Of a DNA stretch of 64,000 nucleotides, positions 1 through 64,000 are shown piece by piece. Source of the DNA: Bdellovibrio bacteriovorus W. GTDB lineage: Bacteria; Bdellovibrionota; Bdellovibrionia; Bdellovibrionales; Bdellovibrionaceae. Location of the stretch: contig CP002190.1 in assembly GCA_000525675.1 (NCBI GenBank), positions 806,001 to 870,000 on the forward strand, written 5' to 3'. The position numbers and the translations under genes were made by a program. The notes beneath the pieces are model-generated. The model was given only the letters and a program-made list of their open reading frames with translations. It ran no database searches and was not told the origin of the DNA. The first letter of the stretch is position 1; each line of letters starts with the position of its first letter.

Positions 1-2317
1 TGCGCACATAAAGACGTTTGAAGTCCTTTGCCGAGCGAATTTGATTTTCTTTGATCTTAAAGCGTATGTCATAGCGGCGCCCATCGGCAGTGTAGCGGCC
101 TTGGCGAAGACCCCCTACGCCAGCAGCTAGAACTTGACCCACGTCCTCAACAGAAACACCCCTGTCCGCCATGGCTTGACGATTTGGAGTGAGTACGAGT
201 TCAGGGATTCCAGTTCTAAAATCAGTATCAAGATCGACAGCTAGATTTTCTTCTTCAAGGCGCTTCATAAGTTCTTCGGATTTTTCTAAAAGAACTTTTA
301 AGTCAGGTCCCCGTAAGTTCACAGCTAGGGGATTTTGACGACCCGAAGAAAGATTGCGTGAGGAGATGTCACGCATTGTAACGCGAATTCCCTTAACGGC
401 TTTGAATTCTTCGCGCAAGTCAGCCATGACTTGAGTGTGAGTTTTCTCTCTCTTAGATCGATCTACTAGTGTGACAGGCATGAAAACCTGATTCACGTTA
501 GAGCCTCCACCGCCGCCCCCCACAGAGACGAAGAAGCCTAGAATATCTTTGTTCTTAGCAAGAATCGCTTCCAGTTCAGCAGCTCTATTGCTGGTGATCT
601 CTAAAGATGTGCCTGGGGGAGTTTGCGCACTTAAGATTATTAAATTTTGGTCCTGTGCCGGGACGAATTCTTGGCGAACTTTTGCGATAAGTAATAAAGA
701 AACGCCAAAGAAAACTAACGAAGAAAGCACGATGAGATATTTCCATCTCAGTGTTTTTAGTAAAACCCATTGATAGGCATGGGCAAGTTTTTCAAAGGTT
801 TCATCTAAGAATCTTTCTAAACGAGAGATCTCGGGTTCACTGCTGAGGAAGGCCGCCGCTCGCATCGGAGTGATTGTTACGGCTTCTAAAAGAGACAGCA
901 TTACCGCCGCACTCATAGTCACACCAAATTGGAAAAAGAATTTTCCGATGATGCCATCCATGAAGATAACCGGTAAGAAGACGGCCACAACGGCTAGAGT
1001 TGCAGCAACAGCCGCCGGTAAAACCTCTTTGGCTCCATCGGAGGCAGCTTTAGCTGAGCCCTTCCCCATGCGATAGTGGCGCACGATATTTTCCAAGAGC
1101 ATAATTGCATCATCGACAACAATCGAAATTGAAAGAGTCAGTGCCAAAAGTGTAAAAAGATTTAGAGAGAAACCAGAGAAGTAAAGTATCGTGAACGTGC
1201 CCACGATAGAGGTAGGGATCGAGAAAAGAATGTTAACGGCTGCCTGAATGCTTCCTAAGAAAAGAAAACACACAAGAATGGTAATAAGAGCCGCTACCCA
1301 AAGTTTCTCAATGGTCAAACCGACGGTAGCTTCTGTGGAGCGTGTGTAGTCGACGTTCACGCGATAGTCGAAGCCCTCGGGGAATCTATCTTTGAGCTCA
1401 GCCATCTTATTAAGAACAGTGTTGGCAACGACGACCTCATTGGTTCCGCGTTGTTTGCGAATCATCATCGCGACAGCTTGTTGGCCATCGACACGAGCCA
1501 CGCGGCGAATATCAGAAAGGCCGTCTTCTACAGTTGCAACATCGCGGATATAGATTTCACGGTCGTGAATTCGTTGGCCTCCACGGCGTAAGATTTGAAT
1601 ATTTTTAACTTCATCAACACTTGTGGCCTCACCCAACCAGCGCACACGAAGCTCGCGACCTTTTTCGGTAAATTGACCTGCGGCACTTTCTAAGTGTTGA
1701 GTGTTAATTGCGCTGACGACGTCACTGATTGTGAGATAGTGATCTTCTAGTTTTTTAGTATCCACCCAAATGCGAAGATTGCGTTGGCTGAATCCCGCAA
1801 TACTCACTTCACCGACATCAGGGAGGAAACGCAGTTGATCCAAAAGATAATTCTCTGTCCAATTCAGCATCTCGCGAAGAGGGGCTTTGCCGTAAACAGA
1901 GATAATGATGATGGGATCTTCTTCGGGATTTTGCTTACGAATTGTTGGAGGGTCCACTCCAGGAGGCATGCGCATACGACCAAGGGCTGTTTGCACCTCT
2001 TGAAGGACTACGTCGACATTTCGATTGATATCAAATTCGAGAGTGACAGTTCCAGACCCTTGTCTGGCTGAGGAGCGCATTTCTTTAATGCCCTCGATGG
2101 CAAGAAGACGTTCCTCGATAGGGTCGATGAGCTCGGCCTCGACGACTTCAGGGGCTGCACCTTCGTAGGTGACAGAAGCGCTGACTACGGGGAAGTCCAC
2201 ATCGGGAAGTTGACTGATGCCCATGCGGTTCATGGTGATGGCCCCAAAAAGGATCAAGGCAAACATGAGGATCCAAGCAAATACAGGGCGGCGAATAGAG
2301 AGGTCTATGAGGTTCAT
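1..2317 (-). CDS. RND efflux transporter, inner-membrane pump (3' end cut by window)
   Basis: About 772 codons are present, read leftwards off the window edge. The protein begins MNLIDLSIRRPVFAW, the usual start of HAE1/AcrB-type pumps: a cytoplasmic amphipathic stretch and then TM1. A large periplasmic porter domain follows, then a TM block containing VVDDAI, the paired aspartates of the TM4 proton relay. The second porter half begins before the cut. The family exports drugs or other amphiphiles through a membrane fusion protein and an outer-membrane channel using the proton gradient; the substrate cannot be read here. An AAGGA site lies just upstream of the ATG. A small cytochrome gene lies 66 bases upstream on the same strand. 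The membrane fusion protein is not in the window and may lie beyond the left edge or elsewhere. Confidence 0.93.
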   Translation of the reverse strand, partial: MNLIDLSIRRPVFAWILMFALILFGAITMNRMGISQLPDVDFPVVSASVTYEGAAPEVVEAELIDPIEERLLAIEGIKEMRSSARQGSGTVTLEFDINRNVDVVLQEVQTALGRMRMPPGVDPPTIRKQNPEEDPIIIISVYGKAPLREMLNWTENYLLDQLRFLPDVGEVSIAGFSQRNLRIWVDTKKLEDHYLTISDVVSAINTQHLESAAGQFTEKGRELRVRWLGEATSVDEVKNIQILRRGGQRIHDREIYIRDVATVEDGLSDIRRVARVDGQQAVAMMIRKQRGTNEVVVANTVLNKMAELKDRFPEGFDYRVNVDYTRSTEATVGLTIEKLWVAALITILVCFLFLGSIQAAVNILFSIPTSIVGTFTILYFSGFSLNLFTLLALTLSISIVVDDAIMLLENIVRHYRMGKGSAKAASDGAKEVLPAAVAATLAVVAVFLPVIFMDGIIGKFFFQFGVTMSAAVMLSLLEAVTITPMRAAAFLSSEPEISRLERFLDETFEKLAHAYQWVLLKTLRWKYLIVLSSLVFFGVSLLLIAKVRQEFVPAQDQNLIILSAQTPPGTSLEITSNRAAELEAILAKNKDILGFFVSVGGGGGGSNVNQVFMPVTLVDRSKREKTHTQVMADLREEFKAVKGIRVTMRDISSRNLSSGRQNPLAVNLRGPDLKVLLEKSEELMKRLEEENLAVDLDTDFRTGIPELVLTPNRQAMADRGVSVEDVGQVLAAGVGGLRQGRYTADGRRYDIRFKIKENQIRSAKDFKRLYVR

Positions 2318-2383
2318 TCCGGTCCTTTCTTAAGCGGCTCTTTAGACGGAATACCGGCAGTAAAGGTTCAAATCAGAGGGAAA

Positions 2384-2737
2384 TTATTGCGCTTTGTTTG
2401 CCAAAGGCTCTTTGAAATCAGGAGTCAGTTTTCCGCGATGACACATATAGCACGTCGCTTGAGGGCCTTTTTTGCCGTCAAAACCATTTTCCCGTAACAT
2501 CTGAGTGAGCTTCATGTGCTCTTTTGAAACTTTATAAGTCTTTTTAGAGTCATCTTTAAAATTTTGGACTTTATGGCACTCGGTGCAGGTCACACCTAAC
2601 TCTCGCGAAATTGTAATCATCTCTTCGCGGATTTTTTCCTCGGTAGTTACAAACTGTGTAACGGACTGAGCGGATAAAACCACAGGGAAGATCAAAAATA
2701 GAGAAAGAATGCTAAACCATTTTGAAGCGCGCTGCAT
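2384..2737 (-). CDS. Small exported dihaem c-type cytochrome
   Basis: The 117-residue protein has a signal peptide (MQRASKWFSILSLFLIF, cleavage near AQS) and two haem-c motifs, CTECH and CYMCH, so it should be a periplasmic electron carrier. The spacing and surrounding residues resemble the cytochrome subunit family of photosynthetic reaction centres, which has many small non-photosynthetic relatives; this family assignment is from memory. I chose the ATG at 2737 because it starts directly at the signal peptide. An in-frame TTG at 2773 would add 12 residues and has no well-spaced ribosome site. It is read towards the RND pump 66 bases downstream and may be co-transcribed with it. Its redox partner is unknown. 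Confidence 0.8.
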   Translation of the reverse strand: MQRASKWFSILSLFLIFPVVLSAQSVTQFVTTEEKIREEMITISRELGVTCTECHKVQNFKDDSKKTYKVSKEHMKLTQMLRENGFDGKKGPQATCYMCHRGKLTPDFKEPLANKAQ

Positions 2738-2852
2738 AAAGATAGCTTCTCTCAAGGCCCCTCCAGAGATCAAGTAAGACCCTCGATTCCTTGACTGGTT
2801 CTAGACCCAAGTGTAACCATGAGTACTATCTTTTTCTTTAACCGGAGCCAGT

Positions 2853-4187
2853 ATGAAAATTAAGCATTGTGAGGATTTAAACACTCTAGTTTCTCTCAGT
2901 AAACGTCGCGGATTTGTATTTCAATCGAGTGAAATCTATGGCGGCCTTGCAAGTTGCTGGGATTACGGTCCTCTAGGTTCATTGATGAAGTTAAACATCA
3001 AACGCGTTTGGTGGCAGGCGATGACTCGCAGACCAGAGATCGTAGGTATTGATGCTGCTATTTTGATGCACCCTATGGTTTGGAAAGCTTCTGGCCATAT
3101 TGATGGATTCAGTGATCCATTGGTTGATTGTAAAGAGTGTAAAACTCGTTTTAGAGCTGATAACACAGATTCTTATATCAACGAGAAGAAGTGTCCAAAT
3201 TGCGGCAGCAAGAATTTATCTGAAGAGCGTAACTTCAATTTGATGTTTAAGACTCACATGGGTCCTCTTGAAGATACGGGCAGTGTGATCTATCTACGTC
3301 CAGAGACGGCGCAAGGTCATTTTGTTAACTATCAAAACTGTCAACAGTCAGCTCGCTTAAAGATTCCATTTGGAATTGCCGCGATCGGGAAGTCTTTCCG
3401 TAATGAGATCACTCCAGGGAACTTCATTTTCAGAACTCGCGAGTTTGAACAAATGGAAATGCAGTACTTTGTAAAACCTGGAACGGATGAAGGCTTCTAC
3501 GACCAGTGGAAAGATCGTCGTATGGCTTTCTATACGAAGTATGGAATTAAAGCTGAGAATCTTCGTTACAAAGATCATGATAAATTGGCTCACTATGCAA
3601 AAGCAGCGGTGGACATTGAATACAACTTCCCAATGGGATTCTCTGAGTTAGAGGGGATTCATAATCGCTCTGACTTTGACTTAGCAAATCACATGAAATT
3701 CTCTGGTAAAAACTTAGAGTATTTCGACGAAGCATCTAAAGAAAAATTCATTCCGTTTGTTGTTGAAACAGCGGTGGGTTGTGATCGTTTGTTCCTAGCG
3801 TTCTTAACGGATGCTTACCGCGAAGAAATCACAACGGATGCTGAAGGGAAAGAAGACGTACGCGTTGTCCTTGGCTTCCATCCTGAAATTGCTCCCTATA
3901 AAGTGGCTATTTTGCCTCTTTCTAAAAAAGAAGAGTTAACTTCAGTGGCGGCAAAATTGCGCGATCAGTTGGCAGAAGACTTTGATGTGACTTATGACGA
4001 AGCACAATCCATTGGTAAGCGTTACCGTCGTCAAGATGAGATTGGAACTCCGTTCTGTGTGACTGTGGATTTTGATACAGCAAATGATGGAGCAGTAACA
4101 GTTCGTCATCGTGATAATATGACTCAAGAAAGAATTGCGATGAAAGACCTCAATGCCTATATCGCTATGAAGATGAAGTCGTTCTAG
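2853..4187 (+). CDS. glyS: Glycyl-tRNA synthetase (single-chain, homodimeric type)
   Basis: This class II synthetase charges tRNA-Gly with glycine in the cytoplasm. The 444-residue protein starts [20 protein letters not shown] and carries a zinc-like cysteine insert (CKECKTRF followed by [10 protein letters not shown]). It has the class II motif region [25 protein letters not shown] and a C-terminal anticodon-binding domain. Length and layout match the bacterial alpha2 enzyme rather than the alpha2-beta2 form. The ATG has GGAG about 9 bases upstream. It is divergent from the cytochrome gene (115 bases between them) and is closed by a strong terminator. Confidence 0.97.
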
Positions 4188-4243
4188 ACTTCTTTGTTGG
4201 GTGGGCCTAGTCCCATGCCTAGAAAAAATCATGTTTTAGACTG

Positions 4244-4285
4244 AAAAAAGCGCCTCGTTTTCTCTAGAAACGGGGCGCTTTTTTT
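4244..4285 (+). terminator. Rho-independent terminator of glyS
   Basis: An A-rich side precedes the stem AAGCGCC(T)CGTTT / AAACG(G)GGCGCTT with a CTCTAG-centred loop. A run of seven T follows. Confidence 0.9.
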
Positions 4286-4616
4286 ATGGAAAAGTGAAGG
4301 CTGTCCTGAGGGGCGTCTGTGAGAAACTTTTGGGCCCGTTGTAAGTACTTGGAAAGTATAAACAAATGTCGTTTCCTTCACTAAACTGACTAGTGTAGGG
4401 GCTCTATAACTCGACGCACGCAAGGGCCTAATATTTCATTGATATTAGATACTTAGCGGTGTTCTATTAGAGGAAACTTATTTGAAACTCCCTGTGTTTT
4501 GTCGTTCGATGCTTGGGTGCAAGGTTCTTAGCCAATTACCCAAGAAGGCGCAGATCAAGGACTTTGAATGAGCCTTAAGCTTATATCCAAAACTTTACTT
4601 TTCTGGAGGGAGACTT
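4286..4616. other. Intergenic leader upstream of ppdK
   Basis: These 331 bases contain no convincing gene. There are two short inverted repeats: CACTA-N7-TAGTG at 4379-4395 and CTAATAT-N7-ATATTAG at 4428-4448. A TATAAA-like hexamer at 4357 has no good -35 partner. The long leader could carry regulation of ppdK, but no known riboswitch is recognisable. Confidence 0.4.
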
Positions 4617-7331
4617 ATGCACCAGAACGTAAACGCAGAAAATAAATCATCTTCAACATTAACAAAACCAAGCAAGTTTGTTTATTTCTTTGCTGCCGGA
4701 GAATCAGAAGGCAATGCAGGGATGAAGAACATTCTTGGCGGAAAAGGTGCTAACCTTGCAGAAATGACTGCCTTAGGTATCCCAGTTCCTCCGGGCTTTA
4801 CTATCTCTACAGAAATCTGCACGCATTTTTCTGAAGCCGGTGGGGTTCTACCTGAGTGGGTGCTTCCTGCAGTAAAAGACGCCATGGTTAAAGTAGAAAC
4901 AAAGATGGGTAAAAAGTTCGGCGATCTAAAAGATCCTTTATTGGTATCAGTTCGCTCGGGCGCACGTGCTTCAATGCCAGGCATGATGGACACGATCTTG
5001 AATCTTGGTTTGAATGATCAAACAGTTGAAGGTCTTGCAACATCTTCTAGCAATCCGCGCTTTGCATGGGATTCATATCGTCGCTTCATTCAGATGTATT
5101 CTGGAGTAGTGATGGGGATGAATGGTTCTCTTCTTGATGTGATTTTGGAAGATCTTAAAGAAGAAAAAAAATATAAAGCCGACACTGAAATGCAAGTTGA
5201 AGATCTTAAGTTTTTGGTCAAGCGATTCAAAGACCTCGTTCATCAAACAACAGGTAAGGCGTTCCCGACAGATCCTTGGGAACAACTTTGGGGAGCTGTT
5301 TCAGCGGTATTCAAATCTTGGAACACTCCGCGTGCGATCACTTACCGTGAGCTGCATAACATCCCTGCAAGCTGGGGAACAGCGGTGAATGTCCAAGCCA
5401 TGGTGTTTGGAAATATGGGCGATGATTCAGCAACGGGAGTTGCCTTTACTCGTAATCCATCAACAGGAGAAAAGGCATTCTTCGGTGAGTTCTTGATCAA
5501 TGCTCAAGGTGAAGACGTTGTTGCGGGAATTCGTACGCCACAGCCAATTACTAAAGAAGCAGCTGGTTTAGCAGGAGTGCAATCACTTGAAGAAGCGATG
5601 CCTGTTGCTTACGGTCAGCTCGTTGATATTTATAAAAAACTAGAGTCGCATTATCGTGATATGCAAGATATCGAATTCACAATTGAGAAAAACAAATTGT
5701 GGATGCTACAAACTCGTAACGGTAAAAGAACAGCAGCGGCAGCATTAAAAATTGCCTGTGACATGATCGATGAAAAGTTGATCTCTGAGGAAGATGCAAT
5801 TTTAAGACTTGATCCTGCGGCTCTTGATCAGCTTCTACATCCGACTCTAGATCCAAAGGCGAAAAAGACTTTATTGGCAAAAGGTTTACCAGCCTCTCCA
5901 GGTGGGGTGAATGGTCAAATCGTGTTTTCTTCTGAAGAAGCAGTTCTTTGGAAAGAACAAGGCAAGAAAGTCATCCTTGTACGCATTGAAACATCTCCTG
6001 AAGACATTGCGGGGATGGTGGCATCTCAAGGTATCTTTACAACTCGTGGTGGTATGACATCTCACGCGGCTGTTGTTGCGCGTGGTATGGGTAAATGCTG
6101 TGTAGCAGGTTGTGGTGAAGCTGAAGTTGACTATCGCAACGAGACTTTAAAAGTTCGTGGATATGTTCTTAAAAAAGGTGATGTGATCACTTTGGATGGT
6201 TCCACTGGAGAAGTTTTCTTAGGAGAAGTTCAAACCATTGAACCACAGTTGGATGGAAACTTTGCGCGCATCATGAAAGTTGCCGATGGTATTCGTCGTC
6301 TCGGAGTAAGAACGAATGCCGACACTCCGAAGGATGCAGCTCTTGCTGTGAACTTTGGTGCTGAGGGAATTGGTCTTTGCCGTACAGAGCATATGTTCTT
6401 TGGCCCAGATCGTATCGATGCTGTTCGCGAAATGATTATCGCGGATAATAAATCTGAGCGTGAAAAAGCTTTAGCAAAACTTTTACCGATTCAAAGACAA
6501 GACTTCTATGACCTATTTAAGATCATGGATGGATTGCCAGTAACGATTCGTCTTTTAGATCCACCTTTGCATGAGTTTGTTCCTCACACAGATGAAGAAA
6601 CAAAAGAACTAGCAGCTCGTATCAATGTGGATTTTGAAAAGCTTCGTCATAAGATTCAATCTCTTCACGAGTTCAATCCTATGTTAGGACATCGTGGATG
6701 TCGTTTAGCGATCACTTATCCTGAAATCTATATGATGCAGGCAAGAGCTATTGCTGAGGCAGTTTGTAAATTGGTTTCTGAAGGTAAAACTTTAGTGCCA
6801 GAAATTATGATTCCACTTGTTGCTACAGATAAGGAATTAGAAATTCTTCGTCACCTAACAATTGCTGAAGTTGAAAAAGTTCAAAAAGAAAAAGGTGCGA
6901 CGTTTAAGTATCTTGTCGGAACTATGATCGAACTTCCGCGCGCAGCTCTAACGGCTGATGCCATTGCTGAACACGCAGATTTCTTTAGCTTCGGAACGAA
7001 TGATATGACTCAAACTGCATTGGGACTATCTCGTGATGACTCAGGCCGCTTCTTAGGCTCGTATGTATCTTCTGGTATCTTGGCAAGAGATCCATTCATG
7101 TCGATTGATCAAGCCGGAGTAGGAGCTCTTGTGAGAATGGGAACTGATCTTGGTCGTCGTGCAAAACCTGATTTAAAAGTCGGCGTTTGCGGCGAGCATG
7201 GTGGTGATCCTGATTCCATCGAGTTCTTCCACAAGGTGGGTTTGGATTACGTATCTTGTTCTCCATTCCGTGTGCCGATTGCGAGATTGGCGGCGGCGAG
7301 AGCGGCCCTACAAGGCAAAAAACTTCACTAA
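4617..7331 (+). CDS. ppdK: Pyruvate, phosphate dikinase
   Basis: The enzyme interconverts pyruvate, ATP and phosphate with phosphoenolpyruvate, AMP and pyrophosphate, linking glycolysis and gluconeogenesis. The 904 residues match the family length. The order is the N-terminal nucleotide-binding domain (GGKGANLAEM near residue 42), the swivelling phosphohistidine domain with GGMTSHAAVVARG (catalytic His483), and the C-terminal TIM barrel ending with GVCGEHGGDPDSIEF. The start has a strong GGAGGGA site. It is apparently a single-gene unit, with glyS's terminator in front. Two nested-palindrome repeats lie directly behind the stop, and a hairpin terminator sits further down at 7678-7716. A predator living on prey amino acids could use it for gluconeogenesis (inference). 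Confidence 0.97.
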   Translation: MHQNVNAENKSSSTLTKPSKFVYFFAAGESEGNAGMKNILGGKGANLAEMTALGIPVPPGFTISTEICTHFSEAGGVLPEWVLPAVKDAMVKVETKMGKKFGDLKDPLLVSVRSGARASMPGMMDTILNLGLNDQTVEGLATSSSNPRFAWDSYRRFIQMYSGVVMGMNGSLLDVILEDLKEEKKYKADTEMQVEDLKFLVKRFKDLVHQTTGKAFPTDPWEQLWGAVSAVFKSWNTPRAITYRELHNIPASWGTAVNVQAMVFGNMGDDSATGVAFTRNPSTGEKAFFGEFLINAQGEDVVAGIRTPQPITKEAAGLAGVQSLEEAMPVAYGQLVDIYKKLESHYRDMQDIEFTIEKNKLWMLQTRNGKRTAAAALKIACDMIDEKLISEEDAILRLDPAALDQLLHPTLDPKAKKTLLAKGLPASPGGVNGQIVFSSEEAVLWKEQGKKVILVRIETSPEDIAGMVASQGIFTTRGGMTSHAAVVARGMGKCCVAGCGEAEVDYRNETLKVRGYVLKKGDVITLDGSTGEVFLGEVQTIEPQLDGNFARIMKVADGIRRLGVRTNADTPKDAALAVNFGAEGIGLCRTEHMFFGPDRIDAVREMIIADNKSEREKALAKLLPIQRQDFYDLFKIMDGLPVTIRLLDPPLHEFVPHTDEETKELAARINVDFEKLRHKIQSLHEFNPMLGHRGCRLAITYPEIYMMQARAIAEAVCKLVSEGKTLVPEIMIPLVATDKELEILRHLTIAEVEKVQKEKGATFKYLVGTMIELPRAALTADAIAEHADFFSFGTNDMTQTALGLSRDDSGRFLGSYVSSGILARDPFMSIDQAGVGALVRMGTDLGRRAKPDLKVGVCGEHGGDPDSIEFFHKVGLDYVSCSPFRVPIARLAAARAALQGKKLH

Positions 7332-7338
7332 GGCGGGC

Positions 7339-7459
7339 GGTTCGTGAAAAGGGCCTACCTGCTTTGTTGTCGGGCCTCGTCCTCACTTCGGCGTACTTTG
7401 AGTACGCCTGCGTTGCGGGCGAAGCCCTCCGCCGCGCATTCAGACCCTTTTGACGAACC
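7339..7459. repeat. Nested palindromic repeat, copy 1 (behind ppdK)
   Basis: This 121-base dyad is centred on 7399. The outer arms 7339-7353 and 7445-7459 (GGTTCGTGAAAAGGG / CCCTTTTGACGAACC) match at 14 of 15 positions. Middle arms GGGCCTCG / CGAAGCCC lie at 7372-7379 and 7420-7427. The core GGCGTACTTTGAGTACGCC is at 7390-7408. All three levels share one centre. It begins 7 bases after the ppdK stop. Confidence 0.85.
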
Positions 7460-7475
7460 TTGGGTTTGGGGTTTG

Positions 7476-7597
7476 CGAGGGTGAAAAGGGCTCATCTGAC
7501 TTCGTTGTCGGGCTCTGTCCTCTCTTCGGCGTACTTAGAGTACGCCTGCGTTGCGGGCAGAACCCTCCGCCTTGCATCTGAACCCTTTTGACCAACC
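7476..7597. repeat. Nested palindromic repeat, copy 2
   Basis: This is a diverged tandem copy of the preceding repeat, about 138 bases downstream. Its core GGCGTACTTAGAGTACGCC is at 7528-7546. The right outer arm CCCTTTTGACCAACC is at 7583-7597; the left arm keeps AAAAGGG at 7484-7490 but is otherwise more worn. Confidence 0.8.
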
Positions 7598-7677
7598 TTG
7601 GATTTTGGTTTGCGGAGTGAGGGGCCGAGGGCTTGGGGTGTTTTTAGTTATATAATATATAGATATGAATTGCGGGG

Positions 7678-7716
7678 AAGGGGACGGCTCGGTGAGAGCT
7701 GTCCCCTTTCTTTTTT
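7678..7716 (+). terminator. Rho-independent terminator behind ppdK repeats
   Basis: The stem GGGGACGGCTC / GAGCTGTCCCC has a GGTGA loop and is followed by TTTCTTTTTT. A TATAAT sequence sits at 7651-7656 just in front, so a very short independent transcript is possible but not shown. From here to the next start at 7901 I see only a small inverted repeat. Confidence 0.88.
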
Positions 7717-7840
7717 ACCCCATTGTGACAAATAGGAGCTTTCCCTAAATTGTCTCTGTCTAAAGTTTTATCAATTGAGCCTGTCTCAGGCTGAAACATG
7801 ACTCAAGCTAAGTTATTGAAATTGTGTTCTAAATGGCCTG

Positions 7841-7856
7841 TGCCAAGCACTTGGCA
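7841..7856. promoter_or_regulatory. Inverted repeat, possible operator
   Basis: TGCCAAG-CA-CTTGGCA is a perfect 7-base dyad 45 bases upstream of the lipoprotein start. No regulator can be named. Confidence 0.35.
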
Positions 7857-7900
7857 ACCCTCTTGCTCTTACAGTCTGGTAAGTGAAGGGAAATAGAAAT

Positions 7901-8386
7901 ATGAAAACACAAATATTAAAAAACATTTTCAAGGTTATCGCTCTAGGGATCATGACTCTAGGACTGGCAAACTGTAGTAAAGACAGTGGCGGTGGTTCTA
8001 GCAATAATCAGTATGTCATGCAAAATGGCATGTGTTATCGAATCGTCAATGGACAGTATCAGCAAGAGTACAACGCTTCTCTTTGCCATAACCATCAGTA
8101 TAGCAACGGCAATCAGTATGTCATGCAAAACGGAATGTGTTACCGAGTTCAAAACGGTCAGTACTACCAAGAGTTCAACACGTCACTTTGTTATAATAAC
8201 GGCGGTATTAACAACGGTCAGATCACTCAAGTTTGTACTGGTTATTACAATGATGGGCACTACGGAAATCAAGCGATTTGCACTCCAGGTGCAAATGGGA
8301 TTCAATACCAGGGGCAATACATAGTTATGAACTGCTCGGGGTACACTCTTTATAACCAACAAGGTCAGATCGTCCGCTGTCAGTAA
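7901..8386 (+). CDS. Lipoprotein with two internal repeats and Gln/Asn/Tyr-rich body
   Basis: The 161-residue protein has an N-terminal lipoprotein signal (IALGIMTLGLANC) with the acylated cysteine in LANC. The mature part carries two near-identical units of about 30 residues, each beginning NQYVMQNGMCYR and ending (N/F)xSLC(H/Y)N with two cysteines. A Tyr/Gln/Gly-rich tail follows with further cysteines (QVCTGYY, AICTPG, MNCSGY). I chose the ATG at 7901, with AAGGGA 9 bases upstream, over the in-frame GTG at 7883. It is flanked by terminators on both sides and therefore monocistronic. No known domain is recognised; a disulphide-bonded, low-complexity envelope protein is the most that can be said. 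Confidence 0.8.
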   Translation: MKTQILKNIFKVIALGIMTLGLANCSKDSGGGSSNNQYVMQNGMCYRIVNGQYQQEYNASLCHNHQYSNGNQYVMQNGMCYRVQNGQYYQEFNTSLCYNNGGINNGQITQVCTGYYNDGHYGNQAICTPGANGIQYQGQYIVMNCSGYTLYNQQGQIVRCQ

Positions 8387-8423
8387 GATAGAAACTGTTT
8401 CCCTCACATTCACTTAGTTACTC

Positions 8424-8465
8424 TACGCACCCTCTTTCCCCCGGAGGGTGCGTTTTCTTTTTTTG
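8424..8465 (+). terminator. Rho-independent terminator of the lipoprotein gene
   Basis: A perfect 9-base stem CGCACCCTC / GAGGGTGCG is followed by TTTTCTTTTTTT. Confidence 0.92.
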
Positions 8466-8787
8466 AAGTCGGTAGCGGCGGGCGGGAAGTTCGCCAGTTT
8501 CTGATGGTCATTTTTTCCAAAAGTTGGTTTACTCGAAAAATAGACTGATTTTAGGGTCCCTCCCAGATTGGAGGAAAACGAAGTCTTTCGTGCTGAAAGC
8601 TTAGGCATAAGTAAAATCTTAAAAAACGCACTGCAAAAAGAGGTCTTTTCCCTGCTTAAATATTGAGCTGATGCCTTCAATTTTGGAGGCTGTTGTTGAC
8701 ATACGACACAACTGCCGAGAGATTGAAATGGCCTAAAGTCTAGCTAGCTTTAAGTCTAGGTTTGGGCCGTATTCAGAGGGGAATGCC
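8466..8787. other. Intergenic region upstream of smc
   Basis: These 322 bases show no gene. A perfect -35-type hexamer TTGACA lies at 8696-8701, but the matching -10 position (GAGATT after 17 bases) is poor. The smc GTG start at 8788 has an AGAGGGG ribosome site. Confidence 0.4.
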
Positions 8788-11700
8788 GTGAGAATTAAGA
8801 AAATTGAACTGGTAGGTTTTAAGTCCTTTAAAGATCGTACCGTCATTCATTTCGACGCCGGAATTACGGGTATCGTAGGACCTAACGGTTGTGGAAAGTC
8901 CAACATCGTAGATGCTTTGATGTGGGTAATGGGTGAGATGTCTGCCAAGGATCTTCGTGGTTCACAAATGACAGACGTTATCTTCGGCGGTGCCGAAGGA
9001 TATGCACCTTTGGGAATGTGTGAAGTTTCTTTGACGCTTGAAAATGATGGCGGAGCTTTCCCAGCAAAATATATTAAACATTCTGAAATTATGGTGACTC
9101 GTCGTCTTCATAGAAGTGGAGAAGGTGAATACTTCATCAATAAAGAGCCTGCTCGTTTGAAAGACGTTCAAGAGATCTTTATGGATACGGGCGCAGGTTC
9201 CAAAGGTTTCTCTATTATCGCTCAGGGTATGATCGGAAAGATCATCACTGCGAAACCTGAAGACCGTCGTATGTTAATCGAAGAAGCTGCGGGAATTACA
9301 AAGTTTAAAGCTCGTAAAAAAGAATCGCAAAGAAAGCTTATCTCTACGGATCAGAACTTAGTTCGTCTTCAAGATATCATCGGCGAATTAAAACGTCAGA
9401 TTGATTCTTTGCAAAGACAAGCACAAAGAGCAGAACGCTATCGCAACATTAAGAACCAGATCGAAGAGTTAGATCTTTGGTTGTCATCAGCTCAGTACGT
9501 TGAATTGAAGCGTGCCGCCGACGAAGCACAAGCCATCTTTAATGAAGCGCAAAGCATGGAAGTAGAAGGGGAGACAAATCTTTCCTCACTTCAGGGACAG
9601 TTAGAAGTTCTTAAACTACAAATTCTTGAAAAAGAGAAATTGGTTGAAGAACATCAAGTTGCCTACCACGAGAAGCAATCAAGCGTGCAAAAGCGCGAGA
9701 TGGAAATTCAAGAGCTTCGCTTTGAAATCGAACAAGCCCGTCGTAATGAACAAATGACTGGTAATATCTTGAGCGAACAAGAAGCACGCCAAGAGCTTTT
9801 GGCTCGTGATAAAGCGGCTTTAGAAGAGCAAATGACAGAGCTAAAAGAAGAGGCTGAATCTCTGACAGCTCAGTTCAATGAAAAGAATGATATTTTCCAA
9901 AACTTCAACAGCCGTATTTCAACTGTGGATGAAGATCTTTCTACAAAAAGACGTGAGTTGTTTGCCATTGGGCAGACAGAGTCATCTTTAGATGCACGTG
10001 TAAATTCTTTGGCTGCACAAATTGCAGATGTGACTGAGCGCCAAGACAACGAACAGCTTGTCTTGAATGAGTTGCGTGAGAAGCATCAAGAGTTTGAAAC
10101 TCGCAGACGTAAGGTTCACACAGAACTTGATAAAGAACGTCAAATGCAATTGGATCTTGCGAATGATTTCGAATCATTTGAAGCCAATAAGAAAATTCTT
10201 ACTGAGTCAGTAGCTAATAGAAAACAAGAAGTAGAAGAGTTCAAAGATCAATTGAACGAAGTGGCTTCTCGTCTTTACGGTTTAGAGAACTTGCAAAATA
10301 ACTTCGAGGGTTTTCAAGAAGGTGTGAAGCAAGTCATGCTTTGGCAGAAGACTCGCACTCAGGAAATGATGGCAGATGGTTCTGTGGTCACTCATTTTCA
10401 ACCGGTTTCTGAAGTTGTTGAAGTTCCAGCGACTTATGAAGTGGCAATGGAAGCGGCATTAGGGACTCGCCTGCAAATGCTTTTATCTTCCGATGAAGGC
10501 ATTGCAATGGATGCGGTTTCTCATTTGAAAGAGAACAACTCAGGCCGTTCAAGCTTCTACTCTGCAAATGAAGGTGGATTGAACTCTAAAAGAGCTTCTG
10601 CGCCTTCTCAAGAGTCTGGTGTTCAGGCGATCCTTAAAGATGTCGTGAATGCCGCAGATAAATACAAAAACACGGTGGCGTATCTATTAGATGGAGTTGC
10701 TATTGTTGATTCTATTCGTACAGCGTTAGCACTTCGCCCGCGTTATGAAGGTTGGACTTTCGTAACTCTTGACGGTGATACGTTAACAGCTGACGGAGTT
10801 TTGACGGGTGGATCTTCTGAGTCTGCGGATTCTGGAGTTCTTAAGCGTCGTCGTGAAATTAAAGAACTTTCAGACAGAAAAGATGAACTAGCGGGCAAAC
10901 TTGCTTTGGCTCAGGCTTCTTTGAAAAAACTGGAAGAGCAATTAGCAAACGTTGTGAATGACTTTGAAGGCGCGCAAAAACGTAAAGTTGATCAAGAGAT
11001 CAAAGTTACAGAGTTGCGCAAAGACCTTGAAAGAGCAGAGAACGAATTGGCGAATGCTCAGCAAGCAGTAGAACGCCAAGATCGCGAAGTTAAAAAGATC
11101 AATGAACAGCTTCAGCAGATGGAAGCTCGTCTTGAAGAGATGAATGATGCATTGATTGAAGCGCGTGAGAAAAAAGCTCTTTTAGAGATGGAAGTTGAGA
11201 CTCTAAATTCAGAGTTTGGCTCTATCCGCCTGGGCTTCGACGGTTTGCAAGCTGAAGTGACAGAGTTACAGGTGAAATCGGCATCTAAAAACCAAGAGTA
11301 TCAAGGTGTTTTAAGACAGCTTGAAATGGTTTCTAGATCTCTAAATGAACTTCAAGCCCAATTGACTCGTATGTCTGAGGAAGCTCAAGGCTATAACTCT
11401 CAGATGACCGAGAACCAAATGGCTCTGGAAGAAAAGAAAATCGAATTTGAACGCCTATTGGATGAAGTTGAATCTCTAAAACTTCAAGCGGCTCGCACAA
11501 AAGATGAGTACGAAGTTATTTCCGAAAGTGCGCGTGCGATCGAAGATGAAATGATGACTTCTCAGCGCGCGCGCAATGAGCGTCAGCATAAGATGAATGA
11601 TTCACAGTTGAAGTTAGAGCAAGCGAAGATGAAAGAACAATATCTGATCGATCAAATTCGTGAAAGATACATGCTGAATCTTCCTGACGTTGTCGAAAAA

Positions 11701-12375
11701 TACGCTGACCGCGAAGGTGACTTTGCGACGGCAGATGCTGAGTTAAAGGATCTTCGTGAAAAACTATCTCGTATCGGTGAAGTAAATCTTTCTGCGATCG
11801 AAGAGTACGAAGAAACAGCTCAACGTTATGAGTTCTTGAGTAAGCAACATGCAGACTTAACCGAAGCTAAAGAACAGCTTCGTAAAGTTATTGATCGTAT
11901 TAATAGAATTTGTTCAAAGCGTTTCAAAGAGACTTTTGAACTTGTTAACGATCGTTTCACGCGTGTATTCCCAGTACTATTTGGTGGTGGAGAAGCATGG
12001 CTTGAAATGCTTGAAGAGACTGAAAAGAACGAAGCCGGAATCGAAATCATTGCAAGACCTCCAGGTAAAAAGACTCAAAACGTGTCTTTGATGTCTGGTG
12101 GTGAAAAGGCTCTGACAGCGGTTGCTCTGGTATTCTCCATCTTCCTTGTGAAGCCTTCTCCGTATTGTTTACTGGATGAGGTTGATGCGCCACTTGATGA
12201 TGCCAACGTTTATCGCTTTAACGACTTGGTTCGTGAAATGGCGAAGCGTTCACAAATCATCGTAGTTACGCATAATAAACACACGATGGAAGTTGCGAAT
12301 AAGCTTTATGGTGTAACGATGCAGGAGCGTGGTGTTTCCACGATGGTTTCTGTATCTTTGCAAGACATTCACTAG
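8788..12375 (+). CDS. smc: Chromosome segregation protein SMC
   Basis: SMC is the ATPase core of bacterial condensin and compacts and segregates the chromosome together with ScpA and ScpB. The 1,195 residues fit the family (about 1,180). Walker A GPNGCGKS is at 31-38, with a Q-loop at FSIIAQGMIG. Two long coiled-coil arms flank a hinge around 530-670 that includes DGDTLTADGVLTGG. The C-terminal head has the signature MSGGEKALTA near 1102 and Walker B CLLDEVDAPLDD with D1130/E1131. All ATPase motifs are intact. The start is GTG with AGAGGGG upstream. It stands alone with a terminator behind it; scpA and scpB are not in the window. Confidence 0.97.
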   Translation: MRIKKIELVGFKSFKDRTVIHFDAGITGIVGPNGCGKSNIVDALMWVMGEMSAKDLRGSQMTDVIFGGAEGYAPLGMCEVSLTLENDGGAFPAKYIKHSEIMVTRRLHRSGEGEYFINKEPARLKDVQEIFMDTGAGSKGFSIIAQGMIGKIITAKPEDRRMLIEEAAGITKFKARKKESQRKLISTDQNLVRLQDIIGELKRQIDSLQRQAQRAERYRNIKNQIEELDLWLSSAQYVELKRAADEAQAIFNEAQSMEVEGETNLSSLQGQLEVLKLQILEKEKLVEEHQVAYHEKQSSVQKREMEIQELRFEIEQARRNEQMTGNILSEQEARQELLARDKAALEEQMTELKEEAESLTAQFNEKNDIFQNFNSRISTVDEDLSTKRRELFAIGQTESSLDARVNSLAAQIADVTERQDNEQLVLNELREKHQEFETRRRKVHTELDKERQMQLDLANDFESFEANKKILTESVANRKQEVEEFKDQLNEVASRLYGLENLQNNFEGFQEGVKQVMLWQKTRTQEMMADGSVVTHFQPVSEVVEVPATYEVAMEAALGTRLQMLLSSDEGIAMDAVSHLKENNSGRSSFYSANEGGLNSKRASAPSQESGVQAILKDVVNAADKYKNTVAYLLDGVAIVDSIRTALALRPRYEGWTFVTLDGDTLTADGVLTGGSSESADSGVLKRRREIKELSDRKDELAGKLALAQASLKKLEEQLANVVNDFEGAQKRKVDQEIKVTELRKDLERAENELANAQQAVERQDREVKKINEQLQQMEARLEEMNDALIEAREKKALLEMEVETLNSEFGSIRLGFDGLQAEVTELQVKSASKNQEYQGVLRQLEMVSRSLNELQAQLTRMSEEAQGYNSQMTENQMALEEKKIEFERLLDEVESLKLQAARTKDEYEVISESARAIEDEMMTSQRARNERQHKMNDSQLKLEQAKMKEQYLIDQIRERYMLNLPDVVEKYADREGDFATADAELKDLREKLSRIGEVNLSAIEEYEETAQRYEFLSKQHADLTEAKEQLRKVIDRINRICSKRFKETFELVNDRFTRVFPVLFGGGEAWLEMLEETEKNEAGIEIIARPPGKKTQNVSLMSGGEKALTAVALVFSIFLVKPSPYCLLDEVDAPLDDANVYRFNDLVREMAKRSQIIVVTHNKHTMEVANKLYGVTMQERGVSTMVSVSLQDIH

Positions 12376-12397
12376 TAGCGTTTTATAGAAATACTCT

Positions 12398-12441
12398 CAA
12401 AAAAAGGCCATACTTCACAGAAAGTGTGGCCTTTTTTATTT
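12398..12441 (+). terminator. Rho-independent terminator of smc
   Basis: AAAAAGGCCATACTT pairs with AAGTGTGGCCTTTTT around a short CACAG-containing loop, and a T run follows. Confidence 0.9.
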
Positions 12442-12580
12442 CTAGATGGCTCTGAATCAAACAGTGCCTAGACCGGCCTCTAAGATGTGAGTAAAGAATC
12501 GTAAAAATAGCCTAAATAAAATATTACATTTCCCAGAGGGACTATCCGATTTTAGAAGTTCAGCCGATAAGTTTTAGGTC

Positions 12581-15500
12581 ATGACGAATATCTGGTATGT
12601 TTCTATTTATCGCATTGTAATTTCTTTTTTTACCCTGGCCACTCTTGGGTGCGGCTGGACCTCAGTATCCATCGAAAGTCGCCTGAATCCAAAGCCGCGG
12701 GAACGTGTTTTTGGATATGCCTATTTGTCTTCTCCGAACGTGCAAGCTCAGTCTTCAATAGCAGCCCTCTGTGCATCTTCTAATGAAATCCAGATTTTTG
12801 AATATAACCGTGTGAGAAAGCAGTACGACCAGATTGTCGCCACAGCAAAGTTAGATTCACAGGGGCGCTTTGAGTTTTTCAAAGATGAAATTACACCTTC
12901 TCTGAATGGGAACAGACAGCTTCTCATGCGAACCCAAATTTGCGACACAGCCTTGCTTCGCCTCGTGACTGATGAGGATCGCCAAGATATCAACACGAGC
13001 AGCACCTTGTTGAGTTGGATCACTCAGACAGGGTTGATAGAAGACCTGTCGTTGGAATCGAAAACTCAATTTACGGAGCTTCTCAAACAATTTGGTAAGC
13101 ACGATGATTTTCAAACCGCATATGATGCTTTGATAGCCTCAGACTTTTTGAAGAGTATGTATAGGCTGACATTTTCTGTGGATCCAGCATTGTTATTAGA
13201 CTCTTCTCCTTGGGTAGAAGTTAAAAGTATAAAGAAATCTCTTTCAGAAAATACGACCTCTACATTTTCTATTCAGGCTTTTCATTGGTTTCCAACTTAT
13301 GAATATTTCGTTGCGTGGACTTTGCCGGATGGAAGCGTGCAAAAAGGAAAAGATCTTTTTGAAGTCTCATGGACAAGTTCTAAGAACTCTCAGGGAATAA
13401 AAAATCTAACAGTAGAAGTTGGTGCCTACCTTAATGGAGGCTTTTCTTCGACTGGGGAAAGACAAATTTTACAAGTTCCTCTAGAAGTCCAAAATACTTT
13501 TCCGGCAGTTCCTTTGGTACTGTCTTTGGTGCAAAGTCATTTGGGTAATAACGAGGTAGATCTACCACAGGTAAACTTGAAAGTGCTTCAAGGTGTCGCG
13601 CAGGAAAAATGTGCAACGTTCTCTAAGTTTGCAATCACCGTGAACGATCCATTGCCTCCCACTCTTCTAACAGATTTTCAGTTCTCCTGTGACTCATTGG
13701 AGGAGCAAGTGATACCATGGCTTCTGCCAACGACGGGGACAACGGTTTTTCGATTGTGGTCAGTGGATAGTAGTGGAAATGTTAGCAGTGCTTCTTCGAA
13801 AGTCGAGGTTCACTATTCCCCAGATCATTTGGTTCCTCCTCGATTAGCGGTTAACTCTCCTGCAGATTTCTATCGTGCTAAGCACAGTGTGAACGTCAGT
13901 GGCACCTGTGAGCCAAATCTTTCTTTTTCAATAACAGGTCCAGGAATTCTAGAAGCACAAAACTCTGTTCAGTGTGGCCCGTCGGGAGAGTTTATACTTA
14001 CCCTGTTTTTTTCGGCAGGTGATGGAAATAAAGTCTTTAACTTTTATCAAAAAAAATCATCGGGCGTCTTTACCAGTTTTTCAAAAACGTATGTAAGAGA
14101 TACGACGCCGCCGTTGTTAACTCAAAACCTTGTCGCGCCTATTTCTTATTCTACTTTGGACTCTCACAGGTTCGGCGGGTCTTGTGAACCGACTCATTTG
14201 ATTGAGGTTAGTGGTGCTGCAACTGATAGCTTACCTTGTCCAGTCAATGGTACTTGGACCTATGACACTCCTTCAGTTTTCACTGATGGGAGCAGAAGTT
14301 TTAACTTTCGACAGATAGATGAAGCTGGTAATGAGGCCTCTGTTTCAGCCCAATGGATTCGTAAGACGAGTGAGCCGATATTTCTCATTACCTCTTCTTC
14401 GGACTTCTTAACGACTGGAGATAGCGTTACTTTTAAAGGGCAATGCGAAAGTGGTCTTAAGATTTTCGTAAATGCAAACCTGACTCCGATTTTGTGTAGC
14501 TCAGGAAGTTGGAGCTATACAGCGCATTCGACTATCGACGGAGTTTTGAATTATTCTTTTAAAGGTGTCGATCTTGCTTTAAATGAGAAGACCCTTTTGG
14601 GCTCTTGGACTCGAAGCACGACGGGGCCACGTCTGATATTAGCTCAGAATCAAGTTTCGTCCACAATATCGAATTTTGTAATTTCAGGTCAATGTTCTGC
14701 CGGAAGCTCTGGCTCTGATGGGTTGATTTCTTTGACCGGTGCACAGGTTGACTCTATTCCGTGCCCTAGCACGGATCAGAACTTGGCAACATGGCAATTT
14801 ACGGTGTCGCCAACTCTAGATGGTGTCTACCAATATACATTTTCTCTTAGTGATTACTTTGTTCCACCTCGTAAAGCGCAGGAAGTTTTCACGTTTGTTT
14901 TAGATCGCGAAGCACCAGTACTTACGAAGCTGATTTCTGTAGATGGAAGTCTTACAAGTCGCACGCCGAATATCGAAGTGAAGCTTGAGGCCTCCGATAC
15001 ATTAAGCCCTATTACCGCTATTTGTATCAAGACATCAGCAGATGTTCCCGAAGCGAGCGATAGCTGTTGGTACCCTCTGAATGGACCGCTGTTAGGAATG
15101 GTTCCGGCTCTTTCTGTTTCAGTACCAAAGTTTCCGATCAATCTCGGGGTGATTCCGTCTGAGTATAATGTGTATGCTTGGGTGCGCGACAGTTTAGGCA
15201 ATACGTCTCATAATCAAAAAATTCCCAATGTAGATTATTTCAAGATTCAATATGCGCCGGTGCCACCACCAATGGTTGGGTCGGTCATTGCATCTAATAA
15301 TAACGTGATGAACGGAGATATATCGGAAGCGACCTTTAGCGCGGGGCAGGGGATTTACATTCGCTGGAAGGCCGTAGGGCAATCTCTTAAACCTCTACCT
15401 GTTCAGATTTTCTTTTCTATGAATGACGAGGATTGGATAGAAGTCACTCCGAAGATTGCAAATGCCAATATCAATTGTCCTCAGCTAACAAGCTCAGGGA

Positions 15501-17842
15501 ATCTCGGAAAAGATGCAACCGGTTGTTACCATTGGAGCAGTGGGGCTCCTACTTCGAAATACTTTAAGATTCGAGTCGCTGTGGATAATATTTATGGAGC
15601 TGTGGCTTTCTCTAACAGCGCTCCATTAAATGCTGATGGGATAGGTTTGCTAGCAGGAAACTTAGAGTCGGGAGTGGGGGGCAGTGCGCTGGCAGCCACT
15701 TTTCTAACTGAGGACTCTATGGGGCGTCTTTATCTTAGAAATCAATCGCTGTTGGTAACAAACAGTGGAGTTATTTATTTGAGTGATTTCTTTAAAGGAA
15801 TTTTGAAGATAAACCCTTCCACGGGCGTTCTAGAAAGCTTTATTAAAAAGTCTTCTACTTGTCAGCGCAACTATCAGCAAGCCGTTTCAGTGAGTTCGGC
15901 CTGTGTTCTAAATCCTCAAGCGGTGGTTCTAGATCAAAACGAAGACCTTATTATTTTTGATCAGGATAGACTGTTAAAGGTGTCACTGGGACACACTCCG
16001 GCAACGATTAAGCTCATCGCTGGCGGCGGAGCCAATACCGCTCACTCGGTTACTGATCCATTTGATTTAAAGATTAACAATACAACACTCAATGTGACCA
16101 CGGCTCATACGATACTAAAAGTGCTTCCGAATAATGATATTCTTTTTACAGCGGATAGCTTAAATGAAGGCCATCTTATTAAAAATAATCGCAATCTTAG
16201 AATTCTTTCCCAATCAGGATCTGGATTGCGCATGGCTGATATTGGGGGCGTTGGATTTCATAATGCACCAGCCGCCAATATTACAGAATGTGGAATCGTT
16301 GATATTGGCTTTACTTATACACCCGGTGATGTCGAGGCTAGTGATTTGTTTGCTTATCTGCGCCTTCCAACAGCAAGTCCGGCAGGCTGTCCTGGAAATA
16401 CGGGGGACTCAGCCATTATTCGATCTTCCCGTCTGAGTCCAACGACCTATAAGGTTGATATATCACAGAAGGCTCATCCAACTGGGATAAGAGGGAGCTA
16501 CTCTTCAAGAAGTTTTGTTTCTTTAGGCGGAAAGGCCTATTCGATGACTCGACAGTATATTGACGAGTACCGAAATGGATCTTTCGTAAAAATTCTTGGC
16601 GATGCAAATATTGGTTTTTGTCCCGATAAGACCCCAGCCAATGAGTGCTCTGTAGACATCGACGATATCTATGTAACAAGTGCGGGGAGATTATACTTTT
16701 TAAGTCGTGGTGTGATTCGCATGGTGGACGCTGACGGCCTTGTGAATACAGTTTTTGGAAGTGGACTTGGTGGTGGTGACGGGGATTTGGCAATAAATGC
16801 TCGTTTTAAAAAGATCGGAATGTTTGATCGATCTGCAAATGGAAATGTCATGATCTATGACTCGTCTGTTTATACGATTCGAGAGTTTAAAGAGTTAGGT
16901 AATATAAATTCTATTATTGGTAATGGAAAGGGAGGAACACATATACTGGGTTCAGGCTCAGCCTCTTTGACCCAGCCACTTCCATTGTCTTCCACTTCGA
17001 ATGAAGTGGCCTATGCCTACTATCTTGATGATCACAATATCACCTTTGGCTCAACTCTTTCGCAGCTAGCTGTGTGGAATCGTCAGGCTGGATTTTCAAG
17101 TCTAGCTATCGGCACTAACTCAGGTGAAGACTATCGCTTTATCGAAGACACACCTGATAAGAATCGTGGTGATAAGATCCGCATTAATCCTCCAGCGGTT
17201 TCAGCCGGTAGGATCATCCCCGTCGGCGCTGGAGGCGGAAGGATATTAGCAGCGATGGAGGGGTTGTATCCGAGTTCCTTCACTAGAGACAGTTGGCTTG
17301 TCGAGATAAACTCTGGAAATAATTTTTCTATGCAGCCTTTAGTGCGAGCAGCGGGGACTGATAGAGGAAATGCCGCTACATTTTGTGCAGACGGAATTTC
17401 ATTGGTGGCTTGTGCGCCTTCAAACTCTCAAAGTGCGGTGGCTCGCTATTCTACCTCTCAGTATTGGGAAGAAGCAGGTCAGCACCACTGGTTTGTTTTG
17501 CACGTCTCTAATAGTAAAAGAATTATGGAGATTTCTGGAGAAAGTGGCGCAGTCATGAAAACACTGGTTACTCTGAATGATGAAGCCTCTGCTTTTACTA
17601 GGGTCCAATATAACTCCAAAGATTACGTGTTCTATTGCTCAAGGAATTCAAATAAGTTGGTGCGCGTGGAGTTGTTTCCAGATGGATCGACTTTTGAGAC
17701 GACACTGCCTTGGCCCGATGATTCCTTAGCCTGCACTGGTAAGTCATTAGTGTTTGATATTAAAAATGCCAAGCCTAGAATTTTATTCCAAATTGAGCAG
17801 TTCACGCTTCAAGGGGTTGCATCTCACGAGAAGATTTTTTAA
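12581..17842 (+). CDS. Giant secreted protein: Ig-like repeats plus propeller-like C-terminal half
   Basis: The 1,753-residue protein has an N-terminal hydrophobic segment ending TLGCG, a possible but non-canonical lipobox. About residues 440-780 hold four Ig-like units of roughly 90 residues. Each begins with G(T/S/Q)C and has a second cysteine about 25-30 residues later (GTCEPNLS, GSCEPTHL, GQCESGLK, GQCSAGSS), suggesting one disulphide per unit. From about 1020 onward, repeats such as GVIYLSDFFKGILKINP and GVIRMVDADGLVNTVFGSG resemble NHL-type beta-propeller blades. Such proteins are typically displayed on or beyond the outer membrane for adhesion; that role is inferred. The ribosome site is weak. 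It converges with the next gene, sharing a TTAA at the stops. Confidence 0.85.
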   Translation: MTNIWYVSIYRIVISFFTLATLGCGWTSVSIESRLNPKPRERVFGYAYLSSPNVQAQSSIAALCASSNEIQIFEYNRVRKQYDQIVATAKLDSQGRFEFFKDEITPSLNGNRQLLMRTQICDTALLRLVTDEDRQDINTSSTLLSWITQTGLIEDLSLESKTQFTELLKQFGKHDDFQTAYDALIASDFLKSMYRLTFSVDPALLLDSSPWVEVKSIKKSLSENTTSTFSIQAFHWFPTYEYFVAWTLPDGSVQKGKDLFEVSWTSSKNSQGIKNLTVEVGAYLNGGFSSTGERQILQVPLEVQNTFPAVPLVLSLVQSHLGNNEVDLPQVNLKVLQGVAQEKCATFSKFAITVNDPLPPTLLTDFQFSCDSLEEQVIPWLLPTTGTTVFRLWSVDSSGNVSSASSKVEVHYSPDHLVPPRLAVNSPADFYRAKHSVNVSGTCEPNLSFSITGPGILEAQNSVQCGPSGEFILTLFFSAGDGNKVFNFYQKKSSGVFTSFSKTYVRDTTPPLLTQNLVAPISYSTLDSHRFGGSCEPTHLIEVSGAATDSLPCPVNGTWTYDTPSVFTDGSRSFNFRQIDEAGNEASVSAQWIRKTSEPIFLITSSSDFLTTGDSVTFKGQCESGLKIFVNANLTPILCSSGSWSYTAHSTIDGVLNYSFKGVDLALNEKTLLGSWTRSTTGPRLILAQNQVSSTISNFVISGQCSAGSSGSDGLISLTGAQVDSIPCPSTDQNLATWQFTVSPTLDGVYQYTFSLSDYFVPPRKAQEVFTFVLDREAPVLTKLISVDGSLTSRTPNIEVKLEASDTLSPITAICIKTSADVPEASDSCWYPLNGPLLGMVPALSVSVPKFPINLGVIPSEYNVYAWVRDSLGNTSHNQKIPNVDYFKIQYAPVPPPMVGSVIASNNNVMNGDISEATFSAGQGIYIRWKAVGQSLKPLPVQIFFSMNDEDWIEVTPKIANANINCPQLTSSGNLGKDATGCYHWSSGAPTSKYFKIRVAVDNIYGAVAFSNSAPLNADGIGLLAGNLESGVGGSALAATFLTEDSMGRLYLRNQSLLVTNSGVIYLSDFFKGILKINPSTGVLESFIKKSSTCQRNYQQAVSVSSACVLNPQAVVLDQNEDLIIFDQDRLLKVSLGHTPATIKLIAGGGANTAHSVTDPFDLKINNTTLNVTTAHTILKVLPNNDILFTADSLNEGHLIKNNRNLRILSQSGSGLRMADIGGVGFHNAPAANITECGIVDIGFTYTPGDVEASDLFAYLRLPTASPAGCPGNTGDSAIIRSSRLSPTTYKVDISQKAHPTGIRGSYSSRSFVSLGGKAYSMTRQYIDEYRNGSFVKILGDANIGFCPDKTPANECSVDIDDIYVTSAGRLYFLSRGVIRMVDADGLVNTVFGSGLGGGDGDLAINARFKKIGMFDRSANGNVMIYDSSVYTIREFKELGNINSIIGNGKGGTHILGSGSASLTQPLPLSSTSNEVAYAYYLDDHNITFGSTLSQLAVWNRQAGFSSLAIGTNSGEDYRFIEDTPDKNRGDKIRINPPAVSAGRIIPVGAGGGRILAAMEGLYPSSFTRDSWLVEINSGNNFSMQPLVRAAGTDRGNAATFCADGISLVACAPSNSQSAVARYSTSQYWEEAGQHHWFVLHVSNSKRIMEISGESGAVMKTLVTLNDEASAFTRVQYNSKDYVFYCSRNSNKLVRVELFPDGSTFETTLPWPDDSLACTGKSLVFDIKNAKPRILFQIEQFTLQGVASHEKIF

Positions 17843-18783
17843 GGACTACTTTCAGTAAGTGTAGCAGATGGGACGGGCTTTGCCTTTTGTGGAGAGTTCG
17901 TCAACGTAACGCCGAAGATCCCAATGGCTCCGCCGATGACCATAGAGGCCAGTATAGTTTCTCCGATAAGACTGCTCGCTAAAAGAACTCCAAAGACGGG
18001 AACTAAGTTATTAAAGACGGCCGTTCTTGAAGCGCCAATTTGACGAACTCCGTCTAAGAACCATACAAAGGCCAAGACCGTTGCGAATGCTCCCATGAAA
18101 ACCAACGAAACCCAGATTTTAAGAGTTAAAAGACCCCAATCCATCGACATGAGATCTTGAAGTGAAAAAAACGTCAAAAACAAAAGCCCCCAAAGGACAG
18201 CATAAGTTGTAGTGGCGATGGAGCTGAGGTCTGTAGAGGCCTTTCGGCCTATAAGTGTATACAACGTCCAGCAAACAACAGCACCCATCATCATCAATTC
18301 TCCGGTGCCAAATGAAGTTTGCGCATCAGAAAAAAGAGAAAGTAGGTCGCCCTTTGTTAAAATAATCAAAGCGCCTAAGAAAGCTATGAGCACACCAAGC
18401 CAACGCTTTGGTCCCAAGTGCTCTTTATAAAGGAAGCTTGCCGCGAGGGCGGTGACCGCCGGACTGAGTGCGACAAATAATGAAGAACGCCCAGCCTCCA
18501 ACTTTGTGAGGGCCGAGAAGAAAAATATATTATAGAGAAAAATTCCTGATAGACCTAACCCAAGTGTGGTAAGCGCAGAGTTCTTATTTAGTTTAGGAAG
18601 TCCCTTGTCGTATTTATAGGAAACTAAGACTAACAAAATTGCCGCGATAGAAAAACGTAGCGTTGCAGCCACGAGGGGAGGGATACTTGTTGTCACGATT
18701 TTGGCAGCTATGTATGTGGCACCCCAAATAAAAGAGACGCCGATCAGTTTTGCATAAACTTTATTATGGGATGAAAAAATCAC
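17839..18783 (-). CDS. EamA-family (DMT superfamily) permease
   Basis: The 314-residue inner-membrane protein has about ten hydrophobic helices in two repeated halves, with the EamA signatures FIWGATYIAAKIV near the start and MMMGAVVCWTLYTLIGRKA opening the second half. The family exports metabolites such as amino acids or nucleotide sugars; the substrate is not readable. I chose the GTG start at 18783 because GGAGGT sits 6 bases upstream. An ATG at 18825 would add 14 non-conserved residues and lacks a site. Its stop overlaps the stop of the giant protein gene on the other strand. Confidence 0.9.
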   Translation of the reverse strand: MIFSSHNKVYAKLIGVSFIWGATYIAAKIVTTSIPPLVAATLRFSIAAILLVLVSYKYDKGLPKLNKNSALTTLGLGLSGIFLYNIFFFSALTKLEAGRSSLFVALSPAVTALAASFLYKEHLGPKRWLGVLIAFLGALIILTKGDLLSLFSDAQTSFGTGELMMMGAVVCWTLYTLIGRKASTDLSSIATTTYAVLWGLLFLTFFSLQDLMSMDWGLLTLKIWVSLVFMGAFATVLAFVWFLDGVRQIGASRTAVFNNLVPVFGVLLASSLIGETILASMVIGGAIGIFGVTLTNSPQKAKPVPSATLTESSP

Positions 18784-18789
18784 GGTGTG

Positions 18790-18795
18790 ACCTCC
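18790..18795 (-). promoter_or_regulatory. Ribosome binding site that fixes the GTG start of the permease
   Basis: Read on the minus strand this is GGAGGT, 6 bases before GTG at 18783. It is a near-perfect anti-16S match and argues against the longer ATG start. Confidence 0.8.
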
Positions 18796-18916
18796 GCATA
18801 GGAATATGCGAGAGATTGAAACCATTTCGTGGGGAAAGCAAGGACAGATTTAATTGGTAAATGTCACTGGCTGGACCTTGCTAGGAAAGGGATATATCTG
18901 ATTTAATAGAAGGGCT

Positions 18917-19108
18917 ATGGATGAAAAAAAGACCATTGAGATAACCCATCAAGAAGCTTGCGAAAGAAAAGAAGCGTTCTATATTGATCCGCTTACGGGC
19001 TATCAAGTCTTCACTGAATACCATCATCTTGAAAGAGGCTATTGCTGTAATTCCGGTTGTCGCCACTGTCCCTATAAGAAAAAAAAGGACGCTTCTGACC
19101 CCATGTAA
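18917..19108 (+). CDS. Small cysteine-rich protein of the DUF5522 type
   Basis: This is a 63-residue cytoplasmic protein. The central block YIDPLTGYQVFTEYHHLERGYCCNSGCRHCPY ends in a four-cysteine cluster (CC, C, C), typical of the DUF5522 family as I remember it. The function is unknown; the cysteines could bind a metal. The ATG is preceded by AGAAGGGCT. The opposite-strand frame over the same bases has no such conservation and is rejected. It is divergent from the permease gene, so the gap of about 130 bases to the permease start should carry both promoters. Confidence 0.8.
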   Translation: MDEKKTIEITHQEACERKEAFYIDPLTGYQVFTEYHHLERGYCCNSGCRHCPYKKKKDASDPM

Positions 19109-19267
19109 GTTATTTTGACAATTTTTCTGTAGTTAAAGGTTTTAACGAAAGTCCTGTTAACGAGTTCTACAATTGCTTCCAAAGAAAAACACAAAAGCTT
19201 GTTTCTTTATCTTCTATAATACCGATAGGACCAGGTGTGATTTTGTCGATATCGGAGTGAGAAGCTT

Positions 19268-20881
19268 ATGTCATTTAACTACAGCAAAAATCGGGAGAAT
19301 CAATCGCAGGATAGTTTTTGGACATCCTACTCAGATTTATTCTTAGGTCTGAGCACGATATTTCTTCTGCTTTATGTAACCGCAAGTCTTCGTACGGGAA
19401 CTGAAGGGCTACGCAGTCAAATTGAAAGTGAAAAGCTTTCGATGCGCGTAGAAGAACTTCAGCAGCAGCTGCGTATGTATGAATCCGTTAAAAACGATTA
19501 CATGCAGAATCAGGCTACTAAAAATGAAATGAATGAGTATGAAGAGCTCATGGATAAACTGACTCTTCTGCAAGAAGATACGAAGTCAGAAAAAGAACGC
19601 CTGTTGCAAGAGGCTTATGAGAGCGAAAATAAAATGAAAGCTCTTAATAAATATCAACAGATGGTAAGAAATGTTTTAAATGCCAACAAGATGGCTAAAT
19701 CCAAGATCGTCAATCGTGATGACCTTATTAAAGAACAAGATGTAGAGATCCAAGGTCAAGAGTTCACCATTGCAGAACTTAATAAAGATATTGCTGATAA
19801 GAAGCAGCGTATTGCCCAAGGCCAAGCGCAGATTCAGCAGGCACAGCAACAACTAGCTAAAAAAAGCAAAGATCTTCAAGCCGCATTCAAAGCTAATAAG
19901 CTAACTAAAGCCGCTTACGAGCAGCGCATGGCGCAAGCAAAAGCCGAGAGTCAAGCAACGGTTAGTAAATTGAATCAGGCCAATGCTCAATATCAAGAAC
20001 AGCTGCAGAGTGCAAACCAACAACTAGGTCAGGTTCAAGATGAACTTTCTAAAACCCAAGGGTTGCTTTCACATAAAGAAGAAGAGGCGCGCTACTTAGC
20101 GGGTAGCCTTGCTAAAAACAAAGTCGAGTCGCAACAAAAAATGGCTGCTATGTCAGCAGGGTTTGCGGCAGAGAAGGAAGGTCTGAAGGCAGGATTTGCC
20201 AAAGAGAAAGCTGGCTTAGAGGCAGAGAAAGCTTTAGGGGCAGCCAAAGTTGCTGACCTGCGCGGAAAACTAAATACGACTCAAAGCGAATTGGCTAAAG
20301 CCAAAGCTGAGATTGAAGCCCGTAAATCTGTAGCTAACGAAATACAAAAAGGTTTTGCGAAAGCGGGCGTGAAAGCAGACATCAATCAGTCAGGTGATGT
20401 GGTTTTAGATTTTGGCCAAGCTTATTTTGATAGTGATTCTGATAGATTGAAACTCGAAATGAAGAGTGTTTTAGAAAAGGCGATGCCGATTTATTCCAAA
20501 TCTCTTTTCGGCAATCCGAAGCTTTCAGGAAAGATATCGGCAGTTGAGGTGATCGGTTTTGCTTCACCAACATATCAAGGTCGATTCATTGATCCTTCGA
20601 GCAACCGACCGGAAGACAAGGTGGCTTTGAAGTATAATATGGATTTAAGTTACCGACGTGCAAACTCGATCTTCTCATATTTAATTGATCAAAGTGATGT
20701 GCGTCAATTTGCTCATCAAAAAGAACTTCTGTCTTTGATGAAGGTATCAGGACGAAGCTTCTTGGAAGTGATGCAAGTACAGAATCGCAACGTAGCAACG
20801 GCTACTGAATTCTGTCGCCAGAACGATTGTAAAAAAGCGCAAAGAGTTATTATTAGATTTAGCATGGATCAGAATAAGTAA
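19268..20881 (+). CDS. MotB/OmpA-like stator protein with very long coiled coil
   Basis: The 537-residue protein has one N-terminal membrane helix (about 22-40) with the motif FWTSYSDLFLGLS. Asp23 at the helix start is in the position of the ion-binding aspartate of MotB, TolR and ZorB. Residues about 45-365 are almost continuous coiled coil rich in Gln, Lys, Ala and Glu. The C-terminal domain (about 375-530) is OmpA/MotB-like, with VLDFGQAYFDSDSDRL, VEVIGFASP and LSYRRANSIFSYLI, which should grip peptidoglycan. The start has GGAG 9 bases upstream. A TATAAT lies at 19215-19220, but no good -35 was found. It is the first gene of a tight three-gene operon with a MotA-like and an FHA protein. 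Confidence 0.88.
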   Translation: MSFNYSKNRENQSQDSFWTSYSDLFLGLSTIFLLLYVTASLRTGTEGLRSQIESEKLSMRVEELQQQLRMYESVKNDYMQNQATKNEMNEYEELMDKLTLLQEDTKSEKERLLQEAYESENKMKALNKYQQMVRNVLNANKMAKSKIVNRDDLIKEQDVEIQGQEFTIAELNKDIADKKQRIAQGQAQIQQAQQQLAKKSKDLQAAFKANKLTKAAYEQRMAQAKAESQATVSKLNQANAQYQEQLQSANQQLGQVQDELSKTQGLLSHKEEEARYLAGSLAKNKVESQQKMAAMSAGFAAEKEGLKAGFAKEKAGLEAEKALGAAKVADLRGKLNTTQSELAKAKAEIEARKSVANEIQKGFAKAGVKADINQSGDVVLDFGQAYFDSDSDRLKLEMKSVLEKAMPIYSKSLFGNPKLSGKISAVEVIGFASPTYQGRFIDPSSNRPEDKVALKYNMDLSYRRANSIFSYLIDQSDVRQFAHQKELLSLMKVSGRSFLEVMQVQNRNVATATEFCRQNDCKKAQRVIIRFSMDQNK

Positions 20882-20892
20882 AGGGGACGATT

Positions 20893-21795
20893 GTGACATC
20901 AAAAGCTTTAGTGGAATATTTTGTTTTACTCTTGCCCTATATAATGGCGGGAGTCTTCTTAGTGGGATTGTTCTTCAGATCCATTATTTTCTATACGGTT
21001 CGTCGTCATGAATGGTTCGCTAAAGAGTTCGAAAAGCGGGTGAACCAGTTTATGGAGGGCGAGACCCCAGGGAAATCCGAAAAGGTCTCTTTCTATGTGC
21101 TATCTAAAAAGATTTTAGAAAGAACTTACTATGAAGTTTTTGAAGTGCGTGATCGGATGAAGCGCCGTCGTCCAGATTCTGTGATGTCGATGACGGATCG
21201 AATCTTTTTGGTGCGCCAAGGTTGTGCATGGTTAGTAAGAGATATCTTGAAACAGTTGAAGTTTCTAAAATGGAACGATAATAACCCAAAGATGCTCAAC
21301 ATCACGAAAGCGACACTGCAACATAATCCTTGTTTCAATAGAGTCTTCGGCTTGATCCCAATGGTAGGGCTGAATGACGTGATAGGGATTCTTCCGGGGA
21401 TGTTTGTAATCGCGGGTATCTTGGGTACGTTTATCGGGATTGCCGGCGGTCTTCAAGAACTTGGAACAATGAACCTTCAAGATTTAGATGGAACTAAGAA
21501 CATCATGGATCGCTTTCTTCAAGAGATTGCCTTCGCCATGAAGACATCCATTGCGGGAATTCTATTTTCTTTATTGTCGCATATTTCTAATACGATCCTT
21601 TCTCCTGAAAGGTCCTATGTATCCATGGTCGATCGCTTTGAAGCGGCTTTAGATCTTTTATGGTATAGAAGTGATAACAATAACTTTCCAGCCAATGACC
21701 GTCCATTTGATGAGCATCGTGATGCGGTAGAGGCTCTTGCGGAAGATGCCCTCAATAAAGAGCTTGGAAAGGTGAACCTTGCTAGAGGTGCCTAG
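20893..21795 (+). CDS. MotA/TolQ/ExbB-family ion-channel subunit
   Basis: The 300-residue inner-membrane protein has TM1 at about 9-30, a cytoplasmic stretch, then two helices FVIAGILGTFIGIAGGL and MKTSIAGILFSLLSHI typical of the proton-channel domain of MotA, TolQ, ExbB and ZorA. With the upstream MotB-like protein it should form an ion-driven 5:2 motor unit (known for the family, inferred here). The start is GTG with AAGGGG upstream, 11 bases after the previous stop. Unlike ZorA it has no long C-terminal tail; the coiled-coil FHA protein that follows 2 bases downstream may supply that part. Confidence 0.88.
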   Translation: MTSKALVEYFVLLLPYIMAGVFLVGLFFRSIIFYTVRRHEWFAKEFEKRVNQFMEGETPGKSEKVSFYVLSKKILERTYYEVFEVRDRMKRRRPDSVMSMTDRIFLVRQGCAWLVRDILKQLKFLKWNDNNPKMLNITKATLQHNPCFNRVFGLIPMVGLNDVIGILPGMFVIAGILGTFIGIAGGLQELGTMNLQDLDGTKNIMDRFLQEIAFAMKTSIAGILFSLLSHISNTILSPERSYVSMVDRFEAALDLLWYRSDNNNFPANDRPFDEHRDAVEALAEDALNKELGKVNLARGA

Positions 21796-21797
21796 TT

Positions 21798-24179
21798 TTG
21801 AGTTCTTCGTATATTGTTTTAATTCATCGCAAGGATCAGACGCTCACCCGTGAGGTGACGGCTGATTCTTTTTCTGTTGGTCGATCGGTTGATTGTGATA
21901 TCTCACTCAGCGATAACCAAATCAGTCGTGTCCACTTGACGGTATCTTGTCAGGGGAACGAGTTGCTTATTGAGGATCGCAACTCGTCGAACGGCACTTT
22001 TGTGAACGATGAAAAGATTACGCCCGGGGTGGCAATCGTTGTTAGCCCCGCAGATCGTATTCAGCTAGGAAATTCTGAGTATTCCCTATTTATCGAACTA
22101 AAGATTGAGCCTGTCATTGAGGAAGCACCGCCCGTTTTTGAAGAAGAGCCTGAGCTCGAGCCGACAATGGCGATGCCGCCTCCGCAGATGAGTCCTTTGC
22201 AGGCCGAAAAAATTATTCACGAAGCTAAGCGCCAAGCTGCACAGATAGTCTTAGAGGGCGAGACTCAGGCTGAAAAAAGAGTTCAGGCCATTTATCAAAA
22301 AGCACGCGCCGATCAAGCGCAAGCCGAACAGTATTATCAAAATCGTTTGTCTGAAGCAAATAAAGAAGCTGATCGCATTATGGAAGAGTATAAAAAACAA
22401 GGGCAAACTCTTCTCCAAGATGCACGCCGTATGTCCCAAGAAATGCGGGAAGAAGTAGATCATTATGTGCAGACACTGCGTGAAAAAGCCAAAAAAGATG
22501 CAGAAGTCCTGATGCAGGAATCGCAAGCTCAGGCAGATCGAGTAAGAGCCGAAACTTTCGCACAAACGCGCGAAGACGCAAGAAAGGAATCCAATGAGAT
22601 CATTCAAGGCGCCAAAGAGGAGGCTCAGCGACTGGTGGAGTTTACGAGGCTTCAAACTAAAGATCTTGAGGAACGTCTTGCGCAAGACACGCAAAGCTTC
22701 AATTTATTAAGTCAGCAGTTAAAAGATACTCAAGAAAACTTAAGTAAGGCAATGGCAGAACTTGAAGACACTTCCTCGAAGAATGCGGAATTAAAAGCTG
22801 AGGTCTGTGCCAATGAAACTAGAATTGCACAGATCCTTCAAGACGAAAAAGACCGTATTGATGAGCTTTTACGCCATGAGCGAGAGGAAATTGAAAAATA
22901 TCTTACCGAGAAGAAACAAGCCTCCGAAGAAATAATTCGTGAGCAAAATAAAAAAGTTCAAGAAGCGATCCAACTTGAAGAAACGCGAATTTCTGAACTT
23001 TTACGAAATGAAGAAGAGAGAGTTGCTCAGATCATAAGTCATGAAGAAAGCCGAGTGGCAAATTTAGTGGCAGAAGAAAAAGAGCGTATCGAAGAGCTTC
23101 TTAATCGTGAATCTGCTAAAATTTCTGAACTAAGAAATGAGGAGGCCGACCTTCTTCGGTCTAAAGAGAGTTTAACAAAGACTATAGAAGAACATCAGTT
23201 GAAGCAGGGTAGAGTCATCGCCGATCTGGGTGATCTGGAGAAAAAGTTTTTACAACTCTCTAAAGACTACGAAGCAGAGAAAATCCGGTACGCAGAAAAA
23301 ACTGCATTAGATCTCTCCCAGCAAAAAAAGAGTGCCGACGAACGAAGGAATACATATGAGTTAGAGCTTAATAAGAACCTCCAACAAATGGAAAAGAAAA
23401 TGTTGGATGCAATCTTGACCAAAAAACAAGAACTTATTCAGAATATTCACTCTTCGTTGGAGCAAGAATTAGTAAAAGTAGTTCCTCAGGAAAAGTGGGG
23501 ACCTGTATCGAGCACGCTCAAAGAATTAGTCTCTGAGTCCTTTGAAGGGCGTATGGCTACTCTGGCTCAAGAGTCTTCAAGTGTGAAGTCCATAGATAAA
23601 CTTGTCGCACAAAAAAGAAACGAAAAAATTCGTTGGGTGACTATGGGGTTTGCTGTTGGGATGTTGGCTTTGTTTGTAGGGCAAACCGTCTTAGTTAAAA
23701 TGCGTGCGGATCAAAGTCCTTTGCAATCCATGACCCTGCAAGCTGCGCAGAAGAGACAAGAAGATTTAGAGGCGCGTAAGTTCAACCCTGCACAGACAAG
23801 TGAGGTCCGTGAAAGCTTCACGGATTCGGTTATCTATACGAGTAACTTTGCTTCTATATACACGGATCCAGTCTATCAAGAGAAGATGTATAAGGCAGCA
23901 TCTCAGTACCTGCTTAAAACCTGGAGAGTGGATGAGGATAAGTCTATCCAAGTCTTAGCAATTGCTACTGCATTAGTAAAAGACCTTGCTGATCGCCGTT
24001 CTAAAATCCATCCTGACTTTGTCAAAGAGGGGATTGATAAGATGAAGGCGGCCGAAAGTGAGTCTTTACTACGTATGAAAGATATCCTAGGAACCGAGGT
24101 GAGGGTCGAATCTTTCCGAAGGTTTGATCGTAATTTCTATACCCAGGAACTCAAAAATCGCAAAATGGCACATCACTAG
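21798..24179 (+). CDS. FHA-domain coiled-coil membrane protein of the motor operon
   Basis: The 793-residue protein has an N-terminal FHA domain (about 1-100) with the phosphothreonine-binding residues intact: GRS, SRVH and SSNGTFVN. About 140-580 is long coiled coil with repeated EExRIxELLxxE units. A single membrane helix follows near 612-635 (WVTMGFAVGMLALFVGQTVL), then a C-terminal domain of about 155 residues, presumably periplasmic. It therefore probably spans from a cytoplasmic phospho-signal to the periplasm. The start is TTG, supported by AGAGGTG 7 bases upstream and a 2-base gap from the channel gene, which suggests translational coupling. I do not recognise the C-terminal domain. 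No Ser/Thr kinase gene is adjacent. Confidence 0.85.
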   Translation: MSSSYIVLIHRKDQTLTREVTADSFSVGRSVDCDISLSDNQISRVHLTVSCQGNELLIEDRNSSNGTFVNDEKITPGVAIVVSPADRIQLGNSEYSLFIELKIEPVIEEAPPVFEEEPELEPTMAMPPPQMSPLQAEKIIHEAKRQAAQIVLEGETQAEKRVQAIYQKARADQAQAEQYYQNRLSEANKEADRIMEEYKKQGQTLLQDARRMSQEMREEVDHYVQTLREKAKKDAEVLMQESQAQADRVRAETFAQTREDARKESNEIIQGAKEEAQRLVEFTRLQTKDLEERLAQDTQSFNLLSQQLKDTQENLSKAMAELEDTSSKNAELKAEVCANETRIAQILQDEKDRIDELLRHEREEIEKYLTEKKQASEEIIREQNKKVQEAIQLEETRISELLRNEEERVAQIISHEESRVANLVAEEKERIEELLNRESAKISELRNEEADLLRSKESLTKTIEEHQLKQGRVIADLGDLEKKFLQLSKDYEAEKIRYAEKTALDLSQQKKSADERRNTYELELNKNLQQMEKKMLDAILTKKQELIQNIHSSLEQELVKVVPQEKWGPVSSTLKELVSESFEGRMATLAQESSSVKSIDKLVAQKRNEKIRWVTMGFAVGMLALFVGQTVLVKMRADQSPLQSMTLQAAQKRQEDLEARKFNPAQTSEVRESFTDSVIYTSNFASIYTDPVYQEKMYKAASQYLLKTWRVDEDKSIQVLAIATALVKDLADRRSKIHPDFVKEGIDKMKAAESESLLRMKDILGTEVRVESFRRFDRNFYTQELKNRKMAHH

Positions 24180-24316
24180 AAAATCTTAAAATCAATATAG
24201 TGAGAGGGCAGTTGAAACGCCCCTTTTCTTTACAAATTTGTAACCTGGCTCTTTAGGCGAATCTAGAGTTACCGATCTATTGGGGCACAAATAATCCCTT
24301 ACCGGTAGGTATAAAT

Positions 24317-25930
24317 ATGTCTTGGAAAATCAGCCTCAAAGCAAAACTGCTCCTGTCCTTTTTCGGCGTCTCTATGACTTTGGTCGCAGTGGGGCTATTT
24401 ACATGGTTTTCTAATCAGAAAGTAGTCGATGCCTATGAGCGTATTGCCACTCGTAGTGTTCCGAAGATTGAATCTTTAGGTATGGTTCGTTATTACGCTC
24501 AAGAAGTGAATCGTACAGTTCTGCGTTCCGGAATGATGAAGAGTCCGTCAGAATATGAGCGCATCAAAGGTCTCTATCAAGAGGCTTTAAAGTCTTATGA
24601 TGGTGGACTTGTAGAATACAATAAAGTTAGCTTCCTTCCAGGCGAGCAAGAAGTTTACGATAAGGTTTCTAAGGCCTGGGCAGGCTATCTAGCAAATTCT
24701 GAAACCGTTTTTAAAAGAGGCTATAAAGTAGAGTTTGACCAAGAAGCATCAGATATTATTGAAGGTCCTCTGACGGCCGCGCGCGGAGAACATATTAAAG
24801 CTCTGGCGGAGTTGATGCAGTTTCAACAAGAAGCGGTTGGGAGAACAAAGGCCACGGCAGCAGAGGCGGCGTCCAATAATGAATTCGTTCTATGGGCACT
24901 TATTGGAATCGGTTTCTGTGTGAGTGTGGTTTTAGGATTTCTAATTTCGAACTCCTTAACAAAAACATTGAATCATATCAGTGAAGAAATCGCGGCTTCT
25001 GCTGATAATACAGCCGCTGCAGGATCTCAGTTGTCAGCGGCCAGCCAACAACTTTCTGAGGGATCATCAGAAGCAGCAGCTTCGTTAGAGGAAACAGTGG
25101 CATCTTTAGAAGAGCTTACAAGTATGGTGAAGCTCAATGCGGATCACGCGAAAGAAGCCAACGCACTTTCTCAACGTTCGCGTCAATCGGCGGCTTCTGG
25201 AGAAGCAGAGATCAAACGTTTAATTTCTGCGATGGAAGATATTGCAGCGGGCTCTCGTAAGATTGAAGAGATCATTCATGTGATCGAGGATATTGCCTTC
25301 CAAACAAATCTTTTGGCTTTAAATGCGGCGGTCGAAGCAGCGCGTGCAGGTGAGCAAGGAAAAGGATTTGCAGTTGTGGCTGAAGCTGTTCGCGCTCTTG
25401 CACAGAGGTCAGCGGTTGCAGCAAAAGACATCACATCTTTGATCGGTCATAACGTCGAACAAACCGAAGATGGATCTAAAATTGCGTCGCGCAGTGGAGA
25501 AGTTCTCCATGAGATCGTAACTTCTGTGATCCGTGTATCTGATTTAAATAATGAGATCTCTGTTGCCAGCCAAGAACAGTCCGCAGGACTCGAGCAAATC
25601 TCCAAGGCGATGAATCAATTGGATCAGGCGACCCAAGGAAATGCAGCCTCTTCAGAAGAGGTGGCAGCGTCTTCGGAGGAGATGTCTTCTCAGGCTGTTA
25701 CCTTAAGTGGACTTGTGGGAGAATTACGTGAACTTCTTACGGGTGATCACTCTGCCGTGACGGGACCTGTGCCGACGGCAAAAGGCTTAGCTAAGCCAGC
25801 TCCTAAGGCTGGAAAGCCTAAGTTAGCAGTGGTTAGAAAACTAGCTCCGGTCTCTAAAGGAAAAGCATCTGAAGTATTGCCGTTTGATGAAGATGATCGT
25901 GGTAAGGTCGGAAATGTTTCTGGTTTTTAA
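24317..25930 (+). CDS. Methyl-accepting chemotaxis protein without HAMP domain
   Basis: The 537-residue inner-membrane chemoreceptor has TM1 at about 11-31, a helical periplasmic sensor of about 155 residues (4-helix-bundle type), and TM2 near 190-214. It then passes directly into the signalling domain. The hairpin tip, [39 protein letters not shown], is the CheA/CheW contact site and is fully conserved. I see no HAMP domain between TM2 and the coiled coil. The C-terminus is a Lys/Pro/Ala-rich tail with no CheR-binding pentapeptide. It lies 137 bases behind the motor operon with a terminator of its own, so a functional link to the motor is only a possibility. Confidence 0.95.
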
Positions 25931-25956
25931 TTGATCATCTAGAATTCGTGTCTTTG

Positions 25957-25996
25957 CGAAAAAAGCCTTCTTTCTTAGGGAGGCTTTTTTTGTTTC
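25957..25996 (+). terminator. Rho-independent terminator of the chemoreceptor gene
   Basis: AAAAAAGCCT (25959-25968) pairs with AGGCTTTTTT (25981-25990) around TCTTTCTTAGGG, and a T run follows. Confidence 0.88.
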
Positions 25997-26139
25997 TTTC
26001 TACAGTTGCTGCGTCAAGGTGCGCCATTAATAGTGATAGCTTGGGTACAAACTCACACTCTTGCTAGTCTCGGCCGTCAAAATACGATAGATAGGGTTAA
26101 GAAAATAACCTGTAATGACGCGGATTGTTGGAGGCGTGT

Positions 26140-27297
26140 ATGATGTCATCGGGCCATGGACAGCAAATTGAAATTCTTCTTTGGATTGTAGCTTTACTGT
26201 TCGGAATTATTCTTACAGTGATTTTTTTGAACGTTTTGAAAAATGCAAGACGTGAGGATAAAGAGCAGGTCAGCTACGAAGAAAAGGCAGATATTCTTCC
26301 TAAAGAACATGTAGGAGAAGAGGTTGTTACTGAAGTAACTCCTGCACAGCCAGCCGTTTCACCAGAAAAAGACGTCGATTTAAAAGCGGCTTTGCGTAAC
26401 ACGGAAGAGAATTTATTTGGTCGTATTCGTAAGCTTTTCGCAAGTAATGAATCTTCCAATAATTTAGATGAGATCGAAGAGATCCTTTACACAAGTGATC
26501 TTGGGCCAGCGACCGTTCAACGTTTGATGGAAGCACTATCTGATAAACTATCTAAGAAAGAAAAGTCTGATTACGAAACTGTTCGCAGTGTTTTGAAAGA
26601 AGAAATTAAAAATATTTTTGCAGACTCTTCACAAGCAGATGTGCGAGAAGGAATTTTAGCAAAAATCAATTTCGCATCTGAGGGCCCAACTGTGATTATG
26701 GTTGTGGGTGTAAATGGAGCTGGTAAAACAACTTCTATTGGTAAGATTGCATCTCAATTAGCCAGTGAAGGAAAAAAAGTTTTAGTTGCTGCAGGTGATA
26801 CATTCAGGGCGGCGGCAGGCGGGCAGCTAAAAGTTTGGACGGAGCGCGCTCAGGTAGAGATTTTTTCTCCAGAAGGAGTGACAGATCCTAGTGCCGTGGC
26901 CTTTGATGCAGTTTCAAAGGGAAAGACTCAAGGTTATGATGTGGTGATCGTGGATACGGCGGGAAGATTGCACACTCAAGCCAATCTTATGGAAGAAATT
27001 CGTAAGATGAAGCGTGTGATGACAAAAGTGATTCCTGAAGCGCCTCACGAGACACTGATTGTATTGGATGCGAACTCTGGGCAAAACGCATTGATGCAAG
27101 CCAAAGAGTTTCACAATGCCCTAACTTTGACGGGGGCTGTTCTGACGAAAATGGATGGGACGGCGAAAGGGGGCGTCGCTGTTGGTTTGGCGCAAGAGCT
27201 TCACATTCCCATCAAGTTGATTGGCGTCGGAGAGAGAATTCAAGATTTGCGAAGCTTCTCTTCTCAAGAATTTGTAGATTCAATTTTTCAAATGTAG
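26140..27297 (+). CDS. ftsY: Signal recognition particle receptor FtsY
   Basis: FtsY docks SRP-ribosome complexes at the inner membrane through a reciprocal GTPase cycle with Ffh. The 385-residue form has an N-terminal membrane helix (ILLWIVALLFGIILTVIF), an acidic linker, and the NG domain with GVNGAGKTT at 190-198, DTAGRLHTQANLMEE and TKMDGTAKGG. The conserved DTFRAAAxEQL motif reads DTFRAAAGGQL, lacking the usual glutamate. I chose the ATG at 26140 (GGAGG 5 bases upstream; ATG 26143 is equally possible) over an upstream TTG at 26125. Its terminator is split by an IS element. Confidence 0.95.
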   Translation: MMSSGHGQQIEILLWIVALLFGIILTVIFLNVLKNARREDKEQVSYEEKADILPKEHVGEEVVTEVTPAQPAVSPEKDVDLKAALRNTEENLFGRIRKLFASNESSNNLDEIEEILYTSDLGPATVQRLMEALSDKLSKKEKSDYETVRSVLKEEIKNIFADSSQADVREGILAKINFASEGPTVIMVVGVNGAGKTTSIGKIASQLASEGKKVLVAAGDTFRAAAGGQLKVWTERAQVEIFSPEGVTDPSAVAFDAVSKGKTQGYDVVIVDTAGRLHTQANLMEEIRKMKRVMTKVIPEAPHETLIVLDANSGQNALMQAKEFHNALTLTGAVLTKMDGTAKGGVAVGLAQELHIPIKLIGVGERIQDLRSFSSQEFVDSIFQM

Positions 27298-27301
27298 GAA
27301 T

Positions 27302-27319
27302 AAAAAAAGGCGGTTAAAA
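27302..27319 (+). terminator. Left half of the ftsY terminator, split by IS insertion
   Basis: AAAAAAAGGCGGTT plus AAAA lies 4 bases after the ftsY stop. Its partner AACCGCCTTTTTT is at 28695-28707 beyond the insertion. Joined, the two halves form an ideal intrinsic terminator with an A-rich loop. Confidence 0.85.
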
Positions 27320-27344
27320 TGATCTGTACCCCAAAAAGTGGACA
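27320..27344. repeat. Terminal inverted repeat of the IS, left end
   Basis: It begins TGATCTGTACCCC and ends GTGGACA. It matches the right end (28667-28691, read in reverse complement) at 22 of 25 positions. Confidence 0.9.
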
Positions 27345-27362
27345 GATAAATAAAAGGGCCTC

Positions 27363-28265
27363 TTAAGTAAAACCTCGGCACTCTGCCGGGGTTTTTCCTT
27401 TTAAGTCCCATTGGGGTCGTTCGTTATTATAGTATTTAATATAACGATCTATCTCTGCTACCAACTCTTCATATGTATTGCAATCTCGAAGCTCTGCCTC
27501 ATCTTTTAAATGTCCGAAAAAACTTTCTATCGGAGCATTGTCCAAACAATTTCCCTTACGTGACATTGATTGAGTTATTTCCCACTTGCTTAATAAATCT
27601 CGATAGATCTTTGAAGTATAGTGGCTGCCTTGATCTGAGTGCATAATGATATGTTTGGGCTTTTGACTAAAAAGATCTTCGAGGCCCCTAAGTGCGATAT
27701 TTAAAGTTGCACTTGCTGAAACGGTGTAATGCACGATCTCCTTCGTTGCCAAATCCTTTACTGCCGATAGATAAGCTCGTTTTCCAAGTCCATAATCAAG
27801 ATAAGTAATGTCTGTCGAATACACAGTATCCTTCTTTTGGACATTAAAATTCCTATTAAGAATATTCGGGCTTGCTCTATGTTCATCTCCTTCTACCCAA
27901 ACTTGCCTAGATCTATTCTTTCTGCGGATGACAGTTCGAAGTCCATGCTTTTTCATAAGACGACGGACTTTCTTTAAGTTCATATTGATCCAAAAATATT
28001 TCTGTAAAAGCATCTTTATGCTGCGAGCACCGATCCTACCTTTTTTACTTTCAAAAAGGATACAGACCCACTCTTCATCGAAAATGGCTTCTTGAGAACT
28101 TTTCTTCTTCGCAGACCATTCGTAAAATCCACTCGTGCTTACTTTAGCTTGCTTACATAGCCGATCGAGACGCAGATCAGGCTGGTGAATTATTGCCTCG
28201 TGAATTAACGCGAACTTTTCTTGTTTGCGTATCTTGCCTCCAAGGCGTGGAGCTTTTTTAGGAAA
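27363..28265 (-). CDS. IS3-family transposase OrfB (catalytic, made by frameshift from OrfA)
   Basis: The frame opens after a stop at 28266 and runs 300 codons without an obvious ATG near its beginning. It is expected as the C-terminal part of an OrfAB fusion. An internal ATG at 28013 would drop the conserved N-terminal region (KFALIHEAIIHQPDLRLDRL, STSGFYEW), so it is not the natural start. The integrase core has STDITYLD (D152), HSDQGSHYTS (D211) and DNAPIESFFGHLK (E247); 35 residues separate D211 and E247, the classical DD(35)E spacing. The C-terminus YYNNERPQWDLKGKTPAE is typical of the family. It catalyses strand transfer of the element. Confidence 0.92.
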   Translation of the reverse strand, partial: FPKKAPRLGGKIRKQEKFALIHEAIIHQPDLRLDRLCKQAKVSTSGFYEWSAKKKSSQEAIFDEEWVCILFESKKGRIGARSIKMLLQKYFWINMNLKKVRRLMKKHGLRTVIRRKNRSRQVWVEGDEHRASPNILNRNFNVQKKDTVYSTDITYLDYGLGKRAYLSAVKDLATKEIVHYTVSASATLNIALRGLEDLFSQKPKHIIMHSDQGSHYTSKIYRDLLSKWEITQSMSRKGNCLDNAPIESFFGHLKDEAELRDCNTYEELVAEIDRYIKYYNNERPQWDLKGKTPAECRGFT

Positions 28266-28609
28266 TCATTCTCCGCGCGCAAATAAGCAATTTCTTCTTC
28301 TGCTGATTTAAACCGAAGCCCCTTGGGGCGCCCAGTAGAATTAACTCCTCGACGCTCCTTCTTTAATCCACCGTCTTTTTGAGACATCTTCGCCCAACGC
28401 TGGATACACTTTCTGGGGTAGTCTTTGCCGAAGAGAGAAAGGTTGATTCCGGCATCTTTAAATATTTCTGAAGGCATTAGCCCATCTTGACGGAGCTTCA
28501 AAGCCTTAACCTTAAACTCTGGAGTATAGGTAACGTTAGAGGTTGTTACCTTTAAAACATTTTGATTGTTCTCAAGATCTTTGCGATCTTTTGCTGTAAA
28601 TGAACCCAT
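28205..28609 (-). CDS. IS3-family transposase OrfA (helix-turn-helix subunit)
   Basis: The 134-residue protein has the helix-turn-helix region TPEFKVKALKLRQDGLMPSEIFKDAGI and a C-terminal leucine-zipper-like segment EEEIAYLRAENDFLKKLHAL, used for dimerisation and end binding. A GAGAGG ribosome site lies 6 bases before the ATG. It overlaps OrfB in the -1 relation. At FLKKL the codons CTA AAA AAG form the slippery site, so some ribosomes should shift to make OrfAB. OrfA alone usually regulates transposition in this family. Confidence 0.9.
   Translation of the reverse strand: MGSFTAKDRKDLENNQNVLKVTTSNVTYTPEFKVKALKLRQDGLMPSEIFKDAGINLSLFGKDYPRKCIQRWAKMSQKDGGLKKERRGVNSTGRPKGLRFKSAEEEIAYLRAENDFLKKLHALEARYANKKSSR
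28253..28259 (-). promoter_or_regulatory. Programmed -1 frameshift site A_AAA_AAG
   Basis: On the minus strand the heptamer is in the correct OrfA phase (CTA AAA AAG). An SD-like GGAG (28271-28274) lies 11 bases upstream. GC-rich dyads such as CTCC...GGAG follow immediately. A shift here joins FLKK of OrfA to APRLGGKIRK of OrfB. Confidence 0.85.
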
Positions 28610-28632
28610 GATCTGCCTCTCAAATACGAAAA

Positions 28633-28684
28633 TACCCCAAAAACTGGACAGGGTCTTTTATTTTTGTGTCCGGATTTTGGGGTA
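28633..28684. repeat. Hairpin at the IS right end made from an extra inverted-repeat copy
   Basis: TACCCCAAAAACTGGACA (28633-28650) pairs with TGTCCGGATTTTGGGGTA (28667-28684) at 16 of 18 positions across 16 bases. The inner arm matches the left terminal repeat at 17 of 18 positions. It lies in the leader of OrfA. Confidence 0.8.
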
Positions 28685-28691
28685 CAGATCA
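28667..28691. repeat. Terminal inverted repeat of the IS, right end
   Basis: It begins TGTCCGGATTTTGGGG and ends ACAGATCA, complementary to the left end at 27320-27344. Confidence 0.9.
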
Positions 28692-28710
28692 AAAAACCGC
28701 CTTTTTTATT
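28692..28710 (+). terminator. Right half of the ftsY terminator
   Basis: AAAAACCGCC followed by TTTTTTATTTT is the complement of GGCGGTT at 27309-27315, now 1.4 kb away because of the IS. Confidence 0.8.
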
Positions 28711-28730
28711 TTCAGTTCAACAATCTGGAA

Positions 28731-30269
28731 CTAGTTGTTGTAGTCGTTATTATTGCTTCTTCTGAAAACAACCTCTGGCGGATTGTGTGAACCGCTCGTT
28801 TTCAAGAACTCAGGAACACGTGTTCTGAATTCAGCTAAACCGCTGATTTTCACTTTACCTTTTGTTAAAGATTCGCTTGGATGAGCGTAATCAATAAAGC
28901 GACCTTCATCCACTAAGAAGTACCCTCTAAAGTTTGTTTTACCATTTTGGTAGTCTCTTGCCGAATCAATTTCGTAACGGTCACCAGACTTACCCGAAGA
29001 AGCTGACTGCGAGAAATCCAATGCAGTTGCATTTGGATACTGATCCACATCGTAAGTTCCTCTTTCGATGACGTTGCTTCCATTGATAACTGGAATTGCC
29101 CTGTCGATGATAGTGCGTGCGTCGGCAGTTAGGCCGTTGCTACGCTGAGCTTCATTCGTTAAAAGAATATAATCCCATTTTTTTCCGCCGTTAAATGCAT
29201 GCGCATAACTTGGAAGTGGGCGAACTGATTTTCCTGATCCAATTTCTTTTTCACGAGTCGACTCACGCGCATAAACGCGGTAAATGTCTGTGCCTACTGG
29301 CAATAATTCTCTTAAGTAAGCAATCGCACGATTCTCTAGGCGAGTACAACCTGAAGAGCCTGGATTCGAGAATAGATTCATTAAGAAACTACGAGTAAGA
29401 TCAATAGCTGCAGAGCCATCAGAACCCCAACCGATTGTTCCATGCATCCACTGGTAGTTCATACCATTGATGTCATCTGCTGGAGTGATCTTCGCAGCAT
29501 ACCAACCGAAGGCGCCATAAACAGTGCTCTTACCATTGCGATCTTTGGTGATCCATTTTCTAGAGTTTAGGATCTTCGACATTCCGCCAGTGATATTTTT
29601 TGGAATAGAGTTAAGACTTTGACCTTGGCGATACCAATGAGGATAGTGGCCTGCATTGTCTTGATAGAACTTTACCCACTCAGAGATCTTCGAGTGACCT
29701 AGCCATGTGCGGAATGCGTTCTTATCGTTTTTGGTTCCTTCTTCAGGTTTACCAACAACCATATCAGTTTCCATGACCATGCGATGAGCACAGTTGACGG
29801 ACTCGGTACATCTTTCGTAAACGCGCGTTTTCTCTGTCGCAACGTTTTGAATAACGAAATATTTCGAACCCGCTGTAAAGACAGACTTTTCAGATAGATA
29901 GTCTTTTGAAATAAAAAGTTCCGCAGCTGCATTGGCATCAACTGAAACTGAGCGAATGATCTTAATTTGCACTAAAGGAGTTGCGGCGTTTAGAAGATCG
30001 TAAACTTCCACTTCATCGTTCATGGAAAGTTTGCCCACTATGTTTGCTGCCGAAGTGGAGTTTGAACTTCTAACATTTAAAGTGTCCGCTGAAATGAAAT
30101 ATCGCTGTCCCACTTTAATTTGTGACTTAGAAAGCGAAACTGCGGCTGCGTTCGTTGAAACCGTTGAGGCCTCTTCTAAAATAGATTGCGCCATACTGGC
30201 AATAGGTGAAGCCGCAATCATTAGTCCCATCAAAGCCGCGCCGACTTTGCGCATTTTCATTTTATGCAT
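28731..30269 (-). CDS. Secreted L,D-transpeptidase with SH3-type domain
   Basis: The 512-residue protein has a signal peptide ending ASMAQS (about residue 28). An SH3b-like domain at about 45-115 (GQRYFISADTLNVRSS) probably binds the wall. A YkuD-type catalytic region contains MHGTIGWGSDGS and PGSSGCTRLENRA, with the nucleophilic cysteine near residue 305. The family makes 3-3 crosslinks or attaches proteins to peptidoglycan. The C-terminal part of about 190 residues is unrecognised. The ATG has GGAGGA 7 bases upstream. It is divergent from a second L,D-transpeptidase 276 bases away. Its 3' end lies 40 bases from the IS element. Confidence 0.9.
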   Translation of the reverse strand: MHKMKMRKVGAALMGLMIAASPIASMAQSILEEASTVSTNAAAVSLSKSQIKVGQRYFISADTLNVRSSNSTSAANIVGKLSMNDEVEVYDLLNAATPLVQIKIIRSVSVDANAAAELFISKDYLSEKSVFTAGSKYFVIQNVATEKTRVYERCTESVNCAHRMVMETDMVVGKPEEGTKNDKNAFRTWLGHSKISEWVKFYQDNAGHYPHWYRQGQSLNSIPKNITGGMSKILNSRKWITKDRNGKSTVYGAFGWYAAKITPADDINGMNYQWMHGTIGWGSDGSAAIDLTRSFLMNLFSNPGSSGCTRLENRAIAYLRELLPVGTDIYRVYARESTREKEIGSGKSVRPLPSYAHAFNGGKKWDYILLTNEAQRSNGLTADARTIIDRAIPVINGSNVIERGTYDVDQYPNATALDFSQSASSGKSGDRYEIDSARDYQNGKTNFRGYFLVDEGRFIDYAHPSESLTKGKVKISGLAEFRTRVPEFLKTSGSHNPPEVVFRRSNNNDYNN

Positions 30270-30545
30270 ACACGTCCTCCATCATTTGGAATTTTAAAAA
30301 TTCATAAGTCTTATAGACGCAGACCAAGGGAGCAAGAACCGTGACACATTCCGAGACGATTTAAACGGCGTATAGGTGCTTTCCACCTGTCGAACTTTTT
30401 ACCAGTTCGCCAAAGTGTGTCTTTCTGAGAATGTCGGTGACGCCTGTTTTTTCGCCTTCTAATCCCAGTACATTTGATCCCAGAGCGGTCTTGAAGAGGC
30501 ATTCTTGGCATCGGCTTTGAACTGTCTATATATATGGAGAAACTT

Positions 30546-32228
30546 ATGGCTATGCATTTTGTAAAAAGCAGAATCTTTGGTTTAGGTCTGAGCCTTTTAC
30601 TTTGCTCGTCACAAGCATTAGCGATGGCGGATGCGCAGACCATTCAAAGCTATGTAAGTCGTAATGTGACAGTGCCTTTGATTAAACCTTCTTGGGGCGA
30701 CTTTATTCTTCATTCAGCCACGTTGAACAAGCTCTATCAGCAAAGGTCTTATGCGCCGATTTGGGTAACAAGTGAAGGGCAGCCGCACGCACTCAGTTTG
30801 CGTTTAAAAGAAAAACTTCAAAAAGCTTCTGAACATGGACTTTCTGATAAGGACTATTGGGATGAGAGTTTAGAAGAGCGTTTTCAGGCGGCAGTTAAAA
30901 ACCCTCGCAATTGGATCACCTATGAATTGGCAGCTTCAGAGGCACTCATTCGTTATGCAGATCATCTATCGAATGGTCGCTTTGATCCAGATCAGATTGA
31001 TTCAGATATCAAATTTAAAAAACGTGATTTCAATGACTATCAATTATTAAACACGATCGTAAATTCAGGAGAATCTTTTTTATCAGTGGGCTTAGACCGA
31101 CTAGCCCCTCGCCATACGAGATATACAGATCTCCGTCAGGCTCTTGCGGACTTGCGCGCTCAAAGAACTCAAGGAGGCTGGGCGACGATCAACTCTCCGG
31201 GATTCGCTCTGAAGCTCGGTGTGAATGATCCCGTAGTTATGAAGTTGCGTGAGCGCTTTAATCAGTTAGGTTATCGAGTGTCATATAATGGTGGAAATCT
31301 TTTTGATCAAGAGTTTGACCAAGTCGTCAGACGCTATCAAAGCTTGAATGGTCTTGCGACGGATGGGGTGATTGGTGCGCGCTCAGAAGTTTTGAGATCT
31401 GTGAACGCTTCTTTGCAGCAGCGTATCTCTCAGGTTGAAGTGAATATGGAAAGACTTCGTTGGCTTCCGCGTGATATTGAAAGTCGTCATGTTTTTATCA
31501 ATCTTGCGACCTCAGAGTTTCAAGCTTTTGAAAATGGAGCTAAGCCGTTTGATTTCAAAACAGTCGTCGGCCAACCATTCCGCCGCACCCCAAGCATGAG
31601 AGATACAATTACATTTGTAAACTTAAACCCTTTTTGGACAATTCCTCGCAGTATTACTATTAAGGATAAACTTCCAGTTCTCAAGCAAGACTATAGATAT
31701 CTTGAGCGGCACAATATGGTTCTTATCAGTGAGGCCACTGATCGAGAAGTCGATCCAGCAACAGTGAACTGGGCGCAGATGAGTCCACAAAATTTCCCAT
31801 ATTATATTCGTCAGTTACCAGGGCCTGACAATGCTCTAGGGGTTGTGAAGTTTCCTCTGCAGAACCCGTGGGCTATCTATTTACATGATACGAACGAGAA
31901 AAATCTTTTTGAAGAAGGCAAACGTCATCGAAGTTCGGGTTGCATTCGCTTAGAGGAACCTCTTGAATTTGCAGCGTATCTTTTGGCGGATCAACAGGGT
32001 TGGTCTTTGTCGCAGATTCAGAACTTTGTGCCAATGAGTGTGGGACAGCGAGCTGGCCAGTTGGACAAGAGAGTCACTCTGAAAAGAGCGATGCCTGTCT
32101 ATATGATGTATTTAACGGTTGAGAAGTCTTCCGACGGGGTTTTGCGTTTTGTTGAAGATGTCTATGGTCAAGATACTCGTGTGAGCAAAGCAATACAGAA
32201 TAAGAAGGTGAACAATGAGCTCTTCTAA
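30546..32228 (+). CDS. YcbB/LdtD-type L,D-transpeptidase with peptidoglycan-binding domain
   Basis: The 560-residue periplasmic enzyme has a signal peptide ending SSQALA. An N-terminal scaffold (LYQQRSYAPIWVTSEGQ, ALIRYADHLSNGRFDP) follows, then a peptidoglycan-binding domain around 220-290 (VMKLRERFNQLGYRV, FDQVVRRYQSLNGLATDGVIG). The YkuD catalytic domain has AIYLHDTNEKNLF and RHRSSGCIRLEEP, with Cys near 465. The order is that of YcbB/LdtD. I chose the ATG at 30546, with GGAGA in front, over 30534; 30552 is also possible. The next gene overlaps it by 14 bases. Confidence 0.92.
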   Translation: MAMHFVKSRIFGLGLSLLLCSSQALAMADAQTIQSYVSRNVTVPLIKPSWGDFILHSATLNKLYQQRSYAPIWVTSEGQPHALSLRLKEKLQKASEHGLSDKDYWDESLEERFQAAVKNPRNWITYELAASEALIRYADHLSNGRFDPDQIDSDIKFKKRDFNDYQLLNTIVNSGESFLSVGLDRLAPRHTRYTDLRQALADLRAQRTQGGWATINSPGFALKLGVNDPVVMKLRERFNQLGYRVSYNGGNLFDQEFDQVVRRYQSLNGLATDGVIGARSEVLRSVNASLQQRISQVEVNMERLRWLPRDIESRHVFINLATSEFQAFENGAKPFDFKTVVGQPFRRTPSMRDTITFVNLNPFWTIPRSITIKDKLPVLKQDYRYLERHNMVLISEATDREVDPATVNWAQMSPQNFPYYIRQLPGPDNALGVVKFPLQNPWAIYLHDTNEKNLFEEGKRHRSSGCIRLEEPLEFAAYLLADQQGWSLSQIQNFVPMSVGQRAGQLDKRVTLKRAMPVYMMYLTVEKSSDGVLRFVEDVYGQDTRVSKAIQNKKVNNELF

Positions 32229-33207
32229 TTTTAAGAAACTATTTGTAAAGACCTTCATCGCCTGTGCAGCATGGACTTCGGTGGCTAACTTAGCAGAAGC
32301 TAATTCAGGTAATTTAAAAGTCACAGGCCAAGCAGGGAAGTATCAACTTTTTCAGAAAGTAAAGGCTGTGCGCTGTTCTTTAGAAAAGCGCGGGCAATGT
32401 GATCCGGCGGTATTCTTTGATCTTAATCAGTCCGCACAGGTTCCTGTGGGACACTATATATTAGGTTTTGAGAACTCGTTGTATCCGGATCTGGTTGAGG
32501 TGCGCAGTGGCAGGCAAACAGAGATTCAGCTTGAGAAAGTCTACATTCCCGCACAGGTTCGTGGAGAGAAGATTCGTATCTACAGAGATTTCTCATCCTT
32601 AGCAGAACAGAAAAAAATCTATCTTTCGATGTATTTCATGAATCGACATTTCTTCCGTCTTGAAAAAGAGAATTTCGGAGATCTTTATTTAACAGGAGTT
32701 TGGGAAAGAGATTTCGTGCAAAGATTTACTTATGAAGTGTGTCCTGTTTTGTCGGCTCTAGGGACCAAGGAAGCCAAAGCGCTTTCAACCTGTGCTGCTT
32801 GGAATGGGGCGAAGAATCCCATGGATCTGAAAGATCTTTTTCAGTTTGGATCTGATGGAACTTTCACCGAAATGTGGGTGAGTTATCCAGGAGATGTGTT
32901 TGCATCCAAGCATCCTCGATATTTGGTCTCCGCACCTGTAACGGATCAGGATTTTGTCTCGGTTTTTCCTGGACAGTACAAGGTTCAAGCTGAAGGAAAA
33001 GGGCAGCCAGCCGTTTCCATTCGCGCAGGAAGAAATGTGAACGTCTCGAATTGGGAAAATCTATTGAATGCCTCCAGTTCCAAGCTTAACCTGATGACGG
33101 AGTGTTTTCAGGCAAAAATCTGGAAGACCGATGAAAGAGCGCATTGTACGAGTGATTCTCAAGAGGGTTGTCACCGGATGAATGCGAAATCATGTGAGCC
33201 GATGTAG
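32215..33207 (+). CDS. Exported protein of unknown function, coupled to the L,D-transpeptidase
   Basis: The 330-residue protein has a signal peptide (FVKTFIACAAWTSVANLAEA). The first mature 90 residues, ending ILGFENSLYPDLVEVRSGRQTEIQLEKVYIP, look like a small beta-sandwich of the kind that decorates secreted proteins. The rest is unrecognised, with paired cysteines and ENFGDLYLTGVWERDF. A second similar segment near the end (PGQYKVQAEGKGQPAVSIRAGRNVNVSNW) may be another copy of the sandwich. It overlaps the transpeptidase stop by 14 bases with its own AAGGTG site, so it is translated with it and is probably an envelope partner. Confidence 0.75.
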   Translation: MSSSNFKKLFVKTFIACAAWTSVANLAEANSGNLKVTGQAGKYQLFQKVKAVRCSLEKRGQCDPAVFFDLNQSAQVPVGHYILGFENSLYPDLVEVRSGRQTEIQLEKVYIPAQVRGEKIRIYRDFSSLAEQKKIYLSMYFMNRHFFRLEKENFGDLYLTGVWERDFVQRFTYEVCPVLSALGTKEAKALSTCAAWNGAKNPMDLKDLFQFGSDGTFTEMWVSYPGDVFASKHPRYLVSAPVTDQDFVSVFPGQYKVQAEGKGQPAVSIRAGRNVNVSNWENLLNASSSKLNLMTECFQAKIWKTDERAHCTSDSQEGCHRMNAKSCEPM

Positions 33208-33223
33208 TCGGTTCAGGCGGGGC

Positions 33224-33823
33224 ATGGCGGGGATGAAGTCTTTAATTATTGGTATTGGAACAGTCTTGTTTCCTTTTATGCTGAGTGCTCAGGCTTTGAA
33301 GCCTGTATCAGTTTCCTATGAAAATCTAATGCGTTGCTTTCCTGAGTTACAGGATGAGCAGCTTTCGTTCAAAGTTGACCTTGCGCGCCTAAAAGACATC
33401 ATGGATGAGAAGTTTGTGACTTCCAGTAGTCAACTTCAAGAGCGCAAGGTGCACTATCTTTCTAGTGATAAGAAAATGATGAATTTGATTCTCCGAATGC
33501 GTGTCAAAGCTGGGAAAAAAGTGGACACAGAGCTCTCTCTTCAAGAAGTTGATGACAAGGGAGTTGTGACCAATATTCTTTTGACGCAAAACCAAAAAAT
33601 GAACCCTTCCCAGGATATGATTAATAACTTTCTCTTGAACTCGACCATTAAATCGGACGAGTACTCCTATATTGACACGAAGCTTAATGGGGTTTCCTCG
33701 ACCTATCGCCGAAATTTTAAAGATATCATGGAAATTGACCTTGTGGATGAGCCAGGTCGCCGCTCCATTGGCTGCGAAAAGAAGAGTGATCTCGGTATTA
33801 TATGCACTTGTTCTAAGAAATAA
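33224..33823 (+). CDS. Small exported protein of unknown function
   Basis: The 199-residue protein has a signal peptide (MKSLIIGIGTVLFPFMLSAQA). No domain is recognised. The mature part is mixed alpha/beta with a C-terminal CEKKSDLGIICTCSKK cysteine cluster. I chose the ATG at 33224, with AGG 6 bases upstream; ATG 33233 would also leave the signal peptide intact, and the upstream frame from 33182 overlaps the previous gene. It is the third gene in the transpeptidase cluster, so an envelope role is likely but unproven. Confidence 0.65.
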   Translation: MAGMKSLIIGIGTVLFPFMLSAQALKPVSVSYENLMRCFPELQDEQLSFKVDLARLKDIMDEKFVTSSSQLQERKVHYLSSDKKMMNLILRMRVKAGKKVDTELSLQEVDDKGVVTNILLTQNQKMNPSQDMINNFLLNSTIKSDEYSYIDTKLNGVSSTYRRNFKDIMEIDLVDEPGRRSIGCEKKSDLGIICTCSKK

Positions 33824-33927
33824 TCTGTTGAATCTCGAGCTGATAAGGATATACTTTTAGCTGTTGATCTAGAACACATCTAGAGTTTTAAAAGGTTTAG
33901 AAACTGATTCGAGATTCTGCAGCTGAG

Positions 33928-34242
33928 GTGCCAGTGACATCTGATAAAAAAACCTACGATTTTCTAATTGCGGGTGTCCCTTACAGACTAAAAACTTCCC
34001 ATGACGATGCGACTGTTCAAGAGCTCGTCGGCTTTGTAAATGGCAAAATGAATCAAGCTTTATCTGCTACTAAAAATGGTTCCTACCAAAATGCAGCTGT
34101 TCTGACGGCTCTTAATCTTGCGGAAGAACTTATTCTTTTAAAACGTAAAGCCCATCGTGAACTTGAGAAGCTTGAAGAAAAAGCGATGCAATTATCGATG
34201 GATCTAGAAGGTTCCAAGAACAACAAGGTTTTGAACAACTAA
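33928..34242 (+). CDS. zapA: Cell division protein ZapA
   Basis: The 104-residue cytoplasmic protein crosslinks FtsZ filaments at the division ring. It has the N-terminal beta region YDFLIAGVPYRLKTSHDDATVQELVGFVNGKM and a C-terminal coiled coil ALNLAEELILLKRKAHRELEKLEEKA, matching ZapA in length and layout. GTG starts are possible at 33928 or 33934, and neither has a clear ribosome site. It is followed by fau (24 bases) and an RNase Y homologue, a tight group of core genes. Relevant biology: a filament that divides at many sites at once would need ring control, but that is inference. Confidence 0.88.
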   Translation: MPVTSDKKTYDFLIAGVPYRLKTSHDDATVQELVGFVNGKMNQALSATKNGSYQNAAVLTALNLAEELILLKRKAHRELEKLEEKAMQLSMDLEGSKNNKVLNN

Positions 34243-34266
34243 CTTTGTTTTTCTCTTGGAGTGTCC

Positions 34267-34827
34267 ATGCCTATTCCTTGGAGCTCTAAAAAGGAATGTC
34301 GTTCCTACTATAAGTCTCTATGTGCTCAAGAGTTTGCACAGGGTCTTGTTCATCACCAACAACAGCTAAATGCGCATCTGATTGCTTTTTTATTAGGGCA
34401 ATCGGGGGTTTGGGGCGCCTATAGAGCGCTATCCATGGAAGCGAATGTAGACCTAGTCTTAGGATTCGAACCGCTGAGATGGGCTTTCCCTCGCATGAAA
34501 GATGGGCAGTTGGATTTCTTTGAAACTCGGGAATTCGAGTTGGGTCCTTACGGAGTATTAGAACCTCCGCAGGCAAGTGCCCATCACCGAGGTCTTTCAG
34601 AAATTTCAGGGCTGTTGATTCCAGGTCTAAGTTTTAATTTAAACGGGATTCGTTTAGGAAAAGGTAAAGGTTTTTACGACAAAACTTTATCTGATTATAA
34701 CGGATTGAAAGTGGGTATAGCGTTTGATTTTCAAATCAGTGCTCGGCCTCTTCCCGCGGAAGATCATGATATTCGTATGGATTATATTATTACGGAGTCT
34801 GGTCTTATCGATTGTCGTAAGTATTAG
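34267..34827 (+). CDS. fau: 5-formyltetrahydrofolate cyclo-ligase
   Basis: This enzyme converts 5-formyl-THF to 5,10-methenyl-THF using ATP and rescues folate from a dead-end form. The 186-residue protein has the family block IPGLSFNLNGIRLGKGKGFYDKTL, with the nucleotide-binding G(K)GKGxYD, and a basic N-terminus SSKKECRSYYKSL. I chose the ATG at 34267, with GGAG 5 bases upstream, over the GTG at 34261. It lies between zapA and the RNase Y homologue. Confidence 0.9.
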   Translation: MPIPWSSKKECRSYYKSLCAQEFAQGLVHHQQQLNAHLIAFLLGQSGVWGAYRALSMEANVDLVLGFEPLRWAFPRMKDGQLDFFETREFELGPYGVLEPPQASAHHRGLSEISGLLIPGLSFNLNGIRLGKGKGFYDKTLSDYNGLKVGIAFDFQISARPLPAEDHDIRMDYIITESGLIDCRKY

Positions 34828-34838
34828 GGAGTATCTTC

Positions 34839-36404
34839 ATGGAAATGGCAATTGCAGCGATCTTAGGTTTGTTCTTAGGCGGAATTATCGTCTTTGTTAT
34901 TAAAAGACTTCAGGATCAAAACAAAAAAAAATCAGCAAGCGTAGAGGCAGAGCGCATTATAAATCGCGCAAAGTCCGAAGCTGCAAAGCTGAAAAAAGAA
35001 TCAGAGAATCGTGCAAAGGATTTTGAGTCCCGAGCACGCAAGAACGTGGAAACTGATATCCACAAACAAAAGTCGACTCTTAAAAACAAAGAGTCTCAGT
35101 TAGAAAGAAGACTCAAAGAGATTGACGATCAAGTGAAACAAAAGCTTGAAGAGAACGATCGCTACCTGAATACACTTAAGGATCGCGAAAACAAAATCGT
35201 TATTGCTGAGAACCGTATTCAAGATTTAGAAAAGAAAAATGAAATTCAAATACAAGAGCTTCGTTTGAAGTTAGAGTCGGTCGCTGCGATGTCGCAAGAT
35301 GAGGCTCGTCGTCAATTGCTTGAGGCTTTAGAAGATGAAGCTAAGCAAGAAGCATCGAAGAAAATTGCTCATATCGAATCTGAAGCGCAAAGAGAAGCAG
35401 AGAAAAACTCTAAGCGCATCCTTGCAACAGCATTGGCAAGATTCGCATCGGAGTACACTTCAGAGCGCACGGTGAGTGTATTGGCTCTTCCGAGTGATGA
35501 GATGAAGGGAAAGATCATCGGGCGTGAGGGACGTAATATTCGTACTCTAGAAGCTCTTTGTGGTGTGGATTTGATCGTTGATGATACACCGGAAGCAGTG
35601 GTCATTTCTGGTTTTGATCCAGTTCGCCGTGAACTTGCTCGCCGTACGATTGAAAAACTGATGGAAGATGGACGCGTCCATCCAGCTCGTATTGAAGAGG
35701 TGGTCGAAAAGCAGCGCGGTGAACTTTTGAAATCAATGAAAGAAGAAGGCGAGAGCGTGGTGATGGAGTTAGGGATTGCGAATATGCATCCAGAACTAGT
35801 AAAAATCATCGGTGGCTTAAAGTATCGCTCTTATCAAGGTCAGAACGCTTTAAATCAAGCCCTTGAAGTGGCGAACATCGCCGGTCTTTTAGCGGCAGAA
35901 ATGGGCTTCAACGTGAAGCTTGCTAAGCGCGCGGGACTTCTTCACAACATTGGTAAAGCCATCGATCATACAGTAGAAGGCAGTTACGCCCTTGTGGGTG
36001 CTGAAGCAGCCAAAAAATACAATGAGTCTGAAGATGTTTGTCATGCGATCCGTGCTCATGATGAAGAGGAAAAACCTCATTCGATCTTAGCTTGGATTGT
36101 TCACGCAGCATTTATTTTATCTAGCTCTCGTCCAGGTGCACGTCGTCCACAAATTGATACGTTTATTCACCGTCTAGAAGATTTAGAAAGCATCGGCAAT
36201 AGCTTTGACGGTGTTCTGAAAACTTTGGCACTTCAGGCAGGTAAAGACGTGCGAGTGATTGTTGAATCTAGCAAAATTACTGATGACCATGCAGTGATGT
36301 TATCTCGCGATATCGCTCGTAAGATTGAGCGTGAGGTTCCACAAGCTGGCCAAGTGAAAGTAACAGTGGTTCGCGAAACGAGATCTGTGGAGCATGCAAG
36401 ATGA
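34839..36404 (+). CDS. rny: RNase Y homologue with degenerate HD active site
   Basis: The 521-residue protein has the full RNase Y layout: N-terminal membrane helix (about 4-22), long coiled coil to about 200, KH domain ([29 protein letters not shown]), HD region and conserved C-terminus ending [15 protein letters not shown]. However, the metal ligands of the HD domain are changed from those I remember in B. subtilis RNase Y: LKHS becomes LNQA, HD becomes His369-Asn370 ([10 protein letters not shown]), AHH becomes AHD, and AADALS becomes AAFILS. The protein may therefore lack endoribonuclease activity and act as an RNA-binding scaffold. The ATG has GGGAG upstream. tyrS overlaps its stop. Confidence 0.9.
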
Positions 36405-37606
36405 TGAGTCCTCAAGAACAACTTGAAAGAATCAAGTTTGGTACGGCAGAGTTCATTAACGATGCCGAGATGCTTAAGAAGCTGCAAAAAGGGAAACCTC
36501 TTAATATTAAATTGGGAGCTGACCCTACGCGCCCAGATATTCATATTGGTCATACCGTTGTCTTGAATAAACTAAAAACTCTTCAAGATCTTGGGCATCA
36601 GGTATTTTTTTTAATTGGTGATTTTACGGCGATGATTGGCGACCCTTCGGGGAAGAACACAACTCGTCCGATGTTGAGTCGCGAAGAAATTGAAAAAAAC
36701 GCTGAAACTTACAAAGAACAAATTTTTAAAATCTTAGATCCAGATAAGACAAAGATCGTCTATAACTCGCATTGGATGTCGAAGTTAACGGCGACAGATT
36801 TTATTAAGATGACTGCGCAGTACACAGTGGCGCAGATGCTTGAGCGTGATGATTTTACGAAGCGCTATAAAGAGGGCAGTCCGATTGGAATGCACGAATT
36901 CATCTATCCTCTGACTCAAGGGTATGATTCTGTCGTTTTACAATCAGATCTTGAGCTGGGTGGGACCGATCAAAAGTTCAATCTTTTAGTAGGACGTGCG
37001 ATGCAGTCTGGTTACGGTCAAGAGTCTCAGTGCGTTTTAACTATGCCAATTCTAGAAGGAGTTGATGGCGTTAATAAAATGTCGAAGTCTTTAGATAACT
37101 ACATTTCAGTGATTGATACTCCAAAAGATATGTTCGGTAAGACGATGCGTATTTCTGACGAGTTGATGTATCGCTGGTATCAACTATTGACGGATATTTC
37201 CGCAACGGGCCTTTCTCAATTGCGAACAGATGTTCAGGAAAAGAGAAAGCATCCACGTGATGTGAAAGTCGACTTAGCAAAATTTCTAATTCGCCGATTT
37301 CACTCCGAAGCAGCAGCACAAGCCGCTGAGGATGAGTTCAATCGTATTTTCGTAGATAAGGGGCTCCCTGATGAGATTCCAGATTTCCGCACACCTGCAG
37401 AGGCCAGCGCAAGCTTGCCTGCTTTAATGGTGAAGGCGGGTTTGGTGGCTTCAAATGGTGAGGGCAGTCGCCTGATTCAAGGTGGCGGTGTGCAAATTAA
37501 CAGTGAAAAGGTCTCTGACCCCAAACTACGTTTGGATTTAATCTCAGGGGAGACATTCATTTTGCGCGCAGGTAAGAAGAAGTTTGTTAGAATTGTTGTG
37601 GAGTAA
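36401..37606 (+). CDS. tyrS: Tyrosyl-tRNA synthetase
   Basis: This class I synthetase charges tRNA-Tyr. The 401-residue protein has the HIGH motif at 48-51, the tyrosine-site region [18 protein letters not shown] at 226-230, and a C-terminal S4 RNA-binding domain ([22 protein letters not shown]). Its start overlaps the upstream stop by four bases (ATGA), with GGAG 8 bases upstream, so it is translationally coupled to the RNase Y homologue. Confidence 0.97.
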
Positions 37607-37627
37607 TCCACTGCGAAGGTTAGTGAT

Positions 37628-38167
37628 ATGAAAATTAAGTTCCTTCCACAAAATATCGAAGTTGAGGGCAGTCCCGATAAAACTCTTTTGCAAATCGCAA
37701 TAGATAATAAAGTCGAGATACGCTCTATCTGTAAAGGGGTTCTGACTTGTGCAGAATGCCGTGTGCGTATTGTGGAAGGAGAGAGTAATACCTTACCACC
37801 TACGAAGGCTGAGCTTAGCATGATCGGGACGAGTCACTTTATTGATGGCCGTCGCCTTAGTTGCCAAGTTCGTTGTTTTGGGGATGTGACAGTAGATCTT
37901 ACAGAGCAGCTCGAAAAATCAGCGAATCAAACGAAGAAGATTCGTGGATTTAGAACTAGCAAAAACATGGACTCTAAGGCTGTTAACGACACCATGCTTT
38001 TGGTGGAGCCCCCTCAAGATACAAAAGGGGAGAGTCGAGGTTCAGAGGGCGAGTCCCGTCAACAGCAGGCAGACACACCAAAAAATCCGAAGGAGTCTCG
38101 CGATAATCAGCATCGCCATCACCACAGAAGAGGCCCGAAGGATAAGGGAAGACCGAAGTCGAGTTGA
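37628..38167 (+). CDS. [2Fe-2S] ferredoxin-like protein with basic, His-rich tail
   Basis: The 179-residue protein has an N-terminal beta-grasp ferredoxin domain with the cluster ligands C-x5-C-x2-C (SICKGVLTCAECRV) and a fourth cysteine at RLSCQVRC. From about residue 115 it turns into a disordered-looking tail rich in Gln, Ser, Lys and Arg that contains QHRHHHRRGPKDKGRPKSS. The tail is unusual for an electron carrier and could contact nucleic acid, a metal or the membrane; which is unknown. It lies 21 bases after tyrS and may belong to the same operon. Confidence 0.82.
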   Translation: MKIKFLPQNIEVEGSPDKTLLQIAIDNKVEIRSICKGVLTCAECRVRIVEGESNTLPPTKAELSMIGTSHFIDGRRLSCQVRCFGDVTVDLTEQLEKSANQTKKIRGFRTSKNMDSKAVNDTMLLVEPPQDTKGESRGSEGESRQQQADTPKNPKESRDNQHRHHHRRGPKDKGRPKSS

Positions 38168-38200
38168 TCTTTTGCGGACAACTCCCGATAAGTTCTTTGC

Positions 38201-39010
38201 ATGTCTCACAAGCTGACGTTTCAAGAATATGGACAGGGGCCAGTCCTTCTATTACTTCACGGTTTTGGAGGGAGTCCTCAACACTTTAAAGCTATTGCTC
38301 AAGAGCTTGCGTCTGATTATCGCGTCATCGTTCCTAATCTGAGTCATCTTTATCACAGTGCTAACAAAGTTTTTTTCTCTGTGCAGGTCGCAGCTCTTGC
38401 TAAGTATATTCAAGAGCAGTTTCCAGAACAAAAAGTTCACATTGCAGGTGTCAGTTACGGGGGAGCTTTGGCTTGGGCATTGGCCGCTCGCTATCCACAT
38501 CTTGTGCAGGCGTTGAGCCTTGTAAACCCTATGGTGTGCGATCCTGTGAAAAACTTTGTGCCTTTAGAGATGAAGTTTTTCTTTTCTGTACCTTTGAATT
38601 TAAGAAGTACCTACTTGATGTTGCACTCTCCGTTAGGAAAGTCTTTCCTTAAGAAAGCAGCTTTCTTTTTTCGTTCAGAGAGAGTCGATGGCCCTGGGGC
38701 AATAGAAACTCTCGAGGGCAGAAAGCTTCAGTTTGTCGCCCATATTATTCATAAGTTTGCGTGGATTTTAAAGAATGAAGATTGGTCTTCTTGGAGTCCT
38801 TTGCTCTATAATTTTCGCGGAGATAGTCAGATGATCATTTGCAAAGATGATGGGCTATTTTCGCAAGATAGTTTTCAGAAATTTGCGATGCACATTGGGT
38901 GTGAAAATGTTCATACCTTGGATTCGGGCGGGCATTTAGTCATTCGTAGTGAGCCGGAAGTGATTGCTCAATTAATTCGCGAGTTTTTAGCAAGGCAAAT
39001 CGCAGCCTAG
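38201..39010 (+). CDS. Alpha/beta hydrolase
   Basis: The 269-residue cytoplasmic protein has the oxyanion region LLLHGFGGSPQHF, the nucleophile elbow GVSYGG (serine), and a late histidine in SGGHLVIR. These fit the alpha/beta hydrolase triad, with the acid probably in the CKDDGLF segment. The substrate is unknown. It is convergent with the glutathione transferase gene; a long perfect hairpin lies between them. Confidence 0.88.
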   Translation: MSHKLTFQEYGQGPVLLLLHGFGGSPQHFKAIAQELASDYRVIVPNLSHLYHSANKVFFSVQVAALAKYIQEQFPEQKVHIAGVSYGGALAWALAARYPHLVQALSLVNPMVCDPVKNFVPLEMKFFFSVPLNLRSTYLMLHSPLGKSFLKKAAFFFRSERVDGPGAIETLEGRKLQFVAHIIHKFAWILKNEDWSSWSPLLYNFRGDSQMIICKDDGLFSQDSFQKFAMHIGCENVHTLDSGGHLVIRSEPEVIAQLIREFLARQIAA

Positions 39011-39035
39011 AATTTTCACTTCAATCATCAAAGTA

Positions 39036-39079
39036 AAGAAAGGATTCTTTCTAAAAAATAGAAAGAATCCTTTTTCATT
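39036..39079. terminator. Bidirectional terminator between hydrolase and glutathione transferase
   Basis: AAAGGATTCTTTC (39039-39051) and GAAAGAATCCTTT (39061-39073) form a perfect 13-base stem. A T run follows on the plus strand, and T-rich sequence also follows on the minus strand. Confidence 0.9.
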
Positions 39080-39691
39080 TTACAGACGAATGCCTTCAGC
39101 TTCTGTAGCAGCATGGGCAGAAGGACGCTCAGAAACTCTTTCTAAGAAAGCAACAAGCCCTTTCAATTCAGAGATGTCTACCTTCATGACACGGGCCCAG
39201 CGAGCAACGTTATAAAGGTAAGCATCAGCCACAGTGAACTGTTCACCCATCAAATAGGGAGTCTTGAGCAGTTGTTCATTGGCGTAAGCTAGGCGGCGAT
39301 GAAGTGTTGTGATCATTCTTTCTGGAACAGTTTCTTTGGCTTTCATAGCGCCGAACAAGGGTGAGAATGACTTGTGAACTTCGGTGGCAATATAGTTAAG
39401 CCATTCAATAGCGCGATAGCGTTCCATGGTGCCTGCTTTAGGAATAAGATTCTTTTCCGGGACTTGGTCGGCAACCCATTGAAGAATTGCAACTCCCTCA
39501 GTCAGGCGTTCTCCGTTATCAAACTCAAGAACTGGGATATAGCCTTTTGAATTTACGGCATTGAAGTCTTTTCCGTCTTCGTAGGTTTTAGAAGCAAGAT
39601 CAACTTTTACAAGGTCGAACTTCAAACCAGCTTCGCGTAAAATCATTTGTGAAGCGAGAGCGCAAGCGCCTGGAGAAAAAAATAATTTCAT
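39080..39691 (-). CDS. Glutathione S-transferase (beta-like)
   Basis: The 203-residue protein has an N-terminal thioredoxin-like domain KLFFSPGACALASQMILREAG, with cysteine in the position typical of beta-class bacterial enzymes, and VLEFDNGERLTEGVAILQWVADQ for glutathione binding. An all-helical C-terminal domain follows (MGEQFTVADAYLYNVARWA). It conjugates glutathione to electrophiles or reduces peroxides. AGGAG lies 7 bases before the ATG. Confidence 0.92.
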   Translation of the reverse strand: MKLFFSPGACALASQMILREAGLKFDLVKVDLASKTYEDGKDFNAVNSKGYIPVLEFDNGERLTEGVAILQWVADQVPEKNLIPKAGTMERYRAIEWLNYIATEVHKSFSPLFGAMKAKETVPERMITTLHRRLAYANEQLLKTPYLMGEQFTVADAYLYNVARWARVMKVDISELKGLVAFLERVSERPSAHAATEAEGIRL

Positions 39692-39866
39692 AAGGACTCC
39701 TATAATCTTTGTAGAACATCAAGTATGATTTCTCTATCAAAATCCTTTCTGAATCTCTCTGCAAGTGTTTTGCTCTTGAGTCAGAGTTAGATTGAGGAGT
39801 CCTCATAAACGACATAGTTTTAGTTTAGTGCTGGTGCTTTTAAACGCATTTTGTAATGATAGTTCT

Positions 39867-40835
39867 ATGAGTTTAGAGGGCTTTGAAATTCCTAAAATCA
39901 TCTCTCCTATATGGGCCCGCGGTGGGCACCTTCAAACCTTATGGGCACATTATCTCAGCAGCCCTAAAATTTTCGAACAATCCCAAGTTTTCAGTGTTGA
40001 AACATCCGATGGCGATCATTTGGTTTGTGAAGAATACCTCCGCACCAGTGGTGTGATTATGGTGCTCTTACACGGGCTATCAGGAGATAGCTCTGCGGAC
40101 TATATGCAAATTACGGGGCGCGAATTTTTAAAACAAGGTCTTCATCTTGTTTTGATGAATCATCGAGGAGCTGGTGCTCATCAGGATAAGGCTAAGAAAA
40201 TTTATCATTCGGGAAGATCAGATGATTTGTCTTCGGTGTTAAAATATTTACGAAAAAAGTATCCCGATAAAAAAATTATTACAGTTGGGTATTCGATGAG
40301 TGGAAATATCGTAGCACTCAACGCTGCTGGATTTCGTTCGGACTATTTGCCTGATATGGCGGTGGCTTTCAATGCTCCCATCGATCTTAGTCTCTGCTCT
40401 CACGCGCTGGCGACGGGGTTTAATCGAATTTATGACCTGCGCTTCGTTCATCGCTTACGAGCACAGATAGAAAGTCGAGCTAAAGCTGAGAAAAGCCAAG
40501 CTCCAGTGATTCCCACATGGGCGACGATTCGAGATTTTGATGAAATTGTCACGGCTCCCATTTCTGGATTTAAGAGTCGCGATGATTACTATGATACTTG
40601 TTCATCTAAAAATTATTTACATCAGCTATCAATACCCCTCTGGATGATTACGAGTGCTGATGATCCCTTTGTTCCCTTAAGCACCTATGAAAAAATAAGT
40701 CTTCCTCAAGTTGCAAAGCTAAGTGTTATAGCTTCGGGGGGACATCTTGGTTATCTTCATGCCGATGAAAGTGGCGTGCAGCGCTGGTTAGGGCTCTGGG
40801 CAGAAAGCTTTAGTCAGGCGGTTCTTCGTCTTTAA
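39867..40835 (+). CDS. YheT-like alpha/beta hydrolase
   Basis: The 322-residue protein begins MSLEGFEIPKIISPIWARGGHLQTLW; the HLQT block is the family hallmark. The catalytic triad is visible in GYSMSGN (Ser), SADDPFVP (Asp) and GGHLGYL (His). Family members act on short esters or lipids, and the physiological substrate is unknown. I chose the ATG at 39867 by family alignment. The frame is open back to a TTG at 39792, which would add a hydrophobic stretch; neither start has a good ribosome site. Confidence 0.82.
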   Translation: MSLEGFEIPKIISPIWARGGHLQTLWAHYLSSPKIFEQSQVFSVETSDGDHLVCEEYLRTSGVIMVLLHGLSGDSSADYMQITGREFLKQGLHLVLMNHRGAGAHQDKAKKIYHSGRSDDLSSVLKYLRKKYPDKKIITVGYSMSGNIVALNAAGFRSDYLPDMAVAFNAPIDLSLCSHALATGFNRIYDLRFVHRLRAQIESRAKAEKSQAPVIPTWATIRDFDEIVTAPISGFKSRDDYYDTCSSKNYLHQLSIPLWMITSADDPFVPLSTYEKISLPQVAKLSVIASGGHLGYLHADESGVQRWLGLWAESFSQAVLRL

Positions 40836-40882
40836 AATATAATCTAGTTTGTTTTTGTCACGTATTATGCGAGACGAATTTA

Positions 40883-40918
40883 CGTTCTTTAGAGAACGAC
40901 TTGGTATTTCGCGCGAAA
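40883..40918. promoter_or_regulatory. Two perfect palindromes upstream of the fibre operon
   Basis: CGTTCT-TTAG-AGAACG (40883-40898) and TTTCGCGCGAAA (40907-40918) lie 8 bases apart, about 80-110 bases before the lipoprotein start. They look like operator sites, but no cognate regulator can be named. Confidence 0.5.
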
Positions 40919-40994
40919 CAGTTTGTAGCAAAGAAGATGGTCCAAATTTGCTACCTCAATATAGATCGCCTTATTTATAGCCGATAATATAAGT

Positions 40995-41324
40995 ATGAGT
41001 ATGAGTATGTTTTTATTTAGATTTCGGCTTAATTGCGTTTCATGTTTGAGGTTAGGAGTAGTCCTAACTTTTTTCTCATTTTTATTATCACTCACAGGTT
41101 GTTCTTTTGAAGCCAGCATTCAATCTTTGAGTGGAAAAGATCCGACCCCGTCGTTTCAACCTACGGGTACTGAAATCGTTTCCGGAAGTAATCAAAACTC
41201 TCGAACAACCCGTGGATATAAAGCTCAAGTTTCGGTGAGCCATCAGGGAGCGGAATCCTTTGGATTCACTACTAGAGGTCATAAGGTTTTTACAAATATT
41301 CAAGGAACACTCTTCAAGGAGTGA
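40995..41324 (+). CDS. Small lipoprotein at the head of the fibre operon
   Basis: The 109-residue protein has a lipoprotein signal with lipobox LTGC (VVLTFFSFLLSLTGCSF). The mature part is Ser/Thr/Gln-rich with no recognised domain. Three ATG codons in a row (40995, 41001, 41007) could serve as start, and none has a clear ribosome site. It ends 5 bases before the fibre gene; its stop lies next to the fibre's AAGGAG site, so the two are coupled. A membrane anchor or assembly partner for the fibre is a reasonable inference. Confidence 0.75.
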   Translation: MSMSMFLFRFRLNCVSCLRLGVVLTFFSFLLSLTGCSFEASIQSLSGKDPTPSFQPTGTEIVSGSNQNSRTTRGYKAQVSVSHQGAESFGFTTRGHKVFTNIQGTLFKE

Positions 41325-41329
41325 GAGAC

Positions 41330-44300
41330 ATGAAAGTAGCACGTTTTATGGGTGTATCATTTCTGCAAAAAACTATTTTAGCATCGATGCTTTTGCCCGC
41401 GATGGCTCTTGCAAATGCAAGTCTTACTTACCATGGTCGAATCCTTGGGCATAACGATCAGCCTTTGGAAGGATCGAGCGTAAAGTTTCGAGTTCGTGTT
41501 TATAGTCCTCTTCCAAAGAAGTGTCTTCTTTATGAAGAAACTCGCACGATTGATATGAGTGGGTCTCAAGGCGTTTTTGTGATTGCAATCGGTGATCGCA
41601 ATGATATTCGCTCAGGGCTAGATCCCGACCTTGCTATCTCGAAAGTGTTCTCAAATAATCCTTTGGAAATTCCAGACTTAGTGTGTGAAGGTTCGGCTGT
41701 CTCTTACACTCCTCAAGCTCTGGATCACAGAATTTTAGATGTTGCTTACGACGATGGGTCTGGATGGGATGGACTGCCGGAAATGGCACTCAATCATGTT
41801 CCATTTTCAGTGAATGCGCATGATGCTCAAAATATTGGCGGTGTTCCTGCGGCTTCCGTTCTAAAAGTTTCTGGTGGAGCAGCTCCAGCATTGAGTCCTG
41901 CTGACTTTTCAGAATTTTTAAATTTACTCAGTGGTTCATCCACGCAATATGAAAAAGTAGGTCGCTTAAAAGGCTCAATAGTTCCGACTCTTGGGAATGG
42001 ACAGGTTCTAGGTTGGGATGCGGGCGGCTGGTCTGCAGTCACTCCTATGACTTCTTATAAAGAGACGGACCCAAGTGTTTCGTCTTTCGCTAAAGATGCA
42101 TTGCCAACTTGTGGTGCAAATTCATTTCTAAAAAACGATGGATCAGGGAATTTGACCTGTGTAACAGTTTCAGGTGCAAGTGGTGGAACCGTGACAAGTG
42201 TCATTGCCGGTTCTGGGTTAACGGGTGGAACTATTACGAACACAGGCACTCTAGCTGTAGATGGTGGTACTGGAGCTGGGCAAGTTCTTCAATTTACTAC
42301 GGCTGGTCAGTTGCCAGTGGTGGATGGCTCCAACGTCACAGGTGTGATCGCAAACGGTCTGAATACTACGAATTCCATAGCCAGTGGAAGTCACACTGTG
42401 ACGGGTAATCTATCTGTTGTAAACGGTAACATTGCTGTTTCAGGCGATGGTGTGAACAATGGAGTTGTTTCAGCTCCAGCGATGGGCACAAAGAATATAG
42501 GTGTTAATAAAATCTTTGTTCGTAGCCCTGCAGATCATGCAACGAATGGTATTAATATCACTGCACCTTTAACGAATGTCGTAGCGCCTTATACGCTCAG
42601 ACTGCCAACAGCTTTGCCAGCTAGTCCGATGGTTCTTAGCTCTGACGCTGCTGGAAATTTAACTTGGATGAGTCCTGCAACGGGTTCTGTGACATCGGTA
42701 GTAGCAGATCTTCCACTGAGTGTGGATGAAACAACGGTATCAAGTCCTCGAATTTCATTGAGGGCTGGTACAACAACCAACGATGTCATGACTTGGAATG
42801 GAACTAGTTGGATATCTGCACCACTTCCAGCAGGAAACGCGGGTACAGTGACGGGTGTTACTGGTGATAGCTATATTTCTGTGACCAATGGAACCACGAC
42901 TCCGGTATTGACTGCAAATATTGGTCAAGTCGCAGGAACACTGGCGGCTGGTAATGACAGTCGCTTCGCAGATTTAGACTCACGCTTAACAACGGCGGCA
43001 ACAAATATCGCAACGAACGCGACTGCTTTAAATACGAAGATCACAGCGCCTGCTACTTGTACAGCGGGACAGTTATTGACATTCAATGCAGTGGCCGACT
43101 GGCAGTGTGTGGATGTTCCAAGTTCCTCAGACAAATTACCTTTGGCCGGTGGAACAATGACGGGTGACCTGAACATGGGTAATAGGAATATTTCCAGTGT
43201 TCTTGGTATCGGTGTCGGAGTAGTTTCTACAAACACGCTTAAATTCAGTTCGACAACACCAACGACTCCTGAAGAGGGGGCTGTTTGGTATGATAACGGC
43301 GTTTTAAAATACCGTGATAGCTCATCGACAAATGTTTTGGGAGTTTCTGGCGCGGGTGTTCAATCAGTCACAGTGACTTCGCCATTGGCTGTGAACAACA
43401 CAGATCCCAATGCTCCGGCGATAAGTATTCAAGCGGCTAGTGGAAGCCAAAATGGTTATCTGACTTCAGGTGATTGGAATGCATTTAATAGTAAATTAGA
43501 TTCAACAACGACATTCGCTGGTGATGTCAGTGGCACATCAGGCGCCGTACAGGTCGATAAAATCAAAGGCATCCCTGTAACTCCAGCGACCTACGCCAAT
43601 GGCCAAGTGCTGCGGTACAACGCGGGAGAGTGGGTGAACTCTCTAATAAATATTAGCACAGATATAACTGGTACACTTTCTATTGCAAACGGTGGCACTG
43701 GCGCTACGACTCGGGACGGAGCATTGAATAATCTTCTTCCTACTCAGGTAGGTAACGCTAATAAACTTTTACAGACAAATGGAATGACGGTTACGTGGGT
43801 GGATGCACCTATTACTGGTATCACGGCTTTAACTGGTGATGTAACAACAGCAGCTGGTTCTGGTTCCGTGATGGCGACAATTCCTGATAGCACAATTACT
43901 TCTGCAAAAATTTTAGATGGAACAATCAATAGCGCGGATATGAACTTCGCCGGGGTGAATTCAGCAACATCAAGTATAGTGATGAAGGACTCAACGGGCG
44001 TATTTCATAGTTTTGCTTGCTCGACAACAGGACATGTTCCGACTTGGTCGGCGACAGGGTTTAACTGTCAAGATCCTCTTGCCGTCGGTGGGTTAAAGAA
44101 CTTTACGGACAGTCTTCATACAACAGCACCCAATGCGACTGTTCCTGTGGCTCAGCTAATGGCTTCGAATATAGCAACTCATGTAGATATCGCCCTGACT
44201 CCCAAGGGAGCTGGAAGTATTTCCGCTCAGGTTGCTGATAATACGGCTATTGGCGGTAACAAACGTGGAGAGAATGCCGTTGATTTTCAAATGGCTAGGA

Positions 44301-46102
44301 CTTCGGCAACGGCGGTAGCAAGTGGCTCAAGATCTTTTCTGGCTGGTGGTATGGAGAACACCGTTGTTGGCGATGACTCAGCTGTGATTGGTGGAGGAGG
44401 CAATACTATCAATGATATTCAGAGTGCAATTATTGGTGGTTATGGCAATACCACGACCAATGTAGCTGATGTTATCATTGGTGGTGATTCAAATAGGGCG
44501 ACAGGTGGGTACTCAGCGATTCTTGGGGGCACCAACAATACAGCAGGTGGCGGCCAATCGTTGGTCCTTGGTGGGAGTCGTAATGTAGCAAGTGGGACCA
44601 ACTCAATTGCAGCGGGATATTACGTTAATTCCGAGTCTTTAAATCAGGTAACTTTTGGAAGATATAATCTTTCTAAAGGTGGAGAAAACAGTGGTAATTG
44701 GATTGCGACGGATCCTCTCTTTGTTGTTGGAAATGGAGACAGTTCTGCTGCAAAGTCGAATGCGCTTATGATTTTAAAAAATGGCAATGTAGGTGTTGGG
44801 ATTACGTCTCCGGCGTATAAGTTGGATGTTGCAGGTGACGTCAATATCACCGGTAACTTTAAAATCAATGGAGTGAATCTCGCAGCGGGCGGTGGAACAG
44901 TTACAAGTGTCTCATCTGCAAATACAGATATTGCCATTGCCAATCCAACGACCACTCCGCAACTGACATTAAACTCTGGCACATCAGGTGGGGCAGGCGA
45001 TGCAAATAAAATTGCAAAGTTAAGTGCAACCGGTTTGTTAGCTCCTGCTATGATTCCCAATGCAGCGGGTGATGTGACGGGTGCTTATAGTGCCTTAACA
45101 GTTGAGAAAATCCGCGGAAGAAATATTGCCGCAACGGCACCGACAGCGGATCAAGTGTTACAGTGGGATGGAACGGCGAGTGCTTGGACTCCCAAAGCTC
45201 TACCTTCAGCTCCGGTGACAAGTGTTGCGGGAAAAACGGGTGCTGTTACTTTAAGTGTTTCCGATTTAAAGACGAGTGGCAATCTAATGCAATTCCCTAC
45301 GGACTGTTCAGCAACACAGACACTCACTTGGTCAAGTGGCTTAGATCGATACATATGTACCGATATCAATGTAATTTCGGGAGCAATAAATTACGTGCCT
45401 TACTATTCGACAGCAACCACGCTGTCCACAAACTCTCCGATCTCGGTGGGAAGTAGTGGTACGATTGTAGGTGTTAACACGACCCCAGTTTCAAATTCAG
45501 GGCTCGTGGTAAGTTCTAGCTGTGGTGGTGGTTCGGGACCTCATGATGGTGTTTATGGATATCCGAATTGCACGGCCATTTTAGCGAGGTCAAGCGGAGG
45601 GCCGACTACTGGTGTTCTTGGAGAGGGGTCGGGTGCTGCCGGTGTTGGTGTCGTAGGATATCACCCCGGAGATGGTATGGGTGGTTATTTTACATCAGCG
45701 ACGGGCATCGCGATGGCAACTGGAAAAGGGAACGTGGGGATCGGGCGTCTTCCTTCTAGTAATACAAAGCTTGATGTCGCTGGACAGATCGTATCGAAGT
45801 CTTCAGTCGTTACGACCAATAGTATCGACTGGGGGAAAGGAAACGCCGCCTCAACAAGTGTGGATTGCTCAACTGCGATCAACTTTGCAAATATGCGCGA
45901 CGGCGGTGCTTACACCCTTGCAGTGACAGGCACGGGAGATGCGATGTGCACTTTCTCGACGGCTACTACTGGAGATGATGCAGGCACAGTCGCTTATAGA
46001 TTTCAGCCAGCAAATGATAAAAGAACTCCCGGAACACATACGATCTATTCTTTTCAAAGAATTGCTAATACAGTTTATGTATCTTGGATTTCAGGATTCT
46101 AG
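41330..46102 (+). CDS. MAT-like trimeric fibre / adhesin
   Basis: The 1,590-residue protein has a signal peptide (MLLPAMALANA). The N-terminal module, SLTYHGRILGHNDQPLEGSSVKFRVRVYSP with CLLYEETRTIDM, resembles the anchor module of the Bdellovibrio mosaic adhesive trimer fibres, as I recall them. A long low-complexity shaft of GTVTSV, GSGLTGG, GNGQVL and LPLAGGTMTGDL units follows, as in phage tail fibres. A YadA-head-like block at about 1000-1105 (AIIGGYGN, VIIGGDSN, AILGGTNN) comes next, then LDVAGDVNITG and a C-terminal tip HTIYSFQRIANTVYVSWISGF. It is probably exported by Sec and trimeric. The start is the ATG at 41330 with AAGGAG 8 bases upstream; GTG 41321 is rejected. Confidence 0.85.
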   Translation: MKVARFMGVSFLQKTILASMLLPAMALANASLTYHGRILGHNDQPLEGSSVKFRVRVYSPLPKKCLLYEETRTIDMSGSQGVFVIAIGDRNDIRSGLDPDLAISKVFSNNPLEIPDLVCEGSAVSYTPQALDHRILDVAYDDGSGWDGLPEMALNHVPFSVNAHDAQNIGGVPAASVLKVSGGAAPALSPADFSEFLNLLSGSSTQYEKVGRLKGSIVPTLGNGQVLGWDAGGWSAVTPMTSYKETDPSVSSFAKDALPTCGANSFLKNDGSGNLTCVTVSGASGGTVTSVIAGSGLTGGTITNTGTLAVDGGTGAGQVLQFTTAGQLPVVDGSNVTGVIANGLNTTNSIASGSHTVTGNLSVVNGNIAVSGDGVNNGVVSAPAMGTKNIGVNKIFVRSPADHATNGINITAPLTNVVAPYTLRLPTALPASPMVLSSDAAGNLTWMSPATGSVTSVVADLPLSVDETTVSSPRISLRAGTTTNDVMTWNGTSWISAPLPAGNAGTVTGVTGDSYISVTNGTTTPVLTANIGQVAGTLAAGNDSRFADLDSRLTTAATNIATNATALNTKITAPATCTAGQLLTFNAVADWQCVDVPSSSDKLPLAGGTMTGDLNMGNRNISSVLGIGVGVVSTNTLKFSSTTPTTPEEGAVWYDNGVLKYRDSSSTNVLGVSGAGVQSVTVTSPLAVNNTDPNAPAISIQAASGSQNGYLTSGDWNAFNSKLDSTTTFAGDVSGTSGAVQVDKIKGIPVTPATYANGQVLRYNAGEWVNSLINISTDITGTLSIANGGTGATTRDGALNNLLPTQVGNANKLLQTNGMTVTWVDAPITGITALTGDVTTAAGSGSVMATIPDSTITSAKILDGTINSADMNFAGVNSATSSIVMKDSTGVFHSFACSTTGHVPTWSATGFNCQDPLAVGGLKNFTDSLHTTAPNATVPVAQLMASNIATHVDIALTPKGAGSISAQVADNTAIGGNKRGENAVDFQMARTSATAVASGSRSFLAGGMENTVVGDDSAVIGGGGNTINDIQSAIIGGYGNTTTNVADVIIGGDSNRATGGYSAILGGTNNTAGGGQSLVLGGSRNVASGTNSIAAGYYVNSESLNQVTFGRYNLSKGGENSGNWIATDPLFVVGNGDSSAAKSNALMILKNGNVGVGITSPAYKLDVAGDVNITGNFKINGVNLAAGGGTVTSVSSANTDIAIANPTTTPQLTLNSGTSGGAGDANKIAKLSATGLLAPAMIPNAAGDVTGAYSALTVEKIRGRNIAATAPTADQVLQWDGTASAWTPKALPSAPVTSVAGKTGAVTLSVSDLKTSGNLMQFPTDCSATQTLTWSSGLDRYICTDINVISGAINYVPYYSTATTLSTNSPISVGSSGTIVGVNTTPVSNSGLVVSSSCGGGSGPHDGVYGYPNCTAILARSSGGPTTGVLGEGSGAAGVGVVGYHPGDGMGGYFTSATGIAMATGKGNVGIGRLPSSNTKLDVAGQIVSKSSVVTTNSIDWGKGNAASTSVDCSTAINFANMRDGGAYTLAVTGTGDAMCTFSTATTGDDAGTVAYRFQPANDKRTPGTHTIYSFQRIANTVYVSWISGF

Positions 46103-46123
46103 AAACTTAAGGGGACGTTTTTG

Positions 46124-49100
46124 ATGAAGAAGAAGGAAGTAGGAGATAAAGAATTATCTTCATTGTCACGAAGAGAACTTTTACTCTCAGCAGGGCGTTT
46201 AAGTGCGTTGGGAATTGTGACTTCAATTCTTTCTCCTCACGAGAAGGCGTTAGCCTTTCGAAACACTCTTGGCTTTTGGGGTTCTAAAAAACAAGCAGGT
46301 TTGTTTCATTGGGGAGCCCCATTTGGATCTATGATTAAGCCAACTCAGATCGATCCTAAAGAACAGTGGAGCCAGATATTCACGGCTCCTTTTAATACTT
46401 CCAAATCATTTTATGCAATTAAAACTGACGGTACTTTGTGGAGCTGGGGAGAGAATCAGTACGGACAATTGGGACTAGGGCATCGGAATGATATTTTGTC
46501 TCCAGTGCAAGTCGGTTCAAAAAAGTGGAAGACATTAGCACTTTCAGGATATGGAGCATCTGGCATTCAAGAAGATGGTAGTCTCTGGGCGTGGGGCGCT
46601 TCCGATGAGGGCGAAAATGGAGTGTTCTACGACTCTCCGACAAAAATTTTAAGTGAGTTTGCAGAAGGTTGGAAAGAGATTTGGGCCGATAGTATTGCTA
46701 CGATTGCAATAAAAACGGATGGTAGTTTGTGGATGTGGGGCTCCGGTACTTCAACCATTAGCGTGCCTCACATACCTAAGCAACTTAGTGATCAAAAGTG
46801 GTTAAAGGTTGGGGGTAATAGGGCTTCCAGCTCATTCCTCTTGGCGTTGCATGAAAACGGAAGTCTTTGGGGAATCGGATATAATAACGACGGCGTTTTT
46901 GGATCACAAAATTATATTTACAATTTGACGAAAATTAATGACGGACCTTGGGTCAACATGTCTGCTGGCGCAGGACATGTTGTCGCGCAAAAGGCTGATG
47001 GTACGTTGTGGAGCTGGGGACGAAATAATCGAGGTCAGTTAGGGGATGGTACTTACAAGGCGTCATCGTCGCCAGTGCAAGTTTCTTACACAGGTACAAT
47101 TAGAGAATTGGTTTCTACCGCAGAAAGAACCTTTGTCTTGAGTCAAGAAGGTGAGGTTTGGGGCTGGGGGAGTAACGCTGGTGCTGGATTAGGTGTTTCC
47201 CATATTGCGCCAACCCATGTTCCTAGCACAAAACCTTGGAAGATGCTGGCAGGACTTTCAACAACCACGATGGCGATTGCTCAAGATGGAACTCTTTGGG
47301 GTTGGGGATATAGTTCTTCCGGCGGACTGGGGCTTAGTTCGACATATGTTTTTGATCAAACCTTAGTCAGTGATGCGAAGTGGAAGTATGTTTCAGCTTC
47401 AAATTTAGTCTACGGTATTCAGACAGATGGTTCTTTATGGACATGGGGCTTCGGTAGCAACGGTGAGTTGGGAGATGGCGAGAAAACTATCCGGTCAAGT
47501 CCGGTGCAGATTTCCAGTGAGTCATGGAGGCTAACTTCTGTGGGGAATTACGTCGGCGTTGGCATTAAGGAAGATAATACTTTATGGGTTACAGGGGGGA
47601 ATTCTGCGGGGTCGCTTGGCTTAGGAGATACTGTTTCGAGGTCTCATTTAACACAGTTAGGTGGTGCTGAGTGGCGCACTGTCGATGTCGGCAGAGCTGG
47701 TTCGATAAATACCCATGTTCTTGCAATTAAAACGGATGGGACACTTTGGGCTTGGGGTTATAACCTCAACGGGCAAATAGGTATAGGAGTAACAGGGGCA
47801 GGCAGTAATAAAAGTTCTCCAGTACAAATTGGGAACGCTACAGATTGGGTCAAAGTACAAGGTGGTTCTACTTTTTCAGTGGCCTTAAAATCGGATAATA
47901 CACTATGGAGATGGGGGCTAGTAGGATTAGAAAATTCCAATTCTCCTGTTCAAGTTGCTGGTAGTTGGACGGATGTATCGTGTTCAGAGGCATCCGTTTT
48001 GGCAAAAAAAACAGACGGTAGTATTTGGGGGTTTGGATCTAATGCGTACGGATCTTTAGGTAATGAAAGTCTTTATTTAAATATTTCACCAAATTCACCC
48101 GTAAAAGTCCATGACGGCGAGGCTGGGCTGCTGTTCGATTGCCAAAAAGATTTAAGTTTTTTCATTAAGACGGATGGAAGCCTTTGGGCAATGGGTGATA
48201 ACTCTGCGGGGAATATGGGGATTAAGTACAATACTCCTTCGCAAACTATAGAGGGAAGTGGGTGGAAAAGTTTAAAAGCGAATCCATCAAGAGCCTTTGT
48301 GGTAAAATCTGATGGAACTCTTTGGCTTTGGGGGCACACGGGGTCATCGGGATTTTTTGCCAGCATTAATAATACTTATAGATATTTAATACAATCATCC
48401 AAAACAGAGACCGATTGGGGATCCATTGAAAACTTGAGTGAGCATATCGTTTGTGTAAAGACGGATGGTACTCGATGGCTTTGGGGAGAAGGAACGGTGG
48501 GGCAGTTGGGCAATGGCTCGTTTAGTAACTCGAATTCGCCCATTCAGCTTCAAGGAAGTGGTTGGAAGGAAGTTTCTTGTGGCAATAAATTCACCGTAGC
48601 TTTGAAGTCAGACGGGAGCCTATGGAGTTGGGGCAGTAATAGCTCGAGGTCGCTGGGGCATACTTACACGGAACCTCAATTGATCGATTCAAGTAATTGG
48701 CAAGCTGTAGCAGTCGCCTATCGCGGTGGCGCGGGAGTAAGAGTTGATGGAACTCTCTGGGTATGGGGAACGGAAGTGAATACTTCTGGTTTTCTTGGTG
48801 GCGCCGGTCGGACTAAAATGACTCGAATTGGAGCAGAAACAGACTGGCATTCGGTGCAAATCGGAGGATCTTGGACGGGCCCTGTGGCCATTTCTCAGAA
48901 GAGTGATCAAAGCCTTTGGTCTTGGGGATGGGCATCAAGCTCGGGTCTTGCTGGAGTGGCTAATGGAGGCAATCGCACAAGTTCTCCGGTGCTTATTAGT
49001 GGCCGCTGGGAAAAGTATTCCGTAAATGAGAATCACGCCATAGCAGTCAGTACGGACGGTACCCTCTGGGCCTGGGGAGTGAACAGCACTTGTCAATTAG

Positions 49101-49360
49101 GAGGAGGAGCTGTCAATGTCACTCAGTCCCAACCGATTCAGGTAAGTACTGACAAGTGGCAGTCTATCTCTGCTGGGAACTTGGCAACCATGGCAATTAA
49201 ATCGGATGGAACTTTATGGGCTTGGGGGTCTGGGATGAGTGGACGTACAGGTGTTGGTTCATCAGCCACCTTGTCGTCGCCTACTCAGATTGGTGCAGAT
49301 AGAAATTGGGATAAAGTGAGTCTTGGATATTTCATTAGCTTGGGAATTCGTAAAAAATAA
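46124..49360 (+). CDS. Tat-exported RCC1-repeat protein, first copy
   Basis: The 1,078-residue protein has an N-terminal twin-arginine signal (LSRRELLLSAGRLSALGIVTSIL). After a conserved linker [20 protein letters not shown] it carries 20 RCC1-type repeats of about 50 residues, each with the core (K/Q)xDGxLWxWGxN, filling the protein to its end (GIRKK). RCC1 repeats fold as seven-bladed propellers, so 20 repeats suggest about three. The Tat pathway would export it folded. The ATG at 46124 has AAGGGG 9 bases upstream; TTG 46121 is rejected. It starts 21 bases after the fibre stop. A ligand cannot be inferred. Confidence 0.88.
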   Translation: MKKKEVGDKELSSLSRRELLLSAGRLSALGIVTSILSPHEKALAFRNTLGFWGSKKQAGLFHWGAPFGSMIKPTQIDPKEQWSQIFTAPFNTSKSFYAIKTDGTLWSWGENQYGQLGLGHRNDILSPVQVGSKKWKTLALSGYGASGIQEDGSLWAWGASDEGENGVFYDSPTKILSEFAEGWKEIWADSIATIAIKTDGSLWMWGSGTSTISVPHIPKQLSDQKWLKVGGNRASSSFLLALHENGSLWGIGYNNDGVFGSQNYIYNLTKINDGPWVNMSAGAGHVVAQKADGTLWSWGRNNRGQLGDGTYKASSSPVQVSYTGTIRELVSTAERTFVLSQEGEVWGWGSNAGAGLGVSHIAPTHVPSTKPWKMLAGLSTTTMAIAQDGTLWGWGYSSSGGLGLSSTYVFDQTLVSDAKWKYVSASNLVYGIQTDGSLWTWGFGSNGELGDGEKTIRSSPVQISSESWRLTSVGNYVGVGIKEDNTLWVTGGNSAGSLGLGDTVSRSHLTQLGGAEWRTVDVGRAGSINTHVLAIKTDGTLWAWGYNLNGQIGIGVTGAGSNKSSPVQIGNATDWVKVQGGSTFSVALKSDNTLWRWGLVGLENSNSPVQVAGSWTDVSCSEASVLAKKTDGSIWGFGSNAYGSLGNESLYLNISPNSPVKVHDGEAGLLFDCQKDLSFFIKTDGSLWAMGDNSAGNMGIKYNTPSQTIEGSGWKSLKANPSRAFVVKSDGTLWLWGHTGSSGFFASINNTYRYLIQSSKTETDWGSIENLSEHIVCVKTDGTRWLWGEGTVGQLGNGSFSNSNSPIQLQGSGWKEVSCGNKFTVALKSDGSLWSWGSNSSRSLGHTYTEPQLIDSSNWQAVAVAYRGGAGVRVDGTLWVWGTEVNTSGFLGGAGRTKMTRIGAETDWHSVQIGGSWTGPVAISQKSDQSLWSWGWASSSGLAGVANGGNRTSSPVLISGRWEKYSVNENHAIAVSTDGTLWAWGVNSTCQLGGGAVNVTQSQPIQVSTDKWQSISAGNLATMAIKSDGTLWAWGSGMSGRTGVGSSATLSSPTQIGADRNWDKVSLGYFISLGIRKK

Positions 49361-49520
49361 TGCAACAGTTCTGATATCGTTTTTTAGTTAATTATTACTG
49401 AGGTCGCTATCCTCTCTCTTAGGGATTATTTCGTATTTCTGTCCTATTCTTCCTGGATATTATTTAATATAGTTTTTAGTGTTTTACTGAATCTGTCGAA
49501 CCGCAAGGGTGTTAGTCTTT

Positions 49521-52500
49521 ATGAAAAAGAAGCAGCTTATAAGTAATGACGAGATTGTGTCCTCAGATCGTCGAGATTTTCTTTTGTCAGCAGGACGCCT
49601 CGGCGCACTTGGAATAGCTGTGTCTATTCTCTCACCAAAAGACAAAACCCTAGCCTTTCGAAACACTTTAGGTTTTTGGAAGTCAAAAACTCAAGTGGGA
49701 TTATTCCATTGGGGCGCGCCAATCTCGGCTACTATGATAAAATCGACACTGATTGATCCTAATGATGAGTGGCATGAGGTTTTTCTTTCGACAGTGAGTA
49801 TTGCGGTAAAGTCTTCATATGCGATCAAGACGGATGGAACTTTATGGGTTTGGGGAGAAAATAAATTTGGACAGTTGGGATTGGGGCATCAAACCGATAT
49901 ATCCTCCCCCATTCAAATGGGAACCGCTAAATGGAAAAGTATAGGCGTCTCTCAACGCGGAGCCTCTGGCATTCAAGAAAATGGCAGTCTTTGGGCTTGG
50001 GGAGCTTCCGCATTTGGCGAGAATGGAATTTTTTATGACAGACCTCACCAGCTTCCCGATGGAGCTGGCGAGGGGTGGAAAGATGTTTGGGCAGATTATT
50101 TTTCAACTTTTGCCATAAAAACAGATGGTACGTTTTGGGCGTGGGGATCTGGAACTATTGTTATTCAAAGTCAGCATATACCTATCCAATTGAATGCGCA
50201 AAAATGGAAAAAAGTTACGGGAGGTAGAACCTCAACTCCTTTTATATTGGTATTGAATGAAGACGGAAGTCTTTGGGGAATGGGTATCAATAGCGATGGT
50301 ATTTTCGGGGCCGAATCCTCCTCTTCGACTCTGACTAAGATTAGTAATGGCCCTTGGATTGATGTTTCAGCGGGTGGAAAACATATTCTCGCTTTGAAAA
50401 ATGATGGGACCTTGTGGGCTTGGGGAAATAACAGTTATGGGCAGTTAGGTGATGGAACCTATGAGTCCAAATCTTCACCGGTTCAAGTCTCATTCTCCGG
50501 TAGTATTAAGAGTTTTATTTCCTCTGAAAATAGGAATTTCATTCTGACAAATAGTGGTGAGATTTGGGGTTGGGGACATAATGCTTATAACTCATTGGGT
50601 GTTGAGTATTTTTCTCCAGTATTAGTTCCGAGTGCTCGTCCTTGGAAGGTCATTGCAGGAAATTCAAGTACGACGATGGCAATAGCAACAGATGGAACCT
50701 TATGGGGTTGGGGACTTAGTAACAATGGTGGGGTGCTTGGGAAAAGTTCTACCTCTGTTTACAGTCAAACAATGATAAGCGACGCAAAATGGAAAGACAT
50801 CGCCGTAAGTCACACTGCATATGGAATTCAGACTGATGGCAGTTTGTGGACTTGGGGGTGGGGAAGCAATGGGGAACTGGGCGATGGAACAAAAGCACAT
50901 CGTTCGAGTCCTGTTCAGATATCGTCTGAGTCTTGGAGGTCCGTATCTGTTGGCACTTATGCGAACGCTGCCATTAAAGATGATAATACTTTATGGGTTA
51001 GTGGAGCGAACTCATATGGGACGTTAGGGGTGGGAGATACCAACAGTAGATCTCACCTAACACAAGTGGGTGGAGCTGAATGGCGCAGTGTGGATGTTTG
51101 TAAATCCAATACCACTTCAGCCCATATGATCGCTCTGAAAACGGATGGTTCATTGTGGACTTGGGGTAATAATATGTCGGGCCAAATGGGTGATGGCACT
51201 ACTACTAATAAAAGTTCGCCCATTCAAGTGGGGAGCGCTACCGATTGGGTAAAAGTATTAGCTGGATCGACATATTCTTTGGCGCTGAAGTCAGACAATA
51301 CATTGTGGTTTATAGGGAGTGTCGCATTAACAAGTTCTAGCACGTTTTCCAAAATTCTCGGGGAATGGACTGATATTTCTGTAGCCGCAGATAGCTTCTT
51401 AGCAAAAAAATCCGACGGGAGTATTTGGGGGGTTGGGAAGAACAACATGGGCGCCATGGGCACTACGAACCTTTACTCGACAGTTTCTATTTTTTCTCCA
51501 GTAAAAGTTCATGATGCAGAAGTTGGTTTAAAGTTTCACTGTCAGGCGGAAACAAATTTTTTTCTTAAAGCTGATGGTAGTCTATGGGGCACAGGTAGTA
51601 ATACAGAGGGAAATTTAGGGTTAAGGTACAACGAGCCGCTTAAAGTTGTTGATGGTGTCGGATGGAGGAGTGTTTCTGCATCGAGCTCTCGATCTGTCGG
51701 AGTTAAAGCCAATGGCACTTTATGGCTGTGGGGACACACTGGTCAAAATGATATTGCTCTGCCGCGAAACTCGATGCGACACCTACTACAGATTCGCCCA
51801 GAGACTGATTGGTCAAGCGTCGAAGATATTTATGAACATATAGTTTGTTTGAAAACAGATGGTAGTCGTTGGCTGTGGGGGAGTAATCTTTTTGGAGAGC
51901 TAGGAAATGGCTCTTTTGAAAACTTAAGTTCTCCTATTCAAATATCAGGAGGAGGCTGGAGTAAAATATCCAGTGGAAGGAATTTTACTCTTGCAATTAA
52001 ATCGAATGGGACCCTTTGGAGCTGGGGAGATAATACTTATGGCTCTTTGGGACAGTTACAGAAAACTCCGCTCTTAATAGATTCTAATGTTTGGAAGCAA
52101 GTTTTTTTATCATACCGCAACGGAGCCGGAGTTAGATCTAATGGAACTTTGTGGGTGTGGGGATCTGATATGAATGGAGCTGGAGCTCTTGGAGGCCCAG
52201 ACCGTGCAAGAATAAGGCAACTCGGTACACAGTCGGATTGGTCGTCAGTGCAGCTTGGTGGTGATATTAATAGACCGATTGGAGTAGCTCTTAAAGAAGA
52301 CAAGACTTTGTGGGCTTGGGGGTCGGGTGGAAGCCTTGGACAGATGGGTTTGGGCACGATAAGCAAGTCGAGCTCTCCAATGCAGATCTCTGGCTCTTGG
52401 AAAAACTTTTCAGTGGGCAAAGAACATGTTCTCGCGTTGGCTACCGATGGGACGTTATGGAGTTGGGGGGCGAATTCCTCTCGACAATTAGGTGGTGGGT

Positions 52501-52751
52501 TGACCTCTGATAAACATTCTCTACCAAATCAAGTGAACGCGCAAAACTGGAGGCAAGTTTTTGCTTCGAATGACTCATCAATGGCTATTCATGCAGAAGG
52601 TTCTTTGTGGGCTTGGGGATCTGGATTAAGTGGAGTGACGGGTTTGGGAACCTCTATGGTTTTAAGTTCTCCTACACAAATCGGATCAGATAAAAACTGG
52701 TTCACGATGGCTTTAGGTTATACTCACAGCTTAGGGATTAGAAAAAAGTAA
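49521..52751 (+). CDS. Tat-exported RCC1-repeat protein, second copy
   Basis: The 1,076-residue protein is a paralogue of the preceding one, aligned end to end: a Tat signal ([24 protein letters not shown]), the same linker [20 protein letters not shown], and 20 RCC1 repeats in the same register, including shared irregular repeats such as TLWLWGHTG and (T/S)RWLWG. This indicates tandem duplication and divergence. The ATG at 49521 has AAGGG 11 bases upstream; GTG 49509 is less likely. A 160-base gap without a terminator separates the copies. The stop TAA is followed at once by the ATG of a glycosyltransferase gene in the same frame. Confidence 0.88.
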
Positions 52752-53771
52752 ATGGAAGAAAAAAGTAAAGCCGATTTAGTAAACAGCCTTTTGGACGCCC
52801 AGCTTGCCGCAGGGTTACGGGGTGATTTTGAAGAAGGTTGGCGACTGGCCAATGAATTAGAAAAAATTGCTCCCGAAGATCCACGTCCTAAATTTAATCG
52901 CGCGTGGTATGAAATGATGCGCGGAAATCTTTTGAAGGGATTTGAGCTGCTCTCTCACGGTCGTTGGATTCGTGCCTTTGGCGACCAACCCTTGCCAACA
53001 AATAAATCCATTCTTCACCCTCAAGACTCGGTCCAAAATAAGCATATTTTATTTTGTTCAGAGGGTGGTCTGGGAGATGAAATCATAAATTTTAGATTTA
53101 CGAAAGTATTAGCTGACCTAGGTGCTAAGGTGACAGTCTCTTGTGATCCAGGTTTGGTTTCGGTGTTTGCGCGCGCTCCTTGGATATCGGCGGTGGTTCA
53201 TCATCAAGCGGCCCCTTTTGTCTATCATGATCATTGGATTCCAGGAATGAGTGCCGGTCATATCCTAGGAGTTGAGTATCAGAATCTTTCGAACCAAGCT
53301 TACTTAAGTGTCGATCCAGAATACGATTTGAAGTGGCGCCAGTATTTTCAAAATTTCCCCAAGGACAAGAAGCCTCGGATTGGATTGCGGTTTAAAGGTA
53401 ACTCGCAATTTGAGCACGAACAATTTAGAAAATTCCCAGAGCATCTTCTTGTGAGTGCGGTCGGAGAGATTCCTTGGGTGAGTCTGCAACTTGGGGAGAC
53501 AGATCTTGCCATCGAAAATTGGGAAGACACCTTGGCGGTTATTAATAATTTGGATTTGATCATTACCTCTTGCACCAGTGTAGCGCACGCAGCTGCTGCT
53601 TTAGGTAAGGAGACATGGGTTGTTGTGCCTGTTTTGCCCTACTATGTATGGGCGATGCCCGGCGATAAGTCGCCGTGGTATGAAAGTGTCACTCTTTTTC
53701 GTCAAAAAACATTCGGTCAGTGGGAAGATGTATTTACGTCCATTCATTTAGCCCTTAAGAGCAAATTCTAA
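52752..53771 (+). CDS. TPR-type glycosyltransferase (GT-B, heptosyltransferase-like)
   Basis: The 339-residue cytoplasmic protein has an N-terminal TPR-like helical part (EEGWRLANELEKIAPEDPRPKFNRAWYEMMRGN) and a GT-B-like domain. The features are LFCSEGGLGDEIINFRFTKVL and the C-terminal donor-site block SCTSVAHAAAALGKETWVVVP plus DKSPWYESVTLFRQ, typical of TPR-linked GT9-like enzymes often found with surface or flagellin glycosylation. Donor and acceptor are unknown. It starts directly after the RCC1 stop (TAA ATG), so it depends on upstream translation. It converges with a paralogue, with 4 bases between stops. Confidence 0.8.
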   Translation: MEEKSKADLVNSLLDAQLAAGLRGDFEEGWRLANELEKIAPEDPRPKFNRAWYEMMRGNLLKGFELLSHGRWIRAFGDQPLPTNKSILHPQDSVQNKHILFCSEGGLGDEIINFRFTKVLADLGAKVTVSCDPGLVSVFARAPWISAVVHHQAAPFVYHDHWIPGMSAGHILGVEYQNLSNQAYLSVDPEYDLKWRQYFQNFPKDKKPRIGLRFKGNSQFEHEQFRKFPEHLLVSAVGEIPWVSLQLGETDLAIENWEDTLAVINNLDLIITSCTSVAHAAAALGKETWVVVPVLPYYVWAMPGDKSPWYESVTLFRQKTFGQWEDVFTSIHLALKSKF

Positions 53772-53775
53772 AAGG

Positions 53776-55014
53776 CTATAACGTGAGTATGAAGCTATTA
53801 AGATCTTCATGAAGATTTTTGATAGCAGCACTCCAGTCGTTAATCTCTGTCTTGCGATAAATTCTTAATTGATCGTACCATGGAGAGTCTTTACGATTGG
53901 GCTCTAACCATCTCCAGCAAGAATCAAAGCGTGAGAGCATAAAGGTAGGCTTTCCTAAAGCTGCAGCCACGTGGCAAGTCGACGTATCAATCGTCACAAC
54001 GGCATCAAGTTCTTGAATAATAGCTGCCGTATCTTCAAATGAGTTGGTCAGAGGAATTTGTTTAAGTTTTTCAAACTCAAGCCCCGCAATACTAGCAAAG
54101 TCTTTTTGTAAACTCACAGAGACCCATTTAGAGTCGTTGATCAATTCCTTAAGATCTGTAGGTAAAACACGACGGCGCGAAGAAGTCTTTTCTTCTTCGG
54201 GGTGCTGGCTGCTCGAACCTGACCAAACAAATCCGACCTTCTTTTGAATTGTGGGAAGGCGTTCATTCATAATCTTTTGAGCCAGAGCTTTTCTTTCAGA
54301 AGAGACAGAAAGATAGCCTTTAGCAAAGGGAATAGAGTCAATTTCTGTTTTAAAAACACGCGGTAGGCTCATCAAGGAAATTTGTGCTTTTAAATTAAAG
54401 GCGTTTAACTGAGGATTTGTCTTGAGGGTTCTTTTGCCTTTAGAGTCGGTTGCGGGAATTAGTCCCTCTTCGTAGGTAAAAACATAATCTGAAATATCGG
54501 ATGATATATATAGACTTTTTAAAGCTTGAGGGACAACGAAGACCGTCTTCCAGTTTCTCTTGCGGATCAGGGGTAAGTATCGCGCAAACTGTACGGAGTC
54601 TCCTAAGCCCTGCTCAGAGCATACCAGAATAAACTCGCCCTGTCCGTCTTCACCGGTCCATAAAGGGATCGTGCCTTCGAGGTGGGCAATATTGTCCATT
54701 TTATGAAATCTGGATTCCAAAAGATTGAAGCCTTGAATCCAATTTCCTTTTCGAATCAGTAAATGGGCAAGAAGATCTCTTGCTTCATGAAAGTCAGGAT
54801 GGAGTTGGAGAGCTTGCTCGCAATAATTTTGCGTTTCTGCGAAACGCGCTTGAGCGTTCATAAGTATAGCTAAGTTTAGAAGAATCTGCGGATGGGGTCC
54901 AAAGCGGGTGTTGGCTTCCTCCATGATTTTTTGCGCATCATCGTAGCGATCCTGGAGAAAAAAGAAACCTCCCAAAGACATCATTCCTTCAAGATTCAGA
55001 TGGTCATAACTCAT
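53776..55014 (-). CDS. TPR-type glycosyltransferase, convergent paralogue
   Basis: The 412-residue protein has three or four TPR units (MMSLGGFFFLQDRYDDAQKIMEEANTRFGPHPQ, LNLAILMNAQARFAETQNYCEQALQLHPDFHEA) and then the same GT-B domain as its neighbour: LVCSEQGLGDSVQFARYLPLI, VDTSTCH-like block TIDTSTCHVAAALGKPTFML, and KDSPWYDQLRIYRK. AGGAG lies before the ATG. It is read towards the first glycosyltransferase and ends 4 bases from it, without a terminator. The pair probably serves the same surface structure. Confidence 0.8.
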   Translation of the reverse strand: MSYDHLNLEGMMSLGGFFFLQDRYDDAQKIMEEANTRFGPHPQILLNLAILMNAQARFAETQNYCEQALQLHPDFHEARDLLAHLLIRKGNWIQGFNLLESRFHKMDNIAHLEGTIPLWTGEDGQGEFILVCSEQGLGDSVQFARYLPLIRKRNWKTVFVVPQALKSLYISSDISDYVFTYEEGLIPATDSKGKRTLKTNPQLNAFNLKAQISLMSLPRVFKTEIDSIPFAKGYLSVSSERKALAQKIMNERLPTIQKKVGFVWSGSSSQHPEEEKTSSRRRVLPTDLKELINDSKWVSVSLQKDFASIAGLEFEKLKQIPLTNSFEDTAAIIQELDAVVTIDTSTCHVAAALGKPTFMLSRFDSCWRWLEPNRKDSPWYDQLRIYRKTEINDWSAAIKNLHEDLNSFILTL

Positions 55015-55125
55015 GGTGAGACTCCTAATAATTCTTAAGAGCTTTATAGTAAATTCTACGGAAAAAGAATGCTACTTCTTTTCAAGAAAGTCAGAGTTAT
55101 TCAACGCCAGAGACTTTTTGCGGGA

Positions 55126-55155
55126 ATAAAAAATGCCCCAGAAGAAGGGGCATTG
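55126..55155 (-). terminator. Rho-independent terminator of the A-type carrier gene
   Basis: On the minus strand the stem AATGCCCC / GGGGCATT (55132-55139 with 55147-55154) is followed by a T run. Confidence 0.88.
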
Positions 55156-55187
55156 AAGAAATAAAAATAGGGTCGATTAAATACTAC

Positions 55188-55514
55188 TTAAACGTTAAAG
55201 CTAGAACCACAACCACAATGCTTAGATGCATTCGGATTGTTGAAAACAAAACCTTTACCGTTAAGTCCGCCGGAATAATCCAACGTCATTCCTAAGATGT
55301 AGAGCATACTCTGATTGTCGACGGCAATTTTTTGACCGAAGGATTCAAAAAACTTATCGCCCTCTTTAGCTTCTGTTTCAAAGTTCATCTTGTATGAAAG
55401 ACCTGAGCAGCCACCTTTTTTTACTTCAACACGTAAAAAAGCAGCGTCTTCTTTTCCTTCTTCTTTTTTCAAAGAAGCTAGTTTTTCAGCAGCAGATTCA
55501 GAAATTTGTACCAT
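55188..55514 (-). CDS. A-type iron-sulfur carrier (IscA/ErpA/SufA family)
   Basis: The 108-residue protein delivers Fe-S clusters to apo-enzymes. The three conserved cysteines are present: KKGGCSGLSYKM and the C-terminal HCGCGSSFNV. LDYSGGLNGKGFVFNNPNA is the family core. GAGGTG lies 5 bases before the ATG. It follows the cysteine desulfurase gene on the same strand with 127 bases between and has its own terminator. ErpA, IscA and SufA cannot be told apart by eye. Confidence 0.94.
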   Translation of the reverse strand: MVQISESAAEKLASLKKEEGKEDAAFLRVEVKKGGCSGLSYKMNFETEAKEGDKFFESFGQKIAVDNQSMLYILGMTLDYSGGLNGKGFVFNNPNASKHCGCGSSFNV

Positions 55515-55641
55515 CAGTCACCTCGGTCGTTTCAGATTCAGCAGGCATTATAGCACAAAAGATCCCCAATGTGGAGAACTTGAGTAAAGCCTTGGTGAAG
55601 GCAGCGTCAAGGACCAGGGGGAGGCACCGGCTAAAATCTAA

Positions 55642-56817
55642 CTAATTGAAAACACTTGTTTCTTTGGCCGTCGATAGTTTCTTAAGGATGGCTATGGCCT
55701 CTTGAATTTCTTCTTGAGTCGTTTCACGTCCCATAGAAACACGGATCGAGGATTCAATATGGGCCTCGGATTTCCCCATGGCCTTCAGAACATGGCTGAG
55801 GCTGACGGAGCCAGACGCACAAGCAGAGCCCGCACTCACTCCGAGATTTTGCAATCCCCCTAAGCTTTGCGAAGGATGGTAGTCAGGCAGGTAGATATTT
55901 AAAGTGTTAGCAGCTCTTTCTGTCGGGTGGCCATTGATTTGAGCTTCGGGAATTTCTGATTTTAAAAGATCACAGAAATAGCTTCGCAATTTTTCTTGTC
56001 TTTCATTTTCAGAAACAAGAATTTCACTGGCAATCTCAGCAGCTTTTCCCATGCCGACAATCCCAGGCACATTTAAAGTGCCCGAGCGCAATCCACGTTC
56101 TTGGCCGCCACCCATGATATGAGCATTGATCTGCACTTTAGGGTTTTTGGAGCGAATATAAAGAACACCAACCCCCTTGGGGCCATAGATCTTATGAGCA
56201 GAAAAAGATAAAAGATCCACTTCGATATTTTGAACATCGACAGGGATTTTTCCAACGGCTTGAGTGCCATCGGTGTGCAAATAGATTTTATTTTCTTTGG
56301 CAAGTTCGACCAATTCAGAGATTGGATTGAGAGTGCCAACTTCGTTGTTCACCCAAATAAAACTTAAAAGTTTCGTGTGAGGTTTCAGCAACTTTTTGAC
56401 ATCGCTGACAGCCACTCTTCCGGTGGAATCAACAGGCACGAAATCAACCTCAACGCCAAGGGCTTGCGCCATTTTTAGTGTTTGCAAGACAGAGCTATGT
56501 TCTGCATTGCTAGAAAGAATGTGGATCGGAGCATTCGGATTCTCTGCTTTGATTTTAGTAATCAAACCAAATAGAGCCCAGTTATTGGCTTCGGTAGCAC
56601 CGCTGGTAAAATAAATTTCCTGAGGGGCTGCGCCAATCAGGCGAGCGACTTGGTTTCGCGCTTTTTGGACAGCAGACTCTGCCGTCCATCCCCATTGGTG
56701 GCTGGCGCTGGAAGGGTTTCCAAAGAGGTCTTTAAAGTAAGGCTCCATCGCTGCAAAGACTTGTGAGTCTACAGGTGTGGTCGCATTATAATCCAAATAG
56801 ATCGCATTTTTTTTCAT
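55642..56817 (-). CDS. Cysteine desulfurase (NifS/IscS family)
   Basis: This PLP enzyme takes sulfur from cysteine for Fe-S cluster and tRNA thiolation pathways. The 391-residue form starts MKKNAIYLDYNATTPVD, a canonical family start. The PLP lysine lies in SFSAHKIYGPKG and the catalytic-cysteine loop in SAGSACASGSVSLSHVL. The frame is open for 29 more codons to 56904, but those residues are not family-like. The ribosome site is weak, and a small CCCC-TTC-GGGG hairpin lies about 20 bases upstream. It forms a pair with the A-type carrier and is divergent from nrdJ. Confidence 0.95.
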   Translation of the reverse strand: MKKNAIYLDYNATTPVDSQVFAAMEPYFKDLFGNPSSASHQWGWTAESAVQKARNQVARLIGAAPQEIYFTSGATEANNWALFGLITKIKAENPNAPIHILSSNAEHSSVLQTLKMAQALGVEVDFVPVDSTGRVAVSDVKKLLKPHTKLLSFIWVNNEVGTLNPISELVELAKENKIYLHTDGTQAVGKIPVDVQNIEVDLLSFSAHKIYGPKGVGVLYIRSKNPKVQINAHIMGGGQERGLRSGTLNVPGIVGMGKAAEIASEILVSENERQEKLRSYFCDLLKSEIPEAQINGHPTERAANTLNIYLPDYHPSQSLGGLQNLGVSAGSACASGSVSLSHVLKAMGKSEAHIESSIRVSMGRETTQEEIQEAIAILKKLSTAKETSVFN

Positions 56818-56938
56818 AGCTAGATTAAGAGCTAATCCCCTTCGGGGAGTCCCGTCAAGAGCAATTCCAAGCAGCCTGAAGGAGTGCAATATGCGAAAGA
56901 CCATTTGGAGCTTTTTTAAAGGGGGATTACAATAGGTT

Positions 56939-59227
56939 ATGGCTAAAAAATCACTTTATATGGCTCCCTATTTCTATCAAGGAAAAGCTCCAGCAAAGAT
57001 GTTCCGTTGGAAACGTTCAGATTCACGGATTAAAAATTCTAAAGGCGAAGTCTTTTTTGAAATGAAAGGCGTCAAAGCGCCGGAGTTCTGGTCCCCCTTA
57101 GCTGTAGATATTGCAGCTAGTAAGTATTTTAGAAAGGCGGGAGTTCCAAAAACTCGACACGAAAACTCTGTCGAGCAAATGGTAGAAAGAGTTGTGCAGG
57201 CCATTGTGCAATCGGGTTTAAAACAGGGTCAGTACTTTGCCTCAAAAAAAGACGCTGAAGTTTTTGCCAACGAATTGCGAATCATTCTTTATTCTCAGGC
57301 GGGGGCTTTTAATAGCCCAGTGTGGTTTAACGCAGGTCTGTGGGAGTCTTATAAAATTAAATCACCCAGTGAACACTTCTCGTGGGATTTTAAAAAGAAG
57401 AAAATCACCGCTACACAAAATGCCTATGAACGCCCCCAGTGTTCGGCCTGTTTTATTCAAAGTGTTGAAGACTCTATCGAGTCGATTTTTGATTTAGCCA
57501 AAACCGAAGCGAAACTTTTTAAGTATGGCTCTGGCTCAGGAACAAATTTTTCTAAAATCCGCAGTCGGTTTGAAGAGACAAGCTCTGGCGGAAAGAGTTC
57601 GGGATTGCTTTCATTTCTTGAGGTACTTGATCGTGGCGCCGGTGCTATCAAGTCGGGTGGGACAACTCGTCGGGCGGCAAAGATGGTCGTTGTCGATATT
57701 GATCATCCTGAAGTTTTAGATTTCATAGATTGGAAAATGCGCGAAGAACAAAAGGCGCACATGCTAATTGAGGCCGGTTTAGATTCTAACTTTGAGGGCG
57801 AAGCCTATAGAACCGTTGCTGGACAGAATGCAAACAACTCCGTGCGAGTGAATAACTCGTTTATGAAAGCCTTGGATCAAAATAAAAGTTGGGATCTAGT
57901 TGCTCGTCATACAAAAAAGAAAATGCAAACACTTCCAGCTATGGAAGTCTGGCAGAAAATCGCCAAGGCCGCTTGGCAATGTGCAGACCCAGGAATTCAG
58001 TTTCATACAACCATCAATGAGTGGCATACATGCCCGCAAGATGGAGAAATTCGCTCTAGCAATCCTTGCTCAGAGTATATGTTCTTGGATGATTCCGCTT
58101 GCAACTTATCTTCTATTAATCTTGTTAAATTCTTACGACCGGACGGTGAGTTTGATTTTGAAGGATTCATTCACACGGCAAGAACTCTCTTTATTGCGCA
58201 AGAAATTCTAGTTGATTATTCAAGCTATCCCACTGAAAGAATTGCCGAGAACTCTCATCGCTACCGACCTCTGGGGCTTGGTTATGCGAATCTTGGGAGC
58301 CTTCTCATGCGTATGGGGATCGCCTACGACAGTGAGGCGGGAAGAGCATGGGCAGGAGCGCTCACGGCAATGATGACAGGGGTTTCTTACTTAACCAGTT
58401 CTGAACTTTCTCAAGTCAAAGGTAGCTTTGCAGGTTTTAAGAAAAATAAATCATCTATGTTGAAGGTGATGAAGAAACATCAATCTGCCTTGAAGAAAAT
58501 TTCATGGCAATATCTTCCCGAAGATCTAGATCAAGCCCTTGCTCAACTCTGGAAAGCTGTTGTCTATGGTGGCGAGAAGTTTGGGTTTAGAAATGCACAA
58601 GCCACAGTGATTGCTCCTACTGGAACGATTGGGCTGTTGATGGATTGTGATACTACCGGCATTGAACCAGATTTTTCGTTAGTGAAAATTAAAAAACTTG
58701 CTGGCGGCGGCGAGGTGCAAATCGTCAACCAAGCAGTTCCCGTGGCTCTTAAGAACTTGCAATATTCTCAAGAAGCTATTGCAAGTATTTTAAAACATAT
58801 TGAAGAGCACAACACCGTCAAAGGAGCGAACGAGCTTAAGCAAGAGCATCGCGCTATTTTTGACTGCGCTACAGGGCCTGACAAAGAGCATGTTTTATCC
58901 CCAGAAAGTCATCTCTTAATGATGGCTGCCGTGCAACCTTTTGTGAGTGGAGCTATTTCTAAAACGGTCAACCTGCCAGAGTCTGCAACAGTGCAAAATG
59001 TCGCCGACGTCTATGAAAAGGCTTGGCAGCTCGGTCTAAAAGCCGTGGCCATCTATCGGGATGGAAGTAAACGCAGCCAGCCTCTGAATATTAAAAAAGC
59101 CTCATCTATCGGCGAAGCCGTAAAGCCTGATTTTATTATGAAATGCCCAGAGTGTGGGGGGGATACGGTTTTGACGAGTGGGTGTTATAGGTGTCCCAAT
59201 TGCGGCACCACCGTAGGTTGCTCTTAG
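56939..59227 (+). CDS. nrdJ: Adenosylcobalamin-dependent ribonucleotide reductase (class II)
   Basis: The enzyme makes deoxyribonucleotides using coenzyme B12, with or without oxygen. In the 762-residue protein I see the N-terminal part [13 protein letters not shown], the cysteine-containing [15 protein letters not shown], the loop [21 protein letters not shown], and the [26 protein letters not shown] region. The C-terminus is a zinc-ribbon with shuttle cysteines ([28 protein letters not shown]). The length is at the short end of the family. No cobalamin riboswitch fits the short gap upstream. A nested-palindrome repeat begins 1 base after the stop. A predator needing dNTPs while growing inside prey would depend on cobalamin (inference). 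Confidence 0.95.
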
Positions 59228-59228
59228 C

Positions 59229-59329
59229 GGACTTCCTATAAGGCCCTGTCTGCGGCGTTACTCCTCGTCAGCGTACTTGTAGTACGCTTTCCTCGTCGTG
59301 CCTTGCAGCCACGGCCTTCTAGAAAGTCC
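59229..59329. repeat. Nested palindromic repeat, copy 3 (behind nrdJ)
   Basis: This 101-base dyad is centred on 59279. The outer arms 59229-59245 and 59313-59329 (GGACTTCCTATAAGGCC / GGCCTTCTAGAAAGTCC) match at 15 of 17 positions. The core GCGTACT-TGT-AGTACGC is at 59271-59287. The core is shared with the two copies behind ppdK, while the outer arms differ. Confidence 0.85.
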
Positions 59330-59349
59330 TTGGATTGTGGATTCCAGGG

Positions 59350-59400
59350 ATAGTACGCCTTCTCCTCTCGCCTTGCATCTGAGGCCTTCTAATGAGTCCT
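59350..59400. repeat. Half copy of the nested palindromic repeat
   Basis: Only a right half remains: AGTACGCC at 59352-59359, CTCGCCTTGC and GGCCTTCTAATGAGTCC at 59383-59399. The last resembles the right outer arm of copy 3. The left half is missing. Confidence 0.65.
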
Positions 59401-59630
59401 TAGTTGGGTGAGGTGTTGGTTTGTTTCCTCGTCGTGCCTTGCGTTCCGTTCCTTTTAGGACCTTCTTGGTAGAAGGAGTGCTATTGTTTGCGGCATTGCT
59501 TCATGTTGAGCTTTCTGGAAGGTCCTAGGAGGTGGAGAGAGGGCTTAATTGGGGTTTGACGCTTTTTATTTTGCTTTTTTTAGGGGGCGGATCGGGGTAA
59601 GCTTGCAGTCCCTAGAAAAAGGAAATAGCG
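59401..59630. other. Intergenic region with repeat remnants upstream of the S1 protein
   Basis: A 16-base fragment, CCTCGTCGTGCCTTGC (59427-59442), is an exact copy of 59291-59306, so this is further repeat debris. A TTGACG at 59556 has no clear -10 partner. The S1 gene's AAAGGAAA site lies just before 59631. Confidence 0.5.
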
Positions 59631-60827
59631 ATGGCAAAAAAAGATATATTTGGTGATGAGATTGAAGAGACGAAAGACATGGCAAGCTTTGAAGAGCTTT
59701 TTGCCCAATCTGAGAAATCTCTAGATCGCAAACTTCGCGTGGGCGATAACTTTCAAGGAGAACTTCTTTCTATCGGTAAAGAAGAGGCCTTCGTATCTAC
59801 TGGAACTCCTGTTGATGGCATGATGTTCACTCGCGAACTTCTCGATGAAAATAATCAAGTAAAATATAAAGTCGGTGACATCATTGATTGCGTAGTGACG
59901 GCAGTTCGCGGCGGAGAGCTTCGCATTTCTCGTAAAGGCGCTAAGGGTGCAAACCTCACTGATACTTTGGAAGACGCTTTTGATATGGAGCTTCCTGTTG
60001 AAGGACGTGTGACGGAAGTTTGTAACGGTGGCGTGCGCGTGAGCATCCAAGGTAAAACGGCATTCTGTCCTATCAGTCAATTAGACACTCGCTTTGTTCA
60101 AGATGCTTCAGCCTATGTCGACAAAAAATTTGAATTCATGATCACACAGATGGATAAGCGCAATATGGTGGTTTCTCGCCGTAAAGTCCTAGATCTGCAA
60201 AAAGCAGAACACGAAGGGACCTTCATGTTGAAAAACCAACCCGGAGCTTTGCTTTCTGGAAAAATCGGCCGTGTTGAAAAATTCGGTGCCTTTGTTGAAC
60301 TTGAAGGTGGAATCGAAGGACTTGTTCACGTTTCTGAAATCTCTTGGTCTCGCGTTCATGATGCGAACGAAGTGGTTCGTCCTGGTGAACAAGTGACTGT
60401 GAAGCTTTTAAAAGTTGAAGACGTGGATGGCCGCTTGAAGATCTCCCTTTCTTTGAAACAAGCTGATGGCGAGGGAAATCCTTGGCATTCAGTTCCGACA
60501 AAGTTCCCAGTGGGAACGATTTTAAAAGGGACTGTTGATAAGAAAGAAAACTACGGTCTATTCGTAACTCTGACTCCGGGTGTGAATGGTTTATTGCCGC
60601 GCTCGAAGTGGAGAGATTCACTAGATGCTGCTCAATACGAAAATAAAAAACGTGGTGATGAGATCACGGTTCAAGTTGATCAAATTATTTTTGAAGAGAA
60701 AAAGATTTCTTTGGGCTTACCTGGGGAAGCTGAAGACATGAGCTGGAAGAGTCATACGACATCTTCATCTTCTGGATTCGGATCTTTAGGGGATGCTCTG
60801 AAGAATCTCAATATTAAGCCGAAATAG
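59631..60827 (+). CDS. S1-domain RNA-binding protein (ribosomal protein S1-like, four domains)
   Basis: The 398-residue cytoplasmic protein has four S1 beta-barrel domains: about 37-105, 121-190, 203-275 (best match: GKIGRVEKFGAFVELEGGIEGLVHVSEIS) and 290-365 (GTVDKKENYGLFVTLTPGVNGLLPRSKW). Such proteins bind mRNA and help ribosomes start; full S1 usually has six domains, so this is a shorter paralogue or a lineage form. The acidic N-terminus and Ser/Gly-rich tail are not conserved. It stands alone and is closed by a bidirectional terminator. Confidence 0.9.
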   Translation: MAKKDIFGDEIEETKDMASFEELFAQSEKSLDRKLRVGDNFQGELLSIGKEEAFVSTGTPVDGMMFTRELLDENNQVKYKVGDIIDCVVTAVRGGELRISRKGAKGANLTDTLEDAFDMELPVEGRVTEVCNGGVRVSIQGKTAFCPISQLDTRFVQDASAYVDKKFEFMITQMDKRNMVVSRRKVLDLQKAEHEGTFMLKNQPGALLSGKIGRVEKFGAFVELEGGIEGLVHVSEISWSRVHDANEVVRPGEQVTVKLLKVEDVDGRLKISLSLKQADGEGNPWHSVPTKFPVGTILKGTVDKKENYGLFVTLTPGVNGLLPRSKWRDSLDAAQYENKKRGDEITVQVDQIIFEEKKISLGLPGEAEDMSWKSHTTSSSSGFGSLGDALKNLNIKPK

Positions 60828-60832
60828 TTTCT

Positions 60833-60872
60833 TTAAGCTCCCCCTAAGGGTTGGGGGAGCTTTCCTTTAGGC
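60833..60872. terminator. Terminator between the S1 gene and the CinA-like gene
   Basis: AAGCTCCCCC (60835-60844) and GGGGGAGCTT (60853-60862) form a perfect 10-base stem with TTTCCTTT behind it. The stop codon of the minus-strand gene lies at the stem-loop junction. Confidence 0.88.
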
Positions 60873-61965
60873 ATTTCAGCCACTCTACCAAGGCATATTC
60901 AATCAAAACCTGAAGAGAGCGCGAAACCATCAAGGGATTGTTATAGGGACTCTGAAGTTTTCTTTCGAAAGCCTGCCCCTGAATGACGATTTTTACTTCC
61001 GCTAAATGATCTTCCAGAATTTGAAAGTCGAAAGACATTTCCGCGTTTTTATTTTCGTCCGCAGAGTTTGCAAAGTATTTCCAAGAAGCTAAACCGGAAA
61101 GAATTGGAGTCAATCTTGTGAGAAGTTTAGGGGATTTTGTACCATCGACTATTGTGACTTCTGGGGTGCCAAATTTTTTTAATTCGTTAGAAATTGTAGA
61201 AGCTAAATCTTCTCCATCACGAGTAACTAAAATAGGAGCAAGCTCCGAGGTGAGTTTTTCAAGGACACCTTGGAGTTCCAGGGCTTGTGATTCTCGATAG
61301 CTCACTTTAACTTCCACATAGGGAAGATGCACCCGGTAGCCTTTGACAACAGCGACGTCTTTTAAAACTTTTTCTACAGCAATAGCGACATCGGATTCAC
61401 CTTTCCCGAGTGTGTCCCAGATACGCGTGACTACGGGGTCGGGATCTCGGGCATTTTTTATTAAATATTGAGCGATAAAGTCATCCCAGATAGCCGCGAC
61501 TTCTTGGGGCGGCCCTGGTAGGACAAAGAAGTGGTGTCCTCTGTGGACAAGATGAAAGCCAGGGGCTGTGCCAGCTTTGTTTTTTAGAATCGTAGAGCCT
61601 TCGGGGAAGAAACACTGCTGTTTCTGCTCGTTGTTGGGGACATAGCCACGATCGATCATGCGTTTTTGCACTGCAAGCCATACGTCTTCAGAAAACTCGA
61701 GCCTCTTTCCACACCATTTGGCAATCACATCGCGGGTGAAATCATCGGAAGTAGGTCCAAGGCCCCCCGTTACGAAAATGAATTCTGATTTGCGTGCGCA
61801 GACTCCAATGGCATCAAGCATTGCCGAGAAATCATCGGGAACGGTAAGGTGGCACTGAGTTTCTACAGTGGCCTCCTTAAGCCTCTGTGAAATCCAATGG
61901 GCATTGCGGTTTAAGATTTGGCCATCGGTCAACTCAGTGCCGATGCTTAGAATGCTGGCCCTCAT
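60844..61965 (-). CDS. CinA-like protein with molybdopterin-binding-type domain
   Basis: The 373-residue protein has a CinA N-terminal domain: MRASILSIGTELTDGQILNRNAHWISQRL, VTGGLGPTSDDFTRDVIA and GTAPGFHLVHRGHHFFVLPGPPQE. In known CinA proteins this part is a pyrophosphatase acting on ADP-ribose or NAD-related compounds, followed by a PncC amidohydrolase domain. Here the last 130 residues lack the PncC signature (AES-TGG) and are unrecognised. I chose the ATG at 61965, with AAGGAG 6 bases upstream; the frame open to 62070 is not conserved. It is convergent with the S1 gene. Confidence 0.85.
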   Translation of the reverse strand: MRASILSIGTELTDGQILNRNAHWISQRLKEATVETQCHLTVPDDFSAMLDAIGVCARKSEFIFVTGGLGPTSDDFTRDVIAKWCGKRLEFSEDVWLAVQKRMIDRGYVPNNEQKQQCFFPEGSTILKNKAGTAPGFHLVHRGHHFFVLPGPPQEVAAIWDDFIAQYLIKNARDPDPVVTRIWDTLGKGESDVAIAVEKVLKDVAVVKGYRVHLPYVEVKVSYRESQALELQGVLEKLTSELAPILVTRDGEDLASTISNELKKFGTPEVTIVDGTKSPKLLTRLTPILSGLASWKYFANSADENKNAEMSFDFQILEDHLAEVKIVIQGQAFERKLQSPYNNPLMVSRSLQVLIEYALVEWLKCLKESSPNP

Positions 61966-62304
61966 ATTTGCTCCTTCGTATTTCTCGGGGGACGAACAAT
62001 ATAAAAACACAGACCCTCTTGACGAGTCATTGAAGTTTAATGGGGCTAAGGGATTTTTTAGGGAAATCATTGGATCTGACAGAGAGCTTGGTTCCTTTCG
62101 GGACGGCGGCCCTACGAAAGGCTGAAAAATTGCGGCGCATTATGGGGCCTAAGCCTTGCTCAAAGCAGACTATCTCACTATCACTAAAGGGAAAATTGCA
62201 CTATAAGTGAAATCAGCTCAATCGGAAGTTGAAGTTGACCGATAGGGCCCTTTTGTCGTTTTAGTGGCAAAGCATACTGGAAACTTGTTTTTAAGGAGAC
62301 CACC
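61966..62304. other. Divergent intergenic region between the CinA-like and acyl-CoA dehydrogenase genes
   Basis: These 339 bases show no gene. A perfect 7-base dyad CCTTTCG / CGAAAGG with a GC-rich 14-base loop lies at 62094-62121, without a T run, so it is not a terminator. Promoters for both flanking genes must lie here but are not distinct. Confidence 0.4.
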
Positions 62305-63513
62305 ATGTCTTTCGACTGGAAAGCATTTGATCTTTACAATCCCACACCTGAGCACTCAATGCTGCGTGAAACTGTTCAAGCTTTCACACAGGCGGAGGTC
62401 GAACCCCAAGCCCATGAGTTTGATCGCAAAGAGCAGTTCAATCTTGAGCTCTTTAAAAAAGTCGGAGAGTTAGGACTTTTGGGAATTACAGTTCCTGAAG
62501 AGTACGGTGGAGCAGGTATGGACCCAACAGCTGCGGTTATTGTCCATGAAGAACTTTCTGCTTCAGATCCAGGATTTGCTTTGGCTTATTTAGCGCACTC
62601 TATGCTTTGCGTGAACAACATTGCCGTCAATGGCAGTGAAGAACAAAAAATGCGAGTGCTTCCAAAACTTTGCTCTGGCGAGTGGATTGGCTCCATGGCA
62701 ATGTCAGAACCCGCCGTAGGAACCGATGTTCTAGGTATGCAATCAACTGCAGTAAAAAAAGGTGACCACTATATTCTCAATGGTCGTAAAATGTGGATCA
62801 CAAACGGAACGATCGATGAGAAAAACACCCCTTGTGATTTGACGTTGGTCTATGCAAAAACTGGCGAGAAAAACGGTCGTTCATTGGTATCTACGTTTCT
62901 TGTTGAAAAAGATCACAAAGGATTCTCTGTAGGACAAAAAATCAAAGACAAGTTGGGAATGCGTGCTTCAAACACGGCTGAGCTAGTTTATCAAGATTGT
63001 GAAGTGCCAGTATCAGCTCTTGTCGGTGCAGAAGGCGACTCTATGTTGCATATGATGCGCAATCTTGAAATCGAAAGATTAACTCTTGCAGCAATGAGCT
63101 TAGGGATTGCAAGACGCTCTATCGAAATTATGAATCGCTACGCAACCGAGCGTGAGGCTTTCGGAAAGTCGCTGAACTTCTTCGGTCAAATGCAGCGCTA
63201 CATTGCTGATAGTTATGCTGAATACAAATCAGCACGTGCTTATGTTTACGAAACAGCTCGTCGCATGGATTTGAATGCGGAAGGCAATCGTCTAGATTCT
63301 GATGGTGTGAAACTTGTGGCAACGACTATGGCGAAAAATGTTGCTGATAGAGCTATTCAAGTTCTAGGCGGTTACGGTTATGTCGGAGAGTACGTCGTTG
63401 AAAGACTATGGAGAGATGCAAAGCTTCTTGAAATTGGTGGCGGTACTCTTGAAGCTCACCAAAAAAATATCACTCGTGATTTAGCAAAAAATCCAGGGTC
63501 GCTTTATAAATAA
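62305..63513 (+). CDS. Acyl-CoA dehydrogenase
   Basis: This FAD enzyme oxidises acyl-CoA in fatty-acid or branched-chain amino-acid breakdown and passes electrons to ETF. The 402-residue protein has the N-terminal helical domain, FAD-contact regions MAMSEPAVGTDV and KMWITNGTIDEKN, the C-terminal dimer region VADRAIQVLGGYGYVGEYVVERLWRDAKLLEIGGGTLE and the final helix. The ending EIGGGT in place of YEGT points to isovaleryl- or glutaryl-CoA-like members, but the chain specificity is not certain. AAGGAG lies 7 bases before the ATG. Confidence 0.94.
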   Translation: MSFDWKAFDLYNPTPEHSMLRETVQAFTQAEVEPQAHEFDRKEQFNLELFKKVGELGLLGITVPEEYGGAGMDPTAAVIVHEELSASDPGFALAYLAHSMLCVNNIAVNGSEEQKMRVLPKLCSGEWIGSMAMSEPAVGTDVLGMQSTAVKKGDHYILNGRKMWITNGTIDEKNTPCDLTLVYAKTGEKNGRSLVSTFLVEKDHKGFSVGQKIKDKLGMRASNTAELVYQDCEVPVSALVGAEGDSMLHMMRNLEIERLTLAAMSLGIARRSIEIMNRYATEREAFGKSLNFFGQMQRYIADSYAEYKSARAYVYETARRMDLNAEGNRLDSDGVKLVATTMAKNVADRAIQVLGGYGYVGEYVVERLWRDAKLLEIGGGTLEAHQKNITRDLAKNPGSLYK

Positions 63514-63537
63514 GCGACTCTTTGTAAAAGGTTATCT

Positions 63538-64000
63538 ATGTTCCCACACGGCCCATCGATTGAGTTATCTTCTAAGTTATCCGTGTCTTATAAAGACGTC
63601 CTTGAGCACATCGGTCCTTTGTTGACCGATGAACGCAAAGTTAAAATCGACAGAGTCGTGGCCGAAAGAAATTTCGACACGGCTGTGGTTTTAGAGAGCA
63701 TCTATGACCGTGGAAATGTATCGGCGGTCATGCGCAGTGCTGAGGGCATGGGCTTTGGGAACTTTCATGTTATCGAGACTCAAGAAAAGTTTAAAGAATC
63801 TCAACGTGTGACCCAAGGTGCTGACAAGTGGGTTGAAGTTAAAAAATGGAAGCAGACGGCTGAGTGCGTGAAAGATCTTAAAGCCAAGGGTTATAAGATC
63901 TATGTAACTCATTTAGATGCTAATGCGAAGCCTCTACACGAAATGGACTTTTCTGGAAAAACCGCGCTTGTTCTTGGAAACGAAAAAAGCGGTGTCAGTG
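63538..64000 (+). CDS. trmH: tRNA (guanosine-2'-O)-methyltransferase TrmH (3' end cut by window)
   Basis: 154 codons are present. The protein belongs to the SpoU/SPOUT methyltransferases: VVLESIYDRGNVSAVMRSAEGMGF is the motif 1 region, and ALVLGNEKSGVS is the start of the SAM-binding knot, cut by the edge. TrmH methylates the 2'-OH of G18 in tRNA. The ATG at 63538 has AAAAGG 6 bases upstream. The gene lies 24 bases after the dehydrogenase and could be co-transcribed. Confidence 0.9.
   Translation, partial: MFPHGPSIELSSKLSVSYKDVLEHIGPLLTDERKVKIDRVVAERNFDTAVVLESIYDRGNVSAVMRSAEGMGFGNFHVIETQEKFKESQRVTQGADKWVEVKKWKQTAECVKDLKAKGYKIYVTHLDANAKPLHEMDFSGKTALVLGNEKSGVS

Follow-up and report, generated by a model that had tools for sequence, protein, structure and literature searches.

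A ZorAB-like motor core and an FHA protein form a conserved three-gene unit in Bdellovibrionota

Three adjoining genes of Bdellovibrio bacteriovorus W, here called B, A and F, stay together in a set order throughout the phylum Bdellovibrionota. By profile and structure, the A/B motor core comes closest to ZorAB, known from the Zorya defence systems, and the third gene encodes an FHA protein with one membrane helix. We propose, with a probability of about 0.5 for this explanation as a whole, that the three proteins form one inner-membrane machine: a wall-anchored ion motor of the attack phase that responds, by way of F, to threonine phosphorylation as its gate. Its gating and role are inferred.

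A conserved three-gene unit

In the window (the whole stretch of 64,000 nucleotides that was analysed), three ORFs on the same strand occupy positions 19268-20881 (B, start codon ATG), 20893-21795 (A, GTG) and 21798-24179 (F, TTG), separated by gaps of 11 bases (B/A) and 2 bases (A/F). All features described below lie on the + strand. The preliminary description had read these genes as MotB/OmpA-like, MotA/TolQ-like and FHA/one-helix genes separated by gaps of these lengths, and both the ORFs and the domain matches agree with that reading.

Of 120 homologous loci in the phylum, about 105 keep the order B-A-F while the other neighbours vary, and thus the trio is not a product of chance. The question raised previously, of whether the three genes stay together, can be answered positively, as the homologues are not scattered. 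A wider conserved cluster was also sought and rejected: in the 21 loci compared, no conserved neighbour other than the trio members was found. The trio is inherited as a single copy, order-wide, is present in about 60% of the class and is not island-like. In one genome (G107) F has been relocated, yet it is retained; there, a 3164-aa ORF following A was considered as a giant F, but it is a secreted-looking repeat protein and the true F lies on another contig. A further locus that had seemed F-less proved to have a mis-called F start. Among the genomes tested, no F was found in those with an F-less A or without A.

The three proteins

A (300 aa; 20893..21795) is a ZorA-like channel subunit with three transmembrane (TM) segments. 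Profiles of ZorA recognise it (NCBIfam E 1.5e-10, PADLOC 1.6e-10), and the profile of its family matches solved ZorA with an E-value of 4e-8. By hydropathy, one TM region lies at the N-terminus and another in the centre, read as three segments at most in all. The Pfam family PF01618 scores A below threshold (15.0 bits against a cut-off of 22.9) and does not recover it in a genome-wide search, so that Pfam alone hides the trio. Two invariant residues, Thr179 of a GTF motif (21427..21429) and Ser219 (21547..21549), align with T147 and S184 of solved ZorA; A combines a ZorA-like sequence with the polar T/S residues of a ZorAB-type ion path.

Only about 40-45 residues follow the last conserved region of A, around W257. 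Residues 272-287 (21706..21753) carry the motif FDEHRDAVEALAEDAL. The consensus FDEHRDPxEALAE is present near the C-terminus of all F-linked A proteins inspected and missing from F-less A, and is a likely docking site of F; this link is confined to one clade and phylogenetically counts about once. The extreme C-terminus of A, RGA-COOH (21784..21792), is degron-like: a charged or polar residue followed by A/V/G/S and A/S ends 74 of 96 family members, as opposed to 25 of 870 background proteins.

B (537 aa; 19268..20881) is a MotB/ZorB-like anchor, as indicated by profiles (PADLOC ZorB1, E 1e-25), by its structural match to solved ZorB (Foldseek E 1.8e-6) and by AlphaFold2. Its N-terminal TM helix contains Asp23 (19334..19336), the invariant aspartate of a W-x-S-Y-x-D motif and the counterpart of the ZorB ion-path aspartate in an alignment with solved ZorB. 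Residues 85-313 (19520..20206) are predicted by AlphaFold2 to form a periplasmic helical hairpin (helices 85-208 and 214-313, turn 209-213), the fold-back being read from the helix breaks of the model. The C-terminal OmpA-like domain (residues 366-537; 20363..20878) is supported by profiles, alignment, AlphaFold2 and Foldseek, and is sub-threshold in Pfam (18.5 bits, cut-off 27.2). It contains the peptidoglycan-contact motif Y-N-x-x-L-S-x-x-R (Y456, N457, L460, S461 and R464), whose residues are invariant across the phylum. B thus has both ends of a ZorAB-type anchor, and a Pfam search found no TolR/ExbD domain in it. Taken together, sequence comparisons strongly support A as a multi-subunit ion channel and B as its axle, with Asp23 in the ion path and an OmpA domain able to hold the wall.

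F (793 aa; 21798..24179) consists of an FHA domain, a coiled coil, a TM helix and a periplasmic helical domain, as assigned from sequence, Pfam and hydropathy. The FHA domain (residues 26-91; 21873..22070; Pfam, structure search and alignment) scores 65.4 bits against a cut-off of 20.7 and includes G28, R29, S43, H46, N65, G66 and T67. The phosphothreonine-contact residues (G28, R29, S43, H46, N65 and G66 are conserved) are kept in 84-99% of F proteins; some members have lost contacts, R29 differing in 11 of 87 and H46 in 7. The coiled coil covers about residues 135-600 (22200..23597) and varies more than twofold in length, total F length ranging from 467 to 1440 aa among species. It is followed by a TM helix (residues 614-632; 23637..23693; hydropathy, AlphaFold2 helix) and by a conserved, all-helical periplasmic domain with the consensus FxP...YTDNVLYT (residues 660-793; 23775..24176; alignment, AlphaFold2), predicted with a pLDDT of 96. 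No confident PDB relative of this domain was found (best Foldseek E 1.4; VIA Z <6, a helical bundle), which does not imply a novel fold. Searches of F found no TonB-like domain (Pfam) and no PADLOC match. A kinase was sought beside the trio and none was found; neither a kinase nor a phosphatase gene travels with it, and one clear Hanks-type kinase is encoded elsewhere in the genome.

Signal input, expression and competing explanations

Other proteins take the place of F in sister AB motors of this phylum. A cyclic-nucleotide-binding (cNBD) protein stands there at 10 loci, an arrangement found in 10/10 members of one sister clade, and a response-regulator receiver at one locus. Both are small and soluble, without coil or membrane helix. 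F-less ankyrin-type motors adjoin a divergent membrane protein with C-terminal repeats. The tree of A divides by third partner, with SH-aLRT values of 95 for the FHA group, 99 for the cNBD group and 98 for the ankyrin group. Each partner type forms a single group, and so independent losses of the A motif and of F are not separable on this tree. The cNBD and receiver proteins in the same place, together with the FHA contact residues, which are mostly kept, strengthen the earlier proposal of a third gene acting as a signal read-out. This suggests that trio-type motors may be switched by cell signals.

We also assessed the control of the operon. The FliA consensus is TTAAG-N16-CCGATA (PMC3627812), and by comparison with it a CCGATA box, a possible FliA -10 box, lies 46 bp before B (19222..19227), its -35 half being weak in the window. 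FliA boxes with at most two mismatches precede 35 of 75 B genes as opposed to 49 of 565 other genes; those of the window and of strain HD100 are weak, with three mismatches each. In the literature searched, the HD100 trio genes are named only in Lambert 2010. We take the tag Bd1167 to lie within the HD100 trio by counting genes back from Bd1176, a tentative placement that also uses the HD100 genome length. Bd1167, a coiled-coil protein labelled 'crescentin-like', is down-regulated on predation (PMC2797640). The FHA protein named in the Tn-seq and AlphaFold-Multimer papers is not F but Bd0474, which belongs to another operon. Attack-phase control of the trio is thus indicated: many members probably express the operon under FliA while they swim freely in the attack phase, and its expression would fall on prey entry.

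By analogy with ZorAB and MotAB, A and B would assemble as a 5:2 complex in which ion flow makes A rotate about B. F would dock on A at the C-terminal motif, with its FHA domain in the cytoplasm binding a threonine-phosphorylated partner, its coiled coil spanning the cytoplasm and its helical domain reaching the periplasm beside B. A Ser/Thr-kinase signal could then turn the motor on or off, or choose what the motor pulls. The motor might serve gliding, prey entry or envelope sensing, the roles considered in the preliminary description. F would take the role of the long ZorA tail of Zorya, but as a separate, exchangeable, signal-reading subunit, its position being filled by a cNBD or receiver-domain protein in the sister motors.

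On the other hand, F might be an output arm, its periplasmic domain or coil being driven by the motor to move or remodel the envelope while the FHA domain only localises it, by analogy with GltG/GltJ of Agl-Glt or TonB/TolA. The conserved, confidently folded periplasmic domain, the very long coil and the repeat-bearing membrane protein beside the ankyrin-type motors are in line with this, as is the contact of GltG, a bitopic FHA protein, with the AglR motor (PMC3169522). We nevertheless consider it doubtful: coil length differs more than twofold among species and a Pfam search found no TonB-like domain in F, while the small soluble receptors of the sister motors fit an input better than an output.

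The other readings are weaker. A spare stator for the flagellum or gliding, derived from a MotAB or Agl/Glt paralogue, would belong to the same superfamily, and the host does encode a flagellar-type MotAB and several TolQR/AglRQS-type motors; the FliA boxes also agree. It is improbable, as A and B are closer to ZorAB than to MotAB or TolQR, PF01618 misses A, and both a TolR/ExbD partner and conserved Glt-like neighbours (21 loci) are missing. Among named families, A and B match the ZorA and ZorB profiles best, with ZorB1 foremost, as a divergent Zorya-type anti-phage system would have it. That explanation is less probable still and largely refuted already: scores fall far under the curated cut-offs (ZorA subfamily 2, 40.7 against 100 bits; ZorB1, 21.6 against 400), A has no ZorA tail, no effector gene (ZorC/ZorD, ZorE or other) is conserved beside the trio at 21 loci, and its single-copy inheritance is not that of an island. 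Least credible of all is a coiled-coil cytoskeletal scaffold with an idle motor part; the long coils of B and F and the old label of Bd1167 (PMC2797640) recall one, but throughout the phylum the residues of the ion path and of the peptidoglycan contact do not vary.

A kinase-gated motor remains our preferred reading. Rotary ion motors are known in flagella, gliding, Ton/Tol and Zorya. Somewhat more tentatively, with the odds slightly against it, we envisage a wall-anchored rotary motor family in which one A/B core accepts exchangeable cytoplasmic receptors: FHA for phosphothreonine, cNBD for cyclic nucleotides and a receiver for phospho-aspartate. If so, kinase-gated and second-messenger-gated motors would constitute a separate class, which predatory bacteria would employ at about the time they attack prey. 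Should the third gene gate the motor, these parallel inputs on one core would offer a direct test of motor switching. The trio is kept throughout this phylum of predators and seems linked to the attack phase, in which the source of force for prey entry is, to our knowledge, still an open question. Defence finders may mislabel its loci as Zorya.

Comparison with known systems

The claim that no described system has this exact trio holds in the literature searched. No published ion motor was found there whose constant third subunit is a receptor for phosphothreonine or a cyclic nucleotide, and none of the characterised MotAB, Tol, Agl/Glt or Zorya operons fits: the trio is not Zorya, Agl/Glt, Tol or flagellar MotAB.

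By profile and structure, the closest system is ZorAB of Zorya types I and II (PDB 8qyd, 8vvi, 8vvn), which shares the A/B fold, the ion-path residues and the OmpA-type peptidoglycan domain ending B. The trio differs in its A of 300 aa, which lacks the long cytoplasmic tail of solved ZorA (378-729 aa), in the roughly 300-residue stalk of B, and in a third gene that encodes an FHA membrane protein in place of ZorC/D or ZorE. Zorya resides in defence islands, whereas the trio is inherited vertically with the chromosome. Flagellar MotAB is likewise a peptidoglycan-anchored ion motor with an aspartate motif, but MotA has four membrane helices, as opposed to three in A, which matches ZorA and not MotA, and the trio has no adjoining flagellar gene.

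The Myxococcus Agl-Glt gliding machine, where GltG contacts AglR, offers a precedent for cooperation between an FHA protein and an ion motor, and clusters homologous to Agl-Glt occur in Bdellovibrio (PMC3169522). AglRQS-Glt resembles the trio in pairing an ion motor with a one-membrane-helix FHA protein; its TolQ/TolR-type motor, the TonB-like end of GltG and its many Glt genes are all absent from the trio. The nearest solved FHA domain to that of F belongs to DgcB of Bdellovibrio bacteriovorus (PDB 6hc0, 6hc1; E 7e-9). DgcB is a cytoplasmic GGDEF enzyme and has no motor; its signalling at prey entry depends on the FHA domain (PMC3271064, PMC10482364).

The three genes and their distribution

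Our analysis agrees with the preliminary description of three open reading frames, B (19268-20881, +), A (20893-21795, +) and F (21798-24179, +), both in length and in spacing (11 bases between B and A, 2 between A and F). In a Pfam scan of the three proteins only the FHA domain passed threshold; ZorA and ZorB profiles match A and B, as do the solved Zorya structures. The host genome is a single contig of 3.0 Mb, in which a PF01618 search returned seven other channels; A is missing from the matches because its sequence is too divergent. Elsewhere in this genome, outside the window (G000:C1:577701-577892 and 580101-580460), a further FHA protein and a TolQ-type channel are encoded some 2 kb apart, probably in a Glt-like cluster.

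By reading of the sequence, A has the ExbB/ZorA layout with three TM segments, and its GTF threonine T179 and S219 are invariant, with T147 and S184 as counterparts in solved ZorA. The N-terminal helix of B contains an invariant W-x-S-Y-x-D motif that includes D23; a long stalk follows, and then an OmpA domain with a Y-N-x-x-L-S-x-x-R motif. As a single straight helix the stalk (~325 residues) would span ~48 nm, exceeding the normal periplasm. The AlphaFold2 model (mean pLDDT 77, hairpin core >90) breaks the helix at 82-84, 209-213 and 313-324, which makes a hairpin formed by residues 85-313 the most likely arrangement.

The FHA domain of F has the phosphothreonine-contact residues (kept among F proteins as R29 76/88, S43 80/88, H46 80/88, N65 74/88, G66 82/88), and the coil of F is highly variable in length (complete proteins 467-1440 aa, median 945). 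F also contains a single TM helix and a helical domain of 130 residues (model pLDDT 96), for which structure comparison found no confident relative in the PDB.

A is present in 85 of the 144 genomes of the class, nearly always as a single copy; across the phylum, at a looser threshold that lets in the sister motors as well, 179 of 369 genomes qualify. An automatic rule placed F less than 500 bases after A in 105 of 120 loci, and in genome G107 F lies on a separate contig (E 2.6e-52). F is absent from seven genomes whose A is F-less and from four without A. In one further locus, L126, F seemed to be missing only through a start-codon artefact. Bdellovibrio and its relatives are the named genomes closest to the window; Bacteriovorax and Halobacteriovorax are more distant. 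Across the window and 20 wide loci, B, A and F were the only genes shared by more than a few species. A DUF5522 gene (18917-19108) precedes the trio both here and in the HD100-like locus L044; a chemoreceptor (MCP, 24317-25930) directly follows F in the window, and L044 has other genes there. An IS3-like transposase pair (27363-28609), flanked on one side by FtsY (26125-27297) and on the other by a YkuD-like protein (28731-30269), has no equivalent at the corresponding L044 site.

Third genes of the sister motors

The proposal that the third gene is a signal reader finds its strongest support in partner swapping among sister motors, which extends past what the preliminary description could see. 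In all ten weaker matches of the phylum search, a B-A pair is followed, 0 to 16 bases past A, by a cyclic-nucleotide-binding protein of 146-160 aa; seven of these were scanned and match PF00027 with 54-67 bits. These motors (L175, L177-L183, L185, L186) form one clade on the A tree (support 99) and belong to other families of the phylum. The F-less motor of L168 has a response-regulator receiver (L168:3463-4002; PF00072, 91 bits) within 8 bases downstream. In a third F-less group (support 98) the neighbour is divergently transcribed (L050:12105-13793, L051:5679-7271, L166:12359-14005, L167:5486-7573) and encodes a protein that is beta-rich at its N-terminus, has one or more membrane segments in a Pro-rich region and carries ankyrin repeats at its C-terminus. 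Another AB pair (L184:1336-3754), on a long branch, has none of the third genes, F included.

On the sequences compared, the motor residues, the wall-binding motif and the trio are kept and the third gene is swapped. Different signal-reading partners have thus been combined with one motor core.

Proposed docking and gating, and expression

F-linked A proteins end in the consensus F-x-x-x-[RK]-[DE]-[PAS]-x-x-[AV]-[LIM]-[AS]-x, and every one inspected that seemed to lack it has a diverged version, e.g. FEADRDPIEVLSEDL; the F-less A proteins of L050, L051 and L164-L169 contain nothing similar. Since F-linked A forms one group on the A tree (SH-aLRT 95), the association of motif and F is, as the tree has it, a single evolutionary event with strong later conservation rather than many independent ones. 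The A tail would be the docking place for F, and FHA binding would gate or direct the motor. That F mainly gates has a probability of about one half; that it is mainly a driven arm appears rather unlikely. The host genome has nine FHA domains and one clear Hanks-type kinase, and no kinase linked to the trio was found. The solved FHA domain closest to that of F belongs to DgcB, a regulator of prey entry in the same genus (PMC3271064).

The extreme C-terminus of A (21784-21792 in the window; A proteins of L044-L186) is a tail of a few residues, for example KAS, EAA, KVA or RGA. The ending [KRDENQ][AVGS][AS]-COOH occurs in 74/96 A proteins vs 25/870 background proteins, and 9/10 cyclic-nucleotide-binding partners end in AA, AS or VS. 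The sequence of this tail resembles degrons of the ClpX or Lon type.

The motor may be used in attack phase, whose promoters in Bdellovibrio carry the FliA box TTAAG-N16-CCGATA (Karunker et al. 2013, PMC3627812). With spacers of 15-17 and up to 2 mismatches, the box lies upstream of 35/75 B genes vs 49/565 of the other genes that have enough upstream space for a promoter (Fisher p 8e-15, only a guide, as several ad hoc patterns preceded the published consensus and related species are non-independent). Exact boxes number 4 at B genes vs 1 at other genes. In the window and in the HD100-sized genome G006 the boxes are weak. Bd1176 is an L,D-transpeptidase (PMC12546842) that would correspond to the YkuD-like ORF L044:17318-18880, itself sub-threshold; counting back from it, Bd1167, a coiled-coil protein of HD100 that is down-regulated on predation (PMC2797640), would most likely be B or F.

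Relation to known motors

A 2025 MotAB survey excludes ZorAB from its tree, and a text search of it found no FHA or cyclic-nucleotide partner named (PMC12505986). The trio resembles Agl-Glt in that its ion motor is paired with an FHA protein that spans the membrane, as GltG does there (PMC3169522), but all remaining Agl-Glt parts are absent. It would work like the ZorAB motor of Zorya, yet it is not a Zorya system: it has neither the ZorA tail nor an effector, scores far under the cut-off and is inherited with the chromosome.

Follow-up and report, generated by a model that had tools for sequence, protein, structure and literature searches.

The analyzed window is a 64,000-nucleotide stretch of the Bdellovibrio bacteriovorus W genome (contig CP002190.1). 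Five genes of this window, encoding a small lipoprotein, a fiber, two RCC1 propeller proteins (RCC1-A and RCC1-B), and a glycosyltransferase (GT), form the cassette described here (Table 1). An earlier sequence-only reading had placed these genes at positions 40995-53771 in one direction, with gaps of 5, 21, 160, and 0 bases, and this layout was confirmed. The claimed absence of an internal terminator also stood, no terminator-like site being found in the gaps on the + strand; across the region, such sites occur at chance level (21 vs. 16.2 expected). The lipoprotein and the fiber were also considered as a single folded chain, which was dropped because their reading frames differ.

Table 1. 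Features of the cassette and its surroundings, in window coordinates.
Feature	Coordinates	Strand	Characteristics
Candidate FliA (sigma-28)-like promoter	40959..40987	+	TATAG-N16-CCGATA, 3/5 and 6/6 matches; lipoprotein ATG 8 nt on
Small lipoprotein	40995..41324	+	Lipobox LTGC; C-terminal GY/HKV motif twice
MAT fiber, non-S74 kind, 1,590 aa	41330..46102	+	ATG start, Sec signal, Bdello_MAT_N
RCC1-A, 1,078 aa	46124..49360	+	ATG start; predicted Tat signal; RCC1 repeats
RCC1-B, 1,076 aa	49521..52751	+	ATG start; predicted Tat signal; RCC1 repeats
TPR + GT9/TibC-like GT-B glycosyltransferase (GT), 339 aa	52752..53771	+	Predicted fold
Distant GT paralog, convergent	53776..55014	-	Pfam TPR + Glyco_transf_9 matches

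The attack-phase FliA consensus is TTAAG-N16-CCGATA (PMC3627812); the candidate promoter of the window has a weak -35 box (3/5). Sites matching at 9 or more of 11 positions, located 7-9 nt before the start, were found for 8 of 12 fiber-unit starts vs. 3.6% of 366 ORFs, where the background was counted with a site 4-12 nt away and some of the tested starts were chosen by hand. Two of the four fiber-unit starts without such a site are poorly placed. Exact TAAA-N14-16-GCCGATAA promoters were rejected, being near background (5 sites vs. 3 in the control), and the arrangement GCCGATAA-N6-8-ATG was above control (14 vs. 2). Neither of the RCC1 gaps holds a FliA-like site. Separate promoters had been named as evidence against a common unit; no FliA-like promoter was found within the cassette. 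These sequence data support expression of the cassette in the attack phase from one putative promoter.

The fiber belongs to the MAT (mosaic adhesive trimer) family, as had been supposed. It matches the NCBIfam model Bdello_MAT_N (NF053851) with 110 bits against a curated cut-off of 60, so that its N-terminal module is not unrelated to MAT proteins, an outcome that would have spoken against the sequence-only reading. The domain covers approximately residues 19-181, and the model is matched by all 12 aligned relatives. The sequence further contains a signal peptide and a long repeat shaft, with a YadA/UspA1-head-like stretch at residues ~1015-1175 (weak match, E ~0.02). The C-terminal beta tip, modeled with a pLDDT of 81, gave weak matches to a phage capsid spike and tailspikes (Z 6-8), and no match to the tip fold below E 0.001 was obtained with Foldseek. 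According to the available text of PMC10769870, Bdellovibrio MAT fibers have in common with the window fiber the N-terminal domain, Sec export, the repeat shaft, and a C-terminal beta tip without S74; unlike the MATs described there, the window fiber is encoded beside Tat-signal RCC1 (Tat-RCC1) propellers and a GT, a neighborhood that the available text does not mention. MAT genes were found in all 24 genus genomes, with 3-30 copies per genome. Homologs of the lipoprotein are encoded immediately 5' of some other MAT genes. A role of the lipoprotein as a general anchor of MAT fibers was rejected, since only 4 of the 30 MAT genes sampled are preceded by it; it may anchor a subset of these fibers.

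The description of the next two genes as Tat-signal RCC1 propellers was borne out by their signals (SRRELL and DRRDFL) and by Pfam RCC1 and WD40_RLD matches above cut-off. RCC1-A and RCC1-B are 58% identical, and 17-19 clear blade motifs with a spacing of ~50 residues were found in each of them; each protein probably forms three 7-bladed propellers. Their export is predicted to be Tat-dependent: TatC is encoded in the genome, and the linked RCC1 homologs in other loci carry RR-x-(F/L) signals. The Tat N-terminus, used as a chimeric search query, was uninformative, its sequence being too variable.

For the GT of the window, no significant match by sequence was found in Pfam (including Glyco_transf_9), PDB, or NCBIfam; Glyco_transf_9 is matched by the convergent paralog only, a gene that the sequence-only reading had overlooked. 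The label of glycosyltransferase nevertheless holds through the predicted fold, a GT-B/GT9 domain with N-terminal TPR (AlphaFold2 model from 52 sequences, pLDDT 94.8, pTM 0.92). Residues 91-339 match GT-B heptosyltransferases over 220-235 residues with Z 15.4-17.6, including the Veillonella GT9 protein 3tov (17.6), RfaF (16.4), WaaC (15.6), and TibC (15.5), and residues 6-73 resemble the human O-GlcNAc transferase TPR (Z 10.8, 65 residues). The protein is therefore called GT9-like by predicted fold, not a Pfam GT9 member. In its GDE motif, the G and the D (D109) do not vary among all 52 sequences. With positions counted from where the alignment begins (model residue 97 = WaaC residue 1), D109 would fall on the catalytic Asp13 of WaaC; it is also the candidate equivalent of TibC D110.

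Three groups of known enzymes can be compared with this protein. The TibC/AAH heptosyltransferases (PMC4358343, PDB 4RAP) share with it the GT-B fold, a gene beside that of an exported surface protein, and presumed action before export. They differ from it in that the TPR replaces their N-terminal beta barrel, in identity of only ~10%, and in their partner, which is a Sec autotransporter rather than a Tat or phage RCC1 propeller. The four-cysteine iron finger of these enzymes (BAHT) is absent from the GT in the 52-sequence alignment, where the six closest sequences share only two invariant cysteines and no cysteine is conserved across all 52; because of the missing finger, the GT was not filed as a BAHT. 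The ADP-heptose transferases WaaC and RfaF of GT9 come closest in fold to the catalytic domain, with the GDE motif apparently at the catalytic Asp of WaaC, but have no TPR domain and a different gene neighborhood. O-GlcNAc transferase (TPR + GT41) likewise joins a TPR of the same fold to a GT-B domain, whereas the GT has a catalytic domain of GT9 type and a far shorter TPR.

The GT has a patchy distribution, being present in 6 of 66 family genomes and in 4 of 24 genus genomes. Contiguous genes for the fiber, GT, and Tat-RCC1 were found in five further Bdellovibrionota loci (L032, L034, L033, L035, and L093), from genomes G010, G025, G052, and G015 plus the MAG locus L093. The gene order is fiber-GT-methyltransferase-RCC1 in G010, fiber-methyltransferase-GT-RCC1 in G025, fiber-GT-RCC1 in G052 and G015, fiber-RCC1-GT in L093, and fiber-RCC1-RCC1-GT in the window. 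In locus L092, genes for a GT, an FkbM-like protein, another GT, a Tat-RCC1, and a sulfotransferase lie between two fiber genes. Of the cassette first envisaged, the linkage of fiber, GT, and Tat-RCC1 in relatives was recovered, including contiguity in other species where unlinked homologs would have been adverse, but the order is rearranged. A fixed five-gene system was not upheld: the GT can precede or follow RCC1, methyltransferase genes often intervene, and the lipoprotein, missing from several loci, is an optional part. The link between fiber and propellers rests on six loci.

Among the 66 family genomes, Tat-RCC1s were found only in the six genomes with the GT (Fisher 1e-8, relatedness of the genomes being ignored). 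In the other 19 RCC1-bearing genomes, the inspected RCC1s are Sec-exported, mostly as lipoproteins, or truncated, and have cysteine-rich blades; this inspection covered matches under 1e-20. In genome G034, the GT gene lies beside a GT25 gene with no adjoining fiber, and four Tat-RCC1s are encoded elsewhere, unlinked to it; therefore, the co-occurrence is not a matter of linkage alone. A contrary case is locus L036, in which a cysteine-bearing Sec RCC1 is encoded near a distant GT homolog.

Relatives of the GT are also encoded on 194 IMG/VR contigs. The best 80 of these 194 contigs, representing 33 GT clusters at 75% identity, were used for neighborhood counts. In this set, RCC1 is located within 300 bp of the GT in 28 of 33 clusters and inside 6 kb in 32 of 33, and it is the adjacent ORF in 28 vs. 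10.4 expected (0 of 5,000 shuffles). All but one of the 66 close viral RCC1s (65/66) are upstream of the GT on the same strand. Other neighbors of viral GTs are tail or fiber-like genes, sulfotransferase-GT fusions, GT25, and methyltransferases; accessory GT25 and sulfotransferase genes are common to phage and Bdellovibrionota loci. RCC1 is rare among phage records (34 of 50,697), and all four records holding most of the GT also carry it (three phages, S-SRM01, BUCT-ZZ01, and AG-345-E08). The GT paralog, taken as a control query, retrieved no relatives from viral contigs. One phage-like contig, L100, encodes a GT without RCC1, which counts on the other side. The strongest link in the cassette is that of RCC1 to GT, far above that of GT to the MAT fiber.

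In the GT tree, Bdellovibrionota GTs form two well-supported clades, each next to a viral clade. The best tree needs two changes and speaks against a single origin of the Bdellovibrio GTs, yet the AU test allows a single Bdellovibrionota clade (p 0.11). Should there indeed have been two captures, the Tat signal would have been gained on two occasions.

The two types of RCC1 proteins also differ in composition. Sec RCC1s contain 3.6 cysteines per 100 aa (n = 34), whereas Tat-RCC1s contain 0.45 (n = 15) and viral RCC1s 0.29 (n = 83); blades are of the CWG type in Sec-exported RCC1s and of the LWxWG type in both Tat and viral RCC1s. Tat-RCC1s score about equally against viral RCC1s and against one another, and much lower against Sec RCC1s (for RCC1-B, 500 bits against a phage RCC1 and 190 bits against a Sec RCC1), while the best match of all 34 Sec RCC1s is another Sec RCC1. 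Being nearer to viral RCC1s than to Sec RCC1s of the same family, Tat-RCC1s therefore belong with the phage type. The scarcity of cysteines would fit folding in the reducing cytoplasm and agrees with the predicted Tat signals. The proposed export logic, with folding before Tat export, was thus strengthened by the Tat signals and the low cysteine content of the propellers.

Phage RCC1 proteins, for example those of phAPEC6 and S-SRM01 (PMC7247149), have RCC1 repeats as Tat-RCC1s do, and those of GT-bearing phages are cysteine-poor and adjoin the GT as in the cassette, but phage RCC1s lack a Tat signal. A role in organizing DNA had been guessed for them, PHROGs places them under DNA metabolism, and no function is recorded for them (PMC7247149). 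Gene position argues against a DNA-organizing role. The literature search found no paper joining phage RCC1, tail fiber, and glycosyltransferase.

On the best reading, a phage-related propeller/GT module was adopted by Bdellovibrio relatives. The cassette is probably a surface-recognition unit of two parts, namely the MAT unit (lipoprotein and fiber) and a unit for propeller glycosylation (RCC1 and TPR-GT9) that phages have as well. We infer that the GT glycosylates the RCC1 proteins and that these are located at the surface and recognize prey. In the proposed mechanism, the FliA-like promoter would turn the genes on in the attack phase, and the RCC1 proteins, judging from their Tat signals and scarce cysteines, would fold in the cytoplasm. 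The TPR-GT may then bind the folded propellers and add sugar, as linkage and fold suggest, and in some relatives methyl- or sulfotransferases may add further groups. Finished propellers would leave via Tat. The earlier suggestion that propellers and fiber meet outside the cell found no support here, as Tat delivers proteins to the periplasm only; type II secretion, whose secretin GspD is encoded (642 bits), may bring them to the surface. There, the Sec-exported MAT fiber and the propellers would act in prey contact, as MAT biology suggests.

Alternatively, the GT could glycosylate the MAT fiber, with the RCC1s as mere passengers. Known cytoplasmic adhesin transferases (TibC, HMW1C) act before Sec export, TibC is a fold neighbor of the GT, and the fiber directly adjoins the GT in several relatives. 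This is nevertheless unlikely, given that MAT genes are in every genus genome and the GT is in four, that the GT accompanies RCC1 without MAT in phages and other MAGs, and that G034 combines Tat-RCC1s with a GT that no fiber adjoins. A similarly improbable alternative is that the GT and the linked methyltransferases make or modify a surface polysaccharide, which unmodified RCC1 propellers bind as lectins. GT9 enzymes mostly act on lipopolysaccharide, not protein, which counts against our preferred explanation; moreover, GT25, FkbM, and sulfotransferase neighbors are typical of glycan synthesis, and ligand binding is frequent among propellers. However, GT and RCC1 are kept together in phages, which build no cell envelope, an OGT-like TPR is typical of protein-acting enzymes, and Tat export with few cysteines fits processing of the propellers in the cytoplasm. 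Finally, the patchy distribution, the variable gene order, and the dispersed Tat-RCC1s of G034 would suit propellers that need Tat only since they fold too fast for Sec, with GT and fiber as separate neighbors in a surface-gene hotspot, but this is very unlikely because Sec serves other RCC1s of this family, whose blades are rich in cysteine, which means that rapid folding by itself does not make Tat necessary, and because many phages repeat the pairing of GT and RCC1.

The side-by-side position of RCC1 and GT in phage tail regions suggests that a phage surface-recognition kit was taken over by a predator and given an export signal for ready-folded proteins. The constant position of RCC1 before the TPR-GT9 transferase in phage tail regions points to host recognition. 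More tentatively, and with somewhat less than even confidence, the RCC1 propellers encoded with the TPR-GT may represent an undescribed class of glycosylated phage-tail recognition proteins, which are produced in the cytoplasm together with a transferase of their own; this module would have been captured by predatory bacteria, possibly twice, with a Tat signal added that keeps the sequence of folding, glycosylation, and export. In Bdellovibrio relatives, the pair with its Tat signal would exemplify a folded protein that receives its sugar in the cytoplasm before Tat exports it, and alongside the MAT fibers it would supply a second type of protein for recognition at the surface.

One family comprises small lipoproteins that carry a twofold GYKV-type motif at the C-terminus, and its members often overlap the start of a MAT (mosaic adhesive trimer) gene. 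These lipoproteins could possibly be an anchor or chaperone for a subset of MAT fibres. One orphan copy, in L020, has a strong FliA-like promoter of its own.

Members of the GYKV-motif lipoprotein family
Location	Coordinates	Remark
Window	40995-41324	
Locus L020	1510-1809	Orphan copy
Locus L021	1495-1776	
Locus L032	7588-7926	
Locus L034	793-1080	

In L076 of genome G018 (27-8866), an RCC1-repeat Sec lipoprotein lies immediately 5' of the MAT fibre, without a glycosyltransferase; this is a further RCC1-MAT neighbourhood. In L033 of genome G052 (5243-13788), two overlapping ORFs of 1,499 and 1,349 aa make up a split MAT fibre, reflecting a frameshift, a sequencing error, or a split gene.

Arrays of RCC1 and glycosyltransferase genes are present on three MAG contigs (L095, L096, and L099) labelled Nomurabacteria, Phycisphaerales, and Patescibacteria; these may be phage contigs or misbinned. 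In phage records, the RCC1 genes found here with a glycosyltransferase are located in tail-fibre gene regions, ahead of the glycosyltransferase. PHROGs assigns the phage RCC1 families phrog_4219, 7220, and 16766 to DNA, RNA and nucleotide metabolism, probably the wrong category.

Within the window, a TPR-GT9 paralogue (53776-55014) immediately abuts the cassette in convergent orientation. The gene at 12563-17842 encodes a protein of 1,753 aa whose repeats are weakly adhesin-like. Because an exact GCCGATAA site lies 11 bases before its start, this protein may be an additional attack-phase surface protein.
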